This document shows, piece by piece, positions 1 to 64,000 of a DNA stretch of 64,000 nt. Location: contig NZ_LMLZ01000025.1 of NCBI RefSeq assembly GCF_001422735.1, positions 680 through 64,679 on the forward strand, written 5' to 3'. A program made the position numbers and the translations under genes. The stretch is from Acidovorax sp. Leaf78 (lineage in GTDB: Bacteria; Pseudomonadota; Gammaproteobacteria; Burkholderiales; Burkholderiaceae_C). The notes below the pieces were generated by a model that made no database searches, was not told the origin of the DNA, and saw only the letters and a list, made by a program, of their open reading frames with translations. The number at the start of each line of letters is the position of its first letter. Positions within the stretch are counted from its first letter, which is position 1.

Positions 1-36
1 GGGACGCAGGCTGTAGGGTCGCCCTTTCTTTGGTGA

Positions 37-62
37 CTTTCTTTCGGCGACGCGAAAGAAAG
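37..62. repeat. Perfect hairpin of the CTTTCTTT/AAAGAAAG type
   Basis: A 10-nt arm at 37-46 (CTTTCTTTCG) is followed by a 6-nt loop and its exact reverse complement at 53-62. A second partial CTTTCTTT copy lies just upstream at about 24-31. It is a dispersed intergenic hairpin of the kind seen in many proteobacterial genomes. No T run follows, so it is not a convincing intrinsic terminator. Confidence 0.6.
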
Positions 63-146
63 TTACTCGCACGCCGGGCGACTCCCGGCCTCCGCCCTTG
101 AACCAGGCACGCGGTACAAACCAGCGAGCCTGCGAGCGCACCCCGG

Positions 147-214
147 TTTCGACAGGCTTAACCCGAACGGGCGTGGGTTGAGCGCCCAGGTTTCGACAAG
201 CTCAACCCGAACGG
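147..214. repeat. Two REP-like copies (TTTCGACAAGCTCAACCCGAACGG family)
   Basis: Two direct copies of a 24-nt unit lie at 147-170 and 191-214 and differ at two positions. A related copy occurs at 50302-50324. An open minus-strand frame spans this stretch (63-266), but it is built from the repeat and I do not call it a gene. The rest of 1-272 shows no other feature. Confidence 0.7.
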
Positions 215-272
215 CTGTGAAGTTTCCGCGCCCAGAAAAAAAAGTGATGGAAGCACTCGAAGCCAACCTCCC

Positions 273-1475
273 TCAATGCCCCACAGCCACCGCCCCACCA
301 CCCCGCACCGGTATCCCACTGCGCCTATCCAGCACCCCGCTGTAATGCGTCAACCCCAGCGACACCAATACCACCACCGCCCCAATCCACGGCGTATGCA
401 TCAACCCCAGATGCGTCACGATCAACCCTCCACCCCATGCCGCCCCCGCAATCCCCAGATTGAACGCCGCAATGTTCAGCCCCGACGCCACATCCACAGC
501 CTGCGGCGTGAACCGCTCCGCCTGCTTGACCACATAGACCTGCAACCCCGGCACATTGCCGAATGCCACAGCACCCCACAACAGCACAGTGACCAAAGCC
601 AGCCAGGGGTAGGGCGCGGTGAACTGCAGCAACAACAACACCGTAGCCAGCAGCGCAAAGATGATGCGCAGCGCGGGGATGGGCCCCAGCCGGTCGGCCA
701 GGCGGCCGCCCCAGATGTTGCCAACCGCCACCGACACGCCGTACACCAGCATCACCCAGCCCACGGCGCCCGCGCTGAAGCCCGAGATGTCCGTGAGGAT
801 GGGCGCGAGAAAAGTGAAGGGGATGAAGGTGCCGCCATAGCCGACCGCCGTCTTGGCGTACACCAGCAGCAGGCGTGGCTCGGCCAGCACGCGGGCCTGT
901 TGCAGCAGTGACGCAGGCGGAGTGTGCGCAATGCCGCGCGGCACGAACCACGCGCTGCCGATGAAGGCCACCACGCCCAGCGCCGCCACGGCCAGGAAGG
1001 TTTCGCGCCAACCAAAATGCTGGCCGATGAAGGTGCCCAGCGGCACGCCGGTGACCAGCGCCACGGTGAGGCCGGTGAACATGATGGCGATGGCGCTCGC
1101 GGCCTTCTCGCGCGGCACGAGGCCGGTGGCGATGGTCGAGCCGATCGAGAAGAACACGCCGTGCGCCAGGCCGGTGAGGATGCGCGCGGCCACCAGCGTC
1201 TCGTAGCTCGGGGCCTGCCAGGCCAGCAGGTTGCCGGCGGTGAACAGCGCCATCAGCGACAGCAGCAGTGCCTTGCGCGGCACGCGGCCGGTGAGGGCGG
1301 TGAGCACGGGCGCGCCGACCGCCACGCCCAGGGCGTACAGGCTGACCAGCAGGCCCGCAGACGGGATGCTGATGGCCAGGTCGGCTGCCACGGTGGGCAG
1401 CAGGCCGACGATCACGAACTCGGTCGTGCCGATGGCGAATGCGCTGAGCGTCAGCGCGAGCAAGGCAATGGGCAT
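273..1475 (-). CDS. MFS transporter, DHA1 family (AraJ/YdhP-like exporter)
   Basis: A 400-residue inner-membrane protein of the major facilitator superfamily with about twelve hydrophobic segments, the usual size for the family. The N-terminus (FAIGTTEFVIVGLLPTVAAD) has the form typical of AraJ/YdhP and PbuE-like drug or purine exporters. The loop between helices 2 and 3 carries LTGRVPRKALL, matching motif A. The ATG is supported by CAGGAG about 9 nt upstream on the minus strand. It is divergent from a LysR regulator, which probably controls it. The substrate cannot be read from the sequence. Confidence 0.9.
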   Translation of the reverse strand: MPIALLALTLSAFAIGTTEFVIVGLLPTVAADLAISIPSAGLLVSLYALGVAVGAPVLTALTGRVPRKALLLSLMALFTAGNLLAWQAPSYETLVAARILTGLAHGVFFSIGSTIATGLVPREKAASAIAIMFTGLTVALVTGVPLGTFIGQHFGWRETFLAVAALGVVAFIGSAWFVPRGIAHTPPASLLQQARVLAEPRLLLVYAKTAVGYGGTFIPFTFLAPILTDISGFSAGAVGWVMLVYGVSVAVGNIWGGRLADRLGPIPALRIIFALLATVLLLLQFTAPYPWLALVTVLLWGAVAFGNVPGLQVYVVKQAERFTPQAVDVASGLNIAAFNLGIAGAAWGGGLIVTHLGLMHTPWIGAVVVLVSLGLTHYSGVLDRRSGIPVRGGGAVAVGH

Positions 1476-1612
1476 GGAAGAACACTCCTGGTAGGCAATG
1501 GTTGAATGCCTGGAGTGTGGGTGCTTGTCCTTTGCAGAAAAAGACGGTGATCAGCAGAAGATACTTGCTGCCAAATCAATAATGGCGGGTTGTCTGAACC
1601 GAGGTGCATTCC

Positions 1613-2497
1613 ATGAAAACCACGCTCGAAGAGCTGCAGGCCTTTGTCGCCGTCGTGGACGGCGGCTCCATCACCGCCGCCGCGGACCGCCTGGACCAGA
1701 CGGTCTCGGGCATCAGCCGGGCGCTGGCGCGGCTGGAGAAAAAGCTCGACACCACGCTGCTGCGCCGCACCACCCGACGCACCGAGCTGACGGAGGAGGG
1801 CCAGGCATTCCTGCAGCGCACGCGCGTCATCCTCGCGTCCATCGAAGACGCCGAAGAGCACATGGCCGCACGCCGCCAGCAGCCCGCAGGGCGGCTGCGC
1901 GTGAATGCGGCCACGCCGTTCATGCTGCACGCTGTCGTGCCGCTGGTGCCGGCGTTTCGCAGCGCCTACCCGCAGATCACGCTGGAGCTCGACACGGACG
2001 AGGGTTATATCGACCTGCTGGAGCGGCGCACCGACGTGGCGATCCGCATCGGCCAGTTGCAAGACTCGACCCTGCACGCGCGCCCCCTGTGCACCACCCG
2101 CCTGAGGGTGCTGGCCAGCCCCGAGTACTTGGCGCGCGCGGGCAGGCCCAAAAGCGTGGCGGATTTGGCGGGGCATACGCTGCTGGGCTTCAACCAGCCC
2201 GAGTCGCTCAACCGCTGGCCGCTGCGGGGCGCGCATGGGGACCAGTGGCCCATCGCGCCCAGCCTCACCGCGTCGAGCGGTGAAACGCTGCGCCAGCTGG
2301 CGCTCGCGCATGTGGGGCTGGTGTGTCTGTCGGACTTCATGACCGCAGGCGACCGCGATGGCGGCCGCCTGGTGCAGGTGCTGGCGCGCGACACGGTGGA
2401 GGTGCGCCAGCCCATCAACGCGGTGTACTACCGCAACACGCAGCTGGCCGCGCGCATTGCGTGTTTTCTGGACTTTCTGCAGGAGCGCATGGGCTGA
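1613..2497 (+). CDS. LysR-family transcriptional regulator
   Basis: A 294-residue regulator. An N-terminal winged helix-turn-helix (about residues 1-60: LQAFVAVVDGGSITAAADRL, then SGISRALARLEKKL) is followed by a periplasmic-binding-protein-like effector domain (about 88-290). I chose ATG 1613 because GAGG at 1601-1604 sits 8 nt before it; a GTG at 1604 is the alternative. It is divergent from the MFS exporter across 137 bp, the classic arrangement for a LysR protein controlling its neighbour. The effector is unknown. Confidence 0.92.
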   Translation: MKTTLEELQAFVAVVDGGSITAAADRLDQTVSGISRALARLEKKLDTTLLRRTTRRTELTEEGQAFLQRTRVILASIEDAEEHMAARRQQPAGRLRVNAATPFMLHAVVPLVPAFRSAYPQITLELDTDEGYIDLLERRTDVAIRIGQLQDSTLHARPLCTTRLRVLASPEYLARAGRPKSVADLAGHTLLGFNQPESLNRWPLRGAHGDQWPIAPSLTASSGETLRQLALAHVGLVCLSDFMTAGDRDGGRLVQVLARDTVEVRQPINAVYYRNTQLAARIACFLDFLQERMG

Positions 2498-2528
2498 CGC
2501 GGCAGCCCATGCACTGCGCCGGCCGGGC

Positions 2529-3239
2529 TCAGCCGCGCGCCGGAATGTTCAGGCCCTTGGCCACGGCCGGACGCTTCACGAACGCTGCCAGCACGCGCTC
2601 GATCTCCTTGAACTGGCCGAACTCCACCAGGTCGCCCGCGCCGTAGAAACCCACCAGGTTGCGCACCCACGGCAGGATGGCGATGTCGGCAATGGTGTAG
2701 GTGTCGCCCATCACCCACTGGCGGCCCTTCAGGCGCTCGTCCAGCACCTTGAGCAGGCGCTTCGATTCCGCCACGTAGCGGTCGCGCGGGCGCTTGTCTT
2801 CATAGTCCTTGCCGGCGAATTTGTGGAAGAAGCCGAGCTGGCCGAACATGGGCCCCAGCCCGCCCATCTGCCACATCACCCACTGCAGGGTCTCGTAGCG
2901 GCCGGCCGTGTCCTCTGGCATCAGCTGGCCGCTCTTGCTGGCCAGGTACACCAGGATGGCGCCGGACTCGAACAGCGCCAGGGGCTGGCCGTCCGGCCCG
3001 TTCGGGTCCAGGATGGCCGGGATCTTGTTGTTCGGGTTGAGCGACAGGAACTCGGGCGAGGTCTGGTCGTTGGTCTCGAAGCTCACCAGGTGCGGCTCGT
3101 AGGGCAGGCCCAGCTCTTCGAGTGCGATCGACACCTTCACGCCGTTGGGCGTGGGCAGCGAGTACAGCTGAATGCGCTCCGGGTGCTGCGCGGGCCATTT
3201 GCGGGTGATGGTGAAGGCGGAGAGATCGGGCTGGGCCAT
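2529..3239 (-). CDS. Glutathione S-transferase, YfcG/YghU-like (Nu class)
   Basis: A 236-residue cytosolic protein with an N-terminal thioredoxin-fold GST domain (about 20-105; LYSLPTPNGVKVSIALEELG, including the TPNG turn of the YfcG group) and an all-helical C-terminal domain (about 110-225). NPNNKIPAILDP and LFESGAILVYLA correspond to the glutathione-binding strand and the E-S pair that contacts the gamma-glutamyl group. Nu-class enzymes show disulfide-bond oxidoreductase activity; the physiological substrate here is unknown. It is convergent with the LysR gene and divergent from dapF. Confidence 0.92.
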   Translation of the reverse strand: MAQPDLSAFTITRKWPAQHPERIQLYSLPTPNGVKVSIALEELGLPYEPHLVSFETNDQTSPEFLSLNPNNKIPAILDPNGPDGQPLALFESGAILVYLASKSGQLMPEDTAGRYETLQWVMWQMGGLGPMFGQLGFFHKFAGKDYEDKRPRDRYVAESKRLLKVLDERLKGRQWVMGDTYTIADIAILPWVRNLVGFYGAGDLVEFGQFKEIERVLAAFVKRPAVAKGLNIPARG

Positions 3240-3419
3240 GCTGAAAGATCCTTCGAAGTGGTGGTGGTAGCGGCCGTGCGGGCCGGAAAAAGCGCAAGCC
3301 TAAACCGGAGTACGAATCGGTGCACGCCAGGGGCTTGCGCCGTGGGTGCGCCGCACGGCAGCCCGGCGTTGTGGTGCGTGCGGTGGGGTGTGCCATGGCG
3401 GCCAACCCGGTCCTGCGAC

Positions 3420-3425
3420 GATAAT
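3420..3425 (+). promoter_or_regulatory. -10-like box 7 nt before dapF ATG
   Basis: GATAAT at 3420-3425 ends 7 nt before the dapF start at 3433, so a transcript from it would start at or within a few bases of the ATG. No good -35 hexamer lies 16-18 nt upstream. No Shine-Dalgarno sequence of the usual form is present, which fits a leaderless or near-leaderless mRNA. Confidence 0.4.
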
Positions 3426-3432
3426 CCCGGGG

Positions 3433-4314
3433 ATGCAGATTCGCTTCACCAAGATGCAGGGCGCGGGCAACGATTTCGTCGTGCTCGACGAGACCCAGGG
3501 CCGCCTGGGCCTGTCCACCGCCCAGTACCGCTTTCTGGCGGACCGCCACTTCGGCGTGGGCGCCGACCAGATCCTGACCGTGCGGCCATCGCCCGGCGAC
3601 GGCATCGACTTCGAATACGTGATCCACAACGCCGACGGCGGCGAGGTGGAGCAGTGCGGCAACGGCGCCCGGTGCTTTGCGCGCTTTGTGCACGACAAGG
3701 GCCTGACGGGCCGCGACACGATCCGCGTGCAAACCAGGAGCGGCGTGATCGCCCCCCGCCTCACGGCCGACGGCCGCGTGACGGTGGACATGGGCCGCCC
3801 CGAGTTCGACCCGGCCAAGGTGCCGTTCGACCCCGCCGGCCTCACGCCCGTGGACCAGGGTTCGGGGCAAAAATGGCCGCTGTCGCTCGATGGGCAAGCG
3901 CAAGCAGCTCCTGTTTTTGTAGCGGTGGCCTCCATGGGCAATCCGCATGCCGTGCAGCTGGTGGATAACGTGGACACAGCGCCCGTCGCGCAGACCGGCC
4001 CGCTCATCGAACACCACGCGCGCTTTCCGCAGCGCGTGAACGCCGGCTACCTGCAGGTCGTGGACCGCAGCCATGTGCGGCTGCGCGTGTTCGAGCGCGG
4101 CGTGGGCGAGACCCTGGCCTGCGGCACCGGCGCCTGCGCGGCCGTGGCCTCGGGCATCCGCCTGGGCCTGCTGGACGCCGAAGTGCAGGTCGAGACCCGC
4201 GGCGGGACGCTCACCATCGCCTGGAGCGGCCAGGCGGCCGATTCCGTTTTCATGACCGGCCCGGCCACCACGGTGTTCGAAGGCCAGATCGACATTCCCG
4301 ACACCCTCCTATGA
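3433..4314 (+). CDS. dapF: Diaminopimelate epimerase
   Basis: A 293-residue enzyme that converts LL- to meso-diaminopimelate, feeding lysine synthesis and the MurE step encoded downstream. It begins with the family signature [20 protein letters not shown] and has the two catalytic-cysteine motifs, EQCGNGARC and ACGTGACA. The frame stays open upstream to 3346, but homology starts at 3433. The stop overlaps the DUF484 start (4311). Around residues 154-164 the coding DNA contains a fragment of the dispersed palindromic element (3894-3923), giving the local peptide [10 protein letters not shown]. Confidence 0.97.
3894..3923. repeat. Palindromic-element fragment inside dapF
   Basis: The minus strand reads as the half-element GCTACAAAAACAGGAGCTGC followed by TTGCGCTTGC. 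The 17-mer at 3907-3923 is identical to one inside murD at 23537-23553. It is in frame and does not disrupt dapF. Confidence 0.55.
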
Positions 4315-5003
4315 CGACGTCCCATATTCCACCGATCACCGAAGACGACATCGCCCAGTTCCTCACCAACACGCCGGGCTTCTTCGAGCGCCATGCGGAG
4401 GTACTGGCCAGCGTGCAGATCACCAGCCCCCACGGTGCCCGCGCCGTGAGCCTGCAGGAGCGCCAGGCCGAGATGCTGCGCGAGAAGATCAAGGGCCTGG
4501 AGCAGCGCATCATGGAGATGGTGCGCAACAGCACCGAGAACGCGACCATCGCGCACAAGGTGCACCAGTGGACCAGCGCGCTGCTGGAGGTCAAGGACCC
4601 GTTCGACCTGCCCCAGGCCGTGGTGGACGGCTTGCGCACGCTGTTCGACGTGCCCCAGGCGGCGGTGCGCGTGTGGGACGTGGCCGGCCCGTACATCGAT
4701 GCCGACTTCACCCAGGGCGCGAGCGAGGACGCGCGCGCGTTCGCCTCGTCGCTGACCATGCCGTTCTGCGGCCCCAACCTGGGCTTCGAGCCGGCCGGCT
4801 GGCTGGCGCAGGAGCCGGGCGAACCCGCCCAGTCGCTGGCGCTGCTGCCGCTGCGCGCGGGGGCCATCGACAGTGCGACGCCGGCGTTCGGCCTGCTGGT
4901 GCTGGGCTCGCCCGATGCGCACCGCTTTGACGCGACCATGGGCACGGACTTTCTGGCGCGCATGGCCGAGCTGGCCAGTGCGGCGCTCATCCGCCTGAAA
5001 TGA
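4311..5003 (+). CDS. DUF484 family protein
   Basis: A 230-residue cytosolic protein of the DUF484 family, which has a GAF-like fold and is typically encoded between dapF and xerC, as here. The N-terminal segment ([20 protein letters not shown]) is the most conserved part. A helical stretch around residues 45-75 ([20 protein letters not shown]) looks coiled-coil, and the GAF-like part follows. The start overlaps dapF by 4 nt (ATGA), indicating translational coupling. Its biochemical role is unknown. Confidence 0.9.
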
Positions 5004-5007
5004 GCTC

Positions 5008-5200
5008 CCCCCTGAGCCGCTTTGGGTCTCGGTGCCACTGCCTGAGGCAGCGGCTCTTCAGAGCTGTCCAAGCCTGCGCAGGCAGGCTTGGAGCCGCAGC
5101 TCCTCAGCCCCTGAGGGAAGACGCCACCCGTGGCCCGGCGAAGCCGGTTCCACGGTGGCGCTGGCGTGGGGGCGCGCCGGTTGCGGCCTTCGCGCGGGTG
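5008..5200 (+). repeat. Dispersed CCCCTGAG...TTCCACGG element
   Basis: Begins with CCCCCCTGAGCCGC just after the DUF484 stop and carries the ACGCCACCCGTGGC / CGAAGCCGGTTCCACGG block seen in the other copies (6220-6390, 33113-33225, 50369-50590, 61918-62040). It also holds an inverted repeat around CCAAGCCTGCGCAGGCAGGCTTGG. It fills the gap between DUF484 and xerC. Confidence 0.6.
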
Positions 5201-5245
5201 GTTTAGAGCTTCAAGGCTGCTGCCGTTCTGTTTGGCGTTACCACC

Positions 5246-6220
5246 ATGTCCGACGCTCCGGCCACTTCATCGCAGCCCACCGACCCACAGGTGCTGCGCT
5301 ATCTGGAGCATGTGCGGGTGGAGAAGCGGCTGGCGGACCGCACGCTCACGCTGTACACGCTGGACCTGGAGCGGCTGGCGCAGTTCGCGCGCGGGGTGAA
5401 TCTGCCGCTGCTGCAGCTGACGAGTGCGCACATCCGCCGCTTCGTGGCGCAGATGCACAGTGCGGGGCGCAGCGGGCGGGGGATTGCGCTCATTTTGTCG
5501 GGGTGGCGCGGGTTCTTCATCTGGGCCGGGCGGCAAGGCCTGATCGATCACAACCCGGTGCAGGACGTGCGCGCGCCCAAGGCGCCCAAGCCGCTGCCCA
5601 AGGCGCTAGGGGTGGACGACGCGGTGCGTCTGGCCGAGTTCGACAACACCGGTGCCGACCCGTGGCTGGAGGCGCGCGACGCGGCCATGGTCGAGTTGCT
5701 GTACGGCTGCGGCCTGCGCGTGGGCGAGCTGGCGGGGCTGGACGCGGTGCCCGGCCCCGACACCCAGCGCCTGGGCCGCGGCTGGGTGGACCTGCAGGCG
5801 GGCGAGGCCCATGTGTTCGGCAAGGGCAGCAAGCGCCGCAGCGTGCCCGTGGGCCGCGCCGCCACCCAGGCGCTGCAGGCCTGGCTGCAGCTGCGGGCCA
5901 CGCCGTTTGGCGGCGAGGGTGCCGCGCGGCTCGACGCTGCGCTGTTCGTCGGCCAGCGTGGCGCCCGGCTCACGGCGCAGTCGATCTGGCTGCGCCTGCG
6001 CCAGCGCAGCCAGCAGGCGGGGCTGACCACGCCGGTGCACCCGCACATGCTGCGCCACTCGTTCGCCAGCCATTTGCTGCAAAGCAGCGGCGACCTGCGC
6101 GCGGTGCAGGAGCTGCTGGGGCACGCCAACATCACCACCACGCAGGTGTACACGCGGCTGGATTTTCAGCACCTGGCCAAGGTGTATGACGCGGCGCATC
6201 CTCGCGCTAGAAAAAAGTAG
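5246..6220 (+). CDS. xerC: Tyrosine recombinase XerC
   Basis: A 324-residue site-specific recombinase that resolves chromosome dimers at dif with XerD. The N-terminal core-binding SAM-like domain (about 15-105) is followed by the catalytic domain. Visible catalytic residues are R158 (CGLRVGEL), the beta-hairpin lysine in GKGSKRRS, H267-x-x-R270 (HMLR), H293 (LGHANITT) and the nucleophile Y302 (QVYTRL). It is slightly longer than the usual 300 residues, mostly at the N-terminus. The position downstream of dapF and DUF484 supports XerC over XerD. Confidence 0.95.
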   Translation: MSDAPATSSQPTDPQVLRYLEHVRVEKRLADRTLTLYTLDLERLAQFARGVNLPLLQLTSAHIRRFVAQMHSAGRSGRGIALILSGWRGFFIWAGRQGLIDHNPVQDVRAPKAPKPLPKALGVDDAVRLAEFDNTGADPWLEARDAAMVELLYGCGLRVGELAGLDAVPGPDTQRLGRGWVDLQAGEAHVFGKGSKRRSVPVGRAATQALQAWLQLRATPFGGEGAARLDAALFVGQRGARLTAQSIWLRLRQRSQQAGLTTPVHPHMLRHSFASHLLQSSGDLRAVQELLGHANITTTQVYTRLDFQHLAKVYDAAHPRARKK

Positions 6221-6555
6221 CCCCCCTGAGGCGCTGCGCGCCTTCCCCCGAGGGGGACGCACCCCCTGGTCTGGCAAAGCCGGCTCCACGGGAAGGATGG
6301 GTCGCCCCCTGAGCGGCGTTGCCGCTTCCCCCGAGGGGGACGCACCCCCTGGCCTGGCAAAGCCAGCTCCACGGGTGCACTGGTGGGGGCGGCGCGCGCT
6401 GCGGGCGTTGGTGGTTGCGGGGCCGGTGTCTGGCGCTGATCGGGCATGCCGGTGGGTCGGGGTGGTTCTCGTTGTCTGGGGTCATGGAACCAAGATGTGA
6501 GGCCGTGCATCCGAGCAGGGGGTGCTTGTTGTAGGGCGCCTTGGAGTGTTGTGCC
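6220..6555. other. xerC-lepB intergenic region with tandem dispersed repeats
   Basis: About 335 bp without a supportable gene. It holds two successive copies of the dispersed element, at 6221-6297 and 6304-6390, each with a CCCCCTGAG palindrome, GAGGGGGACGCACCCCCTGG and a GCTCCACGG end. The remainder (6391-6555) is GC-rich with no clear promoter or terminator. Confidence 0.6.
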
Positions 6556-7227
6556 ATGTTGCTGAAATGGGTCAAATCGAACCGTGGGTTCATCGTGTTG
6601 CTGCTGTGCTTCGGCATCTTTCGCACGGCGGTGGCGGACTGGAATCCGATTCCTTCGGGGTCCATGCGGCCTACGCTGCTGGAGGGGGATGTGGTGTTCG
6701 TCAACCGGCTGGCCTATGACCTGAAGGTGCCGCTGACCGATGTGGTGGTGGCGCGGCTGGGGGATCCGGCGCGGGGGGATGTGGTCACGTTCTCGTCGCC
6801 GCTGGACGGCGCGCGGCTCATCAAGCGGATTGCGGCGTTGCCGGGCGACACGGTGGAGATGCGCGACGAGGTGCTGTACCTCAACGGCCAGGCGGCGCGC
6901 TACGACGCGCCCGAGGCGGTGACCGAGCACTTGGCCGAGTTGGGGGCTGAGGTGTCCGCCACGCGTTGGACGGAGCACCTGGACGGTCACGAGCGCCGCG
7001 TGCAGTGGCTGCAGGGCGTGACGGCGCACAGCAGCTTCGGGCCGGTGACGGTGCCCGCGGGCCAGTACCTGGTGCTGGGCGACAACCGGGACAACAGCGC
7101 GGACTCCCGCTACATCGGCTTCGTGCCGCGGCACCTGCTCATCGGCCAGGCGCGGAGGGTGCTGGTGTCGGCCGACATTTTGGAGAACTGGGCGCCCCGC
7201 ATCGGGCGCATCGGCCACCCGCTCTGA
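6556..7227 (+). CDS. lepB: Signal peptidase I
   Basis: A 223-residue inner-membrane serine protease that removes signal peptides from exported proteins. One N-terminal transmembrane segment (about 11-25) precedes the catalytic domain. The Ser-Lys dyad is S36 (PSGSMRPT) and K90 (LIKRIAALPGD); the C-terminal box GDNRDNSADSR is at about 175-185. It has one membrane anchor where E. coli LepB has two. I chose ATG 6556 because MLLKWVKSNRGF matches the family start; upstream codons in the frame (TTG 6541) add only MECCA. This is a second, short-type LepB rather than the usual lepA-linked gene, judging from context. Confidence 0.93.
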   Translation: MLLKWVKSNRGFIVLLLCFGIFRTAVADWNPIPSGSMRPTLLEGDVVFVNRLAYDLKVPLTDVVVARLGDPARGDVVTFSSPLDGARLIKRIAALPGDTVEMRDEVLYLNGQAARYDAPEAVTEHLAELGAEVSATRWTEHLDGHERRVQWLQGVTAHSSFGPVTVPAGQYLVLGDNRDNSADSRYIGFVPRHLLIGQARRVLVSADILENWAPRIGRIGHPL

Positions 7228-7282
7228 GGCCTGGCGCTGAGCTGGCGTGGCGGCGGTGGGCGATGGGGCCGTTCATTCACGC

Positions 7283-7288
7283 GACAAT
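7283..7288 (+). promoter_or_regulatory. -10-like box 9 nt before the rRNA methyltransferase start
   Basis: GACAAT at 7283-7288 lies 9 nt before ATG 7298. No -35 match is visible. It fits the group of starts in this window that are placed immediately after a -10-like hexamer. Confidence 0.25.
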
Positions 7289-7297
7289 CGCCCCATC

Positions 7298-8533
7298 ATG
7301 AAAACCCTTCGCCTTCGCCCTGGCAAAGAGCGCTCGCTCTTGCGCCGCCACCCCTGGATTTTTGAATCGGCCATCGCCAAAGGCGGCGCCGACAGCGGCG
7401 AGACCGTGCGCGTGGAGTCGCACGAGGGCCAGTTCCTGGCCTGGGCTGCGTTCAGCCCCAGCTCGCGCATCCGAGCCCGGGTGTGGAGCTTTGACGAGGC
7501 GCAGCGCATTGATGCTCCTTTTTTCATAGCTGCTTGCGCACGCTCCATCATCGCCAGAGCCCGTTTTGATGTGCAAAGCGACGGTGTGCGCCTGGTGCAC
7601 GGCGAGTCCGACGGCCTGCCCGGCCTCATCGTGGACCGCTACGGCGACACCCTGGTGGCGCAGTTCACCAGCGCCGGGACCGAGCGCTGGAAAGCCGTGA
7701 TCGCCGATGCCCTGCTGCGCGAGACGGGCCTGGCCAAGCTGTATGAACGCTCGGACGCCAGTGTGCGCGCGCTCGAGGGCCTCGAGCCCGCCACCGGCTG
7801 GCTGCGCGGCGGCCCCACGGGTACGCCGGGCGACGGCGAAGGCCCCCCGCTCGAGCTCACCATCCACGAACACCAGTGGAATTTGACGCTGAACATCGCC
7901 GAAGGCCACAAGACCGGCTTCTACCTGGACCAGCGCGACAGCCGCAAGCGCTTTGCCGACTACGCGCAGCGCCTGGGCTTCAAGGACGTGCTCAACTGCT
8001 TTTGCTACACCGGCGGCTTCAGCGTGGCCGCGCTCGCGGGCATGCGCGCCGGCGGCGCATCGGCGGACGGGCATGTGACGTCCATCGACTCGTCGGGCCC
8101 GGCCCTGGAGCGCGCCCGCGCCCATGTGGCGCTCAACGGGTTCGACCTGAACCACGCCAGCTTCATGGATGCGGACGTGAACGCGTCGCTGCGCCAGTTT
8201 CTCAAGGAAGGCCGGCGCTTCGATGCCATCGTGCTCGACCCGCCGAAGTTTGCGCCCACTGCGGCCCACGCCGACCGCGCGGCACGCGCGTACAAGGACA
8301 TCAACCGCCTGGCGCTGCAGTTGCTTTCGCCCGGCGGCGTGCTGTTCACCTTCTCGTGCTCGGGCGGCATCAGCGCCGACCTGTTCCACAAGATCGTCGC
8401 ATCAGCGGGCGCCGATGCGGGCGTGGACGGCTTCATCCTGGAGCGTCTGGGCGGCGCGCCCGACCACCCGATGACCCTCGAATTCCCCGAAGGCGAGTAC
8501 CTCAAGGGCCTGGTGGTGATGCGCAAGGGCTGA
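7298..8533 (+). CDS. rlmI: Class I SAM-dependent rRNA methyltransferase (RlmI-like)
   Basis: A 411-residue enzyme resembling RlmI, which makes 5-methylcytosine at position 1962 of 23S rRNA. The N-terminal PUA domain (about 1-75; LRLRPGKERSLLRRHPWIFE) is followed by a Rossmann-fold methyltransferase with motif I (NCFCYTGGFSVAAL), motif IV (LDPPKFAP) and a Cys motif (FTFSCSGG). The translated start used here follows a run in the same frame from 7247 that lacks homology. The region coding residues 72-81 (7513-7540) holds a fragment of the dispersed palindromic element. The symbol is by family resemblance. Confidence 0.88.
   Translation: MKTLRLRPGKERSLLRRHPWIFESAIAKGGADSGETVRVESHEGQFLAWAAFSPSSRIRARVWSFDEAQRIDAPFFIAACARSIIARARFDVQSDGVRLVHGESDGLPGLIVDRYGDTLVAQFTSAGTERWKAVIADALLRETGLAKLYERSDASVRALEGLEPATGWLRGGPTGTPGDGEGPPLELTIHEHQWNLTLNIAEGHKTGFYLDQRDSRKRFADYAQRLGFKDVLNCFCYTGGFSVAALAGMRAGGASADGHVTSIDSSGPALERARAHVALNGFDLNHASFMDADVNASLRQFLKEGRRFDAIVLDPPKFAPTAAHADRAARAYKDINRLALQLLSPGGVLFTFSCSGGISADLFHKIVASAGADAGVDGFILERLGGAPDHPMTLEFPEGEYLKGLVVMRKG
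7513..7540. repeat. Palindromic-element fragment inside rlmI
   Basis: On the minus strand this reads TGCGCAAGCAGCTATGAAAA then AAGGAGCA. The GCGCAAGCAGCT part is identical to the dapF copy. It is in frame, encoding part of DAPFFIAACARS. Confidence 0.5.
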
Positions 8534-8647
8534 ACGCGGCAAGGGCTTGACAGCGTCGGTACACTGAAAACAACCCCTTGCGCCACGCACACCCGGCCCG
8601 CAGTGCCGGGTGCAGCGCATGGGTTCATCCCTTGAAGGACACACAAC

Positions 8648-9721
8648 ATGGCATTGATCCCCGTCACCATCCTCACCGGCTTCCTGGGCTCGGGCAAGAC
8701 CACCTTGCTCAAGCGCCTGCTCTCCGAAGCCCACGGCCAGAAGATCGCCGTGATCGAGAACGAATTCGGCGAAGAGAACATCGACAACGACATCCTCGTG
8801 ACCGAATCCAAGGAGCAGATCGTGCAGATGAGCAACGGCTGCATCTGCTGCACCATCCGCGAAGACCTGCGCGAGACGCTGCAGTTGCTGGCCGCCAAGA
8901 AACGCAAGGGCCTGCTGGACTTTGAGCGCATCGTCATCGAGACCACCGGCGTGGCTGACCCCGGCCCTGTGGCGCAAACCTTCTTCATGGACGAGGAGAT
9001 CGCCGAGACCTACCTCATCGACTCCATCATCACGCTGGTGGACGCCAAGCACGCGTCCCAGCAGCTCAACGACCGCCAGGAAGCGCGCCGCCAGGTGGGC
9101 TTTGCCGACCAGATCTTTTTGTCCAAGACGGACTTGGTCTCCCAGGAGGAGACCGACGCGCTGATCCATCGCCTCAAGCACATGAACCCCCGCGCACCTA
9201 TCAAGGCCGTGCATTTCGGCGAGGTGCCCTTGAAGGAAGTGCTGGACCTGCGGGGTTTCAACCTCAATGCCAAGCTCGATATCGACCCCGAGTTCCTCAA
9301 GGAAGAGGGCGATGGTCATGACCACGGCCATGACCACCACGACCATGACCACGAGCACGGCGAGCACTGCAGCCACCCCTCGCACCAGCACGACCATGGG
9401 CACGGCCACCACCATCACCATGACGACGACGTGAAGAGTTTCGTCTTTCGCTCCGAGCGGCCGTTCGATCCGGCCAAGCTGGAAGATTTTCTCGGCGCCA
9501 TCGTGAATATTTACGGACCGCGCATGCTGCGCTACAAAGGCGTGCTTAATATGAAGGGCACCGAGCGCAAGGTGATCTTCCAGGGTGTGCACCAGCTCAT
9601 GGGTAGCGACCTGGGCCCCCAGTGGGCCGAGGGCGAGCAGCGTTTGAGCAAGATGGTCTTCATCGGCATCGACCTGCCCAAGGACATCTTTCTGCAAGGG
9701 CTGGAGCAGAGCCTCGTTTGA
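8648..9721 (+). CDS. CobW/YjiA/ZNG-type metallochaperone GTPase
   Basis: A 357-residue G3E-family P-loop GTPase. The Walker A is GFLGSGKT (11-18), the metal-binding CxCC motif is CICC (65-68), and the base-recognition motif appears as SKTD. A histidine/aspartate-rich loop occupies about residues 221-261 (coded at 9309-9430), and the C-terminal CobW_C domain (about 262-357) follows. The family delivers zinc or other metals to client enzymes. It is monocistronic, with no cobalamin gene nearby, so a zinc-chaperone role is likelier than CobW proper, though no clear Zur operator is visible upstream. Confidence 0.9.
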   Translation: MALIPVTILTGFLGSGKTTLLKRLLSEAHGQKIAVIENEFGEENIDNDILVTESKEQIVQMSNGCICCTIREDLRETLQLLAAKKRKGLLDFERIVIETTGVADPGPVAQTFFMDEEIAETYLIDSIITLVDAKHASQQLNDRQEARRQVGFADQIFLSKTDLVSQEETDALIHRLKHMNPRAPIKAVHFGEVPLKEVLDLRGFNLNAKLDIDPEFLKEEGDGHDHGHDHHDHDHEHGEHCSHPSHQHDHGHGHHHHHDDDVKSFVFRSERPFDPAKLEDFLGAIVNIYGPRMLRYKGVLNMKGTERKVIFQGVHQLMGSDLGPQWAEGEQRLSKMVFIGIDLPKDIFLQGLEQSLV

Positions 9722-9899
9722 TCCATCCGTAGGACGGGGCGCCGATCCCGACCCGATTTGTGTTGTATCCGCAACGTTTCCGTTTGCGTCAGCCCAGGTC
9801 GATACAATCGCGCCCCGGTAAAACCCCGGAAGGCTTGCCATCCGCCCGTTGGCTGCAACTGCAGTCAAGGGCCCGCCCGTACAGCGAGGAGACCAGGAA

Positions 9900-10721
9900 G
9901 TGAAAGCCGACACCAGCAAACCCAAGGCCGCCACCAAGGCAACCAAGCCCGCCGCCGCCAAGAGCACGGCTGCACCGGCGCCAGCGCCCAAGGCTGCTGC
10001 GAAAGCCGCAGTGGCCAAGACCGCTGCCGCCCCCAAGGCTGTTGTTGCCAAGGTCGCCAGCCCCGCAGTCGCCCCCGCGCCAGCGCCCGTCCCCGCTGCT
10101 CCCGCCGCGACGCAGGTACCCGCGCGCACGACCCGGCCTTCTTCCCGATTGGCCCAATTGACCGTACCATCCATGGCACAGGCAGTGGCTTCCACCGCTG
10201 CCAAAGCCAGTTATCTACATACCATGCCCACGACTGCGCAAGCGCACCCCACTTTCACGGCTGCCAAAAAAGACCCCAAGCTGGCGAACAACTGGAAGAC
10301 CAAGTCCGCCGCCGAGCTGACGGATGCCGAAGTCATGGCGATGCCTGACAGCGAATACATGAACGACAAGCAGATGGCGTTTTTCCGCCTGAAGCTCGTT
10401 CAGCTCAAGCAGGACATCCACAACAGCGCTGGCGAAACCACCGAACATCTGCGTGAAGACACCGTCGTGGTGCCCGACCCCGCAGACCGTGCGACCATCG
10501 AAGAAGAGCACGCCCTGGAGCTGCGCACGCGCGACCGCGAGCGCAAGCTGCTCAAGAAGATCGAGCAGTCCATCGCCCGCATCGACGCTGGCGACTATGG
10601 CTACTGCGACGAAACCGGCGAGCCCATCGGTACGGGGCGCCTGATTGCCCGCCCCACCGCGACCCTGTCGCTCGAAGCGCAGCAGCGCCGCGAACTCAAG
10701 CAGAAGATGTTCGGGGACTGA
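9900..10721 (+). CDS. dksA: RNA polymerase-binding transcription factor DksA with basic N-terminal extension
   Basis: A 273-residue protein against about 150 in E. coli. The DksA core (about 150-273) has the coiled-coil region and the C-terminal box YGYCDETGEPIG ... RLIARPTATL. The four zinc-finger cysteine positions read Cys, Thr, Ser, Ala, so the finger is degenerate, as in several alpha- and betaproteobacterial relatives. Residues 1-120 are Ala/Lys/Pro-rich and resemble histone H1-like tails. I chose GTG 9900 because GAGGAG (9886-9891) sits 8 nt upstream; a CTG/TTG-type start further upstream (9849) lacks support. It acts with ppGpp on rRNA and amino-acid promoters. The STAS-domain gene follows 60 bp downstream. 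Confidence 0.9.
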   Translation: MKADTSKPKAATKATKPAAAKSTAAPAPAPKAAAKAAVAKTAAAPKAVVAKVASPAVAPAPAPVPAAPAATQVPARTTRPSSRLAQLTVPSMAQAVASTAAKASYLHTMPTTAQAHPTFTAAKKDPKLANNWKTKSAAELTDAEVMAMPDSEYMNDKQMAFFRLKLVQLKQDIHNSAGETTEHLREDTVVVPDPADRATIEEEHALELRTRDRERKLLKKIEQSIARIDAGDYGYCDETGEPIGTGRLIARPTATLSLEAQQRRELKQKMFGD

Positions 10722-10781
10722 TCGGGCCCCGGCCTGATGCTGATCACCGCTGCGCAATCTCTGTACCTGTACCCCTGAGTC

Positions 10782-12527
10782 ATGAGCAAGGAAGACACCA
10801 CCCCGGGCGGCCTGCTATCCAAGGTGGTTCGGTTCGTGAAGAATCCCACGGTCAACTGGACGGAGCTCGACTCCATCCAGGACGACCGCGAAAGCCAGTA
10901 CAGCAAGCAGATGCTCAAGGAGATGATCGAGCGCAAGCGCCGCAACGACTTCGTGCGGCGCCGCGAGTTCGATCAGCTGCGCAAACTGCGCCAGCGCGAG
11001 GTGCTGCAGGGTCACCGCACGGAAGACCCCACCGCACGGCCCTCGTTCTTTCAAAGCAGCATGGCCTCGCCCGACGAGCGCGCCGTCACGCTCAAGAAGA
11101 TCGACGAGATCGAAGCGCAGATGTCCCAGCAGTGGTGGAAGAGCAAGCAAGGCGCTGACGCTCCCACCCAGCCCGGCGTCATGCCCCCGTCGGGCTCCGA
11201 CACCCCCGATTCCGCGCATTCACGCGCCTATGCACCCACCGCGCCGGGCAGCTTGCCAGCCCAGCTGGACAACAAGCCGGCCGTACAGCCGCTGTTTGCC
11301 GACGACAGCATGGCCGTGGGACGATTTGGCAGCACGGACGCACAGATGGGGGCGGGCGGCACAGAGGAGGCATCCTTCAGCCCTGACGCGACCGCGGCTG
11401 CCACGGCAGCGCCGGCACCTGAACCGGAGGAATTTGTGCACGAACCCGACCTAGAAGAAGCCGCCATCCGGTTTGCCAACGGTGACCACGCCGGCGCGGA
11501 GGCGGGCCTCATGGATGTACTGGCCCAGCACCGCCAGGACCCTCCTGCCGAGCAGCAGGAAATCTGGATGACGCTGTTCGACCTGTACCGCGCAACGGGG
11601 CAGCACGACCGCTTCGAAACCCTGGCCATCGACTACGCCGCGCAGTACAGCCGCTCGGCCCCGCTGTGGTTCTCGATCCCTGAGCAACTGGGCCTGGCGC
11701 CCGCGTCGCCAGCCTCTGCAGCAGCCACACCCGCCATGCCGGCGCGCAAGGATTTCAGCTGGAATGCCCCGGCCGCGCTGGGCGTGTCGTCCGTGGCGGC
11801 CTTGCAGGCATCGCTGGCGCGGTCCGCCTCGCCATGGACCCTGTCCTGGTCGCGCATCGCGTCGATCGACGACGCCGCCGTGCCGCTGCTGGCCGACCAG
11901 TTCAGCCTGTGGGCGGAGCGCGACGGCCAGCTGGTGTTTTCGGGTGTCGAAAAACTCAATGCCCTGCTGGACGCCAAGACCCAGTCGGGCGACCGTGCCA
12001 CCAGCCCCGAGTGGTGGCGCCTGCGCATGGCTGCGTTGCGCCTCATGGGCAAGCCCGACGAGTTCGAACTGGTGGCGCTCGACTACTGCGTGACCTATGA
12101 AGTCTCGCCGCCATCCTGGGTGTCGCCGCGCTGCGGGTACTCGGACAACGAAGGCGCTTCGTCGGGTGCCGCGCCACTGGCGGCAGACAGTGATTTCGCA
12201 GCGTCGGATCTGTCCGGCGACGTCTCGGTGCCTGCATCGCTCGACGCCGGCCCGGTGGCCGTGCTGAGCGGCCATATCGAAGGCGACGCCGCGCCGCTTC
12301 TGGAGCCCTTCCAGGCGTTCATGAAGGCGGGCGTGCCGCTCACCATCGCGTGCGACAAGCTCATCCGGGTGGATTTTGCGGCCGCAGGTTCGGTGCTCAA
12401 CTGGGCCGCCGAGCAACAGGGCCAGGGCCATGTGGTGCAGTTCCACAACCTGCAGCGCCTGGTTGCGATCTTCTTCAACGTGATCGGCGTGAATGAACAC
12501 GCCTGGGTGATCCCTCGCAAGAACTGA
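10782..12527 (+). CDS. STAS-domain protein of unknown role
   Basis: A 581-residue, probably cytosolic protein. The N-terminal part (about 1-100) is charged and helical (ERKRRNDFVRRREFDQLRKL). A low-complexity Pro/Ala/Ser stretch (about 125-220) follows, then a TPR/FimV-like helical part (about 225-300). The C-terminal segment (about 485-581) looks like a STAS domain (VAVLSGHIEGDAAPLLEPFQ, then NLQRLVAIFFNVIGV), the fold of anti-sigma antagonists. A second STAS-like segment may lie at about 345-400. It directly follows dksA. I do not recognise a named gene; a regulatory partner-switch role is only inference. Confidence 0.8.
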   Translation: MSKEDTTPGGLLSKVVRFVKNPTVNWTELDSIQDDRESQYSKQMLKEMIERKRRNDFVRRREFDQLRKLRQREVLQGHRTEDPTARPSFFQSSMASPDERAVTLKKIDEIEAQMSQQWWKSKQGADAPTQPGVMPPSGSDTPDSAHSRAYAPTAPGSLPAQLDNKPAVQPLFADDSMAVGRFGSTDAQMGAGGTEEASFSPDATAAATAAPAPEPEEFVHEPDLEEAAIRFANGDHAGAEAGLMDVLAQHRQDPPAEQQEIWMTLFDLYRATGQHDRFETLAIDYAAQYSRSAPLWFSIPEQLGLAPASPASAAATPAMPARKDFSWNAPAALGVSSVAALQASLARSASPWTLSWSRIASIDDAAVPLLADQFSLWAERDGQLVFSGVEKLNALLDAKTQSGDRATSPEWWRLRMAALRLMGKPDEFELVALDYCVTYEVSPPSWVSPRCGYSDNEGASSGAAPLAADSDFAASDLSGDVSVPASLDAGPVAVLSGHIEGDAAPLLEPFQAFMKAGVPLTIACDKLIRVDFAAAGSVLNWAAEQQGQGHVVQFHNLQRLVAIFFNVIGVNEHAWVIPRKN

Positions 12528-12718
12528 TCGGCCTGAGGTGCGCTGTGGTGCGTTGCGCTTCTGCGTGGCGGGTGGTGTCTTGCCAGTGCACGCGTTGCAG
12601 GCGCACAGATCGCCGCATGGCGCAATGGAACGCGATAAAGCACGGTGGATAGTCGCGGGGCTGAATGGAGTGTGGCGTTGCGTGATGGGCGCGTGGGCTC
12701 TCAAGGGTCCCGGCCTTG

Positions 12719-12746
12719 CTTGAAAGCCGCGCCCGCGCCCCCAAAT
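12719..12746 (+). promoter_or_regulatory. Candidate sigma-32 (heat shock) promoter of hslVU
   Basis: CTTGAAA at 12719-12725 matches the sigma-32 -35 consensus exactly. CCCCCAAAT at 12738-12746, 12 nt later, resembles the CCCCAT-T -10. The predicted start lies at about 12752-12754, only a few bases before the hslV ATG at 12756. The rest of 12528-12755 shows nothing else clear. Confidence 0.5.
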
Positions 12747-12755
12747 GCGGCAGCT

Positions 12756-13319
<564 letters not shown>

Positions 13320-13341
13320 GCGTCGATGGTGATTTACTCTC

Positions 13342-13391
13342 AATTTGATAGCTGCTAGCGCTTGTACAGAAAGCGGTAGCGGCTGTTTTTG
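13342..13391. repeat. Palindromic element copy between hslV and hslU
   Basis: Left arm 13351-13363 (GCTGCTAGCGCTT), 7-nt loop 13364-13370, right arm 13371-13383 (AAGCGGTAGCGGC), complementary at 11 of 13 positions. The flanks are AT-rich (TTTGATA before, TGTTTTTG after). It belongs to the same family as 41462-41512 and 54040-54096. Confidence 0.75.
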
Positions 13392-13417
13392 CTCAGAATT
13401 TTGAAGGCAGGCCCCGC

Positions 13418-14743
13418 ATGTCCTCCATGACCCCCCAGGAAATCGTCTCCGAACTCGACCACCACATCGTGGGCCAGGCCAGCGCCAAGCGCGCGGTGGC
13501 CATCGCGCTGCGCAACCGCTGGCGCCGCCAGCAGGTCGAAGGCAGCCTGCGCCACGAGATCACGCCCAAGAACATCCTCATGATCGGCCCCACCGGCGTG
13601 GGCAAGACCGAGATCGCGCGCCGCCTGGCCAGACTGGCCGATGCGCCCTTCATCAAGGTCGAGGCCACCAAGTTCACCGAGGTGGGCTACGTGGGCAAGG
13701 ACGTCGACTCCATCATCCGCGACCTGGCCGAGATGGCCGTCAAGCAGACCCGCGAGACCGAAACCAAAAAGGTGCGCGACCGCGCTGTCGACGCTGCCGA
13801 AGAGCGCATCCTCGACGTGCTGATCCCGCCCGCCCGCGCCGCTGCAGGCACGGAGCCTGCAGCGGACAACACCGCGCGGCAGGTGTTCCGCAAGAAGCTG
13901 CGCGAAGGCGCGCTCGACGACAAGGAGATCGAGATCGACGTGGCCGAGAACCGGCAGCCGCTCGAGATCATGGGCCCCCAGGGCATGGAAGAGATGACCG
14001 AGCAGCTGCGCGGCATGTTCAGCTCCATGGGCCAGGACAAGCGCAAGACCCGCAAGCTCAAGATCGCCGAGGCGCTCAAGCTGCTGACCGACGAAGAGGC
14101 CGGCAAGCTCGTCAACGAGGAAGAGATCAAGGCCCGCGCGGTGGCCAATGCCGAGCAGAACGGCATCGTGTTCATCGACGAGATCGACAAGGTGGCCACC
14201 CGCCAGGAATCCAGCGGCACCGACGTGTCGCGCCAGGGCGTGCAGCGCGATCTGCTGCCGTTGGTGGAGGGCACCACCGTGACCACCAAGTACGGGATGA
14301 TCAAAACCGATCACATCCTGTTCATCGCCTCCGGCGCGTTCCATCTGTCCAAGCCCAGCGATCTGATTCCCGAGCTGCAGGGGCGCTTTCCGATCCGCGT
14401 CGAGCTGGAGTCGCTGTCGGTCCAGGACTTCGAGGCCATCCTCACGCAGACCCACGCATCGCTGGTCAAGCAGTACCAGGCGCTGCTGGCCACCGAAGGC
14501 GTCACGCTTGAATTCGCGCCCGAAGGCATCACGCGGCTGGCGCACATCGCTTTCGAAGTGAACGAGCGCACCGAGAACATCGGTGCGCGCCGCCTGTCGA
14601 CGGTGATGGAGCGTCTGCTCGACGAGGTGAGTTTCGACGCCACGAAGCTCTCGGGCCAAACCATCACGGTCGACGCGGCCTATGTGGATGGCCGCCTGCA
14701 GACGCTGAGCCAGGACGAGGACCTGTCGCGCTACATCCTGTGA
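13418..14743 (+). CDS. hslU: ATP-dependent protease ATPase subunit HslU
   Basis: A 441-residue AAA+ unfoldase that feeds substrates to HslV. It has the Clp-family start ([20 protein letters not shown]), Walker A GPTGVGKT (about 57-64), the pore region of the GYVGKDVDS type, an intermediate domain (about 110-230), Walker [10 protein letters not shown], and the C-terminal sensor-2 segment [11 protein letters not shown]. The C-terminus LSRYIL ends in the hydrophobic residues that dock into HslV. Starts at 13418 or 13427 are both possible. It is co-transcribed with hslV; the gap holds a palindromic repeat. Confidence 0.97.
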
Positions 14744-14889
14744 CGACACGGTAGAACCGGGCCGGGCTTGAGAGGTCACTTTCATAGCCCGCCGTAAGTT
14801 CTTATTTTTCAACGACTTTTAGCGTTCTGTCGGCTGCAGAGTCGCGCCTAAGTTGTTGATTTCATTACAAAAGTTTGGTGGACGCCCTC

Positions 14890-14917
14890 TTGTTCGGCGT
14901 GCTTTTCCTGCTACAGT
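14890..14917 (+). promoter_or_regulatory. Candidate sigma-70 promoter of the dcw cluster
   Basis: A -35 TTGTTC (14890-14895) and -10 TACAGT (14912-14917) are separated by 16 bp. The predicted start, near 14924, falls inside the AGTG box array, so a protein bound there would block initiation. Confidence 0.5.
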
Positions 14918-14950
14918 GCAAAAAAGTGCAATTAAGTGGTGAAAAGTGCC
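14915..14950 (+). promoter_or_regulatory. Candidate MraZ operator: four AGTG boxes at 10-bp spacing
   Basis: AGTG begins at 14915, 14925, 14935 and 14945, exactly one helical turn apart, each followed by C or G and separated by A/T-rich spacers. MraZ is known to bind short G-rich direct repeats of similar spacing upstream of its own gene in E. coli and Neisseria. The position, 58-93 bp before the mraZ start, fits autoregulation. Confidence 0.6.
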
Positions 14951-15007
14951 CTTCAAGCCTGTTTCGGGCTCTGAAGGATCAAAAGATTCCGAACTGGAAA
15001 ATCCTCC

Positions 15008-15436
15008 GTGTTTCAAGGTGCCTCGTCGCTAAGTCTCGATGCGAAGGGTCGGCTGTCCGTGCCGACCCGGCATCGTGACGTGCTCGCGGCCACCGCAGCG
15101 GGCCAGCTCACGATCACCAAGCACCCCCACGGCTGCCTGATGGTGTTCCCCCGCCCCGAGTGGGAGAAGTTTCGCGAGCGCATCGCCGAGCTGCCCATGT
15201 CGGCCCAGTGGTGGAAGCGCATCTTCCTGGGCAACGCCATGGATGTGGAGATGGACGGCACCGGCCGCGTGCTGGTCTCGCCCGAGCTGCGCCAGGCGGC
15301 CGGTATCTCCAAGGACACCATGCTGCTGGGCATGGGCAACCACTTCGAACTCTGGGACAAGGCCACCTACGACGAGCAGGAGGCCAAGGCCATGCAGGGC
15401 GAGATGCCGGATGTCTTCAAGGACTTCTCCTTCTGA
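15008..15436 (+). CDS. mraZ: Transcriptional regulator MraZ
   Basis: A 142-residue AbrB-like DNA-binding protein, first gene of the dcw cluster, which represses its own operon in E. coli. The two SpoVT/AbrB half-domains each have a D-x-x-x-R motif (DAKGRLSVP and DGTGRVLVS). The start is GTG 15008, matching the family N-terminus [20 protein letters not shown] precedes it rather than a strong Shine-Dalgarno. rsmH starts 2 nt after the stop. Confidence 0.96.
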
Positions 15437-15438
15437 CC

Positions 15439-16371
15439 ATGACATCCCCTTCCCTTCTTCAACACACTACCGTCCTGCTGGACGAAGCCGTGGACGCGCT
15501 GCTGGGCGGCGCGGGCCCCGAACCTGCCGGTACCTGGGTGGACGGCACCTTCGGCCGCGGAGGGCATTCGCGGCTCATCTTGCTGCGGCTAGGGCCCCAA
15601 GGGCGCCTTGTAGCCTTTGACAAGGACCTCGAAGCCATCGCCGAAGCAACGCGCATCACCGATGCGCGTTTTTCCATTCGGCACGAAGGTTTCAGCCACA
15701 TCGCCGACCTGCCCGCCGGCAGCGCTGCGGGTGTGCTCATGGACCTGGGGGTGAGCTCGCCCCAGATCGATAGCCCGGAGCGGGGGTTCAGCTTCCGGTT
15801 CGACGGCCCGCTGGACATGCGCATGGACACCACGCGCGGCGAAAGCGTGGCCCAGTGGCTGGCCACTGCCGAGGTTCAACAGATTGCGGAGGTGATACGT
15901 GACTACGGTGAAGAACGGTTTGCTGGCCCCATTGCAAAGGCGATTGTTGCTCGGCGCGAAGAACGGGGCCCTCTTGCAACCACCGCCGAACTGGCCGATC
16001 TCGTGGCTGGCACGGTCAAAACCCGCGAGCCGGGCCAGAACCCTGCAACGCGCACATTTCAGGCTCTTCGGATTTTCATCAACGCTGAGCTTGAAGAACT
16101 GCAACAGGCGCTAGAAGCCACGCTGTCGGTGCTGCAGCCGGGCGGGCGCCTGGTGGTGATCAGCTTTCACTCGCTGGAAGACCGCATCGTCAAGCAGTTC
16201 ATCGCCAAGCACTCCAAAGAGGTGTATGACCGCCGCGCGCCGTTTGCCGCGCCGCAGGCCATGAAGCTCGTGGCGCTGGACCGCATCAAGCCCAGCGCTG
16301 CCGAGGTGGCCGGCAATCCGCGCTCGCGCAGCGCGATCATGCGCGTGGCCGAACGCACCGAGGTGGCATGA
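15439..16371 (+). CDS. rsmH: 16S rRNA (cytosine(1402)-N(4))-methyltransferase
   Basis: A 310-residue SAM-dependent enzyme (MraW) that methylates N4 of C1402 in the 16S rRNA P-site. Motif I is [33 protein letters not shown] and the C-terminal [16 protein letters not shown] are family signatures. The start ATG 15439 follows the mraZ stop at once; the frame is open upstream without homology. ftsL follows about 70 bp later. Confidence 0.97.
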
Positions 16372-16442
16372 CATGAGTCATCACCTGCGCACTGACCTGG
16401 GCCAGGCCGCGGCTTTCGCCTGCGTGCGGGAAAGCCGCTGAC

Positions 16443-16787
16443 ATGACCCGGCTCAATATCGTCCTGCTGCTGGCGGTGCTGGCGAGCGCGATCTACCTGG
16501 TGCACACCCAGTACGAGTCGCGCCGCCTGTTCACCGAGCTCGACCGCGCAACGGTCGAGGCGCGTCGCCTGGAGACCGAGCACCAGCGCCTGCAGGTCGA
16601 AAAGCGTGCCCAGGCCACGCCGCTGCGCGTCGAGAAAATCGCGCGGGCGCAGCTGAATATGCGTACGGCCACGCCGGCCATCACGCAGTACGTGTCCGAC
16701 CCGCAGGGTGTGGCGGCTTCCGCAGTAGCGGCCGCTAACGCCTCGACGGGTGGCGCACCCGCACCGGTGCAGGGAGTGCAGCCATGA
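16443..16787 (+). CDS. ftsL: Cell division protein FtsL
   Basis: A 114-residue bitopic membrane protein of the FtsQLB complex. One transmembrane segment (about 4-20; LNIVLLLAVLASAIYLVH) precedes a periplasmic coiled coil (about 25-65; LFTELDRATVEARRLETE). The C-terminal tail (about 85-114) is Ala/Pro/Gly-rich and poorly conserved. It overlaps the ftsI start by 4 nt. Identification rests on topology, size and position between rsmH and ftsI. Confidence 0.93.
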   Translation: MTRLNIVLLLAVLASAIYLVHTQYESRRLFTELDRATVEARRLETEHQRLQVEKRAQATPLRVEKIARAQLNMRTATPAITQYVSDPQGVAASAVAAANASTGGAPAPVQGVQP

Positions 16788-18529
16788 GCCGCAGCGTGGT
16801 CTACACCGCCAGCCCCTTGCTGGCCAGCAAGACGCCCGTCTGGCGCAGCAAGTTCATCGTGGCCATGATCGCCCTGGGCTTTTTGGCGCTGGCCGGGCGC
16901 GCAGCCTATGTACAGGTGTTCGGCAACGCGTTCTTTCAGCGCCAGGGCGAGGTGCGTTTTGCGCGCACCCTGGAGCTGCCCGCCAACCGCGGCAAGATCC
17001 TGGACCGCAATGGCCTGATCCTCGCGTCCAGCGTACCGGCGGCCAGCATCTGGGCCATCCCCGAAGACGTGGAACAAGACAAGCCCGAGACGCGTGCCAA
17101 GCTCAAGCAGCTGGCCAAGCTGCTCGACATGCCGCTGGCCGAGCTGCAAAAGAAGCTGGCCGACGAAGACAAGACCTTCGTCTGGATCAAGCGCCAGCTC
17201 GACTGGGATGTGGGCCGCGAGATCGCGGCGCTCGACATCAAGGGCATCTACCAGCGCAAGGAATACAAGCGCCAGTACCCCGAAGGCGAAGCCGCCGCCC
17301 ACGTGGTGGGCTTCACCAACGTGGAAGACCACGGGCAGGAAGGCATGGAGCTGGCCTTCGACAAGGACCTGGCCGGCAAGGCCGGGTCGCGCCGCGTGAT
17401 CAAGGACCGGCTGGGCCGCGTGGTCGAGGGCGTGGGCGAGACGGTGCAACCCGTCGACGGCAAGGACATGCAGCTGTCCATCGACAGCAAGGTGCAGTTC
17501 TTCGCATACCAGAAGCTGCGCGACCAGGTCGCGCTGCACAAGGCCAAGGCGGGCAGCGTGGTGGTGCTCGATGCGCACACCGGCGAGCTGCTGGCGCTGG
17601 CCAACTACCCGAGCTACGTGCCCGACAAGCGCCAGAACCTGACCGGCGAGCAACTGCGCAACCGCGCGCTCACCGACGTGTTCGAGCCCGGCTCGACCAT
17701 GAAGCCCTTCACCATCGGCCTGGCCCTGGAGAGCGGGCGCGTGCGCCCCGAGACGCCGGTGGACACCAACCCCGGCCGCATCAACATCACCGGCTCCACC
17801 ATCTCGGACACGCACAACTACGGCCTGCTCACGGTCGAGGGCGTGATCCAGAAGTCGAGCAACGTGGGCACCACCAAGATCGCGATGCAGATGCCTGCCC
17901 GCGAGATGTGGGAGACCTTCTCGGCCGCGGGCTTCGGCCAGAAGCCGCAGCTGCACTTCCCCGGCGTCGTGACCGGGCGCCTGCGGCCCTACAAGACCTG
18001 GCGCCCTGTCGAGCAGGCCACCATGTCCTACGGCTACGGCCTGTCGGCCAGCCTGTTCCAGATGGCGCGGTCGTACACCGTGTTCGCCAACGGCGGCCGC
18101 GTGATCCCGGCCACCATGTTCAAGACGTCCGAGCCTGCGCTGGGCGTGCCCGTGTTCTCCGAGCGCACGGCCGACCAGGTGCGCAAGATGCTGCAGATGG
18201 CCGCCGGCCCCGGCGGCACGGGCCAGAAGGCGCAGACCCTGGGCTACTCGGTGGGTGGCAAGTCCGGCACGGCGCGCAAGCAGGTCGGCAAGAACTACGC
18301 ATCGGGCAAGTACCGCGCCTGGTTCACCGGCATGGCGCCCATCGACAAGCCGCGCATCATCGTGGCCGTGATGATCGACGAGCCCAGCAACGGCGTGTTC
18401 TACGGCGGTGCCGTGGCTGCGCCCGTGTTCAGCGAAGTGGTGCAGCAGACCCTGCGCATGATGGGCGTGCAGCCGGACATGGCCGTCAAGCCCCAGATCG
18501 TGGCCAACACGGTGGAGGAATCGCTATGA
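16784..18529 (+). CDS. ftsI: Septal peptidoglycan transpeptidase FtsI (PBP3)
   Basis: A 581-residue class B penicillin-binding protein that cross-links septal peptidoglycan with FtsW. A short cytoplasmic tail and one transmembrane anchor (about 24-45) precede the pedestal (about 60-240) and transpeptidase domains. Catalytic motifs: S304-x-x-K (PGSTMKPF), S-S-N around 358-360 (KSSNVG) and K493-S-G (GGKSGTARK). The stop overlaps murE by 4 nt (ATGA). Length is typical. Confidence 0.97.
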   Translation: MSRSVVYTASPLLASKTPVWRSKFIVAMIALGFLALAGRAAYVQVFGNAFFQRQGEVRFARTLELPANRGKILDRNGLILASSVPAASIWAIPEDVEQDKPETRAKLKQLAKLLDMPLAELQKKLADEDKTFVWIKRQLDWDVGREIAALDIKGIYQRKEYKRQYPEGEAAAHVVGFTNVEDHGQEGMELAFDKDLAGKAGSRRVIKDRLGRVVEGVGETVQPVDGKDMQLSIDSKVQFFAYQKLRDQVALHKAKAGSVVVLDAHTGELLALANYPSYVPDKRQNLTGEQLRNRALTDVFEPGSTMKPFTIGLALESGRVRPETPVDTNPGRINITGSTISDTHNYGLLTVEGVIQKSSNVGTTKIAMQMPAREMWETFSAAGFGQKPQLHFPGVVTGRLRPYKTWRPVEQATMSYGYGLSASLFQMARSYTVFANGGRVIPATMFKTSEPALGVPVFSERTADQVRKMLQMAAGPGGTGQKAQTLGYSVGGKSGTARKQVGKNYASGKYRAWFTGMAPIDKPRIIVAVMIDEPSNGVFYGGAVAAPVFSEVVQQTLRMMGVQPDMAVKPQIVANTVEESL

Positions 18530-20037
18530 CGGCAAGCACGCTGCCCCTGCTGGCCTCGGTGCACGACGCCGTGGCCTGGCTGCGCGAACGCGTCACCGGC
18601 ACGCTGCAGACCGACAGCCGCCTGGTCCGCGCGGGCGATGGCTTCATCGCCTGGCCCGGCGCCGCCACCGATGGCCGCGCGCACATCGGCGACGCTTTGG
18701 CACGCGGTGCAGTGGCGTGCCTGGTGGAGCACGAAGGCGTCGAGGCCTTCCCGCTCGACGGCTGGCCGGTGGCGGCCCTGCACGGCCTGAAAGCCGCCAC
18801 CGGGCTGATCGCGGCCGACTGGTTCGGCCACCCCACGCAGCGCCTCGACGTGCTGGCCGTGACCGGCACCAACGGCAAGACCAGCACCACCTGGTGGCTG
18901 GCCGAAGCCCTGAATGTGCTATCAAGAAGTGAGCTGATTGCGCACGGTGGATGCGCGGTAGTGGGCACTTTGGGCATCGGCGTTCCGCCTGCGCTCACCA
19001 CCACCGGCATGACCACGCCCGACCCGGTGCGGCTGCAGCACGCCTTTCAGCAGTTCACCGACGCGGGCCGCACGGCGTGCGCCATCGAGGCCTCGTCCAT
19101 CGGCCTGGCCGAGCACCGCATGGCCGGCAGCCGCATCCGCGTGGCGCTGTTCACCAACTTCACGCAGGACCACCTGGACTACCACCCCAGCATGGCCGCC
19201 TACTGGCAGGCCAAGGGCATGCTCTTCGAGTGGCCCGGCCTGCAGGCGGCCGTGGTCAACATCGACGACCTGCGGGGCGCCGAGCTGTACGCATCGCTGG
19301 CAGACCGCATGCTGGACCTCTGGAGCGTGTCCATATCCGGCCCCGCACGGCTGGCTGCACGCGACATCGGCATGGGTGATGGCGGCCTGCGTTTCACCGT
19401 GGCCGAGGGCGCGCACACGCATGTGCTGCAAACGCGCGTGATCGGGCTGTACAACGTCTCCAACCTGCTCGGGGTGCTGGCCGGCCTGCGGGCGCTGGGC
19501 GTGCCGCTGGAGCACGCGCTGTATGCGTGTGCCCAGCTCACGCCGGTGCCCGGCCGCATGGAACAAATCCACAGCCCCGGCCAGCCGCTGGTGGCCGTGG
19601 ACTACGCCCACACGCCCGATGCGCTGGAAAAGGCCCTGCAGGCGCTGCGCCCCATCGCGGCCGAGCGGGGCGGGCAGCTGTGGTGCGTGTTCGGCTGCGG
19701 CGGCGACCGCGACGCGGCCAAGCGCCCTCTGATGGGCGCGGTGGCGCAGCGCCAGGCCGACCATGTGGTCGTGACCAGCGACAACCCGCGCAGCGAAGAC
19801 CCCGCCACCATCGTGCACCAGATCCTGCAAGGCACCATTGCCGGTCGCACGGTGCGCGCCGAGCCCGACCGTACCGCCGCCATCGCCCTCGCACTGGCCG
19901 AGGCCTCACCGGCCGATGTGGTGCTGATCGCCGGCAAGGGCCACGAAGACACCCAGGAGACCGCGGGCGTGCGCGTGCCGTTCTCCGACAAGGCCCATGC
20001 ACGCACTGCGCTGCAGGCCCGGGAGGCCCGCCCATGA
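18526..20037 (+). CDS. murE: UDP-N-acetylmuramoyl-tripeptide synthetase (meso-diaminopimelate ligase)
   Basis: A 503-residue cytosolic ligase that adds meso-diaminopimelate to UDP-MurNAc-L-Ala-D-Glu. The ATP loop is VTGTNGKTSTTWW, and TNFTQDHLDYHPSM and VVTSDNPRSEDP are family blocks; DNPR is the meso-DAP recognition motif. Starts inside the ftsI stop (ATGA) and overlaps murF the same way. Near residues 131-145 the coding DNA (18917-18962) contains a palindromic-element copy, giving LNVLSRSELIAHGG between the P-loop helix and the next strand. Confidence 0.97.
   Translation: MTASTLPLLASVHDAVAWLRERVTGTLQTDSRLVRAGDGFIAWPGAATDGRAHIGDALARGAVACLVEHEGVEAFPLDGWPVAALHGLKAATGLIAADWFGHPTQRLDVLAVTGTNGKTSTTWWLAEALNVLSRSELIAHGGCAVVGTLGIGVPPALTTTGMTTPDPVRLQHAFQQFTDAGRTACAIEASSIGLAEHRMAGSRIRVALFTNFTQDHLDYHPSMAAYWQAKGMLFEWPGLQAAVVNIDDLRGAELYASLADRMLDLWSVSISGPARLAARDIGMGDGGLRFTVAEGAHTHVLQTRVIGLYNVSNLLGVLAGLRALGVPLEHALYACAQLTPVPGRMEQIHSPGQPLVAVDYAHTPDALEKALQALRPIAAERGGQLWCVFGCGGDRDAAKRPLMGAVAQRQADHVVVTSDNPRSEDPATIVHQILQGTIAGRTVRAEPDRTAAIALALAEASPADVVLIAGKGHEDTQETAGVRVPFSDKAHARTALQAREARP
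18917..18962. repeat. Palindromic-element copy inside murE
   Basis: TGCTATCAAGAAGTGAGCTG then ATTGCGCA, a 7-nt loop at 18945-18951, and TGCGCGGTAG at 18952-18961. Five innermost pairs are perfect and the outer arm is degenerate. It is in frame. Confidence 0.5.
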
Positions 20038-21515
20038 GCGCCGCCACGATGCTGACCCTGCAGCAGGCCTTCGACCTCGTGCAGCCGCGCATTCCCGCCG
20101 CGCGCCTGGTGGGCGACGGCGCCACGCCGCTGGCCCGCGTGCACACCGACACGCGCACGCTGCAGGCGGGCGACTTGTTCGTGGCTTTGAAGGGCGAGCG
20201 CTACGACGCCAATGCCTTCCTGGCCGATGCCCGTGCGGGTGGCGCTGCCGCGGCCATCGCCCACGGCGGCCTCGAAGCCGCCGGCCTTGCGGGCATCGAA
20301 GTGCCCGACAGCCTGGCTGCGCTCGGTGCGCTGGCCACCGGCTGGCGCGCGCAGTTCGGCCTGCCGCTCGTCGGCGTGACGGGCAGCAATGGCAAGACCA
20401 CCGTGACGCAGATGATCGCGTCCATCCTGCGCGCCTGGAAGGGCGAGGCCGCGTTTGCCACGCAGGGCAATTTCAACAACGACATCGGCGTGCCGCTGAT
20501 GCTGCTGCGCCTGCGCGCCGGCCACGCCGCCGCCGTGATCGAAATGGGGATGAACCACCCCGGCGAGATCGCGCTCCTGGCCGCCATGGCGCAGCCCACG
20601 GTGGCGCTGGTCAACAATGCCCAGCGCGAGCACCTGGAGTTCATGCACACCGTGGAGGCTGTTGCGCGCGAGAACGGCTCGGTGTTTGCCAGCCTGCCTG
20701 CCGATGGCGTGGCGGTGTTCCCGGCAGGCGATGCGTACAGCGGCCTGTGGCAATCGCTCGCGCAGGGCCGCCGCACCGTCACCTTTGGCGACGGCGGCGA
20801 TGTGACCTGCCGCAGCGCGGCCTGGGAGCAGGGCGCCTGGGCTGTCACGATGGCCACGCCGCAGGGCGAAGTCGCCACGCAGCTGCACATCGCCGGGCGC
20901 CACAACGTGAGCAACGCCCTGGCCGCCGCCGCCTGCACCCTGTCGGCAGGCGCGCCCCTGGCCGCCATCGCGCAGGGGCTGGCCAGCTTCACGCCGGTCA
21001 AGGGCCGCTCGCGCGCCTTCAGCGTGCGCATCGCGGGCCGCGAGGTCACCGTGGTGGACGACACCTACAACGCCAACCCCGACTCCATGCGTGCCGCCAT
21101 CGACGTGCTGGCCGAGCTGCCCGGACCGCAACTGCTGGTGCTGGGCGACATGGGCGAGGTGGGCGACCAGGGGCCGCAGTTTCACGCCGAGGCCGGTGCG
21201 CATGCGTGCTCGGCCGGCATCCCGCGCCTGTTCGCGCTGGGGGATCAATCGGTGCACGCCACCGCGTCGTTCGGCAACGGCGAAGGCGAAGGCGGTGTGG
21301 CCCGGCATTTCAACGATAGGGGCGCGCTGCTGGATGCAGTGCGCCAGGCCCTGCCCACCGTGGGCAGCGTGCTGGTCAAGGGATCTCGATTCATGAAGAT
21401 GGAACAGGTGGTGGAGGCAATCGCTTCTGCCGCACAAGTGCAGGACGACCCCAAACAACAAGAGCGACAACCGCCCGCGCAGGTACTGGAGGGACACCAT
21501 GGTGCAACGCAGTAA
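20034..21515 (+). CDS. murF: UDP-N-acetylmuramoyl-tripeptide--D-alanyl-D-alanine ligase
   Basis: A 493-residue cytosolic ligase that adds D-Ala-D-Ala to complete the UDP-MurNAc-pentapeptide. The ATP loop is GVTGSNGKTTVTQM; VIEMGMNHPGEIALL and VVDDTYNANPDSMRAA are MurF signatures. The start ATG 20034 lies in the murE stop (ATGA). The C-terminal 35 or so residues after SRFMKMEQVVEAI are Gln/Pro-rich and low in conservation. mraY follows after 66 bp. Confidence 0.97.
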   Translation: MSAATMLTLQQAFDLVQPRIPAARLVGDGATPLARVHTDTRTLQAGDLFVALKGERYDANAFLADARAGGAAAAIAHGGLEAAGLAGIEVPDSLAALGALATGWRAQFGLPLVGVTGSNGKTTVTQMIASILRAWKGEAAFATQGNFNNDIGVPLMLLRLRAGHAAAVIEMGMNHPGEIALLAAMAQPTVALVNNAQREHLEFMHTVEAVARENGSVFASLPADGVAVFPAGDAYSGLWQSLAQGRRTVTFGDGGDVTCRSAAWEQGAWAVTMATPQGEVATQLHIAGRHNVSNALAAAACTLSAGAPLAAIAQGLASFTPVKGRSRAFSVRIAGREVTVVDDTYNANPDSMRAAIDVLAELPGPQLLVLGDMGEVGDQGPQFHAEAGAHACSAGIPRLFALGDQSVHATASFGNGEGEGGVARHFNDRGALLDAVRQALPTVGSVLVKGSRFMKMEQVVEAIASAAQVQDDPKQQERQPPAQVLEGHHGATQ

Positions 21516-21581
21516 GAACGTGCGGGCCTTCAAGGCCGCCTCCAGCATCCCCGCGGTGCGGCAACCTGCCGGAGGTGCCGC

Positions 21582-22760
21582 ATGCTGCTAGTCCTGTCCC
21601 AATGGCTGCAGGGCCTGTCGCCCGAGTTCGGCTTCTTCCGCGTGTTCCAGTACCTCACCTTCCGTGCGGTGATGGCGGCCATGACGGCGCTGCTCATCGG
21701 CCTGGTGGCGGGGCCCAAGGTGATCCGCGTGTTGACCTCGCTCAAGATCGGCCAGCCCATCCGGGGCTACGCCATGCAGTCGCACCTGTCCAAGAGCGGC
21801 ACGCCCACCATGGGCGGCGTGCTGATCCTGCTGTCGATCGCGATCTCGACCCTGCTGTGGTTCGACCTGTCCAACCGCTTCGTCTGGATCGTGCTCATCG
21901 TCACGCTGGGCTTTGGCGCCATCGGCTGGGTGGATGACTGGCGCAAGGTGGTCAACAAGGACCCCGAGGGCATGCGCTCGCGCGAGAAGTACCTCTGGCA
22001 GTCGGTGATCGGCCTCACGGCCGCGCTGTACCTGGTGTTCAGCATTTCCGAGAGCTCCAACGCCAAGGTGTGGGAGCTGTTCGTCGGCTGGGTGCAGTCG
22101 GGCTTCTCGCTCGACCTGCCGCCCAAGGCGGGCCTGCAGCTGCCGTTCTTCAAGGAAGTGAGCTACCCGCTGGGCGTGCTGGGCTTCGTGATCCTGACTT
22201 ACCTGGTGATCGTGGGTTCGAGCAACGCAGTGAATCTGACCGACGGCCTGGACGGCCTGGCGATCATGCCCGTGGTGATGGTGGGCTCGGCCCTGGGCGT
22301 GTTCGCGTACGTCACCGGCAGCTCGGTGTATTCCAAGTACCTGTTCTTCCCGCACATCCCCGGCTCGGGCGAGTTGCTGATCTTCTGCGCCGCCATGGCG
22401 GGTGCGGGCCTGGCCTTCCTGTGGTTCAACGCACACCCGGCCCAGGTCTTCATGGGCGACGTGGGCGCGCTGGCGCTGGGCGGCGCCCTGGGCACCATCG
22501 CCATCATCGTGCGGCAGGAAATCGTGCTGGCCATCATGGGCGGCATCTTCGTGGTCGAGGCGCTGTCGGTGATGCTGCAGGTGACCTGGTTCAAGTACAC
22601 CAAGCGCCGCTATGGCGAAGGCCGGCGTCTGCTGAAGATGGCGCCGCTGCACCACCACTTCGAAAAGAGCGGCTGGAAGGAAACGCAGGTGGTCGTGCGC
22701 TTCTGGATCATCACCATGCTGCTGTGCCTTGTCGGCCTGTCGACCCTGAAACTGCGATGA
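21582..22760 (+). CDS. mraY: Phospho-N-acetylmuramoyl-pentapeptide-transferase
   Basis: A 392-residue polytopic inner-membrane enzyme (ten predicted helices) that moves phospho-MurNAc-pentapeptide to undecaprenyl phosphate, forming lipid I. Motifs include [27 protein letters not shown] (the DD pair), [10 protein letters not shown] and the C-terminal [18 protein letters not shown] lies 5-11 nt before ATG 21582, a strong Shine-Dalgarno. The stop overlaps murD by 4 nt. Confidence 0.98.
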
Positions 22761-24805
22761 ACCCGGACGATCCCCTCATCCCCGCGACCACCACCCCCTC
22801 GGTGGTGAAGCTGCCTCCAGACACGGATGCAGGCGGGGCCGTGCCTGCCGATCCAGCGGCGGAGGGCGCGGTGTCGCAGTCCGCTGGCGACGCGGCAGGT
22901 GCAGGCACTGCCGATCCGGCGGATGGCGCATCAACCGTGCCCGACATGTCCGGCACGTCCGGCAGTGCACCCACGCAGTCGTTGGTCGATGCCGAGGCAT
23001 CAGCAGAATCCGTAGACCCCCAGCCCGAGGCCGAAGCTCCAGCCGCCGGCCCCGGCGCGCGCGCGGCAGCAGCCGCCGCCGCTGCGTGGGACCCCGAAAA
23101 GCCCCCGGCCATCTCCGCTGCCAAGGCTGCTGCCGACTTCGTCGCGCAGATCTTTGCCGACGTGGTGGCCGCCGACGCACCTGCGGACCCAGAGCCTGTG
23201 GCACAGCAGGACAACGCCGATGCCGCCGCGGAGCCTGCAGCTGATGCGCCCACCGAACCCCTGGGCCCCCCCGGCCAGGGCATGACGCCACTGCAGGGCC
23301 AGAACATCCTCATCCTGGGCCTGGGTGCCTCCGGCCTGGCCATGGCGCGCTGGTGCGTGCGCTGCGGCGCCGACGTCACTGTGGCCGACACGCGCGAAGC
23401 GCCTCCGCAACTCGCCACGCTGCAGCACGAGCTGCCCGGGGTGCGTTTTGTGGCCGGCGCCTTCGACGCAGCCCTGGTGGACGGCCGAGGCCTGCACGCG
23501 GTCTACCGGTCGCCAGGCCTGAGCCCCGATACGGTTGCTCCTGTTTTTGTAGCTGCTCGCGCCATCGGACTGCCGGTGGGGGGCGAATTGAGCCTGTATG
23601 CCATGGCCCTGGCCACGCTGCGGGCGTCCCACGGCTACGCGCCGGCCGTGCTGGCCATCACCGGCACCAACGGCAAGACCACCGTCACCTCGCTCACCGG
23701 CCAGCTCGTGGAGCGCTCGGACAAGACCGTGGCCGTGGCCGGCAACATCGGCCCCACGCTGCTCGACACGCTGGCGGGCCACATCGACGCGGCCACACTG
23801 CCGCAGGTGTGGGTGCTGGAGCTGTCGAGCTTCCAATTGGACGACGTGACTGTGGGGGAGGGAGCTTTCGAGCCCACGGCCGCCACGGTGCTCAACATCA
23901 CGCAGGACCATCTGGACTGGCATGGCGACATGGCCGCGTATGCCGCTGCCAAGGCCCGCATCTTCGGCAAGACCGGCCTGATGATCCTGAACCGCGAGGA
24001 CGCGGCGGTGATGCAGATGCTGCCGCCACCCATCAAGGTCAAGCTGCAAAAGCCCCAGGTGCGCGAGCACCTGACCTTCGGCGCCGACATGCCCCAGCGC
24101 CCCGGCGACTTCGGCATCGAGGTCGTGAGCGGCATGCCCTGGCTGGTGCGCGCCATGGACGCCGACGAGACCCGCAAGCGCGGCCGCAACGAGGCCGCCG
24201 AAGACCTGCACATCCAGCGCCTGATGCCCGCCGACGCGCTGCGCATCCGGGGCCGCCACAACGCGGTGAACGCGCTGGCCGCGCTGGCGCTGGCATCGGC
24301 CGCGGGCTGCACGCTCGCGCCCCTGCTGTACGGGCTGCGCGAGTACCGCGGCGAGCCGCACCGCGTGGAGCCGGTGGCCATCATCCGCGACGTCGAATAC
24401 TTTGACGACAGCAAGGGCACGAACGTGGGCGCCACCGTCGCTGCGTTGACCGGCCTGGGTGCGGAGCGCCGCATCGTCGTCATCCTGGGCGGCGACGGCA
24501 AGGGGCAGGACTTCTCGCCGCTGGCAGCGCCCGTGTCGCGCTACGCGCGCGCCGTGGTGCTGATCGGGCGCGACGCGCCGCTGATCCGCGCCGCGCTGGC
24601 CGACAGCGGCGTGGCCCTGGTCGATGCAGAGACATTGCCCCAGGCCGTGGAGCTGGCCGCGCAGCGCGCACACGCAGGCGACGCCGTGCTGATGTCGCCC
24701 GCCTGTGCCAGCTTTGACATGTTCCGCGGCTACGAGCACCGGGCACAGGTGTTCTGCGACACCGTGCGCGCGCTGGCCGATGACGCGATGGGAGGTGTGG
24801 CATGA
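22757..24805 (+). CDS. murD: UDP-N-acetylmuramoylalanine--D-glutamate ligase with long N-terminal extension
   Basis: A cytosolic ligase adding D-Glu to UDP-MurNAc-L-Ala. From ATG 22757, which overlaps the mraY stop, it has 682 residues; MurD is usually 440-500. The recognisable enzyme begins at Met176 (23282; then [20 protein letters not shown]), with the ATP loop [13 protein letters not shown] and [13 protein letters not shown]. Residues 1-175 are Ala/Pro/Asp/Glu-rich with no known domain. The alternative start 23282 has no Shine-Dalgarno sequence and would leave a 520-bp hole in a tightly packed operon, so I favour the long form. A palindromic-element fragment (23537-23562) and a further insertion around residues 420-485 add length. 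Confidence 0.93.
23535..23562. repeat. Palindromic-element fragment inside murD
   Basis: TTGCTCCTGTTTTTGTAGCT then GCTCGCGC. The 17-mer 23537-23553 is identical to dapF 3907-3923 and is read in the same frame in both genes (APVFVA). Confidence 0.6.
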
Positions 24806-26073
24806 GCGCACCCGCCAGCAGCCTTTTGCAGCGCGTGACCGGCTGGTTCGGCGGCCTGCCGGGCAAGGCCGTGGACGTGCTGCCCGTGCGCGTGGGCGGC
24901 ACCGACTACCGCCCCCGCACCACCAGCACGCCCGCGAGCGTGCTCGGCTTCGACCAGGCCCTGCTGTGGGTGGTGGTGGCGCTGCTCGCATGGGGGCTGG
25001 TGATGGTGTATTCGGCCTCCATCGCCATGCCGGACAACCCGCGCTTTGCCAACTACGCTTCCACCCATTTCCTGACCCGCCACGTGATGTACCTGGTGGT
25101 GGGCTTTGTCGCCGCGCTGCTGGCGTTCCAGATCCCGATGGCGCTGTGGGAGCGCGTGGCACCCTGGCTCTTCGTGGCAGCGTTGCTGCTGCTGGTGGCG
25201 GTGCTGATCCCGGGTGTGGGCAAGGTGGTCAACGGTGCGCGGCGCTGGCTGTCGCTCGGTCCCATCGGCTTTCAGCCGTCGGAGGTGGCCAAGTTCGCCG
25301 TCCTCATCTACGCGGCCGACTACATGGTCCGCAAGATGGAGGTGAAGGAGCGGTTCTTTCGCGCCGTGCTGCCCATGGGCGCCGCCGTGGCCATCGTGGG
25401 CGTGCTGCTGCTGGCCGAGCCCGACATGGGCGCCTTCATGGTGGTCGCCGTGATCGCCATGGGCATCCTGTTCCTGGGCGGCGTGAACGCCCGCATGTTC
25501 TTCCTGATCGCGGGCGTGCTGGTGTCGGCCTTCGGCGTGATGATCGCCAGCTCGCCCTGGCGTCGCGAGCGCGTGTTCGCCTACCTCGACCCGTTCAGCG
25601 AAGAGCACGCATTGGGCAAGGGCTACCAGCTCTCGCACTCGCTGATCGCCATCGGGCGCGGCGAGATCTTCGGCGTGGGCCTGGGCGGCAGCGTCGAGAA
25701 GCTGCATTGGCTGCCCGAAGCCCATACCGACTTCCTGCTCGCCGTGATCGGCGAAGAGTTCGGCCTGGTGGGCGTGGTCATCCTCATCGTGCTGTTTCTG
25801 TGGATGACGCGCCGCATCATGCACATCGGCCGCCAGGCCATCGCCCTCGACCGCGTGTTCTCCGGCCTCGTCGCGCAGGGCGTGGCGATCTGGATCGGCT
25901 TCCAGGCCTTCATCAACATGGGCGTGAACCTGGGCGCACTGCCCACCAAGGGGCTCACGCTGCCGCTGATGAGTTTTGGCGGGTCGGCGATCTTGATGAA
26001 CCTCGTGGCGCTGGCGGTGGTGATGCGGGTGGACTACGAGAACAAACTCCTCATGAGAGGGGGGCGCGTATGA
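24802..26073 (+). CDS. ftsW: Septal peptidoglycan glycosyltransferase FtsW
   Basis: A 423-residue SEDS-family membrane protein that polymerises lipid II at the septum with FtsI. About ten transmembrane helices follow a cytoplasmic N-terminal tail of about 50 residues. Family signatures: [30 protein letters not shown] (with the essential Asp of the ExD segment), [20 protein letters not shown] and FVxx-type C-terminal helices with [15 protein letters not shown]. It overlaps murD and murG by 4 nt each. Confidence 0.97.
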
Positions 26074-27131
26074 CGCAGAAGACTGCCCTCATCATGGCCG
26101 GCGGCACCGGCGGCCACATCTTCCCGGGCCTGGCCGTGGCGGAAGAACTGCGTGCGCGCGGCTGGCGCGTGCACTGGCTGGGCGCGCCGGGCAGCATGGA
26201 GTCGCGCATCGTGCCCACGCATGGCTTTGCGCTCGAACTCATCGATTTTTCAGGCGTGCGCGGCAAAGGCCTCATCACGCTGGCCTTGCTGCCGCTGCGC
26301 CTGCTGCGCGCGTTCTGCCAGGCACTGGCGGTGGTGCGCCGCGTCAAGCCCGACGTGGTGGTGGGCCTGGGCGGCTACATCACCTTTCCGGGCGGCATGA
26401 TGGGCGTGCTGGCCGGCAAGCCGCTGGTGCTGCACGAGCAGAACTCGGTGGCCGGCATGGCCAACAAGGTGCTGGCGGGCGTGGCAGACCGTGTGTTCAC
26501 AGCGTTCCCCAATGTGTTCCCCAAGGGCCAGTGGGTGGGCAACCCGCTGCGCACCGCCTTCACCAGCAAGCCCGCACCGGCGGAGCGTTTTGCCGGGCGC
26601 ACGGGGCCGCTGCGCCTGCTGGTGGTGGGCGGCAGCCTGGGCGCCCGTGCGCTCAACGAGATCGTGCCGCAGGCCGTGGCGCTGATGCCTGCGGACCAGC
26701 GCCCGGTGGTCATCCACCAGAGCGGCGCGACGCAGATCGACGCGCTGCGCGCCAACTATGCCGCGGCAGGTGTCGCGGCCGAATGCACGCCGTTCATCGA
26801 CGACACCGCCAGCGCCTTTGCCGACGCCGACATCATCGTCTGCCGCGCGGGCGCGAGCACCGTGACCGAGATCGCGGCCGTGGGGGCAGCCGCACTGTTC
26901 GTGCCCTTCCCCTCGGCGGTGGACGACCACCAGACCACCAACGCCCAGTTCCTCGTGAATGCAGGCGGCGGGTGGCTCACCCAGCAGCGCGACCTGACGC
27001 CCGAAGGCCTGTCGCAGATGCTATTGAATATGGAGCGCTCCACGCTGGTAGATACAGCGTTGAAAGCCAAAAACATGCAAAAAATCAATGCCACCCGCGA
27101 AGTGGTGACCGCCTGCGAGGAGTTGGCATGA
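26070..27131 (+). CDS. murG: Lipid II synthase MurG (UDP-GlcNAc transferase)
   Basis: A 353-residue peripheral membrane GT-B glycosyltransferase that adds GlcNAc to lipid I. The first G-loop is [30 protein letters not shown] and [12 protein letters not shown] follow, then the UDP-GlcNAc site [15 protein letters not shown] and [16 protein letters not shown]. The C-terminal helix region (about residues 317-336, coded at 27018-27074) is formed by a full copy of the dispersed palindromic element. ATGA overlaps join it to ftsW and murC. Confidence 0.97.
27018..27074. repeat. Full palindromic element inside murG
   Basis: 57 bp, exactly 19 codons, in frame. Left arm 27035-27047 (GCGCTCCACGCTG), 7-nt loop 27048-27054, right arm 27055-27067 (CAGCGTTGAAAGC), 10 of 13 paired. 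The flanks TGCTATTGAATATGGA and CAAAAACA match the AT-rich flanks of the intergenic copies. It encodes [19 protein letters not shown]. Confidence 0.65.
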
Positions 27132-28561
27132 AGCACGCCATTCGCCACATCCATTTTGTCGGCCTGGGCGGCGCCGGCATGAGCGGCATCGCCGAGGTGC
27201 TGTTCAACCTGGGCTACCGCATCTCGGGCTCCGACCTGGCCGACAGCGCCACGCTGCGGCGCCTGGAGGGCCTGGGCATCAAGACCTGCCTGGGCCATGC
27301 CGCGGCGCACATCGACGGTGCCGATGCGGTGGTCACGTCCACCGCCGTGACGCCCGACAACCCCGAGGTGCTGGCCGCGCGCGAGAAGAAGATCCCGGTC
27401 GTGCCGCGCGCGCTCATGCTGGCCGAGCTGATGCGCCTGAAGCAAGGCATCGCCATCGCGGGCACGCACGGCAAGACGACGACGACCAGCCTCGTGACCA
27501 GCGTGCTGGCCGAGGCAGGGCTCGACCCGACCTTCGTCATCGGCGGCAAGCTCAACAGCGCGGGCGCCAACGCCAAGCTGGGCAGCGGCGACTACATCGT
27601 GGTCGAGGCCGACGAGTCCGACGCGTCGTTCCTGAACCTGCTGCCGGTGATGGCCGTGGTGACCAACATCGACGCCGACCACATGGAAACCTACGGGCAC
27701 GACTTCGGTCGGCTCAAGGGTGCGTTCGTCGACTTCCTGCACCGCATGCCGTTCTACGGCACGGCCGTGCTGTGCGTGGACAGCCCCGCGGTGCGCGAGA
27801 TCATGCCCAGCGTGACCTGCCCGATCACCAGCTACGGCTTTTCGGAAGACGCCCAGGTGCGCGCGATCAACGTGCGCGCCGAGGCCGGGCAGATGCGCTT
27901 CACCGTGCAGCGTCGCAACGGCGTCACGCTGCCCGACATGGAGGTGGTGCTCAACCTCGCGGGCGAGCACAACGTGCTCAACGCACTGTCGGCCATCGCG
28001 ATCGCGGTGGAGCTCAACATCCCCGACGAAGCCGTGCAGCGCGCGCTGGCGGGCTTCAAGGGCGTGGGTCGGCGCTTCCAGCACTACGGCGACATGCCGG
28101 CCAAGGGCGGCGGCGCGTTCACCGTGATCGACGACTACGGCCACCACCCGGTGGAGATGGCCGCCACGCTGGCGGCCGCGCGCGGCGCGTTCCCCGGGCG
28201 GCGCCTGGTGCTGGCCTTCCAGCCGCACCGCTACAGCCGCACGCGCGACTGCTTCGAAGATTTCGTGAAGGTCATCGGCAACGCCGACGCCGTGCTGCTG
28301 ACCGAGGTGTACGCCGCCGGCGAGGCACCCGTGGTGGCCGCCGACGGCCGCTCGCTGGCCCGCGCGCTGCGGGTGGCCGGCCGCGTGGAGCCCGTGTTTG
28401 TCGACAACGTGGCCGACCTTCCGCAGGCCATTGCCGACAACGCCCGGGCGGGCGATGTGGTGATGTGCATGGGCGCAGGCTCCATCGGGGCCGTGCCCGG
28501 CAAGGTGGTCGATTTGCTACAAAACAATGAGCTGAAGGCGCTGGAGGGGAGCGCGGTATGA
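27128..28561 (+). CDS. murC: UDP-N-acetylmuramate--L-alanine ligase
   Basis: A 477-residue cytosolic ligase that starts the stem peptide by adding L-Ala to UDP-MurNAc. The N-terminal Rossmann loop is [20 protein letters not shown], the ATP loop [12 protein letters not shown], and [23 protein letters not shown] and [11 protein letters not shown] are family blocks. The final 15 codons run through a half-copy of the palindromic element (28515-28545), giving the tail [15 protein letters not shown]. The stop overlaps ddlB by 4 nt. Confidence 0.97.
28515..28545. repeat. Palindromic-element half-copy at the 3' end of murC
   Basis: TGCTACAAAACAATGAGCTG followed by AAGGCGCTGGAGG: the AT-rich left flank and left arm of the element, with the rest missing. 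It supplies the last codons of MurC. Confidence 0.45.
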
Positions 28562-29556
28562 CTGTTTCTGAACTCGATATCGATGTGAAGGCCCTGGGCA
28601 AGGTCGCCGTTCTGATGGGCGGCGACTCTGCCGAGCGCGAGGTGTCCCTCATGTCCGGCAGCGGCGTGCTGCAGGCGCTGCGCTCCAGCGGCGTGGACGC
28701 GCATGCGTTCGACCCGGCGCAGAACGAGCTGTCGCAACTCAAGCGCGACGGGTATGCGCGCTGCTTCATCACGCTGCACGGCCGCCGGGGCGAGGATGGC
28801 ACTGTGCAGGGCGCTTTGGAACTGCTGGGCATTCCGTACACCGGCCCGGGCGTGCTGGCCTCGGCCATTGCGATGGACAAGGTCATGACCAAGCGCATGT
28901 GGATTGCCGAGGGCCTGCCAACGCCGCGCTATGTGCGCCTTCCCCCTGACTTGCAGGCGCGCGAGCATGTGCGCCTGGTGCCGGACGAATTGGGCCTGCC
29001 GCTCATCGTCAAGCCACCACGCGAAGGGTCGTCCATCGGCGTATCGAAGGTGCGCGGCTACTCTGAAATGCAGGACGCGGTTGCCTTGGCTGCGAAGTAC
29101 GACCCCGACGTGCTCTGCGAAGAGTTCATCGACGGCGAGGAGGTCACCTGTGCTGTGCTGGGTGAGGGCGCGCATGCGCGTGCACTGCCTGTGATCCGCA
29201 TCCTTGCCCCCGAAGCGGGCTACGACTACCAGAACAAGTACTTCACCGACGACGTGAAGTACGAGTGCCCGAGCGGCATGCCGGAAGACGAAGAGCAGGA
29301 AATACAGCGCATCGTGCTGGCGAGCTACCGCGCGCTGGGATGCCGCGGCTGGGGCCGTGCCGACTTGATGATTCGCGCGAGCGACCGCAAGCCCTTCCTG
29401 CTGGAGATCAACACATCCCCTGGCATGACGGGCCACTCCCTGGTGCCCATGGCTGCGCGTGCGGCCGGTATCAGCTACGAGGAGCTGTGCCTGCGCATTC
29501 TGGCCGGGGCAGCCCTGGATGCGCCGCGTGCCGCACAAGGAGCCGCCCACCCATGA
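28558..29556 (+). CDS. ddlB: D-alanine--D-alanine ligase
   Basis: A 332-residue ATP-grasp enzyme that makes D-Ala-D-Ala for MurF. The N-terminal [19 protein letters not shown], central [18 protein letters not shown] and C-terminal [16 protein letters not shown] are family signatures. ATG 28558 overlaps the murC stop, and the end overlaps ftsQ. The name ddlB follows the dcw position. Confidence 0.96.
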
Positions 29557-30359
29557 CCTCCACCCTGCCGGCACCGCTGGACGTCAAGCTCATGAACTGG
29601 ACCGCCTCGGCCCTGTTCGTGTGCCTGGCTGCGGGCGTGCTGGTGGCGGGGACGTGGTGGGTGCTGCGCTACCCCGGCTTTGCGGTGTCGCGCATCGTGG
29701 TGCAGGGCGACCTGGTGCACAACAACGCGGTCACGCTGCGGGCCAATGTGGCACCGCACCTGGCCGGCAATTTTTTCACGGTGGACCTGCGCGCAGCGCG
29801 CGAGGCATTCGAGCAGGTGCCCTGGGTGCGCCGCGCCGAAGTGCAGCGCGTGTACCCGGGCAGCCTGCATGTGCAGCTGCAGGAGCACGACGCGGTGGCG
29901 TACTGGGGCCCCGAGAGCGGCTCCGCCCTGGTCAACACGCAGGGCGAGGTGTTCGAGGCCAACGTGGGCGACGTGGAGCAGGAAGGCCTGCCGCGCCTGC
30001 TGGGCCCGGCAGGCAGCTCCCCCGAGGTGCTGCAGATGCATGGTTTGCTGGCGCCGGTGTTCAAGCCGCTGGGGATGGAGGTCGACACGCTGGAGCTGAC
30101 CGGCCGCGGCGGCTGGCGCGTGACGCTGGACAGCGACGCGGTGGTCGAGCTCGGTGGCGGCACGCCCGCGGAGGTGGTGCAGCGCACGCAGCGGTTCACG
30201 CGCACGCTCACCCAGGTGGCGGCGCAGTACCACCGCCGTGTGGATGCGCTGGAGTCCGCAGACCTGCGGCATACCGGCGGCTACGCGCTGCGCATGCGCG
30301 GCGTGACCACGGTGGCGGCGGATGGCACGGGTGCACCGGCCGCGGTGCGCAGGAGGTAA
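29553..30359 (+). CDS. ftsQ: Cell division protein FtsQ
   Basis: A 268-residue bitopic inner-membrane protein, hub of the FtsQLB complex. A short cytoplasmic N-terminus and one transmembrane helix (about 17-37) precede a POTRA domain (about 42-115; [18 protein letters not shown]) and the beta domain ([20 protein letters not shown], then [13 protein letters not shown]). AGGAGG at the very end of the gene (30351-30356) looks like a Shine-Dalgarno for the next short frame. Length is typical. Confidence 0.95.
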
Positions 30360-30363
30360 CGGC

Positions 30364-30456
30364 ATGCAGCAACAGATCAAGGTGCGCAAGCGTACGGGCC
30401 AGGGTGTGGTGCCGACCGAGGGGCGGCCAGGCAGAACAGAGAAGGGCAGAGACTGA
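30364..30456 (+). CDS. Possible 30-residue basic peptide between ftsQ and ftsA
   Basis: ATG 30364 follows the perfect Shine-Dalgarno AGGAGG (30351-30356) by 7 nt. The frame runs 30 codons to TGA 30454-30456, one nucleotide before the ftsA ATG (30458). The product is basic and polar (MQQQIKVRKRTGQGVVPTEG, then RPGRTEKGRD), with no membrane segment and no family I recognise. It may be a real small protein, or simply a device coupling ftsA translation to ftsQ. No conservation evidence is available here. Confidence 0.4.
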   Translation: MQQQIKVRKRTGQGVVPTEGRPGRTEKGRD

Positions 30457-30457
30457 T

Positions 30458-31687
30458 ATGGCAAGAGAATACAAAGACGTTGTGGTGGGGCTCGATATCG
30501 GCACGGCCAAGGTCATGGCCGTGGTCGCCGAGGTGCTGCCCAATGGAGAGCTCAAGCTGGCAGGCCTGGGGGTGGCTCCGAGCAATGGCCTCAAGCGCGG
30601 TGTGGTGGTCAACATCGACGCCACCGTGCAGAGCATCCAGCAGGCCTTGAAAGAGGCCGAGCTGATGGCCGACTGCAAGATCCAGCGCGTGTACACCGGC
30701 ATCACCGGCAGCCATATCCGCGGCCTCAACTCGAGCGGCATGGTGGCCGTCAAGGACAAGGAAGTCACCTCGGCCGACGTGGCGCGCGTGGTGGAGACGG
30801 CCAAGGCCATCAACATCAGCAGCGACCAGCGCCTGCTGCTGGTGGAGCCGCAGGAGTTCGTGATCGACGGGCAGGATGTGAAGGAGCCCATCGGCATGAG
30901 CGGCATCCGCCTGGAGGCCAAGATCCACATCGTGACCGGCGCCCAGAGCGCGGCCGAGAACATCATCAAGTGCGTGCGCCGCTGCGGCCTGGAGGTCGAG
31001 CAGCTCATGCTCAACCCGCTGGCCAGCAGCCAGGCGGTGCTGACCGACGACGAGCGCGAGCTGGGCGTGGTGGTGGTCGACATCGGCGCGGGCACGACCG
31101 ACGTGGCGATCTTCACCGGCGGCGCGATCCGCCACACGGCGGTGATCCCGATCGCGGGCGACCTCATCACCAGCGACATCGCCATGGCGCTGCGCACGCC
31201 CACGAAGGACGCCGAGGACATCAAGGTCGAAAGCGGCTACGCCAAGCAGTTGCTGGCCGATCCCGAGGCGCAGGTGGAAGTACCCGGCCTGGGCGACCGC
31301 AGCCCCCGCATGCTGAGCAAGCAGGCTCTGGCGGGCGTGATCGAGCCGCGGGTCGAAGAGATCTTCTCGCTCGTGCAGCAGGTGGTGCGCGAGTCGGGGT
31401 ATGAAGAAGTGCTGTCGTCGGGCATCGTGCTCACCGGCGGCAGCTCGGTCATGCCCGGGATGATCGAGCTGGGCGAAGACATCTTCTTGAAGCCCGTTCG
31501 GCGTGGCATTCCGAAGTATTCCAGCGCTTTGTCTGACATGGTGGCACAGCCCAGAGCTGCTACCGTCATGGGCCTTCTGGAAGAGGCGCGTCTGGCACGC
31601 CTACGCGGCTTCAAGGTGGCACAGAAAAGCGGGTCCATGAAGACGGCCTTTGGCCGCTTCAAGGACTTCATCGTGGGGAATTTCTGA
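30458..31687 (+). CDS. ftsA: Cell division protein FtsA
   Basis: A 409-residue actin-like ATPase that tethers FtsZ to the membrane. The phosphate-1 loop is VVGLDIGTAKVMAVVAEV, the phosphate-2 region VVVDIGAGTTDVAIFTGG, and the adenosine site VLTGGSSVMPGM. The C-terminal amphipathic helix KTAFGRFKDFIVGNF is the membrane-targeting sequence. It starts 1 nt after the small basic frame and is followed by ftsZ 175 bp later. Confidence 0.97.
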   Translation: MAREYKDVVVGLDIGTAKVMAVVAEVLPNGELKLAGLGVAPSNGLKRGVVVNIDATVQSIQQALKEAELMADCKIQRVYTGITGSHIRGLNSSGMVAVKDKEVTSADVARVVETAKAINISSDQRLLLVEPQEFVIDGQDVKEPIGMSGIRLEAKIHIVTGAQSAAENIIKCVRRCGLEVEQLMLNPLASSQAVLTDDERELGVVVVDIGAGTTDVAIFTGGAIRHTAVIPIAGDLITSDIAMALRTPTKDAEDIKVESGYAKQLLADPEAQVEVPGLGDRSPRMLSKQALAGVIEPRVEEIFSLVQQVVRESGYEEVLSSGIVLTGGSSVMPGMIELGEDIFLKPVRRGIPKYSSALSDMVAQPRAATVMGLLEEARLARLRGFKVAQKSGSMKTAFGRFKDFIVGNF

Positions 31688-31862
31688 CCATGAAATTTCC
31701 TCTTTGGCTAGCGCGAGGCAGCCCGCACCGAACACTGCGCGGGCGATGGCGACGATGTACCGGACCGCCGCCCCCACTGCTCACGATGACATACCGAACA
31801 ACCCATTGGCAGTTGCACACGAGATTGCAAACGAATTCAGCGAAAGAAACAGGAGCTCCAAC

Positions 31863-33104
31863 ATGACCATCGAAATGATCGAAGCCGAAGAATTCAACCA
31901 GGGCACCCAGATCAAGGTGATCGGCGTGGGCGGCGGCGGCAGCAACGCCGTCGAGCACATGATTGCCCGCAGCGTGCAGGGCGTGGAGTTTGTCTGCGCC
32001 AACACCGACGCGCAGGCATTGACCCGCAGCTCGGCCCACCGCCACATCCAGCTGGGTGGCAGCGGCCTGGGCGCCGGCAGCAAGCCCGACAAGGGCCGTG
32101 AAGCCGCCGAAGCCGCAGTGGACGACATCCGCCTGGCCATCGACGGCGCGCACATGCTGTTCATCACCGCCGGCATGGGTGGCGGCACGGGCACGGGTGC
32201 TGCACCCGTGATCGCCCGCGTGGCCAAGGAAATGGGCATTCTCACCGTGGGCGTGGTCACCAAGCCCTTCGACTGGGAAGGCGGCCGCCGCATGACGAAT
32301 GCCGACAACGGCCTGGCCGAACTCGAAGCCAACGTCGACTCGCTGATCGTCGTGCTCAACGAGAAGCTGCTGGAAGTGCTGGGCGATGACATCACCCAGG
32401 ACGAAGCCTTTGCCCATGCCAACGACGTGCTCAAGAACGCCGTGGGCGGCATTGCCGAAATCATCAACGAATACGGCCACGTGAACGTCGACTTCGAAGA
32501 CGTGCGCACCGTGATGGGCGAGCCCGGCAAGGCCATGATGGGCACGGCCACCGCAAGCGGCCCGGACCGCGCCCGCATCGCTGCCGAACAGGCCGTGGCC
32601 TGCCCGCTGCTCGAAGGCATCGACCTGTCGGGCGCCAAGGGCGTGCTGGTGCTGGTGACGGCCGCGAAGGGCAGCCTCAAGCTGTCCGAATCGCGCCTGG
32701 CCATGAGCACCATCAATGCCTACGCTTCGCCCGATGCGCACGTGATCTACGGCGCCGCCTACGACGACAGCCTGGGCGACGAGATCCGCGTGACCGTGGT
32801 CGCTACCGGCCTGTCGCGCCCCAACGCGCGCCGCCAGCCGATTTCGGTGGTGCAGGGCGGCCTGCGCACCGGCACGGACAACGTGGCTTACCAAATGCCT
32901 TTGACCGGTGCGGGCACCCTGGGCTCGGCCATGGGCGTGCAAGGCGGCCACGCCGGCAGCACGCAGGCCGACTACGGCAGCATGTCGGTGCCCAGCGTGT
33001 GGCGCACCAACCGCACGCAGGCGGCAGCCCGCGTGGACGCACTGTCGTCGGGTGGCATGGACGATCTGGAGATCCCGGCTTTCCTGCGTAAACAAGCAGA
33101 TTGA
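31863..33104 (+). CDS. ftsZ: Cell division protein FtsZ
   Basis: A 413-residue tubulin-like GTPase that forms the division ring. It has IKVIGVGGGGSNAVEHM at the N-terminus, the tubulin signature GMGGGTGTGAAPV, the synergy-loop residues in NVDFEDVRTVM, a variable linker (about 325-395) and the conserved C-terminal peptide DDLEIPAFLRKQ that binds FtsA and ZipA. AGGAGC 9 nt before ATG 31863 is a good ribosome site. The upstream 175 bp have no clear coding frame or promoter. This is the end of the division block before lpxC. Confidence 0.98.
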   Translation: MTIEMIEAEEFNQGTQIKVIGVGGGGSNAVEHMIARSVQGVEFVCANTDAQALTRSSAHRHIQLGGSGLGAGSKPDKGREAAEAAVDDIRLAIDGAHMLFITAGMGGGTGTGAAPVIARVAKEMGILTVGVVTKPFDWEGGRRMTNADNGLAELEANVDSLIVVLNEKLLEVLGDDITQDEAFAHANDVLKNAVGGIAEIINEYGHVNVDFEDVRTVMGEPGKAMMGTATASGPDRARIAAEQAVACPLLEGIDLSGAKGVLVLVTAAKGSLKLSESRLAMSTINAYASPDAHVIYGAAYDDSLGDEIRVTVVATGLSRPNARRQPISVVQGGLRTGTDNVAYQMPLTGAGTLGSAMGVQGGHAGSTQADYGSMSVPSVWRTNRTQAAARVDALSSGGMDDLEIPAFLRKQAD

Positions 33105-33424
33105 TTCGGTACTCCCCCCTGAGCGGCTACGCCGCTTCACCCCCTCTCTCGCTGCGCGGGAGGGGGGACGACACCAGCGCGGCGGGGCGGCCCTTGCGCG
33201 GTGTCTCTGGCCTGGGTCGCGCCAGTTTTGGTCCGCCGTTGTCCGATTGAGCGGTCCTTTCGTCAGGCACCTCAAGCACAGCGTTCAGAGGCGTAGCTGT
33301 TAAACGTCCAATTGCGCAGTGACTCAACTTGCTCTCACTAACTGAATTGAACCAATCCGTTTCCTATCAAGGTCATAGGAAGCTGCGGATGGTTTTCGCG
33401 GGGTCGCCCCACTAAAATCGCCGG
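33105..33424. other. ftsZ-lpxC intergenic region with dispersed repeat
   Basis: The first half (33113-33225) is a copy of the dispersed element: CCCCCCTGAGCGGC, a GCTACGCCGC palindrome core, GGGACGACACCAGCGCGGCG and TGCGCGGTGTCTCTGGCC. The second half is less GC-rich and ends in the TAAAAT box directly before lpxC. I see no gene or terminator. Confidence 0.6.
33414..33419 (+). promoter_or_regulatory. -10-like box 5 nt before lpxC ATG
   Basis: TAAAAT (33414-33419) ends 5 nt before ATG 33425; initiation from it would begin at the ATG itself. No Shine-Dalgarno is present, consistent with a leaderless mRNA. No clear -35 was found. Confidence 0.4.
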
Positions 33425-34348
33425 ATGCTCCAGCAACGCACCCTCAAGACGATCACCCGCGCCGTGGGCGTGGGCCTGCACAGTGGTCAGAGGGTCGAGC
33501 TGACCTTGCGGCCTGCGCAGCCGGACACCGGGATCGTGTTCCGGCGGGTGGACCTGCCGCAGCCGGTGGACATTCCGATCCGCGCCGAGGCCGTGACCGA
33601 CACCCGTCTGGCGTCCACCATCGCGGTGGGCAGTGCCAAGGTGCACACGGTGGAGCACCTGATGTCGGCCTGCGCGGGGCTTGGCATCGACAACCTGTAC
33701 GTGGACATCACGGCCGAAGAGGTGCCCATCCTCGACGGGTCGTCGGCATCGTTCGTGTTCCTGCTGCAGAGCGCGGGCGTGGAGCTGCAGAACGCGCCCA
33801 AGCGCTTCATCCGCGTGCTCCGCCCGGTGGAGGTGCGCGAGGGCGAGGGTGCCAACACCAAGTGGGCACGCCTGGCGCCTTACCACGGCTACAAGCTCAG
33901 CTTCGAGATCGACTTCGACCACCCTGCGGTGGACTCCACCGGCCAGCGCGTGGAGTTCGACATGGGCGCTGGCAACTACAGCCGCGACATCGCGCGCGCC
34001 CGCACCTTCGGCTTCACGCGCGATGTGGAGATGATGCGCTCCAACGGCCTGGCGCTCGGTGGCGGCCTCGACAACGCCATCGTGATGGACGACTACAAGG
34101 TGCTCAACAGCGACGGCCTGCGCTACGACGACGAGTTCGTGAAGCACAAGATTCTTGATGCCATGGGCGACCTGTACCTCATCGGCAAGCCGCTACTGGC
34201 GGCCTACAGCGCGTTTCGCTCGGGCCACGGCATGAACAACCTGCTGCTGCGCGAGCTGCTGGCGCAGCGCGATGCCTGGGAAGTGGTGACCTTCGAAGAC
34301 GAGCGCCAGGCCCCGGGCGGCTTTGCGCAGCCGGCGCGCGCCTGGTGA
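33425..34348 (+). CDS. lpxC: UDP-3-O-acyl-N-acetylglucosamine deacetylase
   Basis: A 307-residue zinc enzyme for the committed step of lipid A synthesis. Zinc ligands are visible as H78 (VHTVEHLM) and H241/D245 ([14 protein letters not shown]). The fold start ([15 protein letters not shown]) and [12 protein letters not shown] near the end match the family. The last gene of the dcw cluster, as in other proteobacteria. Its length matches the usual 305 residues. The -10-like box just upstream suggests its own promoter. Confidence 0.97.
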
Positions 34349-34409
34349 CCGCGGGTCTGGCTGGCCGGCGGACCGGCCCTGTTGCGCACTGCTGAAAGGC
34401 ACGTCCCCC

Positions 34410-34586
34410 ATGATCATCGTTCGCTGGCTCGCCATCTTTTTGCTTCTGGCAGCGGCTGTCTCCTTCGGTTTCTACGTGGGCACAGGCCAGGCCCACTACA
34501 AGCGCATCGGCCTGGCCATCCTGAAATGGACGGTGATCGCCGCCGTGGTGTTTTTTGCGGTGGTGCTGATCGACCGCGTGACCTGA
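34410..34586 (+). CDS. Small two-helix membrane protein of unknown function
   Basis: A 58-residue protein from ATG 34410. Two hydrophobic segments are visible: about 4-22 (WLAIFLLLAAAVSFGFYVG) and about 36-53 (ILKWTVIAAVVFFAVVLI), joined by the polar loop TGQAHYKRIG. It starts 62 nt after lpxC and could share its transcript. I know no function; conservation next to lpxC would be the main support. The frame is open upstream to 34323 but that part has no character. Confidence 0.7.
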   Translation: MIIVRWLAIFLLLAAAVSFGFYVGTGQAHYKRIGLAILKWTVIAAVVFFAVVLIDRVT

Positions 34587-34635
34587 CAGCTCCTGCCCTG
34601 TACCGCCGCGGTTTCCCCCAGCCCGCACAGTGGCC

Positions 34636-34641
34636 TATACT
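34636..34641 (+). promoter_or_regulatory. -10 box upstream of the TPP riboswitch
   Basis: TATACT (34636-34641) lies about 10-15 nt before the first riboswitch helix, where the thiC promoter is expected. The -35 is weak (TTTCCC at 34612-34617, 18-bp spacing). Confidence 0.4.
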
Positions 34642-34649
34642 CGCGCCTG

Positions 34650-36861
<2,212 letters not shown>

Positions 36862-36898
36862 CAGCGCGGGCGCGCTCGACAGGGAAGAAGGGCGCCCG

Positions 36899-36926
36899 AA
36901 AAAGGACGCTCCATGCGTCTTTTTTT
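36899..36926 (+). terminator. Intrinsic terminator after thiC
   Basis: AAAAGGACGC, a short loop, then GCGTCTTTTTTT: a stem with A/T-rich base and a T run at 36920-36926. It can work for the plus strand and, weakly, the minus strand. The rest of 36862-37150 holds only a possible extended -10 (TTGCTATGCT at 37109-37118) before the chemotaxis gene. Confidence 0.7.
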
Positions 36927-37150
36927 GGTCGTCGTATCAGTAGGGGTGTTCCCGTAGATCGCATTCCCATTAGCCGGGCTACTGGCTCCAGGGTTTCCCT
37001 GCTGTGGCCCTGGAGCCGGGGCTTTCCCTGTGCTTTTGACAGGCCTGCACAGCATATAGTCGCGCCCACACCCGGCCCAGAAGGCAGGGTGGTGGTGTGG
37101 CACCAAATTTGCTATGCTGAGTTGTCTGTTAAAAATTGTAAGGAAGAGCC

Positions 37151-38806
37151 ATGAACGCTCTGGGCCGCTTTTCGATCCGCACCCGCCTCTACTTCGGAAC
37201 CGTCTTTTCGCTGATATTGCTGGTCGTCATTGGCGCCATGGGCTATGTGGCACTGGACCGCACGCGCGGCACGCTGCAGGTGCTGTTCTCGGAGCGGGTG
37301 CAGACCCTGACCGACATGTCCGAGCTGCGCACCACACTGGGTGATCTGCGCCGCACCGAAAAAGACATCATCATCAATTTCAACAACTCGGTCGAAGTCT
37401 CCGCACTGCGCGAGACCTGGGCCAAGACCCTGGCCGCGCTGCGCAAGAGCCTGGCCGATGTGCGCCAGGTGCAGTCCGGCGATGCAGCGTTCGTCGAGTC
37501 CATCGACAAGTCGCTGGCCGAGATCAAGCAGTACGAAACCGGCATCTCCCCCATCTTCGAGCAGATCGAGCGCGCCCAGCTCGACGGCGCGGGCGGCGGT
37601 GCCTACGCCGACCGCTTCAAGGTGCATATGGAGGCCACCGACAAGCTGTTCTCCAGCCTGGCCACGTCGGCCCGCACCCAGATGGACGAAGCCCGCGCGG
37701 GCGTGGAGTCGCGCGCTAAGGCCATGTCGGCGCTGATCGGCGTCGCACTGCTGCTGGGCCTGGCGGTGCTGATTCCGCTCACGTTCTTCAGCGTGCGCTC
37801 CATCACCAAGTCCCTGGACCAGGCACAAGAGCTGGCCGAGCGCATCGCTGGCGGCGACCTGTCGCGCGACGTGGTGGTGATGAACCACGACGAAGTGGGC
37901 CAGCTGGTGGTGGCCATGGGCCGCATGCAGGACGCACTGCGCGGCCTGGTGCGCCAGGTGCAGGACTCTGCAGGCAACATCTCCACCGCCAGCTCCGAGA
38001 TCGCCAGCGGCAACCACGACCTGAGCCACCGCACTGAGCAGACGGCGGCCAACCTCGAAGAAACCGCATCGTCGATGGAGATGCTGACCAGCACCGTGCA
38101 GCAAAGCGCGCAGTCGTCGCGCCAGGCCAGTGACTTCGCATCGTCGGCCGCCGAAGTGGCCGCACGCGGCGGCGCCGTGGTGTCGCAGGTGGTGACCACC
38201 ATGGACCAGATCACCACCAGCTCGCGCAAGATCGCCGACATCACGGGCGTGATCGACTCCATCGCTTTCCAGACGAACATCCTGGCGCTCAACGCTGCGG
38301 TCGAGGCCGCGCGGGCGGGCGAGCAGGGCCGGGGCTTTGCCGTAGTGGCCAGCGAAGTGCGCAGCCTGGCGCAGCGCAGTGCTGCGGCGGCCAAGGAGAT
38401 CAAGGGCTTGATCGGCTCCTCGGTGGAGCGTGTGGAAGACGGCTCGCGCCTGGTGAGCCAGGCGGGCGCCACCATGACCGAGATCGTGAGCAGCGTGCGC
38501 CGCGTGTCCGACATCATTGCGGAGATCACCGCGTCGTCGGCCGAGCAGAGCGACAACATCGGCCAGATCAGCCAGTCGGTCACCCAGCTCGACCAGATGA
38601 CGCAGCAGAACGCCGCGCTGGTGGAGCAGTCCACCGCCGCGTCCGAATCGCTGCGCGAGCAGGCCGTGCACCTGACCAGCGCCGTGCGGCAGTTCCGGTT
38701 GCAGGAGGGTGCTGCGGGATCACCGTCGGCCTTCAGCGCACCCGGCGCGCCCTCGGCCCCGGCTGTGGCCCAGGCACCGCACCGGCCTGCGTTGCAGATT
38801 CGCTGA
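37151..38806 (+). CDS. Methyl-accepting chemotaxis protein
   Basis: A 551-residue transmembrane chemoreceptor. First transmembrane helix about 12-34 ([20 protein letters not shown]), a four-helix-bundle ligand domain, second helix about 196-217, HAMP (about 218-270), and the cytoplasmic signalling domain with the hairpin tip [20 protein letters not shown] and [20 protein letters not shown]. The C-terminus is a Pro/Ala-rich tail without the NWETF-type CheR/CheB tether. AGGAAGAG precedes ATG 37151. The ligand is unknown. No other che genes are nearby, so it is an orphan receptor. Confidence 0.95.
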
Positions 38807-38830
38807 CCCCTGCGGGGCACAGCACACACG

Positions 38831-38860
38831 CAAAAGGCCGGGTGACCGGCCTTTTGCTTT
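38831..38860 (+). terminator. Intrinsic terminator, possibly bidirectional
   Basis: CAAAAGGCCGG, loop TGA, CCGGCCTTTTG, then TTTT. It is nearly symmetrical and lies between the convergent chemoreceptor gene and the EF-hand gene, so it can serve both. Confidence 0.85.
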
Positions 38861-38887
38861 TGGATCAAGCCCCTGCGCGCGGGTGCA

Positions 38888-41203
38888 TCAGCGTGCGGTG
38901 GACGCCGGCGCAGCGCCTGTGGCGGCCGGTAACGCAGTGGCAGGGTTCAAGGGCGTCGTGCTGCTGTTGGTGGGGGGTGTTGTGGCCGCAGGCGAAGCAG
39001 GCGCGGTGGCCGTCGCTGCAGCGGGCCGCGCAGGCGCTGTGCTCCATCGGTCAAACCACTGCAGGCGCCATGCAGCCACGCCCAGCGCCACCACCACCAC
39101 AAGCGCCGCCGCGCTCCACCACAGCGGTGCCTTCGACTCTGCAAACGGGTCGTGCAGCGTGCGGCGCGCATTGGCCGGCACCTTGGCCGTCTGCGACAGC
39201 GAACTGCCCAGCCGCGTGTTGATGCGCATGCGCCCATTGATGGCCCAGCCGCTGGCATCCAGCAGCGGCCCCAGGCTGCGCTGGCGCAGCTTGAGCCAGG
39301 CAATCAGCATGCTGGGCCCCGAGATGGCCAGCACGATGCCCACCAGCGCCAGCGGAATCCACACACCCAGGTCCACGAACTTGGCGAACACGCCCACCAG
39401 CACTGCGCTGATGCTGCCCAGTGCCACGCCGATGGCGGCCACGGTGCCCACATCGGTACGGCGAGGGGCGGCGGCGGTGATGGTGTCGGCAGTGGTGGTG
39501 CCTGCGGCCTTGAGGGGCGTGTTGGCCAACGCGCCCGCTGTGGCGCCCAGCGACTTTTGCGCCCGTGCCTCGCCGGCCGCGGCGCGCTTGGCCACCTGCT
39601 CCTCAATCAATCGCACGAACTTCTTGTACGGCGACATGAAGGCCTGGGCGATGCTGGTCGGGTTCTCGACGATGCGGGTGATGGTGGCATCCCAGTCCTG
39701 GCCCTTGCGGTCGTAGAACACGCCATTGCGGCCTACGAAAAGGAAGTCCACATCGCCGGCGGTGAACGCCGCCACGATGCCCATCTTCTGGCCCTTGCGC
39801 GTGCACTGGCAATAGGCCAGGTAGGTCTTGGCCAAACCGGCCAGCTTGGCGTGCTGCGCGGCGTCAGCCACCTGCACTGTCAGGTCGCAGCTGCGCGCAT
39901 CCAGGTACAGCGTGCCGGCCTGGAAGATCGCACCCCGGCGTTGGTAGAACGCCGAAAACGACACGAAGTTGTTCAGCAACTCCAGCAGGTCGCGCTTGAA
40001 GCGCAGCAGCTTTTCCAGGTCTTTGGTGTGCTCGTTGTGCTTCTGCTCGGCCTCGTCCTCGGCGATCAAATCCATCACGCGCTGGCGGGCGTCGCTGCTG
40101 TACAGCGTGTGAAGCACCTCGTCACCCAACATATCCAGCGGCGTGGCAGGCCGGTCCGCCAGCCATTGCTGGCAAGGTGCCAGCGCCTGGCCGATGGTGT
40201 GCCATTCCTGCTGCGTCAACGCATCGGCCTGTCGCCCCAGCAGCGGCGCCACCGTGTGGTCGCGAAAGTCGCGCAGCGCGCGGGCCCAGGCCGGGTTGAC
40301 GCCCTCGTTGAGCGGCAGCACGGCTTTGGGGGTGATGGGCGCCAGCGGCAAGGCCGTGATGGAGGGCGACGACAGATCCAGCTGGGTGCCCGCCATGGCG
40401 GTGTATTCCTCCAGCGACGGGTTGAGGGCCGTGGCTGCGCGCAGGTCGTAGGCCGCCAGGCGGCTGCGGGCGAAGAAGTCCTCGACCTTGTGGGCGACCG
40501 CGTTCATGGCCTGGGTGGCCTGGAGCGTGTGTTCGCCCAGCGCGAGCGCAGTCGTTGCGCCCCGGGCTTTGGCGGCCCAGGCGGAGATCTTGTCCAGGTC
40601 GGCAAAGAACGCCTCGGCGCGGGCCCGGTCGATGCCGGGCAGCGGTGGGTCGCCCACTGGCGCGGTGCTGCCCTGGGTCTTGAGGATGTGTTCGATGGCC
40701 TTGCGGGCGAGCGCGTCGTCCTGCGCAGTCTCCACGGTGATGATGCCGTCGCCGTTGAATCGCAGCGTGCTCAGGTGTTCGCTGCGCGCGACCACGTCGG
40801 CCAGCGATATCACGCTGGCGTCCTGCTGCCCCGCCATGGACAGGATGCGCCGCGCCGCGTTCGCCAGCGCTGCACCAGGTTCGGTGCTGTCATCGATGGC
40901 CGCAATGTCCAGCGTGTCGCCGGGCTGGGTCAGTTCGTCGGGGTTGCGCAGTTGCGCGCAGGCCCAGGCGCAGGCCGCCAGCAACTCGGGGGGGCGGATG
41001 CGGCCGTCGTGGTCGGTGTCGATGAGGTCCAGCGTGCGCTCGTCGAACTCGATGCCGCGCGTGGGGCAGGCCAGCGCCACCCACAGTTTCTGGTCCAGCT
41101 CCGGCAGCCGGGCGATGTCCTGGCCGGATCGGATGATCACCTGGTCCACGCCCCCGGCGCGGAAGAATTGCCATGGGTGGGGCTGGGTGGTGGTTGGGTG
41201 CAT
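38888..41203 (-). CDS. Large EF-hand membrane protein of unknown function
   Basis: A 771-residue protein I cannot assign to a named family. A canonical EF-hand loop sits at 62-73 (DTDHDGRIRPPE, with D62, D64, D66, G67, I69 and E73), and a degenerate second one (FNGDGIITVE) near 150. A long helical, apparently soluble middle follows. Three hydrophobic segments are C-terminal: about 602-625, 628-650 and a last one near 705-725, before a Pro/Ala/Thr-rich tail. The N-terminal three quarters are probably cytoplasmic. It is convergent with the chemoreceptor and separated from the secretion locus by 479 bp. Calcium sensing is inference from the EF-hand alone. Confidence 0.75.
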   Translation of the reverse strand: MHPTTTQPHPWQFFRAGGVDQVIIRSGQDIARLPELDQKLWVALACPTRGIEFDERTLDLIDTDHDGRIRPPELLAACAWACAQLRNPDELTQPGDTLDIAAIDDSTEPGAALANAARRILSMAGQQDASVISLADVVARSEHLSTLRFNGDGIITVETAQDDALARKAIEHILKTQGSTAPVGDPPLPGIDRARAEAFFADLDKISAWAAKARGATTALALGEHTLQATQAMNAVAHKVEDFFARSRLAAYDLRAATALNPSLEEYTAMAGTQLDLSSPSITALPLAPITPKAVLPLNEGVNPAWARALRDFRDHTVAPLLGRQADALTQQEWHTIGQALAPCQQWLADRPATPLDMLGDEVLHTLYSSDARQRVMDLIAEDEAEQKHNEHTKDLEKLLRFKRDLLELLNNFVSFSAFYQRRGAIFQAGTLYLDARSCDLTVQVADAAQHAKLAGLAKTYLAYCQCTRKGQKMGIVAAFTAGDVDFLFVGRNGVFYDRKGQDWDATITRIVENPTSIAQAFMSPYKKFVRLIEEQVAKRAAAGEARAQKSLGATAGALANTPLKAAGTTTADTITAAAPRRTDVGTVAAIGVALGSISAVLVGVFAKFVDLGVWIPLALVGIVLAISGPSMLIAWLKLRQRSLGPLLDASGWAINGRMRINTRLGSSLSQTAKVPANARRTLHDPFAESKAPLWWSAAALVVVVALGVAAWRLQWFDRWSTAPARPAAATATAPASPAATTPPTNSSTTPLNPATALPAATGAAPASTAR

Positions 41204-41682
41204 GAAGGTTCGGGCGCTGTCGGCGATGGATGAAGGCGGAGCAACACCGGCGGATGCAGCAGATGCAGCGGGTGCACCGTCAGGTTGCCAAGCCTGTCAT
41301 TCTTCTCAAAGCGGGCCCTGCGCTCCAGCGGTCACGGGCCAGTGGGTTTGTCGGACATCGCTGACAGCGGGCGCCGGGGTGCTCTGTTCGGTATCAGCCT
41401 GAAGTCACGCGGGGCCGCAGTGTGACGGGACGTTGACGTCAGGTGACGGAGGATTTTGGGATTTTTAGGCCTCTACCGCTTGTTAGGTATGCGCTAGCAG
41501 CTATTGAAAGCATAGCAATCGCTGCAAGTGCAAGGCCGGGCCAGCAATCGCTGAGAGGCCGTCAGCGGTGCAGAGGTAGCGTGGGCAGAGCGCAGCGCGG
41601 GCTCAGCGCAGACGAAAGGGCAGGGCGCGTCAACGCCGCGCGAGCCCGGGCCCCACCACGGGCCACCCGCCACGGAGCTCTG
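41204..41682. other. 479-bp intergenic region between the EF-hand gene and gspE
   Basis: The EF-hand gene's upstream region and the 3' side of gspE. The only structure I see is the palindromic repeat at 41462-41512. No terminator follows gspE and no gspF remnant is recognisable in any frame. Confidence 0.5.
41462..41512. repeat. Palindromic element copy downstream of gspE
   Basis: Left arm 41469-41481 (GCCTCTACCGCTT), 7-nt loop 41482-41488, right arm 41489-41501 (ATGCGCTAGCAGC). Flanks GATTTTTAG and TATTGAAAGCAT. Its left arm is the exact complement of the right arm of the copy at 54040-54096, so it is inserted in the opposite orientation. Confidence 0.75.
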
Positions 41683-43071
41683 TCAGTCGCGCGTGACGCG
41701 CAGCACTTCTTCCCGGCTGGTGATGCCCGCGGCGATGAGGCGTTCCGCATCGTCGCGCATCAGCGCCATGCCGTCGGCCATGGCGGCAGTGCGGATGTCG
41801 GCTTCGGATGCCTGGTTGTGGATCTGCGCGCGGATGGCGTCGTTGGTCACCAGCAGCTCGAACACGCCGGTGCGGCCCGTGTAGCCCGTCTGGCCACAGT
41901 GCTCGCAGCCGCTGCCGTGGCAGTGGCTGCAGTACTTGCGCACCAGCCGCTGCGCCAGCACGCCCAGCAGCGACGACGACAGCAGAAAGGGCTCCACGCC
42001 CATGTCCGTCAGCCGCGTCACCGCGCTGGCCGCGTCGTTGGTGTGCAGCGTGGCCAGCACCAGGTGGCCCGTCAGCGAGGCCTGGATGGCGATCTGCGCG
42101 GTCTCGAAGTCGCGGATTTCACCGATCATGATGATGTCCGGGTCCTGCCGCAGGATGGCGCGCAGGGCCTTGGCAAAGGTCAGCTCGATCTTGCTGTTGA
42201 CCTGCGTCTGGCCCACGCCCGGCAGCTCGTACTCGATGGGGTCTTCCACCGTCATGATGTTGTTGCGCGTGGCGTCCAGGCGCCCCAGGCCCGCATACAG
42301 CGTGGTCGTCTTGCCCGAGCCCGTGGGCCCGGTCACGAGGATGATGCCGTGCGGCTGCGAGATCAGGCCTTCGAAGCGGCGCAGGGTGTCGCCCTGCATG
42401 CCCACGGCTTCCAGGCTCAGCTTGCTTTCGCTCTTGTCCAAGAGGCGCAGCACGGCGCGCTCGCCATGGGCGCTGGGCAGGGTGGACACGCGCACGTCGA
42501 TGGCCCGCGTGCCCAGGCGCAGGCTGATGCGGCCATCCTGCGGCAGGCGCTTTTCCGAAATGTCGAGGTCCGCCATGATCTTCAGGCGCGAGATCAGCGC
42601 GGCGTGCAGCGCGCGGTTGGGCTGCACCACCTCGCGCAGCGTGCCGTCCACCCGAAAGCGCACGCTCGAGTGCCGCTCGTATGGCTCGATGTGGATGTCG
42701 CTCGCGCCGTCGCGCGCGGCCTGCGTGAGCAGGGCGTTGAGCATTCGGATGATGGGCGCGTCGCCGGCGGATTCCAGCAGGTCTTCCACCGCGGGCAGCT
42801 CCTGCATCATGCGCGAGAGGTCGGCATCGCTCTCGACCTCGCTCACCACCGTGGCGGCGCTCGATTCGCTGTGCGAGTACGCGGCGCTGATGCGCTGCGC
42901 CAGGCCCGGCGCGTCCAGCGGCAGCAACTGCTGCACCGCGTGCTTGCGCAGCACTTCGGACAGCGCGCCAGCGTCGGGGGCCGGGCCGTGCCACAGCACC
43001 AGCTGGTGGCCGTCATCCTCCAGCAGCAACTGGGCGGTGCGGGCAAAGGCGTAGGGCAGGGGGTGGCGCAT
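41683..43071 (-). CDS. gspE: Type II secretion ATPase GspE
   Basis: A 462-residue cytoplasmic hexameric ATPase that powers pseudopilus assembly. Walker A is VTGPTGSGKTTTLYAGL, the Asp box DPDIIMIGEIRD, the His box LATLHTNDAASA, and a tetracysteine zinc motif CSHCHGSGCEHCGQTG is present. The N-terminal N1E domain that contacts GspL is short. Last gene of the minus-strand gsp operon, 19 nt after gspD. gspF, which usually follows gspE, is not here. Confidence 0.96.
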   Translation of the reverse strand: MRHPLPYAFARTAQLLLEDDGHQLVLWHGPAPDAGALSEVLRKHAVQQLLPLDAPGLAQRISAAYSHSESSAATVVSEVESDADLSRMMQELPAVEDLLESAGDAPIIRMLNALLTQAARDGASDIHIEPYERHSSVRFRVDGTLREVVQPNRALHAALISRLKIMADLDISEKRLPQDGRISLRLGTRAIDVRVSTLPSAHGERAVLRLLDKSESKLSLEAVGMQGDTLRRFEGLISQPHGIILVTGPTGSGKTTTLYAGLGRLDATRNNIMTVEDPIEYELPGVGQTQVNSKIELTFAKALRAILRQDPDIIMIGEIRDFETAQIAIQASLTGHLVLATLHTNDAASAVTRLTDMGVEPFLLSSSLLGVLAQRLVRKYCSHCHGSGCEHCGQTGYTGRTGVFELLVTNDAIRAQIHNQASEADIRTAAMADGMALMRDDAERLIAAGITSREEVLRVTRD

Positions 43072-43090
43072 GGTGTGGGCGGTCCCTGGC

Positions 43091-45679
43091 TTACAGCGGC
43101 TGCGCCGCCACCGTGGCGTTCAGCGCCAGCTTGCCGCGCACAGTGGCTGCGGCAGCCTGGGCAGCCTCTTCGGTCGCATAGGGACCCACGCGCACGCGGG
43201 TGGCTGTGCCGCGGTTGGTCTCCACCGACTGCAGCGCCAGCGGCAGCGCCGAATTGCGCAGGCGGGCCATCGAGGCCATGGACTGCGCGTCATCGCCGAA
43301 AGTGCCGACGTTGACGTAGTACAGAGACACAGTGCTGCTCATCGGCGTGGTACCCGGCACGGGCTGCGCTGGCGGCGTCACTGGTGTCAGCTCTTGCAGC
43401 GGCGCAGGTACGGGCACGACGGATGGAGGGATAGGGGCTGGACGTGCCACGGGAGCCGCGCGCTCGGCCAGTGCCGGCAGCACTGGTGCCCCGGACACCG
43501 AGCCCATCACCAAGCTTGGTGCGGGCTGGGTGGAGTGTTGCAGCGCGCGGATGGCTTCGTAGCGGTCGACCACCAAGGCTTCGCTGGTGGCGTTGTCACG
43601 CACCACGATCGGCCGCAGGAAGATCATCAGGTTGGTCTTGCTGCGCTTGCGGTTCTCACTCTTGAACAGGTTGCCCACCACGGGCAGGTCGCCCATCACG
43701 GGGACCTTGTCTTCGCCCTGCGAGTAGGTGTCCTCCAGCAGGCCGCCGATCACGATGATGCTGCCATCGTCCACCAGCACGTTCGACTCCACCGAGCGTT
43801 TGCTGGTGCTGGGGCCGTTGACGTTGTTGCGGGTCGCATCGTCGATCTTGGAGATTTCCTGGTAGATCGCCATCTTCACGGTGCCGTTCTCGCCGATCTG
43901 CGGACGCACCTTGAGCATCAGGCCCACGTCCTTGCGCTCCACGGTGGTGAAGGGGTTCACCGTGCTGCTGCCGGTGGAGTTGGCGTACGAGCCTGTGACA
44001 AACGGCACGTTGGTGCCGATGAGGATCCGGGCCTCTTCGTTGTCCAGCGTCATGATGTTGGGAGTCGACAGCACGTTGGCATCGCCGCTGTTTTGAAGAA
44101 AGTTGGCCAGTGCGCCCAGGTAGTACTGACCATTGATGCGCGGCGCCAGGGCCAGGTTCAGGCCGCCGCCCAGGCCGGCCGCCGCCGTGGCGATGGTGGT
44201 GGCGTTGCCCGAAGCGATGGCCGCTGTCACGCCCAGGATGTTGGCTCCGGCAGCGCCGGAATTCGTGCCGATGACGCCCACGGTGCCATCGCCCTGCTTG
44301 CCCAGGATGCCCTGCCACTGGATGCCGAACTGCGCCACTTTGTTGGCCGCGACTTCGACGATCAGGCTTTCCACCAGCACCTGTGCACGCCGCCCGTCGA
44401 GTTGGTCGATCACGGCACGCAGCTGGCGGTATAGCGGCTCGGGCGCCGTGATGATGAGCGAATTGGTGGTGGGGTCCGCCTGGATCTGACCGCCGGTGGA
44501 CGGCTGGTTGTTGTTGGTGCTGGCGGTGCCCATGGTGTTGTTGCCACCGCCCAGCCCTCCGTTATTGCCGGCTGACAGGCCCGTACCCGTCGACAGCATG
44601 CTCCCGCTGTTGTTGCCGCCGCTCAGGCTGCCGCTCTGCGCAGCGGGGCTGCTGGCACCGCCGCCGACGGCGGCACCCCCCGAGCTGTTGCCAGTGCCCA
44701 TCGCCGCCATGGCAGCGCGCAGTGTGGTCGCGAGCTTGGTGGCGTCGGCGTTCTTGAGGTAGACCACATGGATGTTGCCCGTGGCCGCACTACTGCCGGG
44801 CACGGGTGCCTGGTCCAGCCGGTCCACCAGTGCGCGTACCTGCGCCACGCGGGCCGGGTTGGCGGCGCGCAGGATCAGCGAGTTGCTGCGCGGCTCGGCG
44901 ATCAGCGTGGTCTTGAACGACGTGTCCGATTGCCCCTGGCCAGCGGCCGGCACGCCAACGGCGGCACTGCCGCCGTCGATGAGGCGCGCCACCAGCGGCG
45001 CCAGGTCAGTGGCCACGGCGTTGCGCAGAGGGATCACCTCCACGTCGCTGGCGTTGGAGACGTCCATGGCCGCCACGATGCGTGCCAGGCGCTGCAGGTT
45101 GTCGGCGTAGTCGGTGATCACCAGCGAGTTGTTGCCGGGGTTCACGTTGATGGTGTTGTTGGGGCTGATCAGGGGGCGCAGCACGGGCACCAGGTTGGCC
45201 GCGTTTTCAAAGTTCAGCTTGAAGATCTGCGTGACGATCTGCCCGCCGCCGGGCGCGCTGCCGGAGCTGCCCTGCACCACGCTCACGCTGCCGCCCTGCA
45301 GCTTGGCGTCGGCCTCGGGCACCACCTTGTACAGGCCCGCCGCTTCGACCACGGTGAAGCCCTGCAGGCGCAGCGCGGCCAGGAACTGCTGGAAGGCCGC
45401 TGCCGGGGTCACGGCACGCTCGGTGACGAGGTTGAGCTGGCCCTTGACGCGGGGGTCGACCACCACGTTGCGGCCGGTGATGGTGGCCATGGTGCGGGCC
45501 ACGGCTTCGATCTCGGCGTTGGCAAAGTTCAGCGTGACCGGCTCGCCGGAGCGCACGCTGCCGGTGCGGGTGTCGATCGCGGTTTGTGCATTGATTTGGC
45601 CGCTGACGCAAGCCAGCAGGACGCTGGCAGCTATCGCTTTGAGAGCAAAATCGAGGCGGGGTGAGAGCAAGGAAGTCAT
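43091..45679 (-). CDS. gspD: Type II secretion secretin GspD with C-terminal SPOR-like domain
   Basis: An 862-residue outer-membrane secretin from ATG 45679 (4 nt after gspN); the frame is open upstream to 45727. A signal peptide ends near INAQ, though LLAC could be a weak lipobox. N0-N3 domains follow, with a Gly/Ser/Asn-rich insert in N3, then the secretin core (VPVMGDLPVVGNLFKS). After a Pro-rich linker (about 745-785), the last 75 residues (43091-43320) read YYVNVGTFGD ... RVRVGPYATEEAAQ, a SPOR-like fold that binds peptidoglycan in other proteins. Secretins usually end in an S-domain for a pilotin instead. The signal-peptide region contains a palindromic-element fragment. Confidence 0.95.
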   Translation of the reverse strand: MTSLLSPRLDFALKAIAASVLLACVSGQINAQTAIDTRTGSVRSGEPVTLNFANAEIEAVARTMATITGRNVVVDPRVKGQLNLVTERAVTPAAAFQQFLAALRLQGFTVVEAAGLYKVVPEADAKLQGGSVSVVQGSSGSAPGGGQIVTQIFKLNFENAANLVPVLRPLISPNNTINVNPGNNSLVITDYADNLQRLARIVAAMDVSNASDVEVIPLRNAVATDLAPLVARLIDGGSAAVGVPAAGQGQSDTSFKTTLIAEPRSNSLILRAANPARVAQVRALVDRLDQAPVPGSSAATGNIHVVYLKNADATKLATTLRAAMAAMGTGNSSGGAAVGGGASSPAAQSGSLSGGNNSGSMLSTGTGLSAGNNGGLGGGNNTMGTASTNNNQPSTGGQIQADPTTNSLIITAPEPLYRQLRAVIDQLDGRRAQVLVESLIVEVAANKVAQFGIQWQGILGKQGDGTVGVIGTNSGAAGANILGVTAAIASGNATTIATAAAGLGGGLNLALAPRINGQYYLGALANFLQNSGDANVLSTPNIMTLDNEEARILIGTNVPFVTGSYANSTGSSTVNPFTTVERKDVGLMLKVRPQIGENGTVKMAIYQEISKIDDATRNNVNGPSTSKRSVESNVLVDDGSIIVIGGLLEDTYSQGEDKVPVMGDLPVVGNLFKSENRKRSKTNLMIFLRPIVVRDNATSEALVVDRYEAIRALQHSTQPAPSLVMGSVSGAPVLPALAERAAPVARPAPIPPSVVPVPAPLQELTPVTPPAQPVPGTTPMSSTVSLYYVNVGTFGDDAQSMASMARLRNSALPLALQSVETNRGTATRVRVGPYATEEAAQAAAATVRGKLALNATVAAQPL
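45626..45647. repeat. Palindromic-element fragment in the gspD signal-peptide region
   Basis: On the minus strand, TGCTCTCAAAGCGATAGCTG then CC: the AT-rich flank and first arm bases of the element. It encodes LKAIAAS in the hydrophobic core of the signal peptide. Confidence 0.35.
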
Positions 45680-45683
45680 AGGG

Positions 45684-46493
45684 TCAACCCACGGTGATGA
45701 TGGAGCGCGCGCCGCTGCGCCGTCCAATGATGTTCAGAAGATTGGCCAGGGCCGCTTCGCGCTCGGGGGCGGCGCTGGCCTCGCCCGTGAAGCGCAGGCG
45801 CTGGCCCACCCATTGGCCCGAGCCGCTCAGCTGCAGGTGTCCGTCGAGCGTGCTCAGCGTGAGCGTGGGCACTTCGCCGCCCTGCACCGCCAGCCTGTAG
45901 CTGCCCATGGGGCGCAGGGTGGACAGGCGCGATGACATCGCCCGTGCGTCCAGTTGCGCCTGGCCTGCCAGCGCCATGCGGCCCGCGCTCCAGCGGGCGG
46001 TGAGGCCACGGGTCTGCAGCACCAGTTGGCCTTGGGGCTGCAGGGTGTTCCAGGGGGTGCCCAGCCCCGTCAGCACCGACGCGGGCCACAGGCTTTCGCC
46101 GTCGATCACGGTGAGCTGTGCACCGTACAGGCCCGCGCCGATCTGCAGTTGCAGCGGCTGGGGTGTGCAGCAGTCCGCATGGATCTGCGCGCGCAGGCCG
46201 CTGAAGCTGGGGCGTATGCGCCAGTCCAGGCGGCCGGGCAGGGCGGCGCGGTCTTGGCTGGCGCTGCCGCCGGTCAACACCAGTTGCGCCGACCCGGTCC
46301 ATACCGTGCCGCGCGCCTGCAGCAGCTGCACCTGCCCCCCGGTGGCGTCAGTCACGCTGTGGGCCAGCCACTGCGCCGGCGCAAACACCACCATGGCGGG
46401 CAATACGCCTGCCAGGGCGCCCGCCAGCGCCCAGCCCCAGGCAGAGCGGGGCGTTTGCGAAGCAGGTGGTCGGTGTCGGGAATAAGTGGCCAC
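45684..46493 (-). CDS. gspN: Type II secretion protein GspN
   Basis: A 269-residue bitopic inner-membrane protein of the type II system. One N-terminal transmembrane helix (about 20-42; ALAGALAGVLPAMVVFAPAQ) precedes a periplasmic beta-rich domain. The C-terminal GRRSGARSIITVG is the GspN signature. GspN is present in only some systems and its role is unclear. The gene lies between gspM and gspD in the operon. Confidence 0.9.
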   Translation of the reverse strand: MATYSRHRPPASQTPRSAWGWALAGALAGVLPAMVVFAPAQWLAHSVTDATGGQVQLLQARGTVWTGSAQLVLTGGSASQDRAALPGRLDWRIRPSFSGLRAQIHADCCTPQPLQLQIGAGLYGAQLTVIDGESLWPASVLTGLGTPWNTLQPQGQLVLQTRGLTARWSAGRMALAGQAQLDARAMSSRLSTLRPMGSYRLAVQGGEVPTLTLSTLDGHLQLSGSGQWVGQRLRFTGEASAAPEREAALANLLNIIGRRSGARSIITVG

Positions 46494-46541
46494 GGGGTTG
46501 GGGGGTGCGTTCAGTGCGTGAAGTCGTGCAGGCAGTGCTGG

Positions 46542-47105
46542 TCAGGGCTGGGCGGGCGGCAGGGCCAGGACCAGCGTGCCATCCCAGCGCGGCATGGCGC
46601 GGGCGCTGCCCAGCACCACGGGTGCTGCCGCCCCGTTGGGGGTTGCGGGTGCGGCCGCGGCGCTGCGTGCCAGGCGCGCCTCGATGGGCGCTGCGCGCGC
46701 ATTGCTGCGGGCCTGGGCCAGCCACTGGCCCAGCGCGTCGGCGGGGGCGCCCTTGAGTGTGACGGTGGCGCGGTCGCCGATGACATTGATCTGTGCCGTG
46801 TTGCCCAGGCGCTGCGCCAGTGCGGCACGCAGCGCACCCACCGAGTCGCCGCGCGTGTTGCGGGGGGTGGACTGCAGCTGCTGCGCTTCTGCGCGCAGGC
46901 TTTGCATCTGCTGAAGCTGGGCGTCGAGCTCTGCATGGCGCGCAGGGGCGGCGCGCAGCGTGGCCAGGGCCGGTGCCACGGCCACCCACCACAGCAGCGC
47001 GAACGCCACGAGACCGCCAGCGGCCAGCACCAGGGTCTGCTCGCGTGGGGCCAGGGTTTGCCAGCGGGCGCGCAGCGCGGCGCTGGACGACGGGCGGGTG
47101 CTCAT
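46542..47105 (-). CDS. gspM: Type II secretion protein GspM
   Basis: A 187-residue bitopic inner-membrane protein of the assembly platform, partner of GspL. A cytoplasmic N-terminus, a transmembrane helix (about 25-44; LVLAAGGLVAFALLWWVAVA) and a ferredoxin-like periplasmic domain (about 100-187) are visible. I chose ATG 47105, which overlaps the gspL stop by 4 nt; the frame runs far upstream inside gspL without homology. Confidence 0.92.
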   Translation of the reverse strand: MSTRPSSSAALRARWQTLAPREQTLVLAAGGLVAFALLWWVAVAPALATLRAAPARHAELDAQLQQMQSLRAEAQQLQSTPRNTRGDSVGALRAALAQRLGNTAQINVIGDRATVTLKGAPADALGQWLAQARSNARAAPIEARLARSAAAAPATPNGAAAPVVLGSARAMPRWDGTLVLALPPAQP

Positions 47106-48403
47106 GGTGCGCCTTTCGCAGTCGGTGGCAAGCGGCCTTCGGCGGCGCGCAGCAGCAGGCTGCCGTCGTCCACCCGGGCCTGGTAGCCCGCGGCCTGCAG
47201 GCTGGCAGACAGTGCGGTTTCTTCGTCCGGGCCCAGGGTCACGCCGCGCAGGCGTAGCTCGCCCGGGGTGTATTCGATGGCGGTGGGCTGGCGGCCGGCG
47301 GGCAGTGCTGCGCCCCCGGCGGCCAAGAGGGGCTCCAGGTCGCGGGTCGACACGCTGCCGGCGGCTTGCCGCAGCTGCGCCAGTTCGCGCTCCATCTGAA
47401 CCGGTGCGTCGACCACCACCTGCACCTTGGGGAAGGTCTGCGTCAGCGTGGAGCGCACGGCGGCCTGCTTGGCCACCATGGCCTGGCGCTCCTGCCAGGC
47501 CCAGGCATTGAGGCCCACCAGATGCGCCACCACCAGCAGCGCGGCGCCCCAGCGTGCGGCGCGCCATTGCGGCGCATGCAGCAGCGCGCTGGCCAGGCTG
47601 CCCGCCTTGCGCAGGGCGCGTGTGCGGCCGGTGCTGGCCAGGTCGAATTGGGCCAGGTCCCAGTCGCTGCGCGCGGCATCCAGCGCGCGCTGGCTGGCGG
47701 TGTGCAGTGCCACGCGCTGCCCCAGGGTGCGCTCGGCCAGCGCTGCCACGGCGGGCTCGGCACGCACCACCAGGGCATCGTCCTCGTCGCCGGGCGCAGG
47801 GGGTGTGCCGGGGGCGCCGGCGCGGGCCAGCGCCAGGGCCATGTTCGACAGGGGCAGCACGGCCACGCCTTGGCTTGGGCCCTGGCCGGTGAGCACCACG
47901 CACGCGTCTTCGGGGGTGCCCAGTGCGCACAGTTCGGGGCGGCCGCTGGCAGTGGGGCCGGGCGCGAATTCAGGCACCACGCGCGCCACGCGGCGGCCCG
48001 CGGCCTCCAGGGCCTGCAGGTTTTCGCGCAGCCAGGCGCGGTCGCACACGGCCACCCACAAAGGCTCGCCCGCCTGCGCGCCGGGCTGCAGCGCGAAATG
48101 CAGCTGGCTGGCGTCGTCCAGAAGGCGGTCTTCCAGCAGGCCGTCGAGCACCGAGCGCAGGCGCGGCGTCTGCTGGCCGGCACCGAGCGCGATGCCCGGC
48201 GGCAGTTGCACGCGTTGCCACGACAGCGCGCGCGCGGGCACCACGGCCACCACCTCGCCGCCGGGGCGCGTGGGTTCAGGCAGCAGGGCCGCCGGGGCGG
48301 TGGCGTGTCGGATGGCAGTGTGGCCGTCCGCCGTCAGCGTGTAGCTGTACTCGGTGGCGGGGCCCGGACGGGCCGGCGGCAGGAAAAGGATGAGGGTGCT
48401 CAT
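47102..48403 (-). CDS. gspL: Type II secretion protein GspL
   Basis: A 433-residue bitopic protein linking the cytoplasmic ATPase GspE to the platform. The cytoplasmic actin-like domain (about 1-270) is followed by a transmembrane helix (about 286-305; GAALLVVAHLVGLNAWAWQE) and a periplasmic ferredoxin-like domain (about 320-433). It overlaps gspM by 4 nt; 95 bp separate it from gspK. Confidence 0.92.
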   Translation of the reverse strand: MSTLILFLPPARPGPATEYSYTLTADGHTAIRHATAPAALLPEPTRPGGEVVAVVPARALSWQRVQLPPGIALGAGQQTPRLRSVLDGLLEDRLLDDASQLHFALQPGAQAGEPLWVAVCDRAWLRENLQALEAAGRRVARVVPEFAPGPTASGRPELCALGTPEDACVVLTGQGPSQGVAVLPLSNMALALARAGAPGTPPAPGDEDDALVVRAEPAVAALAERTLGQRVALHTASQRALDAARSDWDLAQFDLASTGRTRALRKAGSLASALLHAPQWRAARWGAALLVVAHLVGLNAWAWQERQAMVAKQAAVRSTLTQTFPKVQVVVDAPVQMERELAQLRQAAGSVSTRDLEPLLAAGGAALPAGRQPTAIEYTPGELRLRGVTLGPDEETALSASLQAAGYQARVDDGSLLLRAAEGRLPPTAKGAP

Positions 48404-48498
48404 GGAGGGGTTTTGCGGGCCATTTTAGAGGGCGGACTTGACACTGTCGGGCCAACGCCGCCCAGGTGTCTCCAATCCGCTGCGTCTGGGCGCGGGTT

Positions 48499-49584
48499 CT
48501 ATCGCGGCACCTGGGCCGTGCCGGGGCCGGATTCACGGTCGAAGGCCCCGCGTTCGCGCCACAGGGTGGTGACCTCGATGCCCTGTTTGCGGACCAGCGA
48601 GCGCTCGTCCACCATGGCATCGCCCAGCCGCAGCCGGCCGCGCACCTCGAAGTACGACGAGGCCACGGCCAGCGTGCTTTCGGGGATGTCGATGGTGGCG
48701 CCCAGCAGTTCGCGCACCTCGGACAGCGTGCGGAAGTGGCGCGACTCGCGGACCTGCAGGATCTTCTGGGCGCTGGCCATGTCGAGGCCGGCGATGGCCG
48801 CCAGCAGCACGTCGATGCCGGCCGTGTTGATGTTGACGGGAGTGTTGGGAGGCAACAACGACACATGGGGCGTGAGCGCAAGAACGGTGCTTTGCGACAG
48901 GCCCAGCCAGCCCAACTGCGTGATGGATGGCGGCATCAACGGGGCATTGCCGCTGTCTCCGCTGCCTGCAGCCTGGGCGCGCTGCATGCCGTCCACCAGT
49001 GCGCTCAGTTCCTGCTGCGGCAGGCCCAGCCGCTCGAACAGCCGCATGAATTGCCGCTGGCCCACGTCCTGCACCTTGCCGTTGACCACCAGGTTGGACA
49101 GGTTCAGCCGCCCCTGCGCGTCGGTGATCTGGCCCGAGAGGAACGCCTCTGTGGTGTCGGTGCTGGCATCGTCGACCTGGCTCACGTTCTTGTCGGCCGC
49201 CAGAAAGGTGGACAGGCGGGCCTCTTGCAGCGGCACGGCCCAGGGCTCGGCCAGGTGGTCCGCGCCGCCCGAGCGGCCGTCCTCGCGCAGGATCAGGCGC
49301 GAGAAGTCGAGCGAGCCGATGAGGATCCATGCCGACTGCACGCGCGCGCGCTCGGCCGTCTCGACCTCCACCGCCCGCCACTGCTGCCACATAGCCGACG
49401 CAGCGAACGTGGCCACGAGGGTGACGGTGAGCATGGCCAGCAGCAGCGCCGCGCCGCGCGCCTGGTGCAAGCGGCGCGCACCCGCCAGGGGCCGATGCCG
49501 CCGTGGGGCTGGGGTGACCTGCGCAGCGCACGGGGTGGCGCTGGCTGTGGGGCGAGCGGTGAGACCGCTGAGGTGGCCGGTCAT
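48499..49584 (-). CDS. gspK: Type II secretion minor pseudopilin GspK
   Basis: A 361-residue pseudopilin, the largest of the family, which caps the pseudopilus tip with GspI and GspJ. The prepilin cleavage motif ARG/AALLLAML lies at about residues 43-50, after an unusually long 44-residue leader. It lacks the Glu5 of other pseudopilins, as is normal for GspK. The large alpha domain with an SxxK-independent helix-hairpin-helix-like segment (SAQKILQVRESRHFRTLSEV) follows. ATGA overlap with gspJ. Confidence 0.93.
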   Translation of the reverse strand: MTGHLSGLTARPTASATPCAAQVTPAPRRHRPLAGARRLHQARGAALLLAMLTVTLVATFAASAMWQQWRAVEVETAERARVQSAWILIGSLDFSRLILREDGRSGGADHLAEPWAVPLQEARLSTFLAADKNVSQVDDASTDTTEAFLSGQITDAQGRLNLSNLVVNGKVQDVGQRQFMRLFERLGLPQQELSALVDGMQRAQAAGSGDSGNAPLMPPSITQLGWLGLSQSTVLALTPHVSLLPPNTPVNINTAGIDVLLAAIAGLDMASAQKILQVRESRHFRTLSEVRELLGATIDIPESTLAVASSYFEVRGRLRLGDAMVDERSLVRKQGIEVTTLWRERGAFDRESGPGTAQVPR

Positions 49585-50381
49585 GACCTGCCTCCGCCCA
49601 GCAGGGGGTTCACCCAGTCGCGCGTGAGCTGCCCGACCAGCGCCTGGCCCGGGGGCAGCGTGATCTGCAGGCGCACGCCGTCAGGGATGGCGGCCGTGGT
49701 GCTCTCGGCGGTGGTCGAGCCGCTGCTCGATTGCGCGTTGGACCAGGCACCGCCGCGGTAGTAGAAGATCTGCCAGTCCTGCAGCGGCAGCAGCGCCATC
49801 TCGTAGCGCCGCTCCGCGTCGCCAGGGGTGCGCGCCCACTGGGCGGCCAGCGCCCAGGCCTCTTGCCACTGAGCGCGCGTGCGCACCGGGGGCGATTGCC
49901 AGCGTACCCACTGGCCCGCGCCCTGCGCGCCGCGCAGCGTCCAGGCCACCACCAGCGCGCCCTCGTCGGGCACGGCACTGGTGCGGCGCGTCAGGCGCAG
50001 CACCTGGCCGTCCCAGTCGAGCGGCGTGGTGTTGGCAATCGGCATCAGTGCATCGAGGTCCGTGCCCCACTGGCCCAGGGACGACTGCAGCACCAGCATC
50101 TCATCGGCCCGCTGCCGCGTGATCTCCTGCGCCCGCACCATGCCATCGAGCCCGCGCCAGCTGAGGATGGCCAGCAGGCTCATCACCGCAATCGCGAGCA
50201 GCAGCTCGACCAGCGTGAAGCCGCGCGCAGTCTTCGAGGCCGATCTGCGTTGAGAAATACGGAACCGTTCACGTTGAGCTGATCCAAGCGCTGCGCGAGG
50301 CTTCGACAAGCTCAGCCCGAACGGTTTGGGCGTATGGGATACAGGGCCGCATGCAAGCGGCGCAGTGCAAGGCAAAGGCAT
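49581..50381 (-). CDS. gspJ: Type II secretion minor pseudopilin GspJ (start uncertain)
   Basis: A pseudopilin whose cleavage site is ARG/FTLVELLLAIAV; the mature part is 212 residues (F at 50217-50219), the usual size. The start is obscured: the first ATG upstream in frame is 50381, which gives a 266-residue protein with an improbable 54-residue leader coded partly by REP-like DNA (50264-50326). TTG 50309 gives a 30-residue leader. Neither has a good Shine-Dalgarno sequence. The frame is open to 50804 inside repeats. The stop overlaps gspK by 4 nt. Confidence 0.8.
   Translation of the reverse strand: MPLPCTAPLACGPVSHTPKPFGLSLSKPRAALGSAQRERFRISQRRSASKTARGFTLVELLLAIAVMSLLAILSWRGLDGMVRAQEITRQRADEMLVLQSSLGQWGTDLDALMPIANTTPLDWDGQVLRLTRRTSAVPDEGALVVAWTLRGAQGAGQWVRWQSPPVRTRAQWQEAWALAAQWARTPGDAERRYEMALLPLQDWQIFYYRGGAWSNAQSSSGSTTAESTTAAIPDGVRLQITLPPGQALVGQLTRDWVNPLLGGGRS
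50264..50326. repeat. REP-like inverted pair at the gspJ 5' end
   Basis: ACCGTTCACGTTGAGCT and AGCTCAGCCCGAACGGT form an imperfect inverted repeat (13 of 17 paired) around a 29-bp centre. The right half belongs to the TTCGACAAGCTCAGCCCGAACGG family also found at 147-214. Confidence 0.65.
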
Positions 50382-50590
50382 CCGTGGAACTGACTTCTCC
50401 AAGCCACCGGGTGCGCCCCCCCAACGGGTGGAAGGCGCAAAGCGAATCGGGAGCCCTGCCAACGTGAAGCTGCGTGCAGACGTCGCAACCGGCGCGGCGC
50501 AAGGCGAGGGCACCCGTGGAACTGGCTTTGCCAGGCCACCGGGTGCGTCCCCCCCACGGGGGGAAGGCGCGAAGCGACTCAGGGGGGGCA
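50369..50590 (-). repeat. Two dispersed-element copies between gspI and gspJ
   Basis: On the minus strand, CCCCCCTGAGTCGCTTCGCG begins the first copy (about 50500-50590) and a second (about 50369-50460) follows, each with the GGTGGCTTGG/GGTGGCCTGGC and GTTCCACGG blocks. They separate gspI from gspJ in an otherwise overlapping operon. Confidence 0.65.
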
Positions 50591-50989
50591 TTAATACCTT
50601 CCGATGATGGTCGAGACCCGCAGGATGGAGTTGTCCCCATCCAGCACCTGCGCATCCACCCGCCGAAAGCTCGGGTTGGGCGTGGGGCGCACGATCACGG
50701 CCACGGTGAGCTGCCGGCCCGCCTGCTCGCAGGTGAGCGTGCTGTCGCCCACGCTGGGCATCTGGCGCGACAGCCGGGCCTTGACCAGCTCGTTCTCGGC
50801 GCACAACTGGGCCAGCACGATGTCCGACTGGCGCAGCGCATTGCGCGTGAGGGCCGTGGTGGCCTGCAGGCCCGCCATGAGGGCGATGGCCACGATGCTC
50901 AGCGCGACGAGCACCTCGACCAGCGTGAAGCCCTGCTGGTGTTGCTGCGGCTGCGGGCGCCGTGCAACCTGCCTTGGATCGCCACTCAC
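50591..50989 (-). CDS. gspI: Type II secretion minor pseudopilin GspI
   Basis: A 132-residue pseudopilin. The leader MSGDPRQVARRPQPQQHQQG is cleaved before FTLVEVLVALSI, with Glu5 present. GspI forms the tip complex with J and K. It overlaps the gspH stop by 4 nt. The end at 50591 abuts a dispersed repeat. Confidence 0.93.
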   Translation of the reverse strand: MSGDPRQVARRPQPQQHQQGFTLVEVLVALSIVAIALMAGLQATTALTRNALRQSDIVLAQLCAENELVKARLSRQMPSVGDSTLTCEQAGRQLTVAVIVRPTPNPSFRRVDAQVLDGDNSILRVSTIIGRY

Positions 50990-51420
50990 TGCACGGTCTC
51001 GACGGTGAAGGGCCGCACGCCGTCAGTGGCGACGCTCAGCGTGCGCTCAGGAAATGCCTGGTGCGTGATCAACACCTGCTGCCGGCCGATCAGCGGCTCC
51101 GGGCCCAGCACCAGCACGCCATTGCCGCGCACCGCCGTGCCGGAGTCGAGCCATTGACTGGGCAGCGTGGCCTGTGCGCTGGGCGGCAGGCCTTCGAACT
51201 GGAAGCCGCGCGGGTTGGCACGCCACACCACCGGTATGCCGCCTCCGCGGGACTGCGCGCGGGCCGACTCCAGCAGTGCGGCCAGCCGCGCCGCCTCTCG
51301 CTCGACCAGCGTCTGGCCGCTATCGCGCATGGCAATGCCCACCCCTGCCGTGGCCAGGGCGATGATGCTGACGACGACCAGCAGTTCCAGCAGCGTGAAG
51401 CCGCGCGAGCGAAGAGACAT
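50986..51420 (-). CDS. gspH: Type II secretion minor pseudopilin GspH
   Basis: A 144-residue pseudopilin with the short leader MSLRSRG cut before FTLLELLVVVSI (Glu5 present), followed by the beta-rich GspH domain (QFEGLPPSAQATLPSQW). It sits beneath the I-J-K tip. Overlaps gspI by 4 nt; the 127-bp gap to gspG holds a repeat. Confidence 0.93.
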   Translation of the reverse strand: MSLRSRGFTLLELLVVVSIIALATAGVGIAMRDSGQTLVEREAARLAALLESARAQSRGGGIPVVWRANPRGFQFEGLPPSAQATLPSQWLDSGTAVRGNGVLVLGPEPLIGRQQVLITHQAFPERTLSVATDGVRPFTVETVQ

Positions 51421-51456
51421 GGAGTCAGGACCTAGCGATGCACGTCACGCTGTGTG

Positions 51457-51535
51457 AACTCCGCCGCCGGGCCGCCCCAAGGCGGAACGCGGCCCCCTCG
51501 GGGGGCAGGGAGCGACACGCAGTGCGCGACCGTGG
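51457..51535 (-). repeat. Dispersed GC-rich palindrome between gspG and gspH
   Basis: On the minus strand, GTGTCGCTCCCTGCCCCCCG, AGGGGGCCGCGTTCCGCC and TTGGGGCGGCCCGGCGGCGG: short palindromes typical of the second repeat family. It looks related to, but distinct from, the copies near gspJ. Confidence 0.45.
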
Positions 51536-51547
51536 GGGCCCACATGA

Positions 51548-52000
51548 CTATTGCCAGCTGCCGATGTCCGAGTCCTTGCCCTCGCCACCGGACTGGCCGT
51601 CGGCGCCGAACGACATCACGTCGATCTCGCCCTTGATGCCGGGGTTCAGGTACTGGTAGGGGCGGCCCCAGGGGTCGTTGGGCAGCTTCTCCAGATAGAG
51701 CTTCCAGTTGTTGGGCACGGGGCCGGCCGAGGGCTTGATGATCAGCGACTGCAGGCCCTGTTCGGCCGTGGGGTAGCGTTGGTTGTCCAGGCGGTACAGC
51801 TTGAGCGCCTGCATGATGTTGGTGATGTCGGTGCGGGCGGCAGTGACACGTGCGTCGTCGGCGCGTTCGAGCACATTGGGCACGATGAGGGCGGCCAGCA
51901 CGCCGATGATGACGAGCACCACCATCAGCTCGATGAGGGTGAAGCCCCGGGCCAGACTGCGGCGGGCGGAGCGCAAGAGGAGAGGAAAGGAGGTGTTCAC
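51548..52000 (-). CDS. gspG: Type II secretion major pseudopilin GspG
   Basis: A 150-residue major pseudopilin from GTG 52000 (163 from ATG 52039). The cleavage motif ARG/FTLIELMVVLVIIG with Glu5 is followed by the conserved GspG core (AEQGLQSLIIKPSAGPVPNN, then DPWGRPYQYLNPG) and a C-terminal Asp/Gly calcium-binding tail (FGADGQSGGEGKDSDIGSW). I favour GTG 52000 because the ATG at 52039 would leave only 9 bp to the divergent gspC start. First gene of the minus-strand operon. Confidence 0.94.
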   Translation of the reverse strand: MNTSFPLLLRSARRSLARGFTLIELMVVLVIIGVLAALIVPNVLERADDARVTAARTDITNIMQALKLYRLDNQRYPTAEQGLQSLIIKPSAGPVPNNWKLYLEKLPNDPWGRPYQYLNPGIKGEIDVMSFGADGQSGGEGKDSDIGSWQ

Positions 52001-52036
52001 TGCTGGCGGTCTCTCGGATGGTCGGATCGCGTGAAT

Positions 52037-52042
52037 CATAAT
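52037..52042 (+). promoter_or_regulatory. -10-like box 6 nt before gspC ATG
   Basis: CATAAT (52037-52042) ends 6 nt before the gspC ATG at 52049, again implying a leaderless transcript. The gspG and gspC starts are only 48 bp apart, so the promoters must overlap. Confidence 0.35.
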
Positions 52043-52048
52043 CCCCGC

Positions 52049-52504
52049 ATGGTGACCAATTCACACAGCAAATGGGGCGTACGCCTGGGGACTCTGGCGC
52101 TTTGGGCGGCGGCGGGCGCCAGCGTGGTGTTCTGGGGCTTGCGCCTGTCAGCTCCGGCCGCGGGTACGGCGGCGCCCGTGGTGCTCCCGGCGGCCGTGGC
52201 GCCCGACGCGCAAGCGCTGGCCCGTCTGCTCGGCGCCGTGCCTTCGGTGGCAGGGGCGGCACCTGCGGCGCCGGTGCCCACACTGGCCAGCCGGTTCGCG
52301 CTGATCGGGGTTCTGTCGGGCCGCACCAGTGGCGGCGGTGCGGCGCTGATCGTGGTGGATGGCAAGCCCGCCAAGCCCTTCCGGGTGGGGGCCGCGGTGG
52401 ACGAAGGGCTGGTGCTGCAGGCGCTGGGCCCGCGCCAGGCGCAGCTCGGCGGCTCGATGGATGGCCCGGCCACGCTCACGCTGGACATGCCGCTCAAGAA
52501 CTGA
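52049..52504 (+). CDS. gspC: Type II secretion protein GspC (short form)
   Basis: A 151-residue bitopic inner-membrane protein connecting the platform to the secretin. One transmembrane helix (about 12-31) precedes an Ala/Pro-rich linker and the HR domain (about 85-140; ASRFALIGVLSGRTSGGGAA) that binds GspD. The C-terminal PDZ or coiled-coil domain found in many GspC proteins is absent. It is encoded divergently from the rest of the operon. Confidence 0.88.
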   Translation: MVTNSHSKWGVRLGTLALWAAAGASVVFWGLRLSAPAAGTAAPVVLPAAVAPDAQALARLLGAVPSVAGAAPAAPVPTLASRFALIGVLSGRTSGGGAALIVVDGKPAKPFRVGAAVDEGLVLQALGPRQAQLGGSMDGPATLTLDMPLKN

Positions 52505-52574
52505 CCCGGGTGTAAGAACGCGTAAAAGCGTTCCAGTGTCCCCGTTTTCCCCTCAAGCACCTGGGCGCAGTCGC

Positions 52575-53204
52575 TCAGGTCAATCCCAATGTCTCCCATT
52601 CGCCCCAGCTGGGTGCTGCCACGGGCCATTCCTCCGACCGCGGCAGCGCGCTGCCATGGGCACGCAGCCAGGCAACGCAGCGGATCACCCCGGCGTGCGT
52701 GATCCACACCACATCCGGCACGGTGCCGCCCGCCAATGGGGCCTGGGCGGCAAGGCTGGCGGCTGGACTGCAATGGGCGTCCAGCGCCGCGGCCACGCGT
52801 TGCAGCACCGAGGCCAGGTTGTCGCCGCCGCCCGTCCGGTAGTTGGCAAAGCTGGCGGTCCACGCATCGATCTCCGCACGGGCGATGGTGTCCCAGGCCC
52901 GTCCTTCCCAGGCGCCGAAATCCATTTCGACCAGCCGCGCGTCGGGTTTTGATGCCAGATCGGGCCGCAGCGCTTGCAGGCTCCGCGCCAGCTGCTCACA
53001 TCTTTGTAGCGTGGAGTGGTGCACACGCGCCTGGCCGGGCAGGGCGGCCGCCAGGCGTGCTGCCGCGGCGTGTGTCGCTGCGGCGTCGGCAGATACATCC
53101 AGCGCCCCGTAACAGGTGCCGGGTGCCACCAGCGGCTGTGCGTGGCGCACCAGCCAGAGGCGGGGGCCGCGCACGGCGGCCGTGCCGGTCTGTGGATGTT
53201 TCAC
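52575..53204 (-). CDS. cobC: Histidine phosphatase family protein, probable CobC
   Basis: A 209-residue phosphatase, likely alpha-ribazole-5'-phosphate phosphatase of cobalamin nucleotide-loop assembly. The catalytic motif is LWLVRHAQP (RHA in place of the usual RHG), with the general acid region EMDFGAWEGRAW and the second His in WITHAGVIR. The start GTG 53204 overlaps the cobS stop (GTGA), supporting the CobC assignment. Substrate is inferred from the neighbour. Confidence 0.85.
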   Translation of the reverse strand: MKHPQTGTAAVRGPRLWLVRHAQPLVAPGTCYGALDVSADAAATHAAAARLAAALPGQARVHHSTLQRCEQLARSLQALRPDLASKPDARLVEMDFGAWEGRAWDTIARAEIDAWTASFANYRTGGGDNLASVLQRVAAALDAHCSPAASLAAQAPLAGGTVPDVVWITHAGVIRCVAWLRAHGSALPRSEEWPVAAPSWGEWETLGLT

Positions 53205-54007
53205 ATCCAGCGCAGGGCCAGCGCTGCGCCCAGGTAAAAGCCGATCTCGCTGACCTGCTGCGTGGCGCCCAGGCAGTCGCCGGTAAAGCCCTGCAGCCGG
53301 CGCGCAAACCAGCGCGCCATCCAGGCCGCCGACACGCCACTCAATGCGATGGAGGCCGTCAGATAGACCGCTGGCTGGGCATACGCCACCAGCGCCAGCG
53401 GCACCAGGCACCAGGCTACGGCAGCGGCCAATGCGCCACCCGAGATCTGGTCGGCCAGCGGCTTGCTCTTGGAGCGGGCCGTGTCGCCCACATGCGGCAG
53501 GCTGCGCACGATGAACAGCGGCCACAGGCGCGACAGCACATGCGCGCCCACCAGGGCCGACGTGGCGGCCAGCAGGCTGTGGGCGCCCAGCAGCGACAGC
53601 AGGCTGAGCTTGGCGAGCAGGGCCAGCACCAGCGCCATGGCGCCGTAGGCCCCGATGCGCGAGTCTTTCATGATGTCGAGTGCGCGCTCCCGGTCGGCAC
53701 TGCCGCCCAGGCCGTCGGCCACATCGGCCAGCCCGTCTTCATGGAAGCCGCCCGTCATCAGCACGGTGGCCACCGTGCACAGCACCGCCGCCACGGCGGG
53801 GGCCCACGGGCTGGGAGCCAGCGCCCAGTGCAGGGCCGCATAGACGGCCACCGACAGCAGCGCCGCCAGCCAGCCGATGCCCGGAAAGTGCGCCGCGCTG
53901 GCGCGCAACATGGCGGGGCTGAAGCCCACCCAGTCGGCCAGCCGGCCGGTGACCGGAATGCGGGTGAAGAACTGCACGGCCAGCAGGTAGTGGCGCAGGG
54001 CTTGCAT
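53201..54007 (-). CDS. cobS: Adenosylcobinamide-GDP ribazoletransferase
   Basis: A 268-residue polytopic inner-membrane enzyme joining adenosylcobinamide-GDP and alpha-ribazole to give adenosylcobalamin. Signatures: LAVQFFTRIPVTGR at the N-terminus, FPGIGWLAALLS, and the Asp-rich active site GGFHEDGLADVADGLGG with SRIGAYGAMALVL. It overlaps cobC by 4 nt. No other cob genes are in the window. Confidence 0.95.
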   Translation of the reverse strand: MQALRHYLLAVQFFTRIPVTGRLADWVGFSPAMLRASAAHFPGIGWLAALLSVAVYAALHWALAPSPWAPAVAAVLCTVATVLMTGGFHEDGLADVADGLGGSADRERALDIMKDSRIGAYGAMALVLALLAKLSLLSLLGAHSLLAATSALVGAHVLSRLWPLFIVRSLPHVGDTARSKSKPLADQISGGALAAAVAWCLVPLALVAYAQPAVYLTASIALSGVSAAWMARWFARRLQGFTGDCLGATQQVSEIGFYLGAALALRWM

Positions 54008-54039
54008 GGCGTGCGTGACCTGGAGTGCGGTGGGGGTTT

Positions 54040-54096
54040 GCTACAATTTTTATAGCTTCTAGCGCTTGTCTATCAAGCGGTAGAGGCCATTTTTGT
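54040..54096. repeat. Palindromic element copy between ilvA and cobS
   Basis: GCTACAATTTTTATA flank, left arm 54055-54067 (GCTTCTAGCGCTT), 7-nt loop 54068-54074, right arm 54075-54087 (AAGCGGTAGAGGC), flank CATTTTTGTGC. The arms pair at 11 of 13 positions. It lies directly after the ilvA stop. Confidence 0.75.
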
Positions 54097-54099
54097 GCA

Positions 54100-55659
54100 T
54101 TATTTGGAGCGCAGGAACAGGCGGTAGGCCGGGTTCAGCGTCTCTTCCACATACGGGTAGCCCAGCGTGGCCAGGAAGGCGTCGAACGCGGCCTTGTCCT
54201 CGGCGGGCACCTGCATGCCCACGAGGATGCGGCCATAGTCGGCGCCCTGGTTGCGGTAGTGGAACAGGCTGATGTTCCAGGTGGGCTGCATCAGGCTCAG
54301 GAACTTGAGCAGCGCGCCGGGGCGCTCGGGGAAGGTGAAGCGCATCAGCCGCTCGTCCTGCGCCAGTGCCGAATGGCCGCCCACCAGGTGGCGCAGATGC
54401 TCCTTGGCCAGTTCGTCGTGGGTGAGGTCCAGCGCCTCGAAGCCGTGGCGGCCGAAGTTGCCGGCGATCTCCGTCGACTCGCCCCGGCCGTTGGTGGTCA
54501 GGCCCACGAACACATGCGCACGGGACTCGTCGCTGATGCGGTAGATGAACTCGGTCACGTTGCGCGGGCCGCCGGGCAGGCCGCCCACCACTTCGCAAAA
54601 GCGGCGGAAGCTGCCGCGCTCCTCGGGGATGGTGACGGCGAACAGGGCTTCGCGCTCTTCGCCCACTTCGGCGCGCTCGGCCACGAAGCGCAGGCGGTCG
54701 AAGTTCATGTTGGCGCCGCACAGGATGGCGGCGTAGGTCTCGCCCGTGGTCTTGTGCTCGGCCACGTACTGCTTGATGGCGGCCACGGCCAGTGCGCCGG
54801 CGGGCTCGACGATGCTGCGCGTGTCCACGAAGATGTCCTTGATGGCTGCGCAGACGGCGTCGGTGTCCACGGTGATGAACTCGTCCACCAGGCCGCTGGC
54901 GACGCGGAAGGTCTCTTCACCCACGAGCTTGACGGCCGTACCGTCCGAGAACAGGCCGACGTCGGGCAGCGTGACGCGCTGGTGGGCGTTGACGGACTGG
55001 ATCATCGCGTCCGAGTCGTTCATCTGCACGCCGATCACCTTGATCTCGGGCCGCACGGCCTTGATGTAGTTGGCCACGCCCGAGACCAGCCCGCCGCCGC
55101 CGATGGCCACGAACACCGCATCGAGCTGGTTGCTGCCCAGACTTTGCAGCTGGCGCAGGATTTCCATCGCAATGGTGCCCTGGCCTGCGATCACGTCCGG
55201 GTCGTCGAAGGGGTGCACGAACGTCAGGCCCTGCTCCTGTTGCAGGCGGGCCGCGTGTTCGTAGGCGTCGGAGTAGCTCTCGCCGTGCAGCACCACATCG
55301 CCGCCCAGGGTGCGGACCGCATCGATCTTGAGTTGCGGTGTCGTGGTGGGCATGACGATCACCGCGCGCGTGCCCAGCTTGTGGGCGCTCATGGCCACGC
55401 CCTGGGCGTGGTTGCCAGCCGACGCGCAGATCACGCCGCGCGCCAGTTGCTCCGGCGTGAGGTGCGCCATCTTGTTGTAAGCACCGCGCAGCTTGAAGCT
55501 GAACACCGGCTGCTGGTCTTCGCGCTTCAAAAGCACCTTGTTGTGAAGGCGCCGGCTCAGGTTGTTGGCAGGCTCCAGCGCCGACTCGACGGCCACGTCG
55601 TACACGCGGGCGGTCAGGATCTTCTTGAGGTAGTCGGCGGGAGTCAGGTGCTGGGTCAT
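54100..55659 (-). CDS. ilvA: Threonine ammonia-lyase, biosynthetic
   Basis: A 519-residue PLP enzyme converting threonine to 2-oxobutanoate, the first step of isoleucine synthesis. The catalytic domain (about 1-320) has the PLP lysine in FSFKLRGAYNKM, SAGNHAQGVA and the glycine loop VAIGGGGLVSGVAN. Two ACT-like regulatory domains (about 325-415 and 420-515) suggest the long, isoleucine-inhibited type. I chose ATG 55659; the frame is open upstream to 55755. It is convergent with cobS. A possible -10 (TATGAT, minus strand, 55705-55710) lies 45 nt before the start. Confidence 0.96.
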   Translation of the reverse strand: MTQHLTPADYLKKILTARVYDVAVESALEPANNLSRRLHNKVLLKREDQQPVFSFKLRGAYNKMAHLTPEQLARGVICASAGNHAQGVAMSAHKLGTRAVIVMPTTTPQLKIDAVRTLGGDVVLHGESYSDAYEHAARLQQEQGLTFVHPFDDPDVIAGQGTIAMEILRQLQSLGSNQLDAVFVAIGGGGLVSGVANYIKAVRPEIKVIGVQMNDSDAMIQSVNAHQRVTLPDVGLFSDGTAVKLVGEETFRVASGLVDEFITVDTDAVCAAIKDIFVDTRSIVEPAGALAVAAIKQYVAEHKTTGETYAAILCGANMNFDRLRFVAERAEVGEEREALFAVTIPEERGSFRRFCEVVGGLPGGPRNVTEFIYRISDESRAHVFVGLTTNGRGESTEIAGNFGRHGFEALDLTHDELAKEHLRHLVGGHSALAQDERLMRFTFPERPGALLKFLSLMQPTWNISLFHYRNQGADYGRILVGMQVPAEDKAAFDAFLATLGYPYVEETLNPAYRLFLRSK

Positions 55660-56030
55660 GGCGGGCAGGCAGGCTGTGGAGCGCCGCCGGTTGGCGGGGC
55701 TCACATCATAGAGGGTGGGCCTTTGGGGGCTGGACCAGTGCTGTGTGCCGCCCATGGCCAGACGCAGCCGGGCAAAAAAAAGCCCCGGGCCGTAAGGCCA
55801 GGGGCTGAATCCATCCTTTGAGGAGATGGAGGAGACAATCGGTGCGTGGCAGGCCGTGAACGCGGAGCACTTCAGGCCGTGCCGTCTGCATCTTCAGCAA
55901 TCACTGAAAAAAGCAGCGCATGTCCAGAAGTTTACCGCGAGACTTGTTGCGATGCAGCAAAATCTGCAGCAAATTCCCGCCGCGCGGTCAATCCGTGCGA
56001 AAAAAACCACGTCATCAAGGAGAAACATCA
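55660..56030. other. ilvA-osmC intergenic region
   Basis: 371 bp with no supportable protein gene. It holds a candidate ilvA -10, the minus-strand terminator at 55774-55806, a purine-rich stretch GAGGAGATGGAGGAGA (about 55820-55835) and repeated TTGCTGCA/TGCAGCAA units on either strand (55950-55975). A minus-strand RNA ending at the terminator is possible. Confidence 0.5.
55774..55806 (-). terminator. Intrinsic terminator on the minus strand upstream of ilvA
   Basis: Reading the minus strand, AGCCCCTGGCC, loop TTAC, GGCCCGGGGCT and then a run of seven to eight T. It points towards ilvA, yet no minus-strand gene lies just upstream: coq7 is 800 bp away with the plus-strand OsmC gene between. 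Confidence 0.75.
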
Positions 56031-56480
56031 ATGGAATGCACAGTCAGCTGGACCGGTGGCGCAGGAACGCGCTCGGGCATGGGCTTCGTGGCCGAGACCG
56101 GCAGCGGCCACGTCCTCACCATGGACGGCGCGCCCGATGCCGCCAACCCGGCCAACGGCGGCCAGAACCTGGCGCCCCGGCCCATGGAGACCGTGCTGGC
56201 GGGGACGGGCGGCTGCACGGCCTACGACGTGGTGCTGATCTTGAAGCGCGGCCGCCACGACGTGCGTGGCTGCAGCGTCAAGCTGACCACCGAGCGCGCG
56301 CAGACCGATCCGAAGGTGTTCACCAAGATCCACATGCATTTCACGGTGACGGGCAAGGCCATTCCGGCCGTGGCCGTGGAGCGCGCCATTGCCATGAGCC
56401 ACGACAAGTACTGCTCGGCCAGCATCATGCTGGGCAAGACGGCTGAAATCACGACCGGGTTCGAGGTGCTGGAGGCCTGA
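56031..56480 (+). CDS. OsmC family protein
   Basis: A 149-residue OsmC/Ohr-fold protein of the YhfA-like branch. GGCTAYDVVLILKRGRHDV carries the first conserved Cys and DKYCSASIMLGKTAEI the second, the two redox residues of the family, which reduces organic hydroperoxides or has an unknown role. AAGGAGA (56018-56024) gives a strong ribosome site for ATG 56031. No resistance-gene neighbour is present to define it. Confidence 0.9.
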   Translation: MECTVSWTGGAGTRSGMGFVAETGSGHVLTMDGAPDAANPANGGQNLAPRPMETVLAGTGGCTAYDVVLILKRGRHDVRGCSVKLTTERAQTDPKVFTKIHMHFTVTGKAIPAVAVERAIAMSHDKYCSASIMLGKTAEITTGFEVLEA

Positions 56481-56623
56481 TTTGAAGCGCTGCCGGTCCA
56501 CTGGCGGGGGGGTGGCCGGCCCCCTGGTCCCCCTTGTTACCTCATGGACCGGCCATTCTCCCGGCCAGGGTGAACTGGCTGGCTGGCTGACTGATCGGCC
56601 CGGCCGGGCCGAGTCGATCTGGC

Positions 56624-57241
56624 TCAGAGGTAGTGCGCCGTCGTGGTCATCACCTTGGCCGCCACCTTCATCGCCGCGCGGGCTGGGAACGGCAGCTCCA
56701 CGGCCCCGGAGGCGCGGGCCTGCGCGGCATGGCGCTCTTCATCGTCCTTCATCCGGGCCACTACGGCGCGTGAGGGCACATCCTGCACCGGGAGCCGGTG
56801 CAAATGGCTGGCCAGATGCGCCGCCACCTGTTTTTCCGTTTCTGCAACGAACCCCAGGCTGGCGCGGTCACTGATCTTGGCCGCCACCAGTCCCAGCGCA
56901 AATGCCCCTGTGAACCACAGGGGGTTGAGCAGGCTGGGCCGCGAACTCAGGGCATCCAGCCGCTGCTGGGTCCATGCCAAGTGGTCCGTCTCTTCACGCG
57001 CTGCTTCCAGCAAATGGGCGCGCAGCGCGGCGTCGCGCGTCACCGCCGCCTGGGCGGTGTAGAGCGCCTGGGCGCACACTTCGCCCACATGGTTGACGCG
57101 CATCAACGCACCCGCCAGCCGTTTGTCGGCAGGGCTCAGGGAGGGCTCAGCCAGGCCGTGCGCCGGCGTCGGTGCGCCTGCGCGGGGCTTGGCGAAAAGT
57201 GTGCGGAGCGCGTTATCGGCCGCAGTGAGCAAAGAATCCAT
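56624..57241 (-). CDS. coq7: Demethoxyubiquinone hydroxylase Coq7
   Basis: A 205-residue di-iron membrane-associated monooxygenase for a late ubiquinone ring hydroxylation. The ferritin-like iron ligands are visible as the two ExxH repeats: [15 protein letters not shown] with EETDHLAW, then [12 protein letters not shown] with [11 protein letters not shown] chose ATG 57241; the frame continues upstream to 57652 inside the porin promoter region without homology. It is convergent with the OsmC gene and divergent from the porin. Confidence 0.94.
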
Positions 57242-57558
57242 GGTTGCTTTCGGAATGACAAGGGTCTGGAAACACAAGTTGCACATGGATACATGTGCGC
57301 GCTCTTGTTTTTGGGCTTGTCGCAAGGCGAAGAAGCGATTTTGCCGGTGCGCACTTAAATGTTGCAACACTGCAACGGATTTCCCCTTTCGGGCCGATTG
57401 TGGGTGAATTCCTTTGCGAAACCCGGCTGGGTCTGGTGCAATAAGAACAACTTCCCCACCAGGAGGTTGGCCCGGGGAACCGGCGGGACTGTGCAGGTGT
57501 GCATTCACCATAGACCCCCCGTACCGGCGCCCTATGTTTAACCTTGGAGTAACTCGCA
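57242..57558. other. coq7-porin intergenic region
   Basis: 317 bp of comparatively low GC. It holds a GTTGCAACACTGCAAC imperfect palindrome at 57361-57376 and the porin promoter candidate. No gene seen. Confidence 0.5.
57414..57442 (+). promoter_or_regulatory. Candidate sigma-70 promoter of the porin gene
   Basis: TTGCGA (57414-57419), 17-bp spacer, TGCAAT (57437-57442). The predicted leader is about 110 nt, ending in GGAG 10 nt before the ATG. Confidence 0.5.
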
Positions 57559-58605
57559 ATGAAAAAATCCCTGATTGCCCTGGCTGTGCTGGCTGCTTCC
57601 GGCGCTGCAATGGCTCAATCTTCCGTGACCCTGTTCGGCGTGGTTGATGCAACCTACGCTTACGGTAACGGCAGCGTCGCTAACCGTTCGCAACTGACGA
57701 ACTCCGGCTACAACAGCAGCCGTCTGGGTTTCCGTGGCGTTGAAGATCTGGGTGGCGGTCTGTCCGCTTCGTTCTGGCTGGAAGCTGGTCTGAACAACGA
57801 CAACGGCACCGGCGGCGTTACCAACACCAACAACCAAGCGGCTACCAGCTCTGGCGGCGGCCTGACTTTCAACCGTCGTTCGACGGTCAGCCTGAACGGC
57901 GGCTTCGGTGAAGTGCGTCTGGGCCGTGACTACACCCCACAATTCTGGAACCTGACCGTGTTCGATCCGTTCGGCACGAACGGCGTTGGCACGACCGTGA
58001 CCCAAACGGCTAACCTGGGTGGCCCAACCAACACCCGCGCTTCGAACGCCATCGGCTACTTCCTGCCAGGCAATCTGGGCGGCTTCTACGGCCAAGCACA
58101 GTACTACATGGGTGAAAACCTGAGCAACGCTGCCAACAAGAAGGACGGCAACGGCCTGGCAGCTCGCGTTGGTTACGCTAACGGCCCCATCAATGTGGCC
58201 CTGGCTCTCTCGCAAACCAAGTTCCTGAATGCAGACATCAAGTCCTGGAACCTGGGTGGTCAGTACGATCTGGGCGTTGCCAAGATCATGGCTCACTACA
58301 ACCAAGACGACGTGAAGAACGGACCTGAAGGCAAGGGCTTCCTGATCGGTGGTCTGGTTCCTGTTGGCGCCGGCGAAGTCCGCCTGTCGTACTCCACGTA
58401 CGAAATCGAAGTTCCCGGTGCAGATCCACGTGCGAACAAGTTCGCTCTGGGCTATGTCCACAACCTGTCGAAGCGCACCGCTGTGTACGCTACTGTTGCT
58501 GCTGTGAAGAACAAGAATGGCTCCGCCATCGCTCTGAACAACGCAGTGACCGCAGCTGGCCGCAACTCCAGCGGTTACGACTTCGGTATCCGCCACAGCT
58601 TCTAA
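57559..58605 (+). CDS. Gram-negative porin (Omp32-like)
   Basis: A 348-residue outer-membrane 16-stranded porin. The signal peptide [20 protein letters not shown] is cut after AMA. The mature start [18 protein letters not shown], the loop-3 region and the final strand ending in Phe (YDFGIRHSF) are typical of the anion-selective Omp32 group of Comamonadaceae. Codons are strongly biased to one choice per residue (CTG, GGC/GGT, AAC) and GC is lower than the neighbours, a mark of very high expression. It has its own promoter and terminator. Confidence 0.96.
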
Positions 58606-58611
58606 TATCAA

Positions 58612-58676
58612 AACTGGCTTATGGCCAGTTGAGATATCAAAGCAAAGAAAAAGCCACCTTCGGGTGGCTTTTTTTT
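58612..58676 (+). terminator. Two hairpins after the porin, the second an intrinsic terminator
   Basis: AACTGGC-TTATG-GCCAGTT at 58612-58630 is followed by AAGCCACC-TTC-GGGTGGCTT with a run of T at 58651-58676. The second is a textbook terminator; the first may stabilise the mRNA 3' end. Confidence 0.9.
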
Positions 58677-58718
58677 GTCTGCTCGAAAAGCTTGCGAAAG
58701 ACAGTGCGTGCTTGAGTG

Positions 58719-58772
58719 TGAATACGTGAATACGTGAATACGTGAACATGTGAACACGTGAGTGCGTGAGTC
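58719..58772 (+). repeat. 8-bp tandem repeat array (TGAATACG)
   Basis: TGAATACG three times (58719-58742), then TGAACATG, TGAACACG, TGAGTGCG and TGAGTCG: about seven units that drift from the consensus. Too short-period for a CRISPR. Length polymorphism is plausible. Confidence 0.8.
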
Positions 58773-59072
58773 GTGCGATCAGCGAGGGGTCAGAGCACAT
58801 CGCAAAGAGGCTGCGCACCCTGTCCCGTTATTGGGGCATCGCGGCTATTGTCTGGTGCCCAGACCGCTCGACAAGCTTGCACATGGATGCTGCTGCGCCA
58901 CGGCCATCCATCAAGTCCGCAGAGCCTCTGGTTTCTTCGTCGGATATCAGTGGTAACTCCGTGCACATCAAGACGGCCAAAGCGGCACAACCCGGTTGAT
59001 TTGGCCCCTCCATCCGCAGCATTCGACGGGTTCGCAGCCGCCGCGCGACTTGATATGGCTGTCACGTATTTC

Positions 59073-59100
59073 TTGGCACCATCTTTGCATGCAGTACAGG
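59073..59100 (+). promoter_or_regulatory. Candidate sigma-70 promoter of the peptide-binding protein gene
   Basis: TTGGCA (59073-59078), 16-bp spacer, TACAGG (59095-59100). The leader would be about 105 nt. GAGGG 6-10 nt before ATG 59210 is the ribosome site. Confidence 0.4.
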
Positions 59101-59209
59101 GTCGAAACGGCTTTCATAGGCCCTTCAGGACACCCGGGATTCAGGGATTTCCCGTTGGCTATAGAGCAACCTTTACTGCATAGTAAAACTTTTAAATCTA
59201 GAGGGTTCC

Positions 59210-60790
59210 ATGAAACTCAAATACAGTCTTTTGTCGGTGGCTGCGGCTGCAGCCGTGCTGGCGTCGCCAGCGTTGCATGCCAAGCCATTCAAATGGGCAA
59301 GCCAGGGAGAGATCTCGACGTGGGACATCCATTCCCAGAACAACGCGCTGCAAAACGGCATTCACGCGAACGTGTACGAGACCCTGGTTTACTACAACAG
59401 CAAGACGTTTGATGTGGAGCCCGTGCTGGCCACCTCCTGGAAGGAAGTGAGCCCCACGCAGGTGCGTTTTACCCTGCGCCAGGGCGTCAAGTTCCATGAT
59501 GGGTCGACACTGACCACCGACGACGCGGTCTACTCCATCCAGCGCGCGATGGCCAAGACCTCCAACTTCACGCCCTACGTGCAGGGCATCAGCAAGGTCA
59601 ACAAGGTCGACGCACAGACCTTCGACGTGATCCTGTCCGCACCCAACCCCGTGCTGCTGCGCCAGATGACCGAGCTGCGCATCATGAGCAAGGCCTGGGC
59701 CGAAAAGAACAAGTCGGTCGAACCCAAGGACATCAAGGGCTCGGACGAAAACTTCGCCCACCGCAATGCCATGGGCACCGGCCCTTACACGTTGGACTCG
59801 TGGCAGCCTGACGTGAAGATGGTGTTCAAGCGCAACCCCAACTGGTGGGGCAAGATGGACGGCAACGTGACCGAGATCACCTACACGCCGATCAAGTCCA
59901 ATGCGACGCGGATCGCCGCGTTGATCTCTGGCGAAGTCGACATGGTGCTTGACCCCACACCCCAGGATCTGGGCCGCCTGCGCGCCAGCCCTGACCTCAA
60001 GGTGATCGACGGCATCGAGAACCGCACCATCTTCCTGGGCATGGACCAGTTCCGCGAAGAACTGCCAGGCTCCAACATCAAGGGCAAGAACCCGCTCAAG
60101 GACGTGCGCGTGCGCAAGGCCCTGTACCAGGCCATCGACGCGGACACCATCTCGCGCAACATCATGCGCGGTCTGGGCAAGCCCACTGGCACCATCGTGG
60201 CACCCCAGGTGGCGGGCTACACCGAAGCCGTGGGCAAGCGCTTCCCGTACAGCGTCGAGGCTTCCAAGAAGCTGCTGGCCGAAGCCGGCTACCCCGATGG
60301 CTTCGAAGTGGACTTCGCCTGCCCGAACAACCGCTACATCAACGACGAAGCTATCTGCCAGGCCGTGACCGCGATGTGGTCGCGCGTGGGCGTGAAGGCC
60401 AAGCTGCGCACCTTGCCGCTGGTCAACTACTTCCCGATGATCCAGCGCTACGAAGCCAGCATCTACATGCTGGGCTGGGGCGTGCCGACCTTCGACGCGC
60501 TGTACAGCCTGCAATCGCTCACCCGCTCGGTGGGCCAGGGCGGCGACGGCAACTACAACGTGGGCCGCTACAGCAACCAGCGCATGGACTATCTGGTCGA
60601 CCGCATCAAGGCAGAGACGGACGCACCTGTGCGCACCCGCATGCTGACCGAAGCGCTGCAGCTGTCCAACGACACCGTGTCCCACCTTCCTTTGCATGAC
60701 CAGGTGATCCCATGGGCCATGAAGAAGAACGTGGAGCTTGTCCACCGCGCCGATAACCGCGTGGATATGCGTACGGTCAAGGTGAACTGA
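59210..60790 (+). CDS. Peptide ABC transporter substrate-binding protein (family 5, DppA-like)
   Basis: A 526-residue periplasmic protein. The signal peptide (residues 1-24, MKLKYSLLSVAAAAAVLASP then ALHA) is followed by the SBP_bac_5 fold: an N-terminal lobe ending at NVYETLVYYN, VRFTLRQGVKFHDGSTLTTD, and the returning lobe with RKALYQAIDADTISRNIMRG. Family 5 proteins bind di- and oligopeptides, nickel or sugars. The permease downstream and a second binding protein point to peptides or amino-acid conjugates. A strong hairpin follows, so it is expected at higher level than the permease. Confidence 0.93.
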   Translation: MKLKYSLLSVAAAAAVLASPALHAKPFKWASQGEISTWDIHSQNNALQNGIHANVYETLVYYNSKTFDVEPVLATSWKEVSPTQVRFTLRQGVKFHDGSTLTTDDAVYSIQRAMAKTSNFTPYVQGISKVNKVDAQTFDVILSAPNPVLLRQMTELRIMSKAWAEKNKSVEPKDIKGSDENFAHRNAMGTGPYTLDSWQPDVKMVFKRNPNWWGKMDGNVTEITYTPIKSNATRIAALISGEVDMVLDPTPQDLGRLRASPDLKVIDGIENRTIFLGMDQFREELPGSNIKGKNPLKDVRVRKALYQAIDADTISRNIMRGLGKPTGTIVAPQVAGYTEAVGKRFPYSVEASKKLLAEAGYPDGFEVDFACPNNRYINDEAICQAVTAMWSRVGVKAKLRTLPLVNYFPMIQRYEASIYMLGWGVPTFDALYSLQSLTRSVGQGGDGNYNVGRYSNQRMDYLVDRIKAETDAPVRTRMLTEALQLSNDTVSHLPLHDQVIPWAMKKNVELVHRADNRVDMRTVKVN

Positions 60791-60807
60791 TTTATTCTCG
60801 ACACACT

Positions 60808-60840
60808 GAGAGCAAGGGCCCCAGGGCCCTTGCTCTCTTT
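60808..60840 (+). terminator. Strong hairpin between binding protein and permease
   Basis: GAGAGCAAGGGCCC pairs perfectly with GGGCCCTTGCTCTC around a 2-nt centre, followed by TTT. It is a partial terminator of the kind that lets binding-protein mRNA exceed permease mRNA. Confidence 0.75.
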
Positions 60841-60928
60841 GGTTTAGTTTGACGACGTATTGCCCACCGGCGTCCCCGCCATCAAAAGTGGCTGCGGCGT
60901 CCCTATCGAACACTCACTCGACTTCCCG

Positions 60929-61909
60929 ATGCTCGCCTTTATATTGCGCCGCCTGATCCAGGCTGTGATTGTCATGGTCACGGTGGCCTTCATCTCCTTC
61001 ATGCTGTTCCAGTATGTGGGCGACCCCGTGGTGTTCCTTTTGGGGCAGGATGCCACCGCTGACCAGATCCGGGAGCTGCGCGCTTCCCTGGGCCTGGACA
61101 AACCCTTCTTCGTACAGTTCTGGCACTTCCTCGTGAACGCAGCACAGGGCGAATTCGGCCTGAGTCTGCGCCAGGGTGCCAAAGTGTCCCGCCTCATCGC
61201 AGAACGCTTTCCGGCGACGCTGGAGCTGGCGCTTGTGGCGGCCGTGCTGGCGCTGGTCATTGGTGTGCCCATGGGTGTGTATGCAGCGCTCAAGCGCGGC
61301 ACCTTCGCCAGCCAGCTGTTCATGACGCTGTCGCTGCTGGGTGTGTCGCTGCCGACCTTCCTCATCGGCATCCTGCTCATCCTGGTGTTTGCGGTCACGC
61401 TGGGCTGGTTCCCAAGCTTCGGCCGGGGCGAGGTGGTGCAGCTGGGCTGGTGGAGCACGGGCCTGCTCAAGGCCAAGGGCTGGCACCACATCACGCTGCC
61501 GGCCATCACGCTGGCGATCTTCCAGCTCACGCTGATCATGCGGCTGGTGCGCGCCGAGATGCTGGAAGTGCTGCGCACCGACTACATCAAGTTTGCCCGC
61601 GCCCGCGGCCTGTCCAACCGGGCCATCCACTTCGGCCACGCGCTCAAGAACACGCTGGTGCCCGTGATGACCATCACCGGGCTGCAGCTCGGTGGCCTGA
61701 TCGCATTTGCCATCATCACCGAGACCGTGTTCCAGTGGCCCGGCATGGGCCTGCTGTTCATCCAGGCCGTGACGTTCGCCGACATCCCCGTGATGGCCGC
61801 TTACCTGTGCCTGATCGCCCTCATCTTTGTGGTGATCAACCTGGTGGTCGACCTGCTGTATTTCGCCGTGGACCCCCGTCTGCGCGTGGGCAAGGCAGGG
61901 GGGCACTGA
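60929..61909 (+). CDS. ABC transporter permease, DppB-like
   Basis: A 326-residue inner-membrane permease of the peptide/nickel family with six transmembrane helices. The N-terminus MLAFILRRLIQAVIVMVTVA and the cytoplasmic EAA loop (DYIKFARARGLSNRAIHFGH) are diagnostic. I chose ATG 60929; the frame is open to 60860. Its usual partner, a DppC-type permease, does not follow: a dispersed repeat and an M20 hydrolase come next. Confidence 0.94.
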   Translation: MLAFILRRLIQAVIVMVTVAFISFMLFQYVGDPVVFLLGQDATADQIRELRASLGLDKPFFVQFWHFLVNAAQGEFGLSLRQGAKVSRLIAERFPATLELALVAAVLALVIGVPMGVYAALKRGTFASQLFMTLSLLGVSLPTFLIGILLILVFAVTLGWFPSFGRGEVVQLGWWSTGLLKAKGWHHITLPAITLAIFQLTLIMRLVRAEMLEVLRTDYIKFARARGLSNRAIHFGHALKNTLVPVMTITGLQLGGLIAFAIITETVFQWPGMGLLFIQAVTFADIPVMAAYLCLIALIFVVINLVVDLLYFAVDPRLRVGKAGGH

Positions 61910-61917
61910 TGAACTTT

Positions 61918-62040
61918 CCCCTGAGTCGCTTCGCGCCATCTCCCCAGAGTGGGGACGCCCGCACCGCAAGGGCTGGACACGCCGCCTGCGCGGCGGGGCG
62001 GCCCTTGCGCGGGAGCGCTGGCCTGGGCCGCGCCGGTTTC
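61918..62040 (+). repeat. Dispersed element copy after the permease gene
   Basis: CCCCTGAGTCGCTTCGCGCC, TGGGGACGCCCGCACCGCAA, GGCGGCCCTTGCGCGGGAGC and TGGCCTGGGCCGCGCCGG match the copy at 33113-33225 closely. Confidence 0.7.
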
Positions 62041-62080
62041 GCCGGCTGTGGGTGTTGCACGAACTTTCTGGACGCCTGAA

Positions 62081-63298
62081 ATGCAGTCGCTGAAATACAA
62101 AGCCGGAGGCCGGGCGTTCGCGCAGATCGCGCAGTTCCACCCCGAGCTGACCGCGCTGCGCCGCGACCTGCATGCGCACCCCGAACTGGGCTTTGAAGAG
62201 ATCTACACCGGGCACCGGGTCAAGGAAGCCCTCCGCGTGTGCGGCGTGGACGAGATCCACGAAGGCATCGGTCGCACCGGCATCGTCGCCACCATCCGGG
62301 GGCGCAGCACCTCCAGCGGCAGCATGGTCGGCCTGCGCGCAGACATGGATGCACTGCCCCTGGCCGAACACAACGACTTCTCCTGGAAGTCGTGCAAGCC
62401 CGGCCTGATGCACGGCTGCGGCCACGACGGCCACACCGCCATGCTGGTGGGCGCTGCGCGCTACCTGGCCGAGAGCCGCAATTTCGACGGCACGGCAGTG
62501 CTGGTGTTCCAGCCCGGCGAAGAAGGCCTGGCGGGCGCACGCGTGATGATGGAAGACGGCCTGTTCGACCGGTTTCCGGTGCAGTCCATCTACGCCATGC
62601 ACAACTGGCCCGCGATGAAGCCCGGCACGGTGGGCATCAACTCCGGCCCCATGATGGCTGCGGCCGACCGCTTCACCATCGAGATCACAGGCCGCGGCGG
62701 CCATGGCGCCCATGCCTACCAGACGGTGGACGTGCTCGTGGTGGCGGCCCACATCATCACGGCGGCGCAAAGCATCGTGTCGCGCAATGTGCGCCCCATC
62801 GAAAGCGCCGTGGTCAGCATCTGCGCGGCGCAGGCGGGCGACCTGGGCGCCTTCAGCGTGCTGCCCGGTTCCGCCACGCTGGTGGGCACCGTGCGCACCT
62901 TCGACCCTGTCGTGCAGGAGATGGTGGAAAAGCGTCTCAAGGAGCTGTGCAACGCCATCGCCCTGGGCTTCGGCGCCACCGCCACCGTGCACTACGAACG
63001 CATCTACCCCGCCACCATCAACAGCGAGAGCGAGGCCGTCTTCGCGGGCGATGTGGCCGAATCGCTGCTGGGCGCAGACCATGTGGTGCGCGACCTCGAA
63101 CCCAGCATGGGCGCGGAAGACTTCTCCTTCATGCTCCAGACCCGCCCCGGTGCCTACCTGCGCATCGGCCAGGGCACGGGTGCCAGCGGCAGCGCGCTGC
63201 ACAACAGCCGCTACGACTTCAACGACGACATCCTGCCGCTCGGTGCTGCACTGCACGCAAGCCTGATCGAGCAGTCGATGCCTTTGGCAATGCCCTGA
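62081..63298 (+). CDS. M20 family metallo-amidohydrolase (hippurate hydrolase-like)
   Basis: A 405-residue zinc- or manganese-dependent hydrolase that cuts N-acyl amino acids or dipeptides. LRRDLHAHPELGFEE at the N-terminus, the metal sites LRADMDALPL and HGCGHDGHTAMLVG, the catalytic GEEGLAGARVM and the dimerisation-domain RGGHGAHAYQ are family motifs. GEE and MGAEDFSFML finish the active site. It lies between two peptide-binding proteins, which suggests it processes what they import. Confidence 0.94.
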   Translation: MQSLKYKAGGRAFAQIAQFHPELTALRRDLHAHPELGFEEIYTGHRVKEALRVCGVDEIHEGIGRTGIVATIRGRSTSSGSMVGLRADMDALPLAEHNDFSWKSCKPGLMHGCGHDGHTAMLVGAARYLAESRNFDGTAVLVFQPGEEGLAGARVMMEDGLFDRFPVQSIYAMHNWPAMKPGTVGINSGPMMAAADRFTIEITGRGGHGAHAYQTVDVLVVAAHIITAAQSIVSRNVRPIESAVVSICAAQAGDLGAFSVLPGSATLVGTVRTFDPVVQEMVEKRLKELCNAIALGFGATATVHYERIYPATINSESEAVFAGDVAESLLGADHVVRDLEPSMGAEDFSFMLQTRPGAYLRIGQGTGASGSALHNSRYDFNDDILPLGAALHASLIEQSMPLAMP

Positions 63299-63383
63299 GC
63301 GCTGGCCGCTTCGCGCACTGCCTTATCCCATTCCCCTGGATGTACACCCCTTCCGCATCCTTTTTCACCACGAGGAGATTTCC

Positions 63384-64000
63384 ATGAAGTTCCAGAAAAA
63401 AGCCGTCCTGGCTGCATTGTTTGCCGCGATGGCTGCAGGCAGCATGGTCGCCAACGCGCAGACCATCCGGATCGCCAACCAGGGTGACGCGCTCTCCATG
63501 GATCCGCACTCGCTCAACGAATCGCTCCAGCTGAGCGTGACCAGCAACGTGTACGAGCCACTGGTCGGCCGCAACAAGGACCTGAGCGTGGCGCCTGCAC
63601 TGGCCACGGCCTGGAAGCAGACGGCACCCACCGTGTGGCGCTTCGAGCTGCGCAAGGGCGTGCTGTTCCATGACGGCACGCCTTTCACCGCCGACGACGT
63701 GGTGTTCAGCTTCGGCCGCATGAAGGGTGAAGGCTCGGACATGAAGGCCACCAACAGCGACATCAAGCAGGTGCGCAAGATCGACGACCACACCGTCGAA
63801 ATCGAAACCGTGGCGCCCCAGCCCATCCTGCCCGACGTGATCACGACCTCGTTCATCATGAGCAAGAAGTGGTGCGAGACCAACCAGGCCGTGACGCCCG
63901 TGGACCGCCGCAAGGGCATCGAGAACGCAGCCTCGTTCCGCTCCAACGGCACCGGCCCCTTCCGCCTGCGCGAGCGCCAGCCCAACGTGCGCTCGGTGTT
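63384..64000 (+). CDS. Second peptide ABC transporter substrate-binding protein (3' end outside window)
   Basis: ATG 63384 after the ribosome site GAGGAGA (63372-63378); 205 codons are visible and the frame is open at the edge. A signal peptide (about 1-26, MKFQKKAVLAALFAAMAAGS, then MVANAQ) leads into the family 5 fold: MDPHSLNESLQLSVTSNVYE, VWRFELRKGVLFHDGTPFTA. It is a divergent paralogue of the 59210 protein. A truncated annotation only because of the window end. Confidence 0.92.
   Translation, partial: MKFQKKAVLAALFAAMAAGSMVANAQTIRIANQGDALSMDPHSLNESLQLSVTSNVYEPLVGRNKDLSVAPALATAWKQTAPTVWRFELRKGVLFHDGTPFTADDVVFSFGRMKGEGSDMKATNSDIKQVRKIDDHTVEIETVAPQPILPDVITTSFIMSKKWCETNQAVTPVDRRKGIENAASFRSNGTGPFRLRERQPNVRSV

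Follow-up and report, generated by a model that had tools for sequence, protein, structure and literature searches.

The murG gene of Acidovorax sp. Leaf78 contains, in frame, a palindromic segment that resembles a repeat dispersed between genes of the same genome, which raises the question of whether the repeat was inserted into murG, was copied over codons that were already there, or came to resemble them in some other way. We addressed this question in a window of 64,000 nucleotides, i.e., the whole stretch of DNA analysed (Table 1), and in related genomes. The segment comprises murG codons 317-335 (27018-27074), 57 nt that are free of stop codons, and the palindrome described in the sequence-only reading, with 13-nt arms and a 7-nt loop as read from the fold, was confirmed, with 10 of the 13 arm positions matching. 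Its RNA fold was only mildly better than those of shuffled sequences (z = -1.91). The GC content was 0.46 in the segment vs 0.71 over the remainder of the gene. The closest named matches to the MurG protein of the window belong to Acidovorax (99% to Acidovorax sp. Leaf191).

Table 1. Coordinates of murG and of the repeat copies and element-like segments in the window (CM, covariance model).
Feature	Position	Strand	Remarks
murG, host gene	26070..27131	+	353 aa; Glyco_transf_28 N- and C-terminal domains; PDB MurG chains
Element-like murG segment	27017..27074	+	In-frame palindrome over codons 317-335 and one further base; length same as in relatives
Codon 318, rare Leu codon CTA	27021..27023	+	Within outer box TGCTAY of the element
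In-frame copy in dapF (3346-4314, +)	3864..3929	-	Element antisense to gene; CM E = 1.9e-8
In-frame element-like segment in rlmI-like gene (7247-8533, +)	7508..7573	+	CM E = 1.1e-5
In-frame element-like segment in murE (18526-20037, +)	18912..18977	+	Variable-length loop; CM E = 0.007
In-frame element-like segment in murD (ends 24805, +)	23531..23595	+	CM E = 2.2e-4
Element-like 3' end of murC (27128-28561, +)	28510..28574	+	Weak in window, CM E = 1.1
Element-like segment near N-terminus of gene 43091-45727 (-)	45587..45652	-	CM E = 0.0052
Intergenic element copy	13330..13395	+	CM E = 2.1e-13
Intergenic element copy	41457..41522	-	CM E = 1e-10
Intergenic element copy	54034..54099	+	CM E = 1.4e-18 (copy included in model)

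Two copies of the repeat in the window share 73% identity across 88 nt, and one window copy matched 41 places in its own genome by BLAST. An alignment of 30 of these places gave the consensus TTTGCTACnnATTTnATAGCTGCTAGCGCTTGTCTATCAAGCGGTAGAGGCCATTTTT and was used both as a covariance model (R1; 66 positions, 0.85 bits per position) and as a position matrix (PWM), from which murG was left out. The repeat is about 58-66 bp long, and its own 5.75-Mb genome holds at least 150 R1 copies. The PWM scored above 0 at 39 distinct places in 464 kb of this genome, while reversed or permuted matrices did so at none. The three intergenic copies of the window are dispersed and have a GC content of 0.42-0.47. 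No Rfam model matched any element in the window; the sole Rfam match there was RF02278, the Betaproteobacteria toxic small RNA (55775-55837, - strand, 64.5 bits).

Under strict filters (E <= 1e-7), R1 was found in 13 of the 42 family genomes searched, the richest being G085 (97 copies), G015 (94), G010 (70), and G072 (47); all seven distant-branch genomes included in the search were without such matches. A half-element pattern was present in 10 of 17 genomes, its reversed control giving one match over all 17, and murG was of the element type in 9 of the 10 pattern-positive genomes vs 0 of the 7 pattern-negative ones, two of the pattern matches (in G047 and G070) being murG itself. Repeat abundance and the state of murG are not strictly coupled: murG is not element-type in G010 or in G023 (15 R1 copies), and G071 has an element-type murG, yet no R1 copy at E <= 1e-7 and 14 half-elements by pattern.

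The murG copy of the window is insignificant on its own (CM 7.9 bits, E = 6.5; PWM rank 9 in the window), and the reversed PWM gave two scores as high as that of the murG site in 464 kb. The kinship proposed earlier between this segment and the dispersed palindromic element was borne out by comparison of orthologs, not by the window copy alone. CTA stands at codon 318 in 60 of 81 murG orthologs, and only 14 CTA codons occur at all other aligned codons combined. When seven cell-wall genes from 40 Comamonadaceae-like orthologs were scanned with the PWM (17,646 combinations of position, strand, and phase), the top family-mean score fell on the third base of murG codon 316 on the + strand (-30.9; next -46.9; outgroup -78.7), and murD codon 85 ranked second by the mean of the 20 best rows. 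Against synonymous shuffles, the mean z was +3.8 in 78 CTA-bearing murG orthologs (72 above 2) and 0.4 in 63 non-CTA orthologs (6 above 2); 11 outgroup murG rows gave about 0, with no element signal. At 558 control positions the shuffle z was -0.03 +/- 0.49 with a maximum of 1.47, compared with 2.62 for murG in the same 10 rows. R1 also matched murG directly in two relatives (L164, E = 0.00027; L145, E = 0.0055; 629 kb searched). Judging from these comparative tests, which are decisive, the kinship of the murG segment to the repeat is beyond chance once orthologs are compared.

The sequence-only reading held that the element supplies 19 codons of murG. These codons are indeed in frame, but no residues were added: the 80 named orthologs, and likewise the 61 rows of a wider alignment (11 of them outgroup), are all free of indels in the segment. 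MurG of Escherichia coli (1f0k) aligns without gaps through the segment, and the first-ranked PDB chain, 3s2u, was aligned with two extra residues there. From residue 300 to the end, MurG has 54-59 residues in CTA rows vs 55-62 in the outgroup. R323 is present in 11 of 11 outgroup and 16 of 19 CTA rows, and L326 and A333 are also common to both. Homologous residues thus stand at this place in every MurG seen, as had been anticipated for a chance resemblance, but their substitution pattern is abnormal, as the 60 CTA codons among 81 orthologs indicate. In-frame insertion in murG was rejected by the ungapped alignments (80 named orthologs, 61 rows, and E. coli MurG), and, as far as these alignments tell, the element lies over the codons of the native C-terminal helix of MurG, the length being unchanged.

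Over codons 317-335, identity to the outgroup is 0.30 in element-type rows vs 0.41 in other Comamonadaceae-like rows. Outgroup residues over 317-336 are matched at 0.42 by element-free rows vs 0.29 by element rows (22 against 25 rows), a difference reached by none of 500 permutations in which relatedness was ignored. Element-free rows therefore look ancestral, and the element state would be derived. The latter occurs in 22 of 60 murG rows and needs at least 14 changes on a tree built without the segment, a count that has no shuffle baseline and in which the tree does not tell gain from loss. This scatter suggests that the element was gained repeatedly in murG.

The repeat is thus present in frame in conserved Comamonadaceae genes, and a degenerate copy lies in murG of Acidovorax and of many, not all, other genera sampled; in murG, native helix codons have been replaced without a change in length, and rare codons are kept at synonymous sites. 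The reading that we prefer, with a probability of about 0.45, is that the repeat was copied over native murG codons by templated replacement, more than once in the family. Element DNA would have been copied from a putative donor onto a murG stretch already resembling the element, the candidate routes being short-patch templated replacement (by strand annealing or by template switching at a fork), gene conversion, and annealing like that of short-patch double illegitimate recombination (SPDIR). The survivors would be those versions that retained the residues MurG needs. The same process may lie behind the overlays in murD and moeA described below, and in the tolerant loops of purL, dapF, rlmD, and murE the copies would also have added residues. 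We propose more tentatively, as a wider claim that is rather doubtful at present, that this repeat invades genes without inserting, i.e., by in-frame overwriting in several conserved genes and repeatedly at the same murG codons across lineages, after which rare codons are held.

The strongest competitor, which we consider unlikely, is that point mutations in situ created the murG segment under selection for a nucleotide-level site (a protein-bound dyad, or a signal in the mRNA or the chromosome) also present in the repeat. The unchanged length of murG is in keeping with this view, as are the many in-gene copies that occupy native, alignable positions and the long retention of rare codons of the outer box in several genes. 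In the Acidovorax subset, the CTA of murG is kept in 25 of 25 rows and ranks 1 of 347 columns; in dapF, GTA (20/22), GCT (22/22), and GTT (21/22) rank 2, 3, and 6 of 289, and in rlmD, GTA (20/21) and GCT (19/21) rank 4 and 5 of 465. The first-ranked codon column of purL, dapF, and rlmD falls outside the element, however, and a repeat of 66 positions averaging 0.85 bits each is longer and richer in information than a binding site requires. Nor does the central stem of purL covary: in the 21 of 22 rows that were used, 75.6% of cells were paired vs 76.2% after shuffling. Selection for the hairpin was rejected on this ground, the purL stem decaying without covariation, and because rare codons are kept at the same time, it is the outer box that is held, not the hairpin. 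The rare codons may persist because the outer box has a function at the nucleotide level or because conversion recurs. In column 84 of the rlmD alignment, a rare CTA is kept in 18 Acidovorax rows outside the known element and perhaps marks a second site.

Less probable again is an ancestral insertion of the rickettsial kind later balanced by the deletion of as many native residues. This repeat family does insert, as the extra residues of its purL, dapF, rlmD, and murE copies indicate. PurL is 3-8 residues longer than in 6 of 6 other-family rows and 7 longer than Salmonella PurL; DapF is 4-11 residues longer than in 6 of 7 such rows and 1 shorter than in L276; RlmD is 7 residues longer than in 6 of 7 and equal to L310. 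The half-element of murE lies in a variable-length loop, and eight outgroup rows are 7 residues shorter than the window among the matches listed. In most comparisons, these four copies are of the RPE kind. In murG, however, native R323, L326, and A333 are common to element-type rows and the outgroup, E. coli MurG is ungapped, and the tail lengths of CTA rows and outgroup are alike as given above. Exact compensation would be needed in moeA too, where MoeA of G070 aligns with 1fc5 without gaps through the stretch encoded by the half-element. MurD differs from 7sy9 by two residues, and the copies in murD (CM E = 1e-6 in L141) and moeA look like overlays.

The claim that in-frame copies also occur in other Comamonadaceae genes held true for purL, dapF, rlmD, and murE, with extra residues in most comparisons, and several in-gene copies score stronger than the murG copy. 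Those of purL, dapF, and rlmD are antisense to the gene and visible by eye in 22/24, 22/23, and 21/23 same-genus loci, respectively. In one genome of the Acidovorax group (G123; L243, L273, and L301), element DNA is absent from all three genes together; in G120, rlmD is without the element and purL has a longer, diverged form. The 3' end of murC, weak in the window, scores 21.0 bits (L145) and 18.3 bits (L141) at the same place in relatives. Gene names were checked by NCBIfam, Pfam, or PDB and include ComEC, IleS, UvrA, AddA, and a Sua5/TsaC-like synthase that is 2 residues shorter than 6f87. By an ORF heuristic, 12 of the 39 places with PWM > 0 lie in genes, which is taken as a rough figure only, given the coarseness of the heuristic, which picked the wrong strand at the murG site and probably overcounted at least one N-terminal case (L217). 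Among 29 half-element matches listed, 12 are in the frame LLxKxELLAL of a strong ORF, 9 are without a strong ORF, and 8 differ in frame or strand; this last group includes L365, which is murG given the wrong strand. In AddA-like genes of two genera (L360 and L367; G000 and G070), the peptide context of the half-element is shared, LLxKTEL...VLM being followed by QxKxWxDSLPPHDAL.

It is very unlikely that the dispersed repeat arose from a 3' fragment of murG in an ancestral member of the Comamonadaceae, which would make murG its progenitor. Copies in murG do occur in numerous genera, and replacing TAG by GAG in the in-frame reading of the element yields a peptide similar to the MurG helix; against this, the copies of murD, dapF, and moeA can likewise be read as native protein, in other frames or strands, where a single gene could be the source, and element-free murG rows look ancestral. 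A chance resemblance due to amino-acid composition and AT-rich codons, compatible with the E-value of 6.5 for the window copy alone, was rejected at the level of the family, given a sound PWM, as scarcely credible in view of the retention of CTA at codon 318, the CM matches in L164 and L145, the synonymous-shuffle z, the family-mean scan of 17,646 combinations, and the 558 control positions.

Two further identities of the repeat were considered. DNA uptake sequences (DUS/USS) have a short core that recurs about once per kb; the top over-represented 12-mers of the element occur only 8 times per 464 kb, by which the uptake-sequence reading was rejected. As regards mobility by a RAYT, the presence of Y1_Tnp shows no link to element content, the gene being found in 22 of 25 genomes, element-bearing or not. 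An element match of low score (13.7 bits; E = 0.014 over 3.3 kb; L371, 2151-2214, - strand) lies near the one Y1_Tnp gene found in the genome of the window. Contig C1 of G015 has 20 Y1_Tnp matches, several equal in score and broken in two frames, which resembles a recent expansion of the IS200 type.

If overwriting is confirmed, conserved enzymes can be shaped by repeats with no trace in their length, and surveys based on gaps will miss such sites because the length is left unchanged; the retention of rare codons offers a means of finding them. Two routes from repeat to protein, insertion as in RPE and overwriting, would then be kept apart. With hundreds of copies in sequenced genera, the repeat also provides a natural system for short templated replacement in bacteria.

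As to novelty, in-frame palindromes in coding regions are already known from RPE and intragenic REPs, as the passages cited below describe. The earlier statement that nothing of this kind was described for Comamonadaceae stands for the in-frame copies, which were not found described as such in a literature search that subscription papers mostly lay outside of, and fails for the repeat itself, part of which was listed in 2017. In that survey, as far as the relevant parts of the paper go, the motif GCTTAT(N)5AAGCG of Acidovorax ebreus has 114 copies, 5 of them in genes and most intergenic (PMC5217627). It fits the central stem of the present copies, and the two most likely belong to the same family by sequence; in those parts it was published as an intergenic motif pair, with no analysis of an element, of in-frame copies, or of murG. 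Another motif, ATAGCT(N)22CAAAAG of Polaromonas, has 125 copies, of which 18 are in genes (PMC5217627); it has ATAGCT in common with the present consensus, but its spacing does not fit. What is new is the overlay in place with lasting retention of rare codons, for which templated replacement is the mechanism we infer.

The BRE repeat likewise occurs in Comamonadaceae, with some copies inside genes; it is described as 75-91 bp long, often tandem, with an average GC content of 69% in Bordetella and 1-4 copies listed for Acidovorax genomes (PMC3110155). Identity with BRE was rejected by composition, length, and layout, the window copies being dispersed and of GC 0.42-0.47. Near-tandem pairs of GC-rich repeats in the window (50353-50583 and 6222-6375; 99 nt at 84% and 71 nt at 87%) may be BRE-like. 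The intragenic REPs of the GTAG and CGTC families are, like the Comamonadaceae repeat, short palindromes in coding regions, found in several species and also in DNA repair genes (PMC3733652). Their inserts are described as interrupting ORFs, unlike the murG overlay, and Acidovorax, Delftia, Variovorax, Polaromonas, and Burkholderia were not found in the passages on intragenic REPs (PMC3733652). In mitochondria of Nematomorpha, coding inverted repeats lie over conserved residues without being extra inserts, for which template switching was proposed (PMC6649704), and in this they are like the murG overlay; they form no dispersed family, according to the same source, and have perfect arms of up to 142 bp.

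A close parallel in the passages compared is with the rickettsial palindromic elements (RPE), repeats of 105-146 bp that occupy intergenic sites and also, in frame, conserved genes, into which they insert extra residues (PMC2229807). The Comamonadaceae repeat likewise has intergenic copies and in-frame copies in conserved genes, and its copies in purL, dapF, rlmD, and murE bring extra residues in most comparisons. It is set apart by the description of RPE in its length of about 58-66 bp and its apparently different sequence, and, unlike RPE, its murG copy adds no residues and its murD and moeA copies change the length little or not at all.
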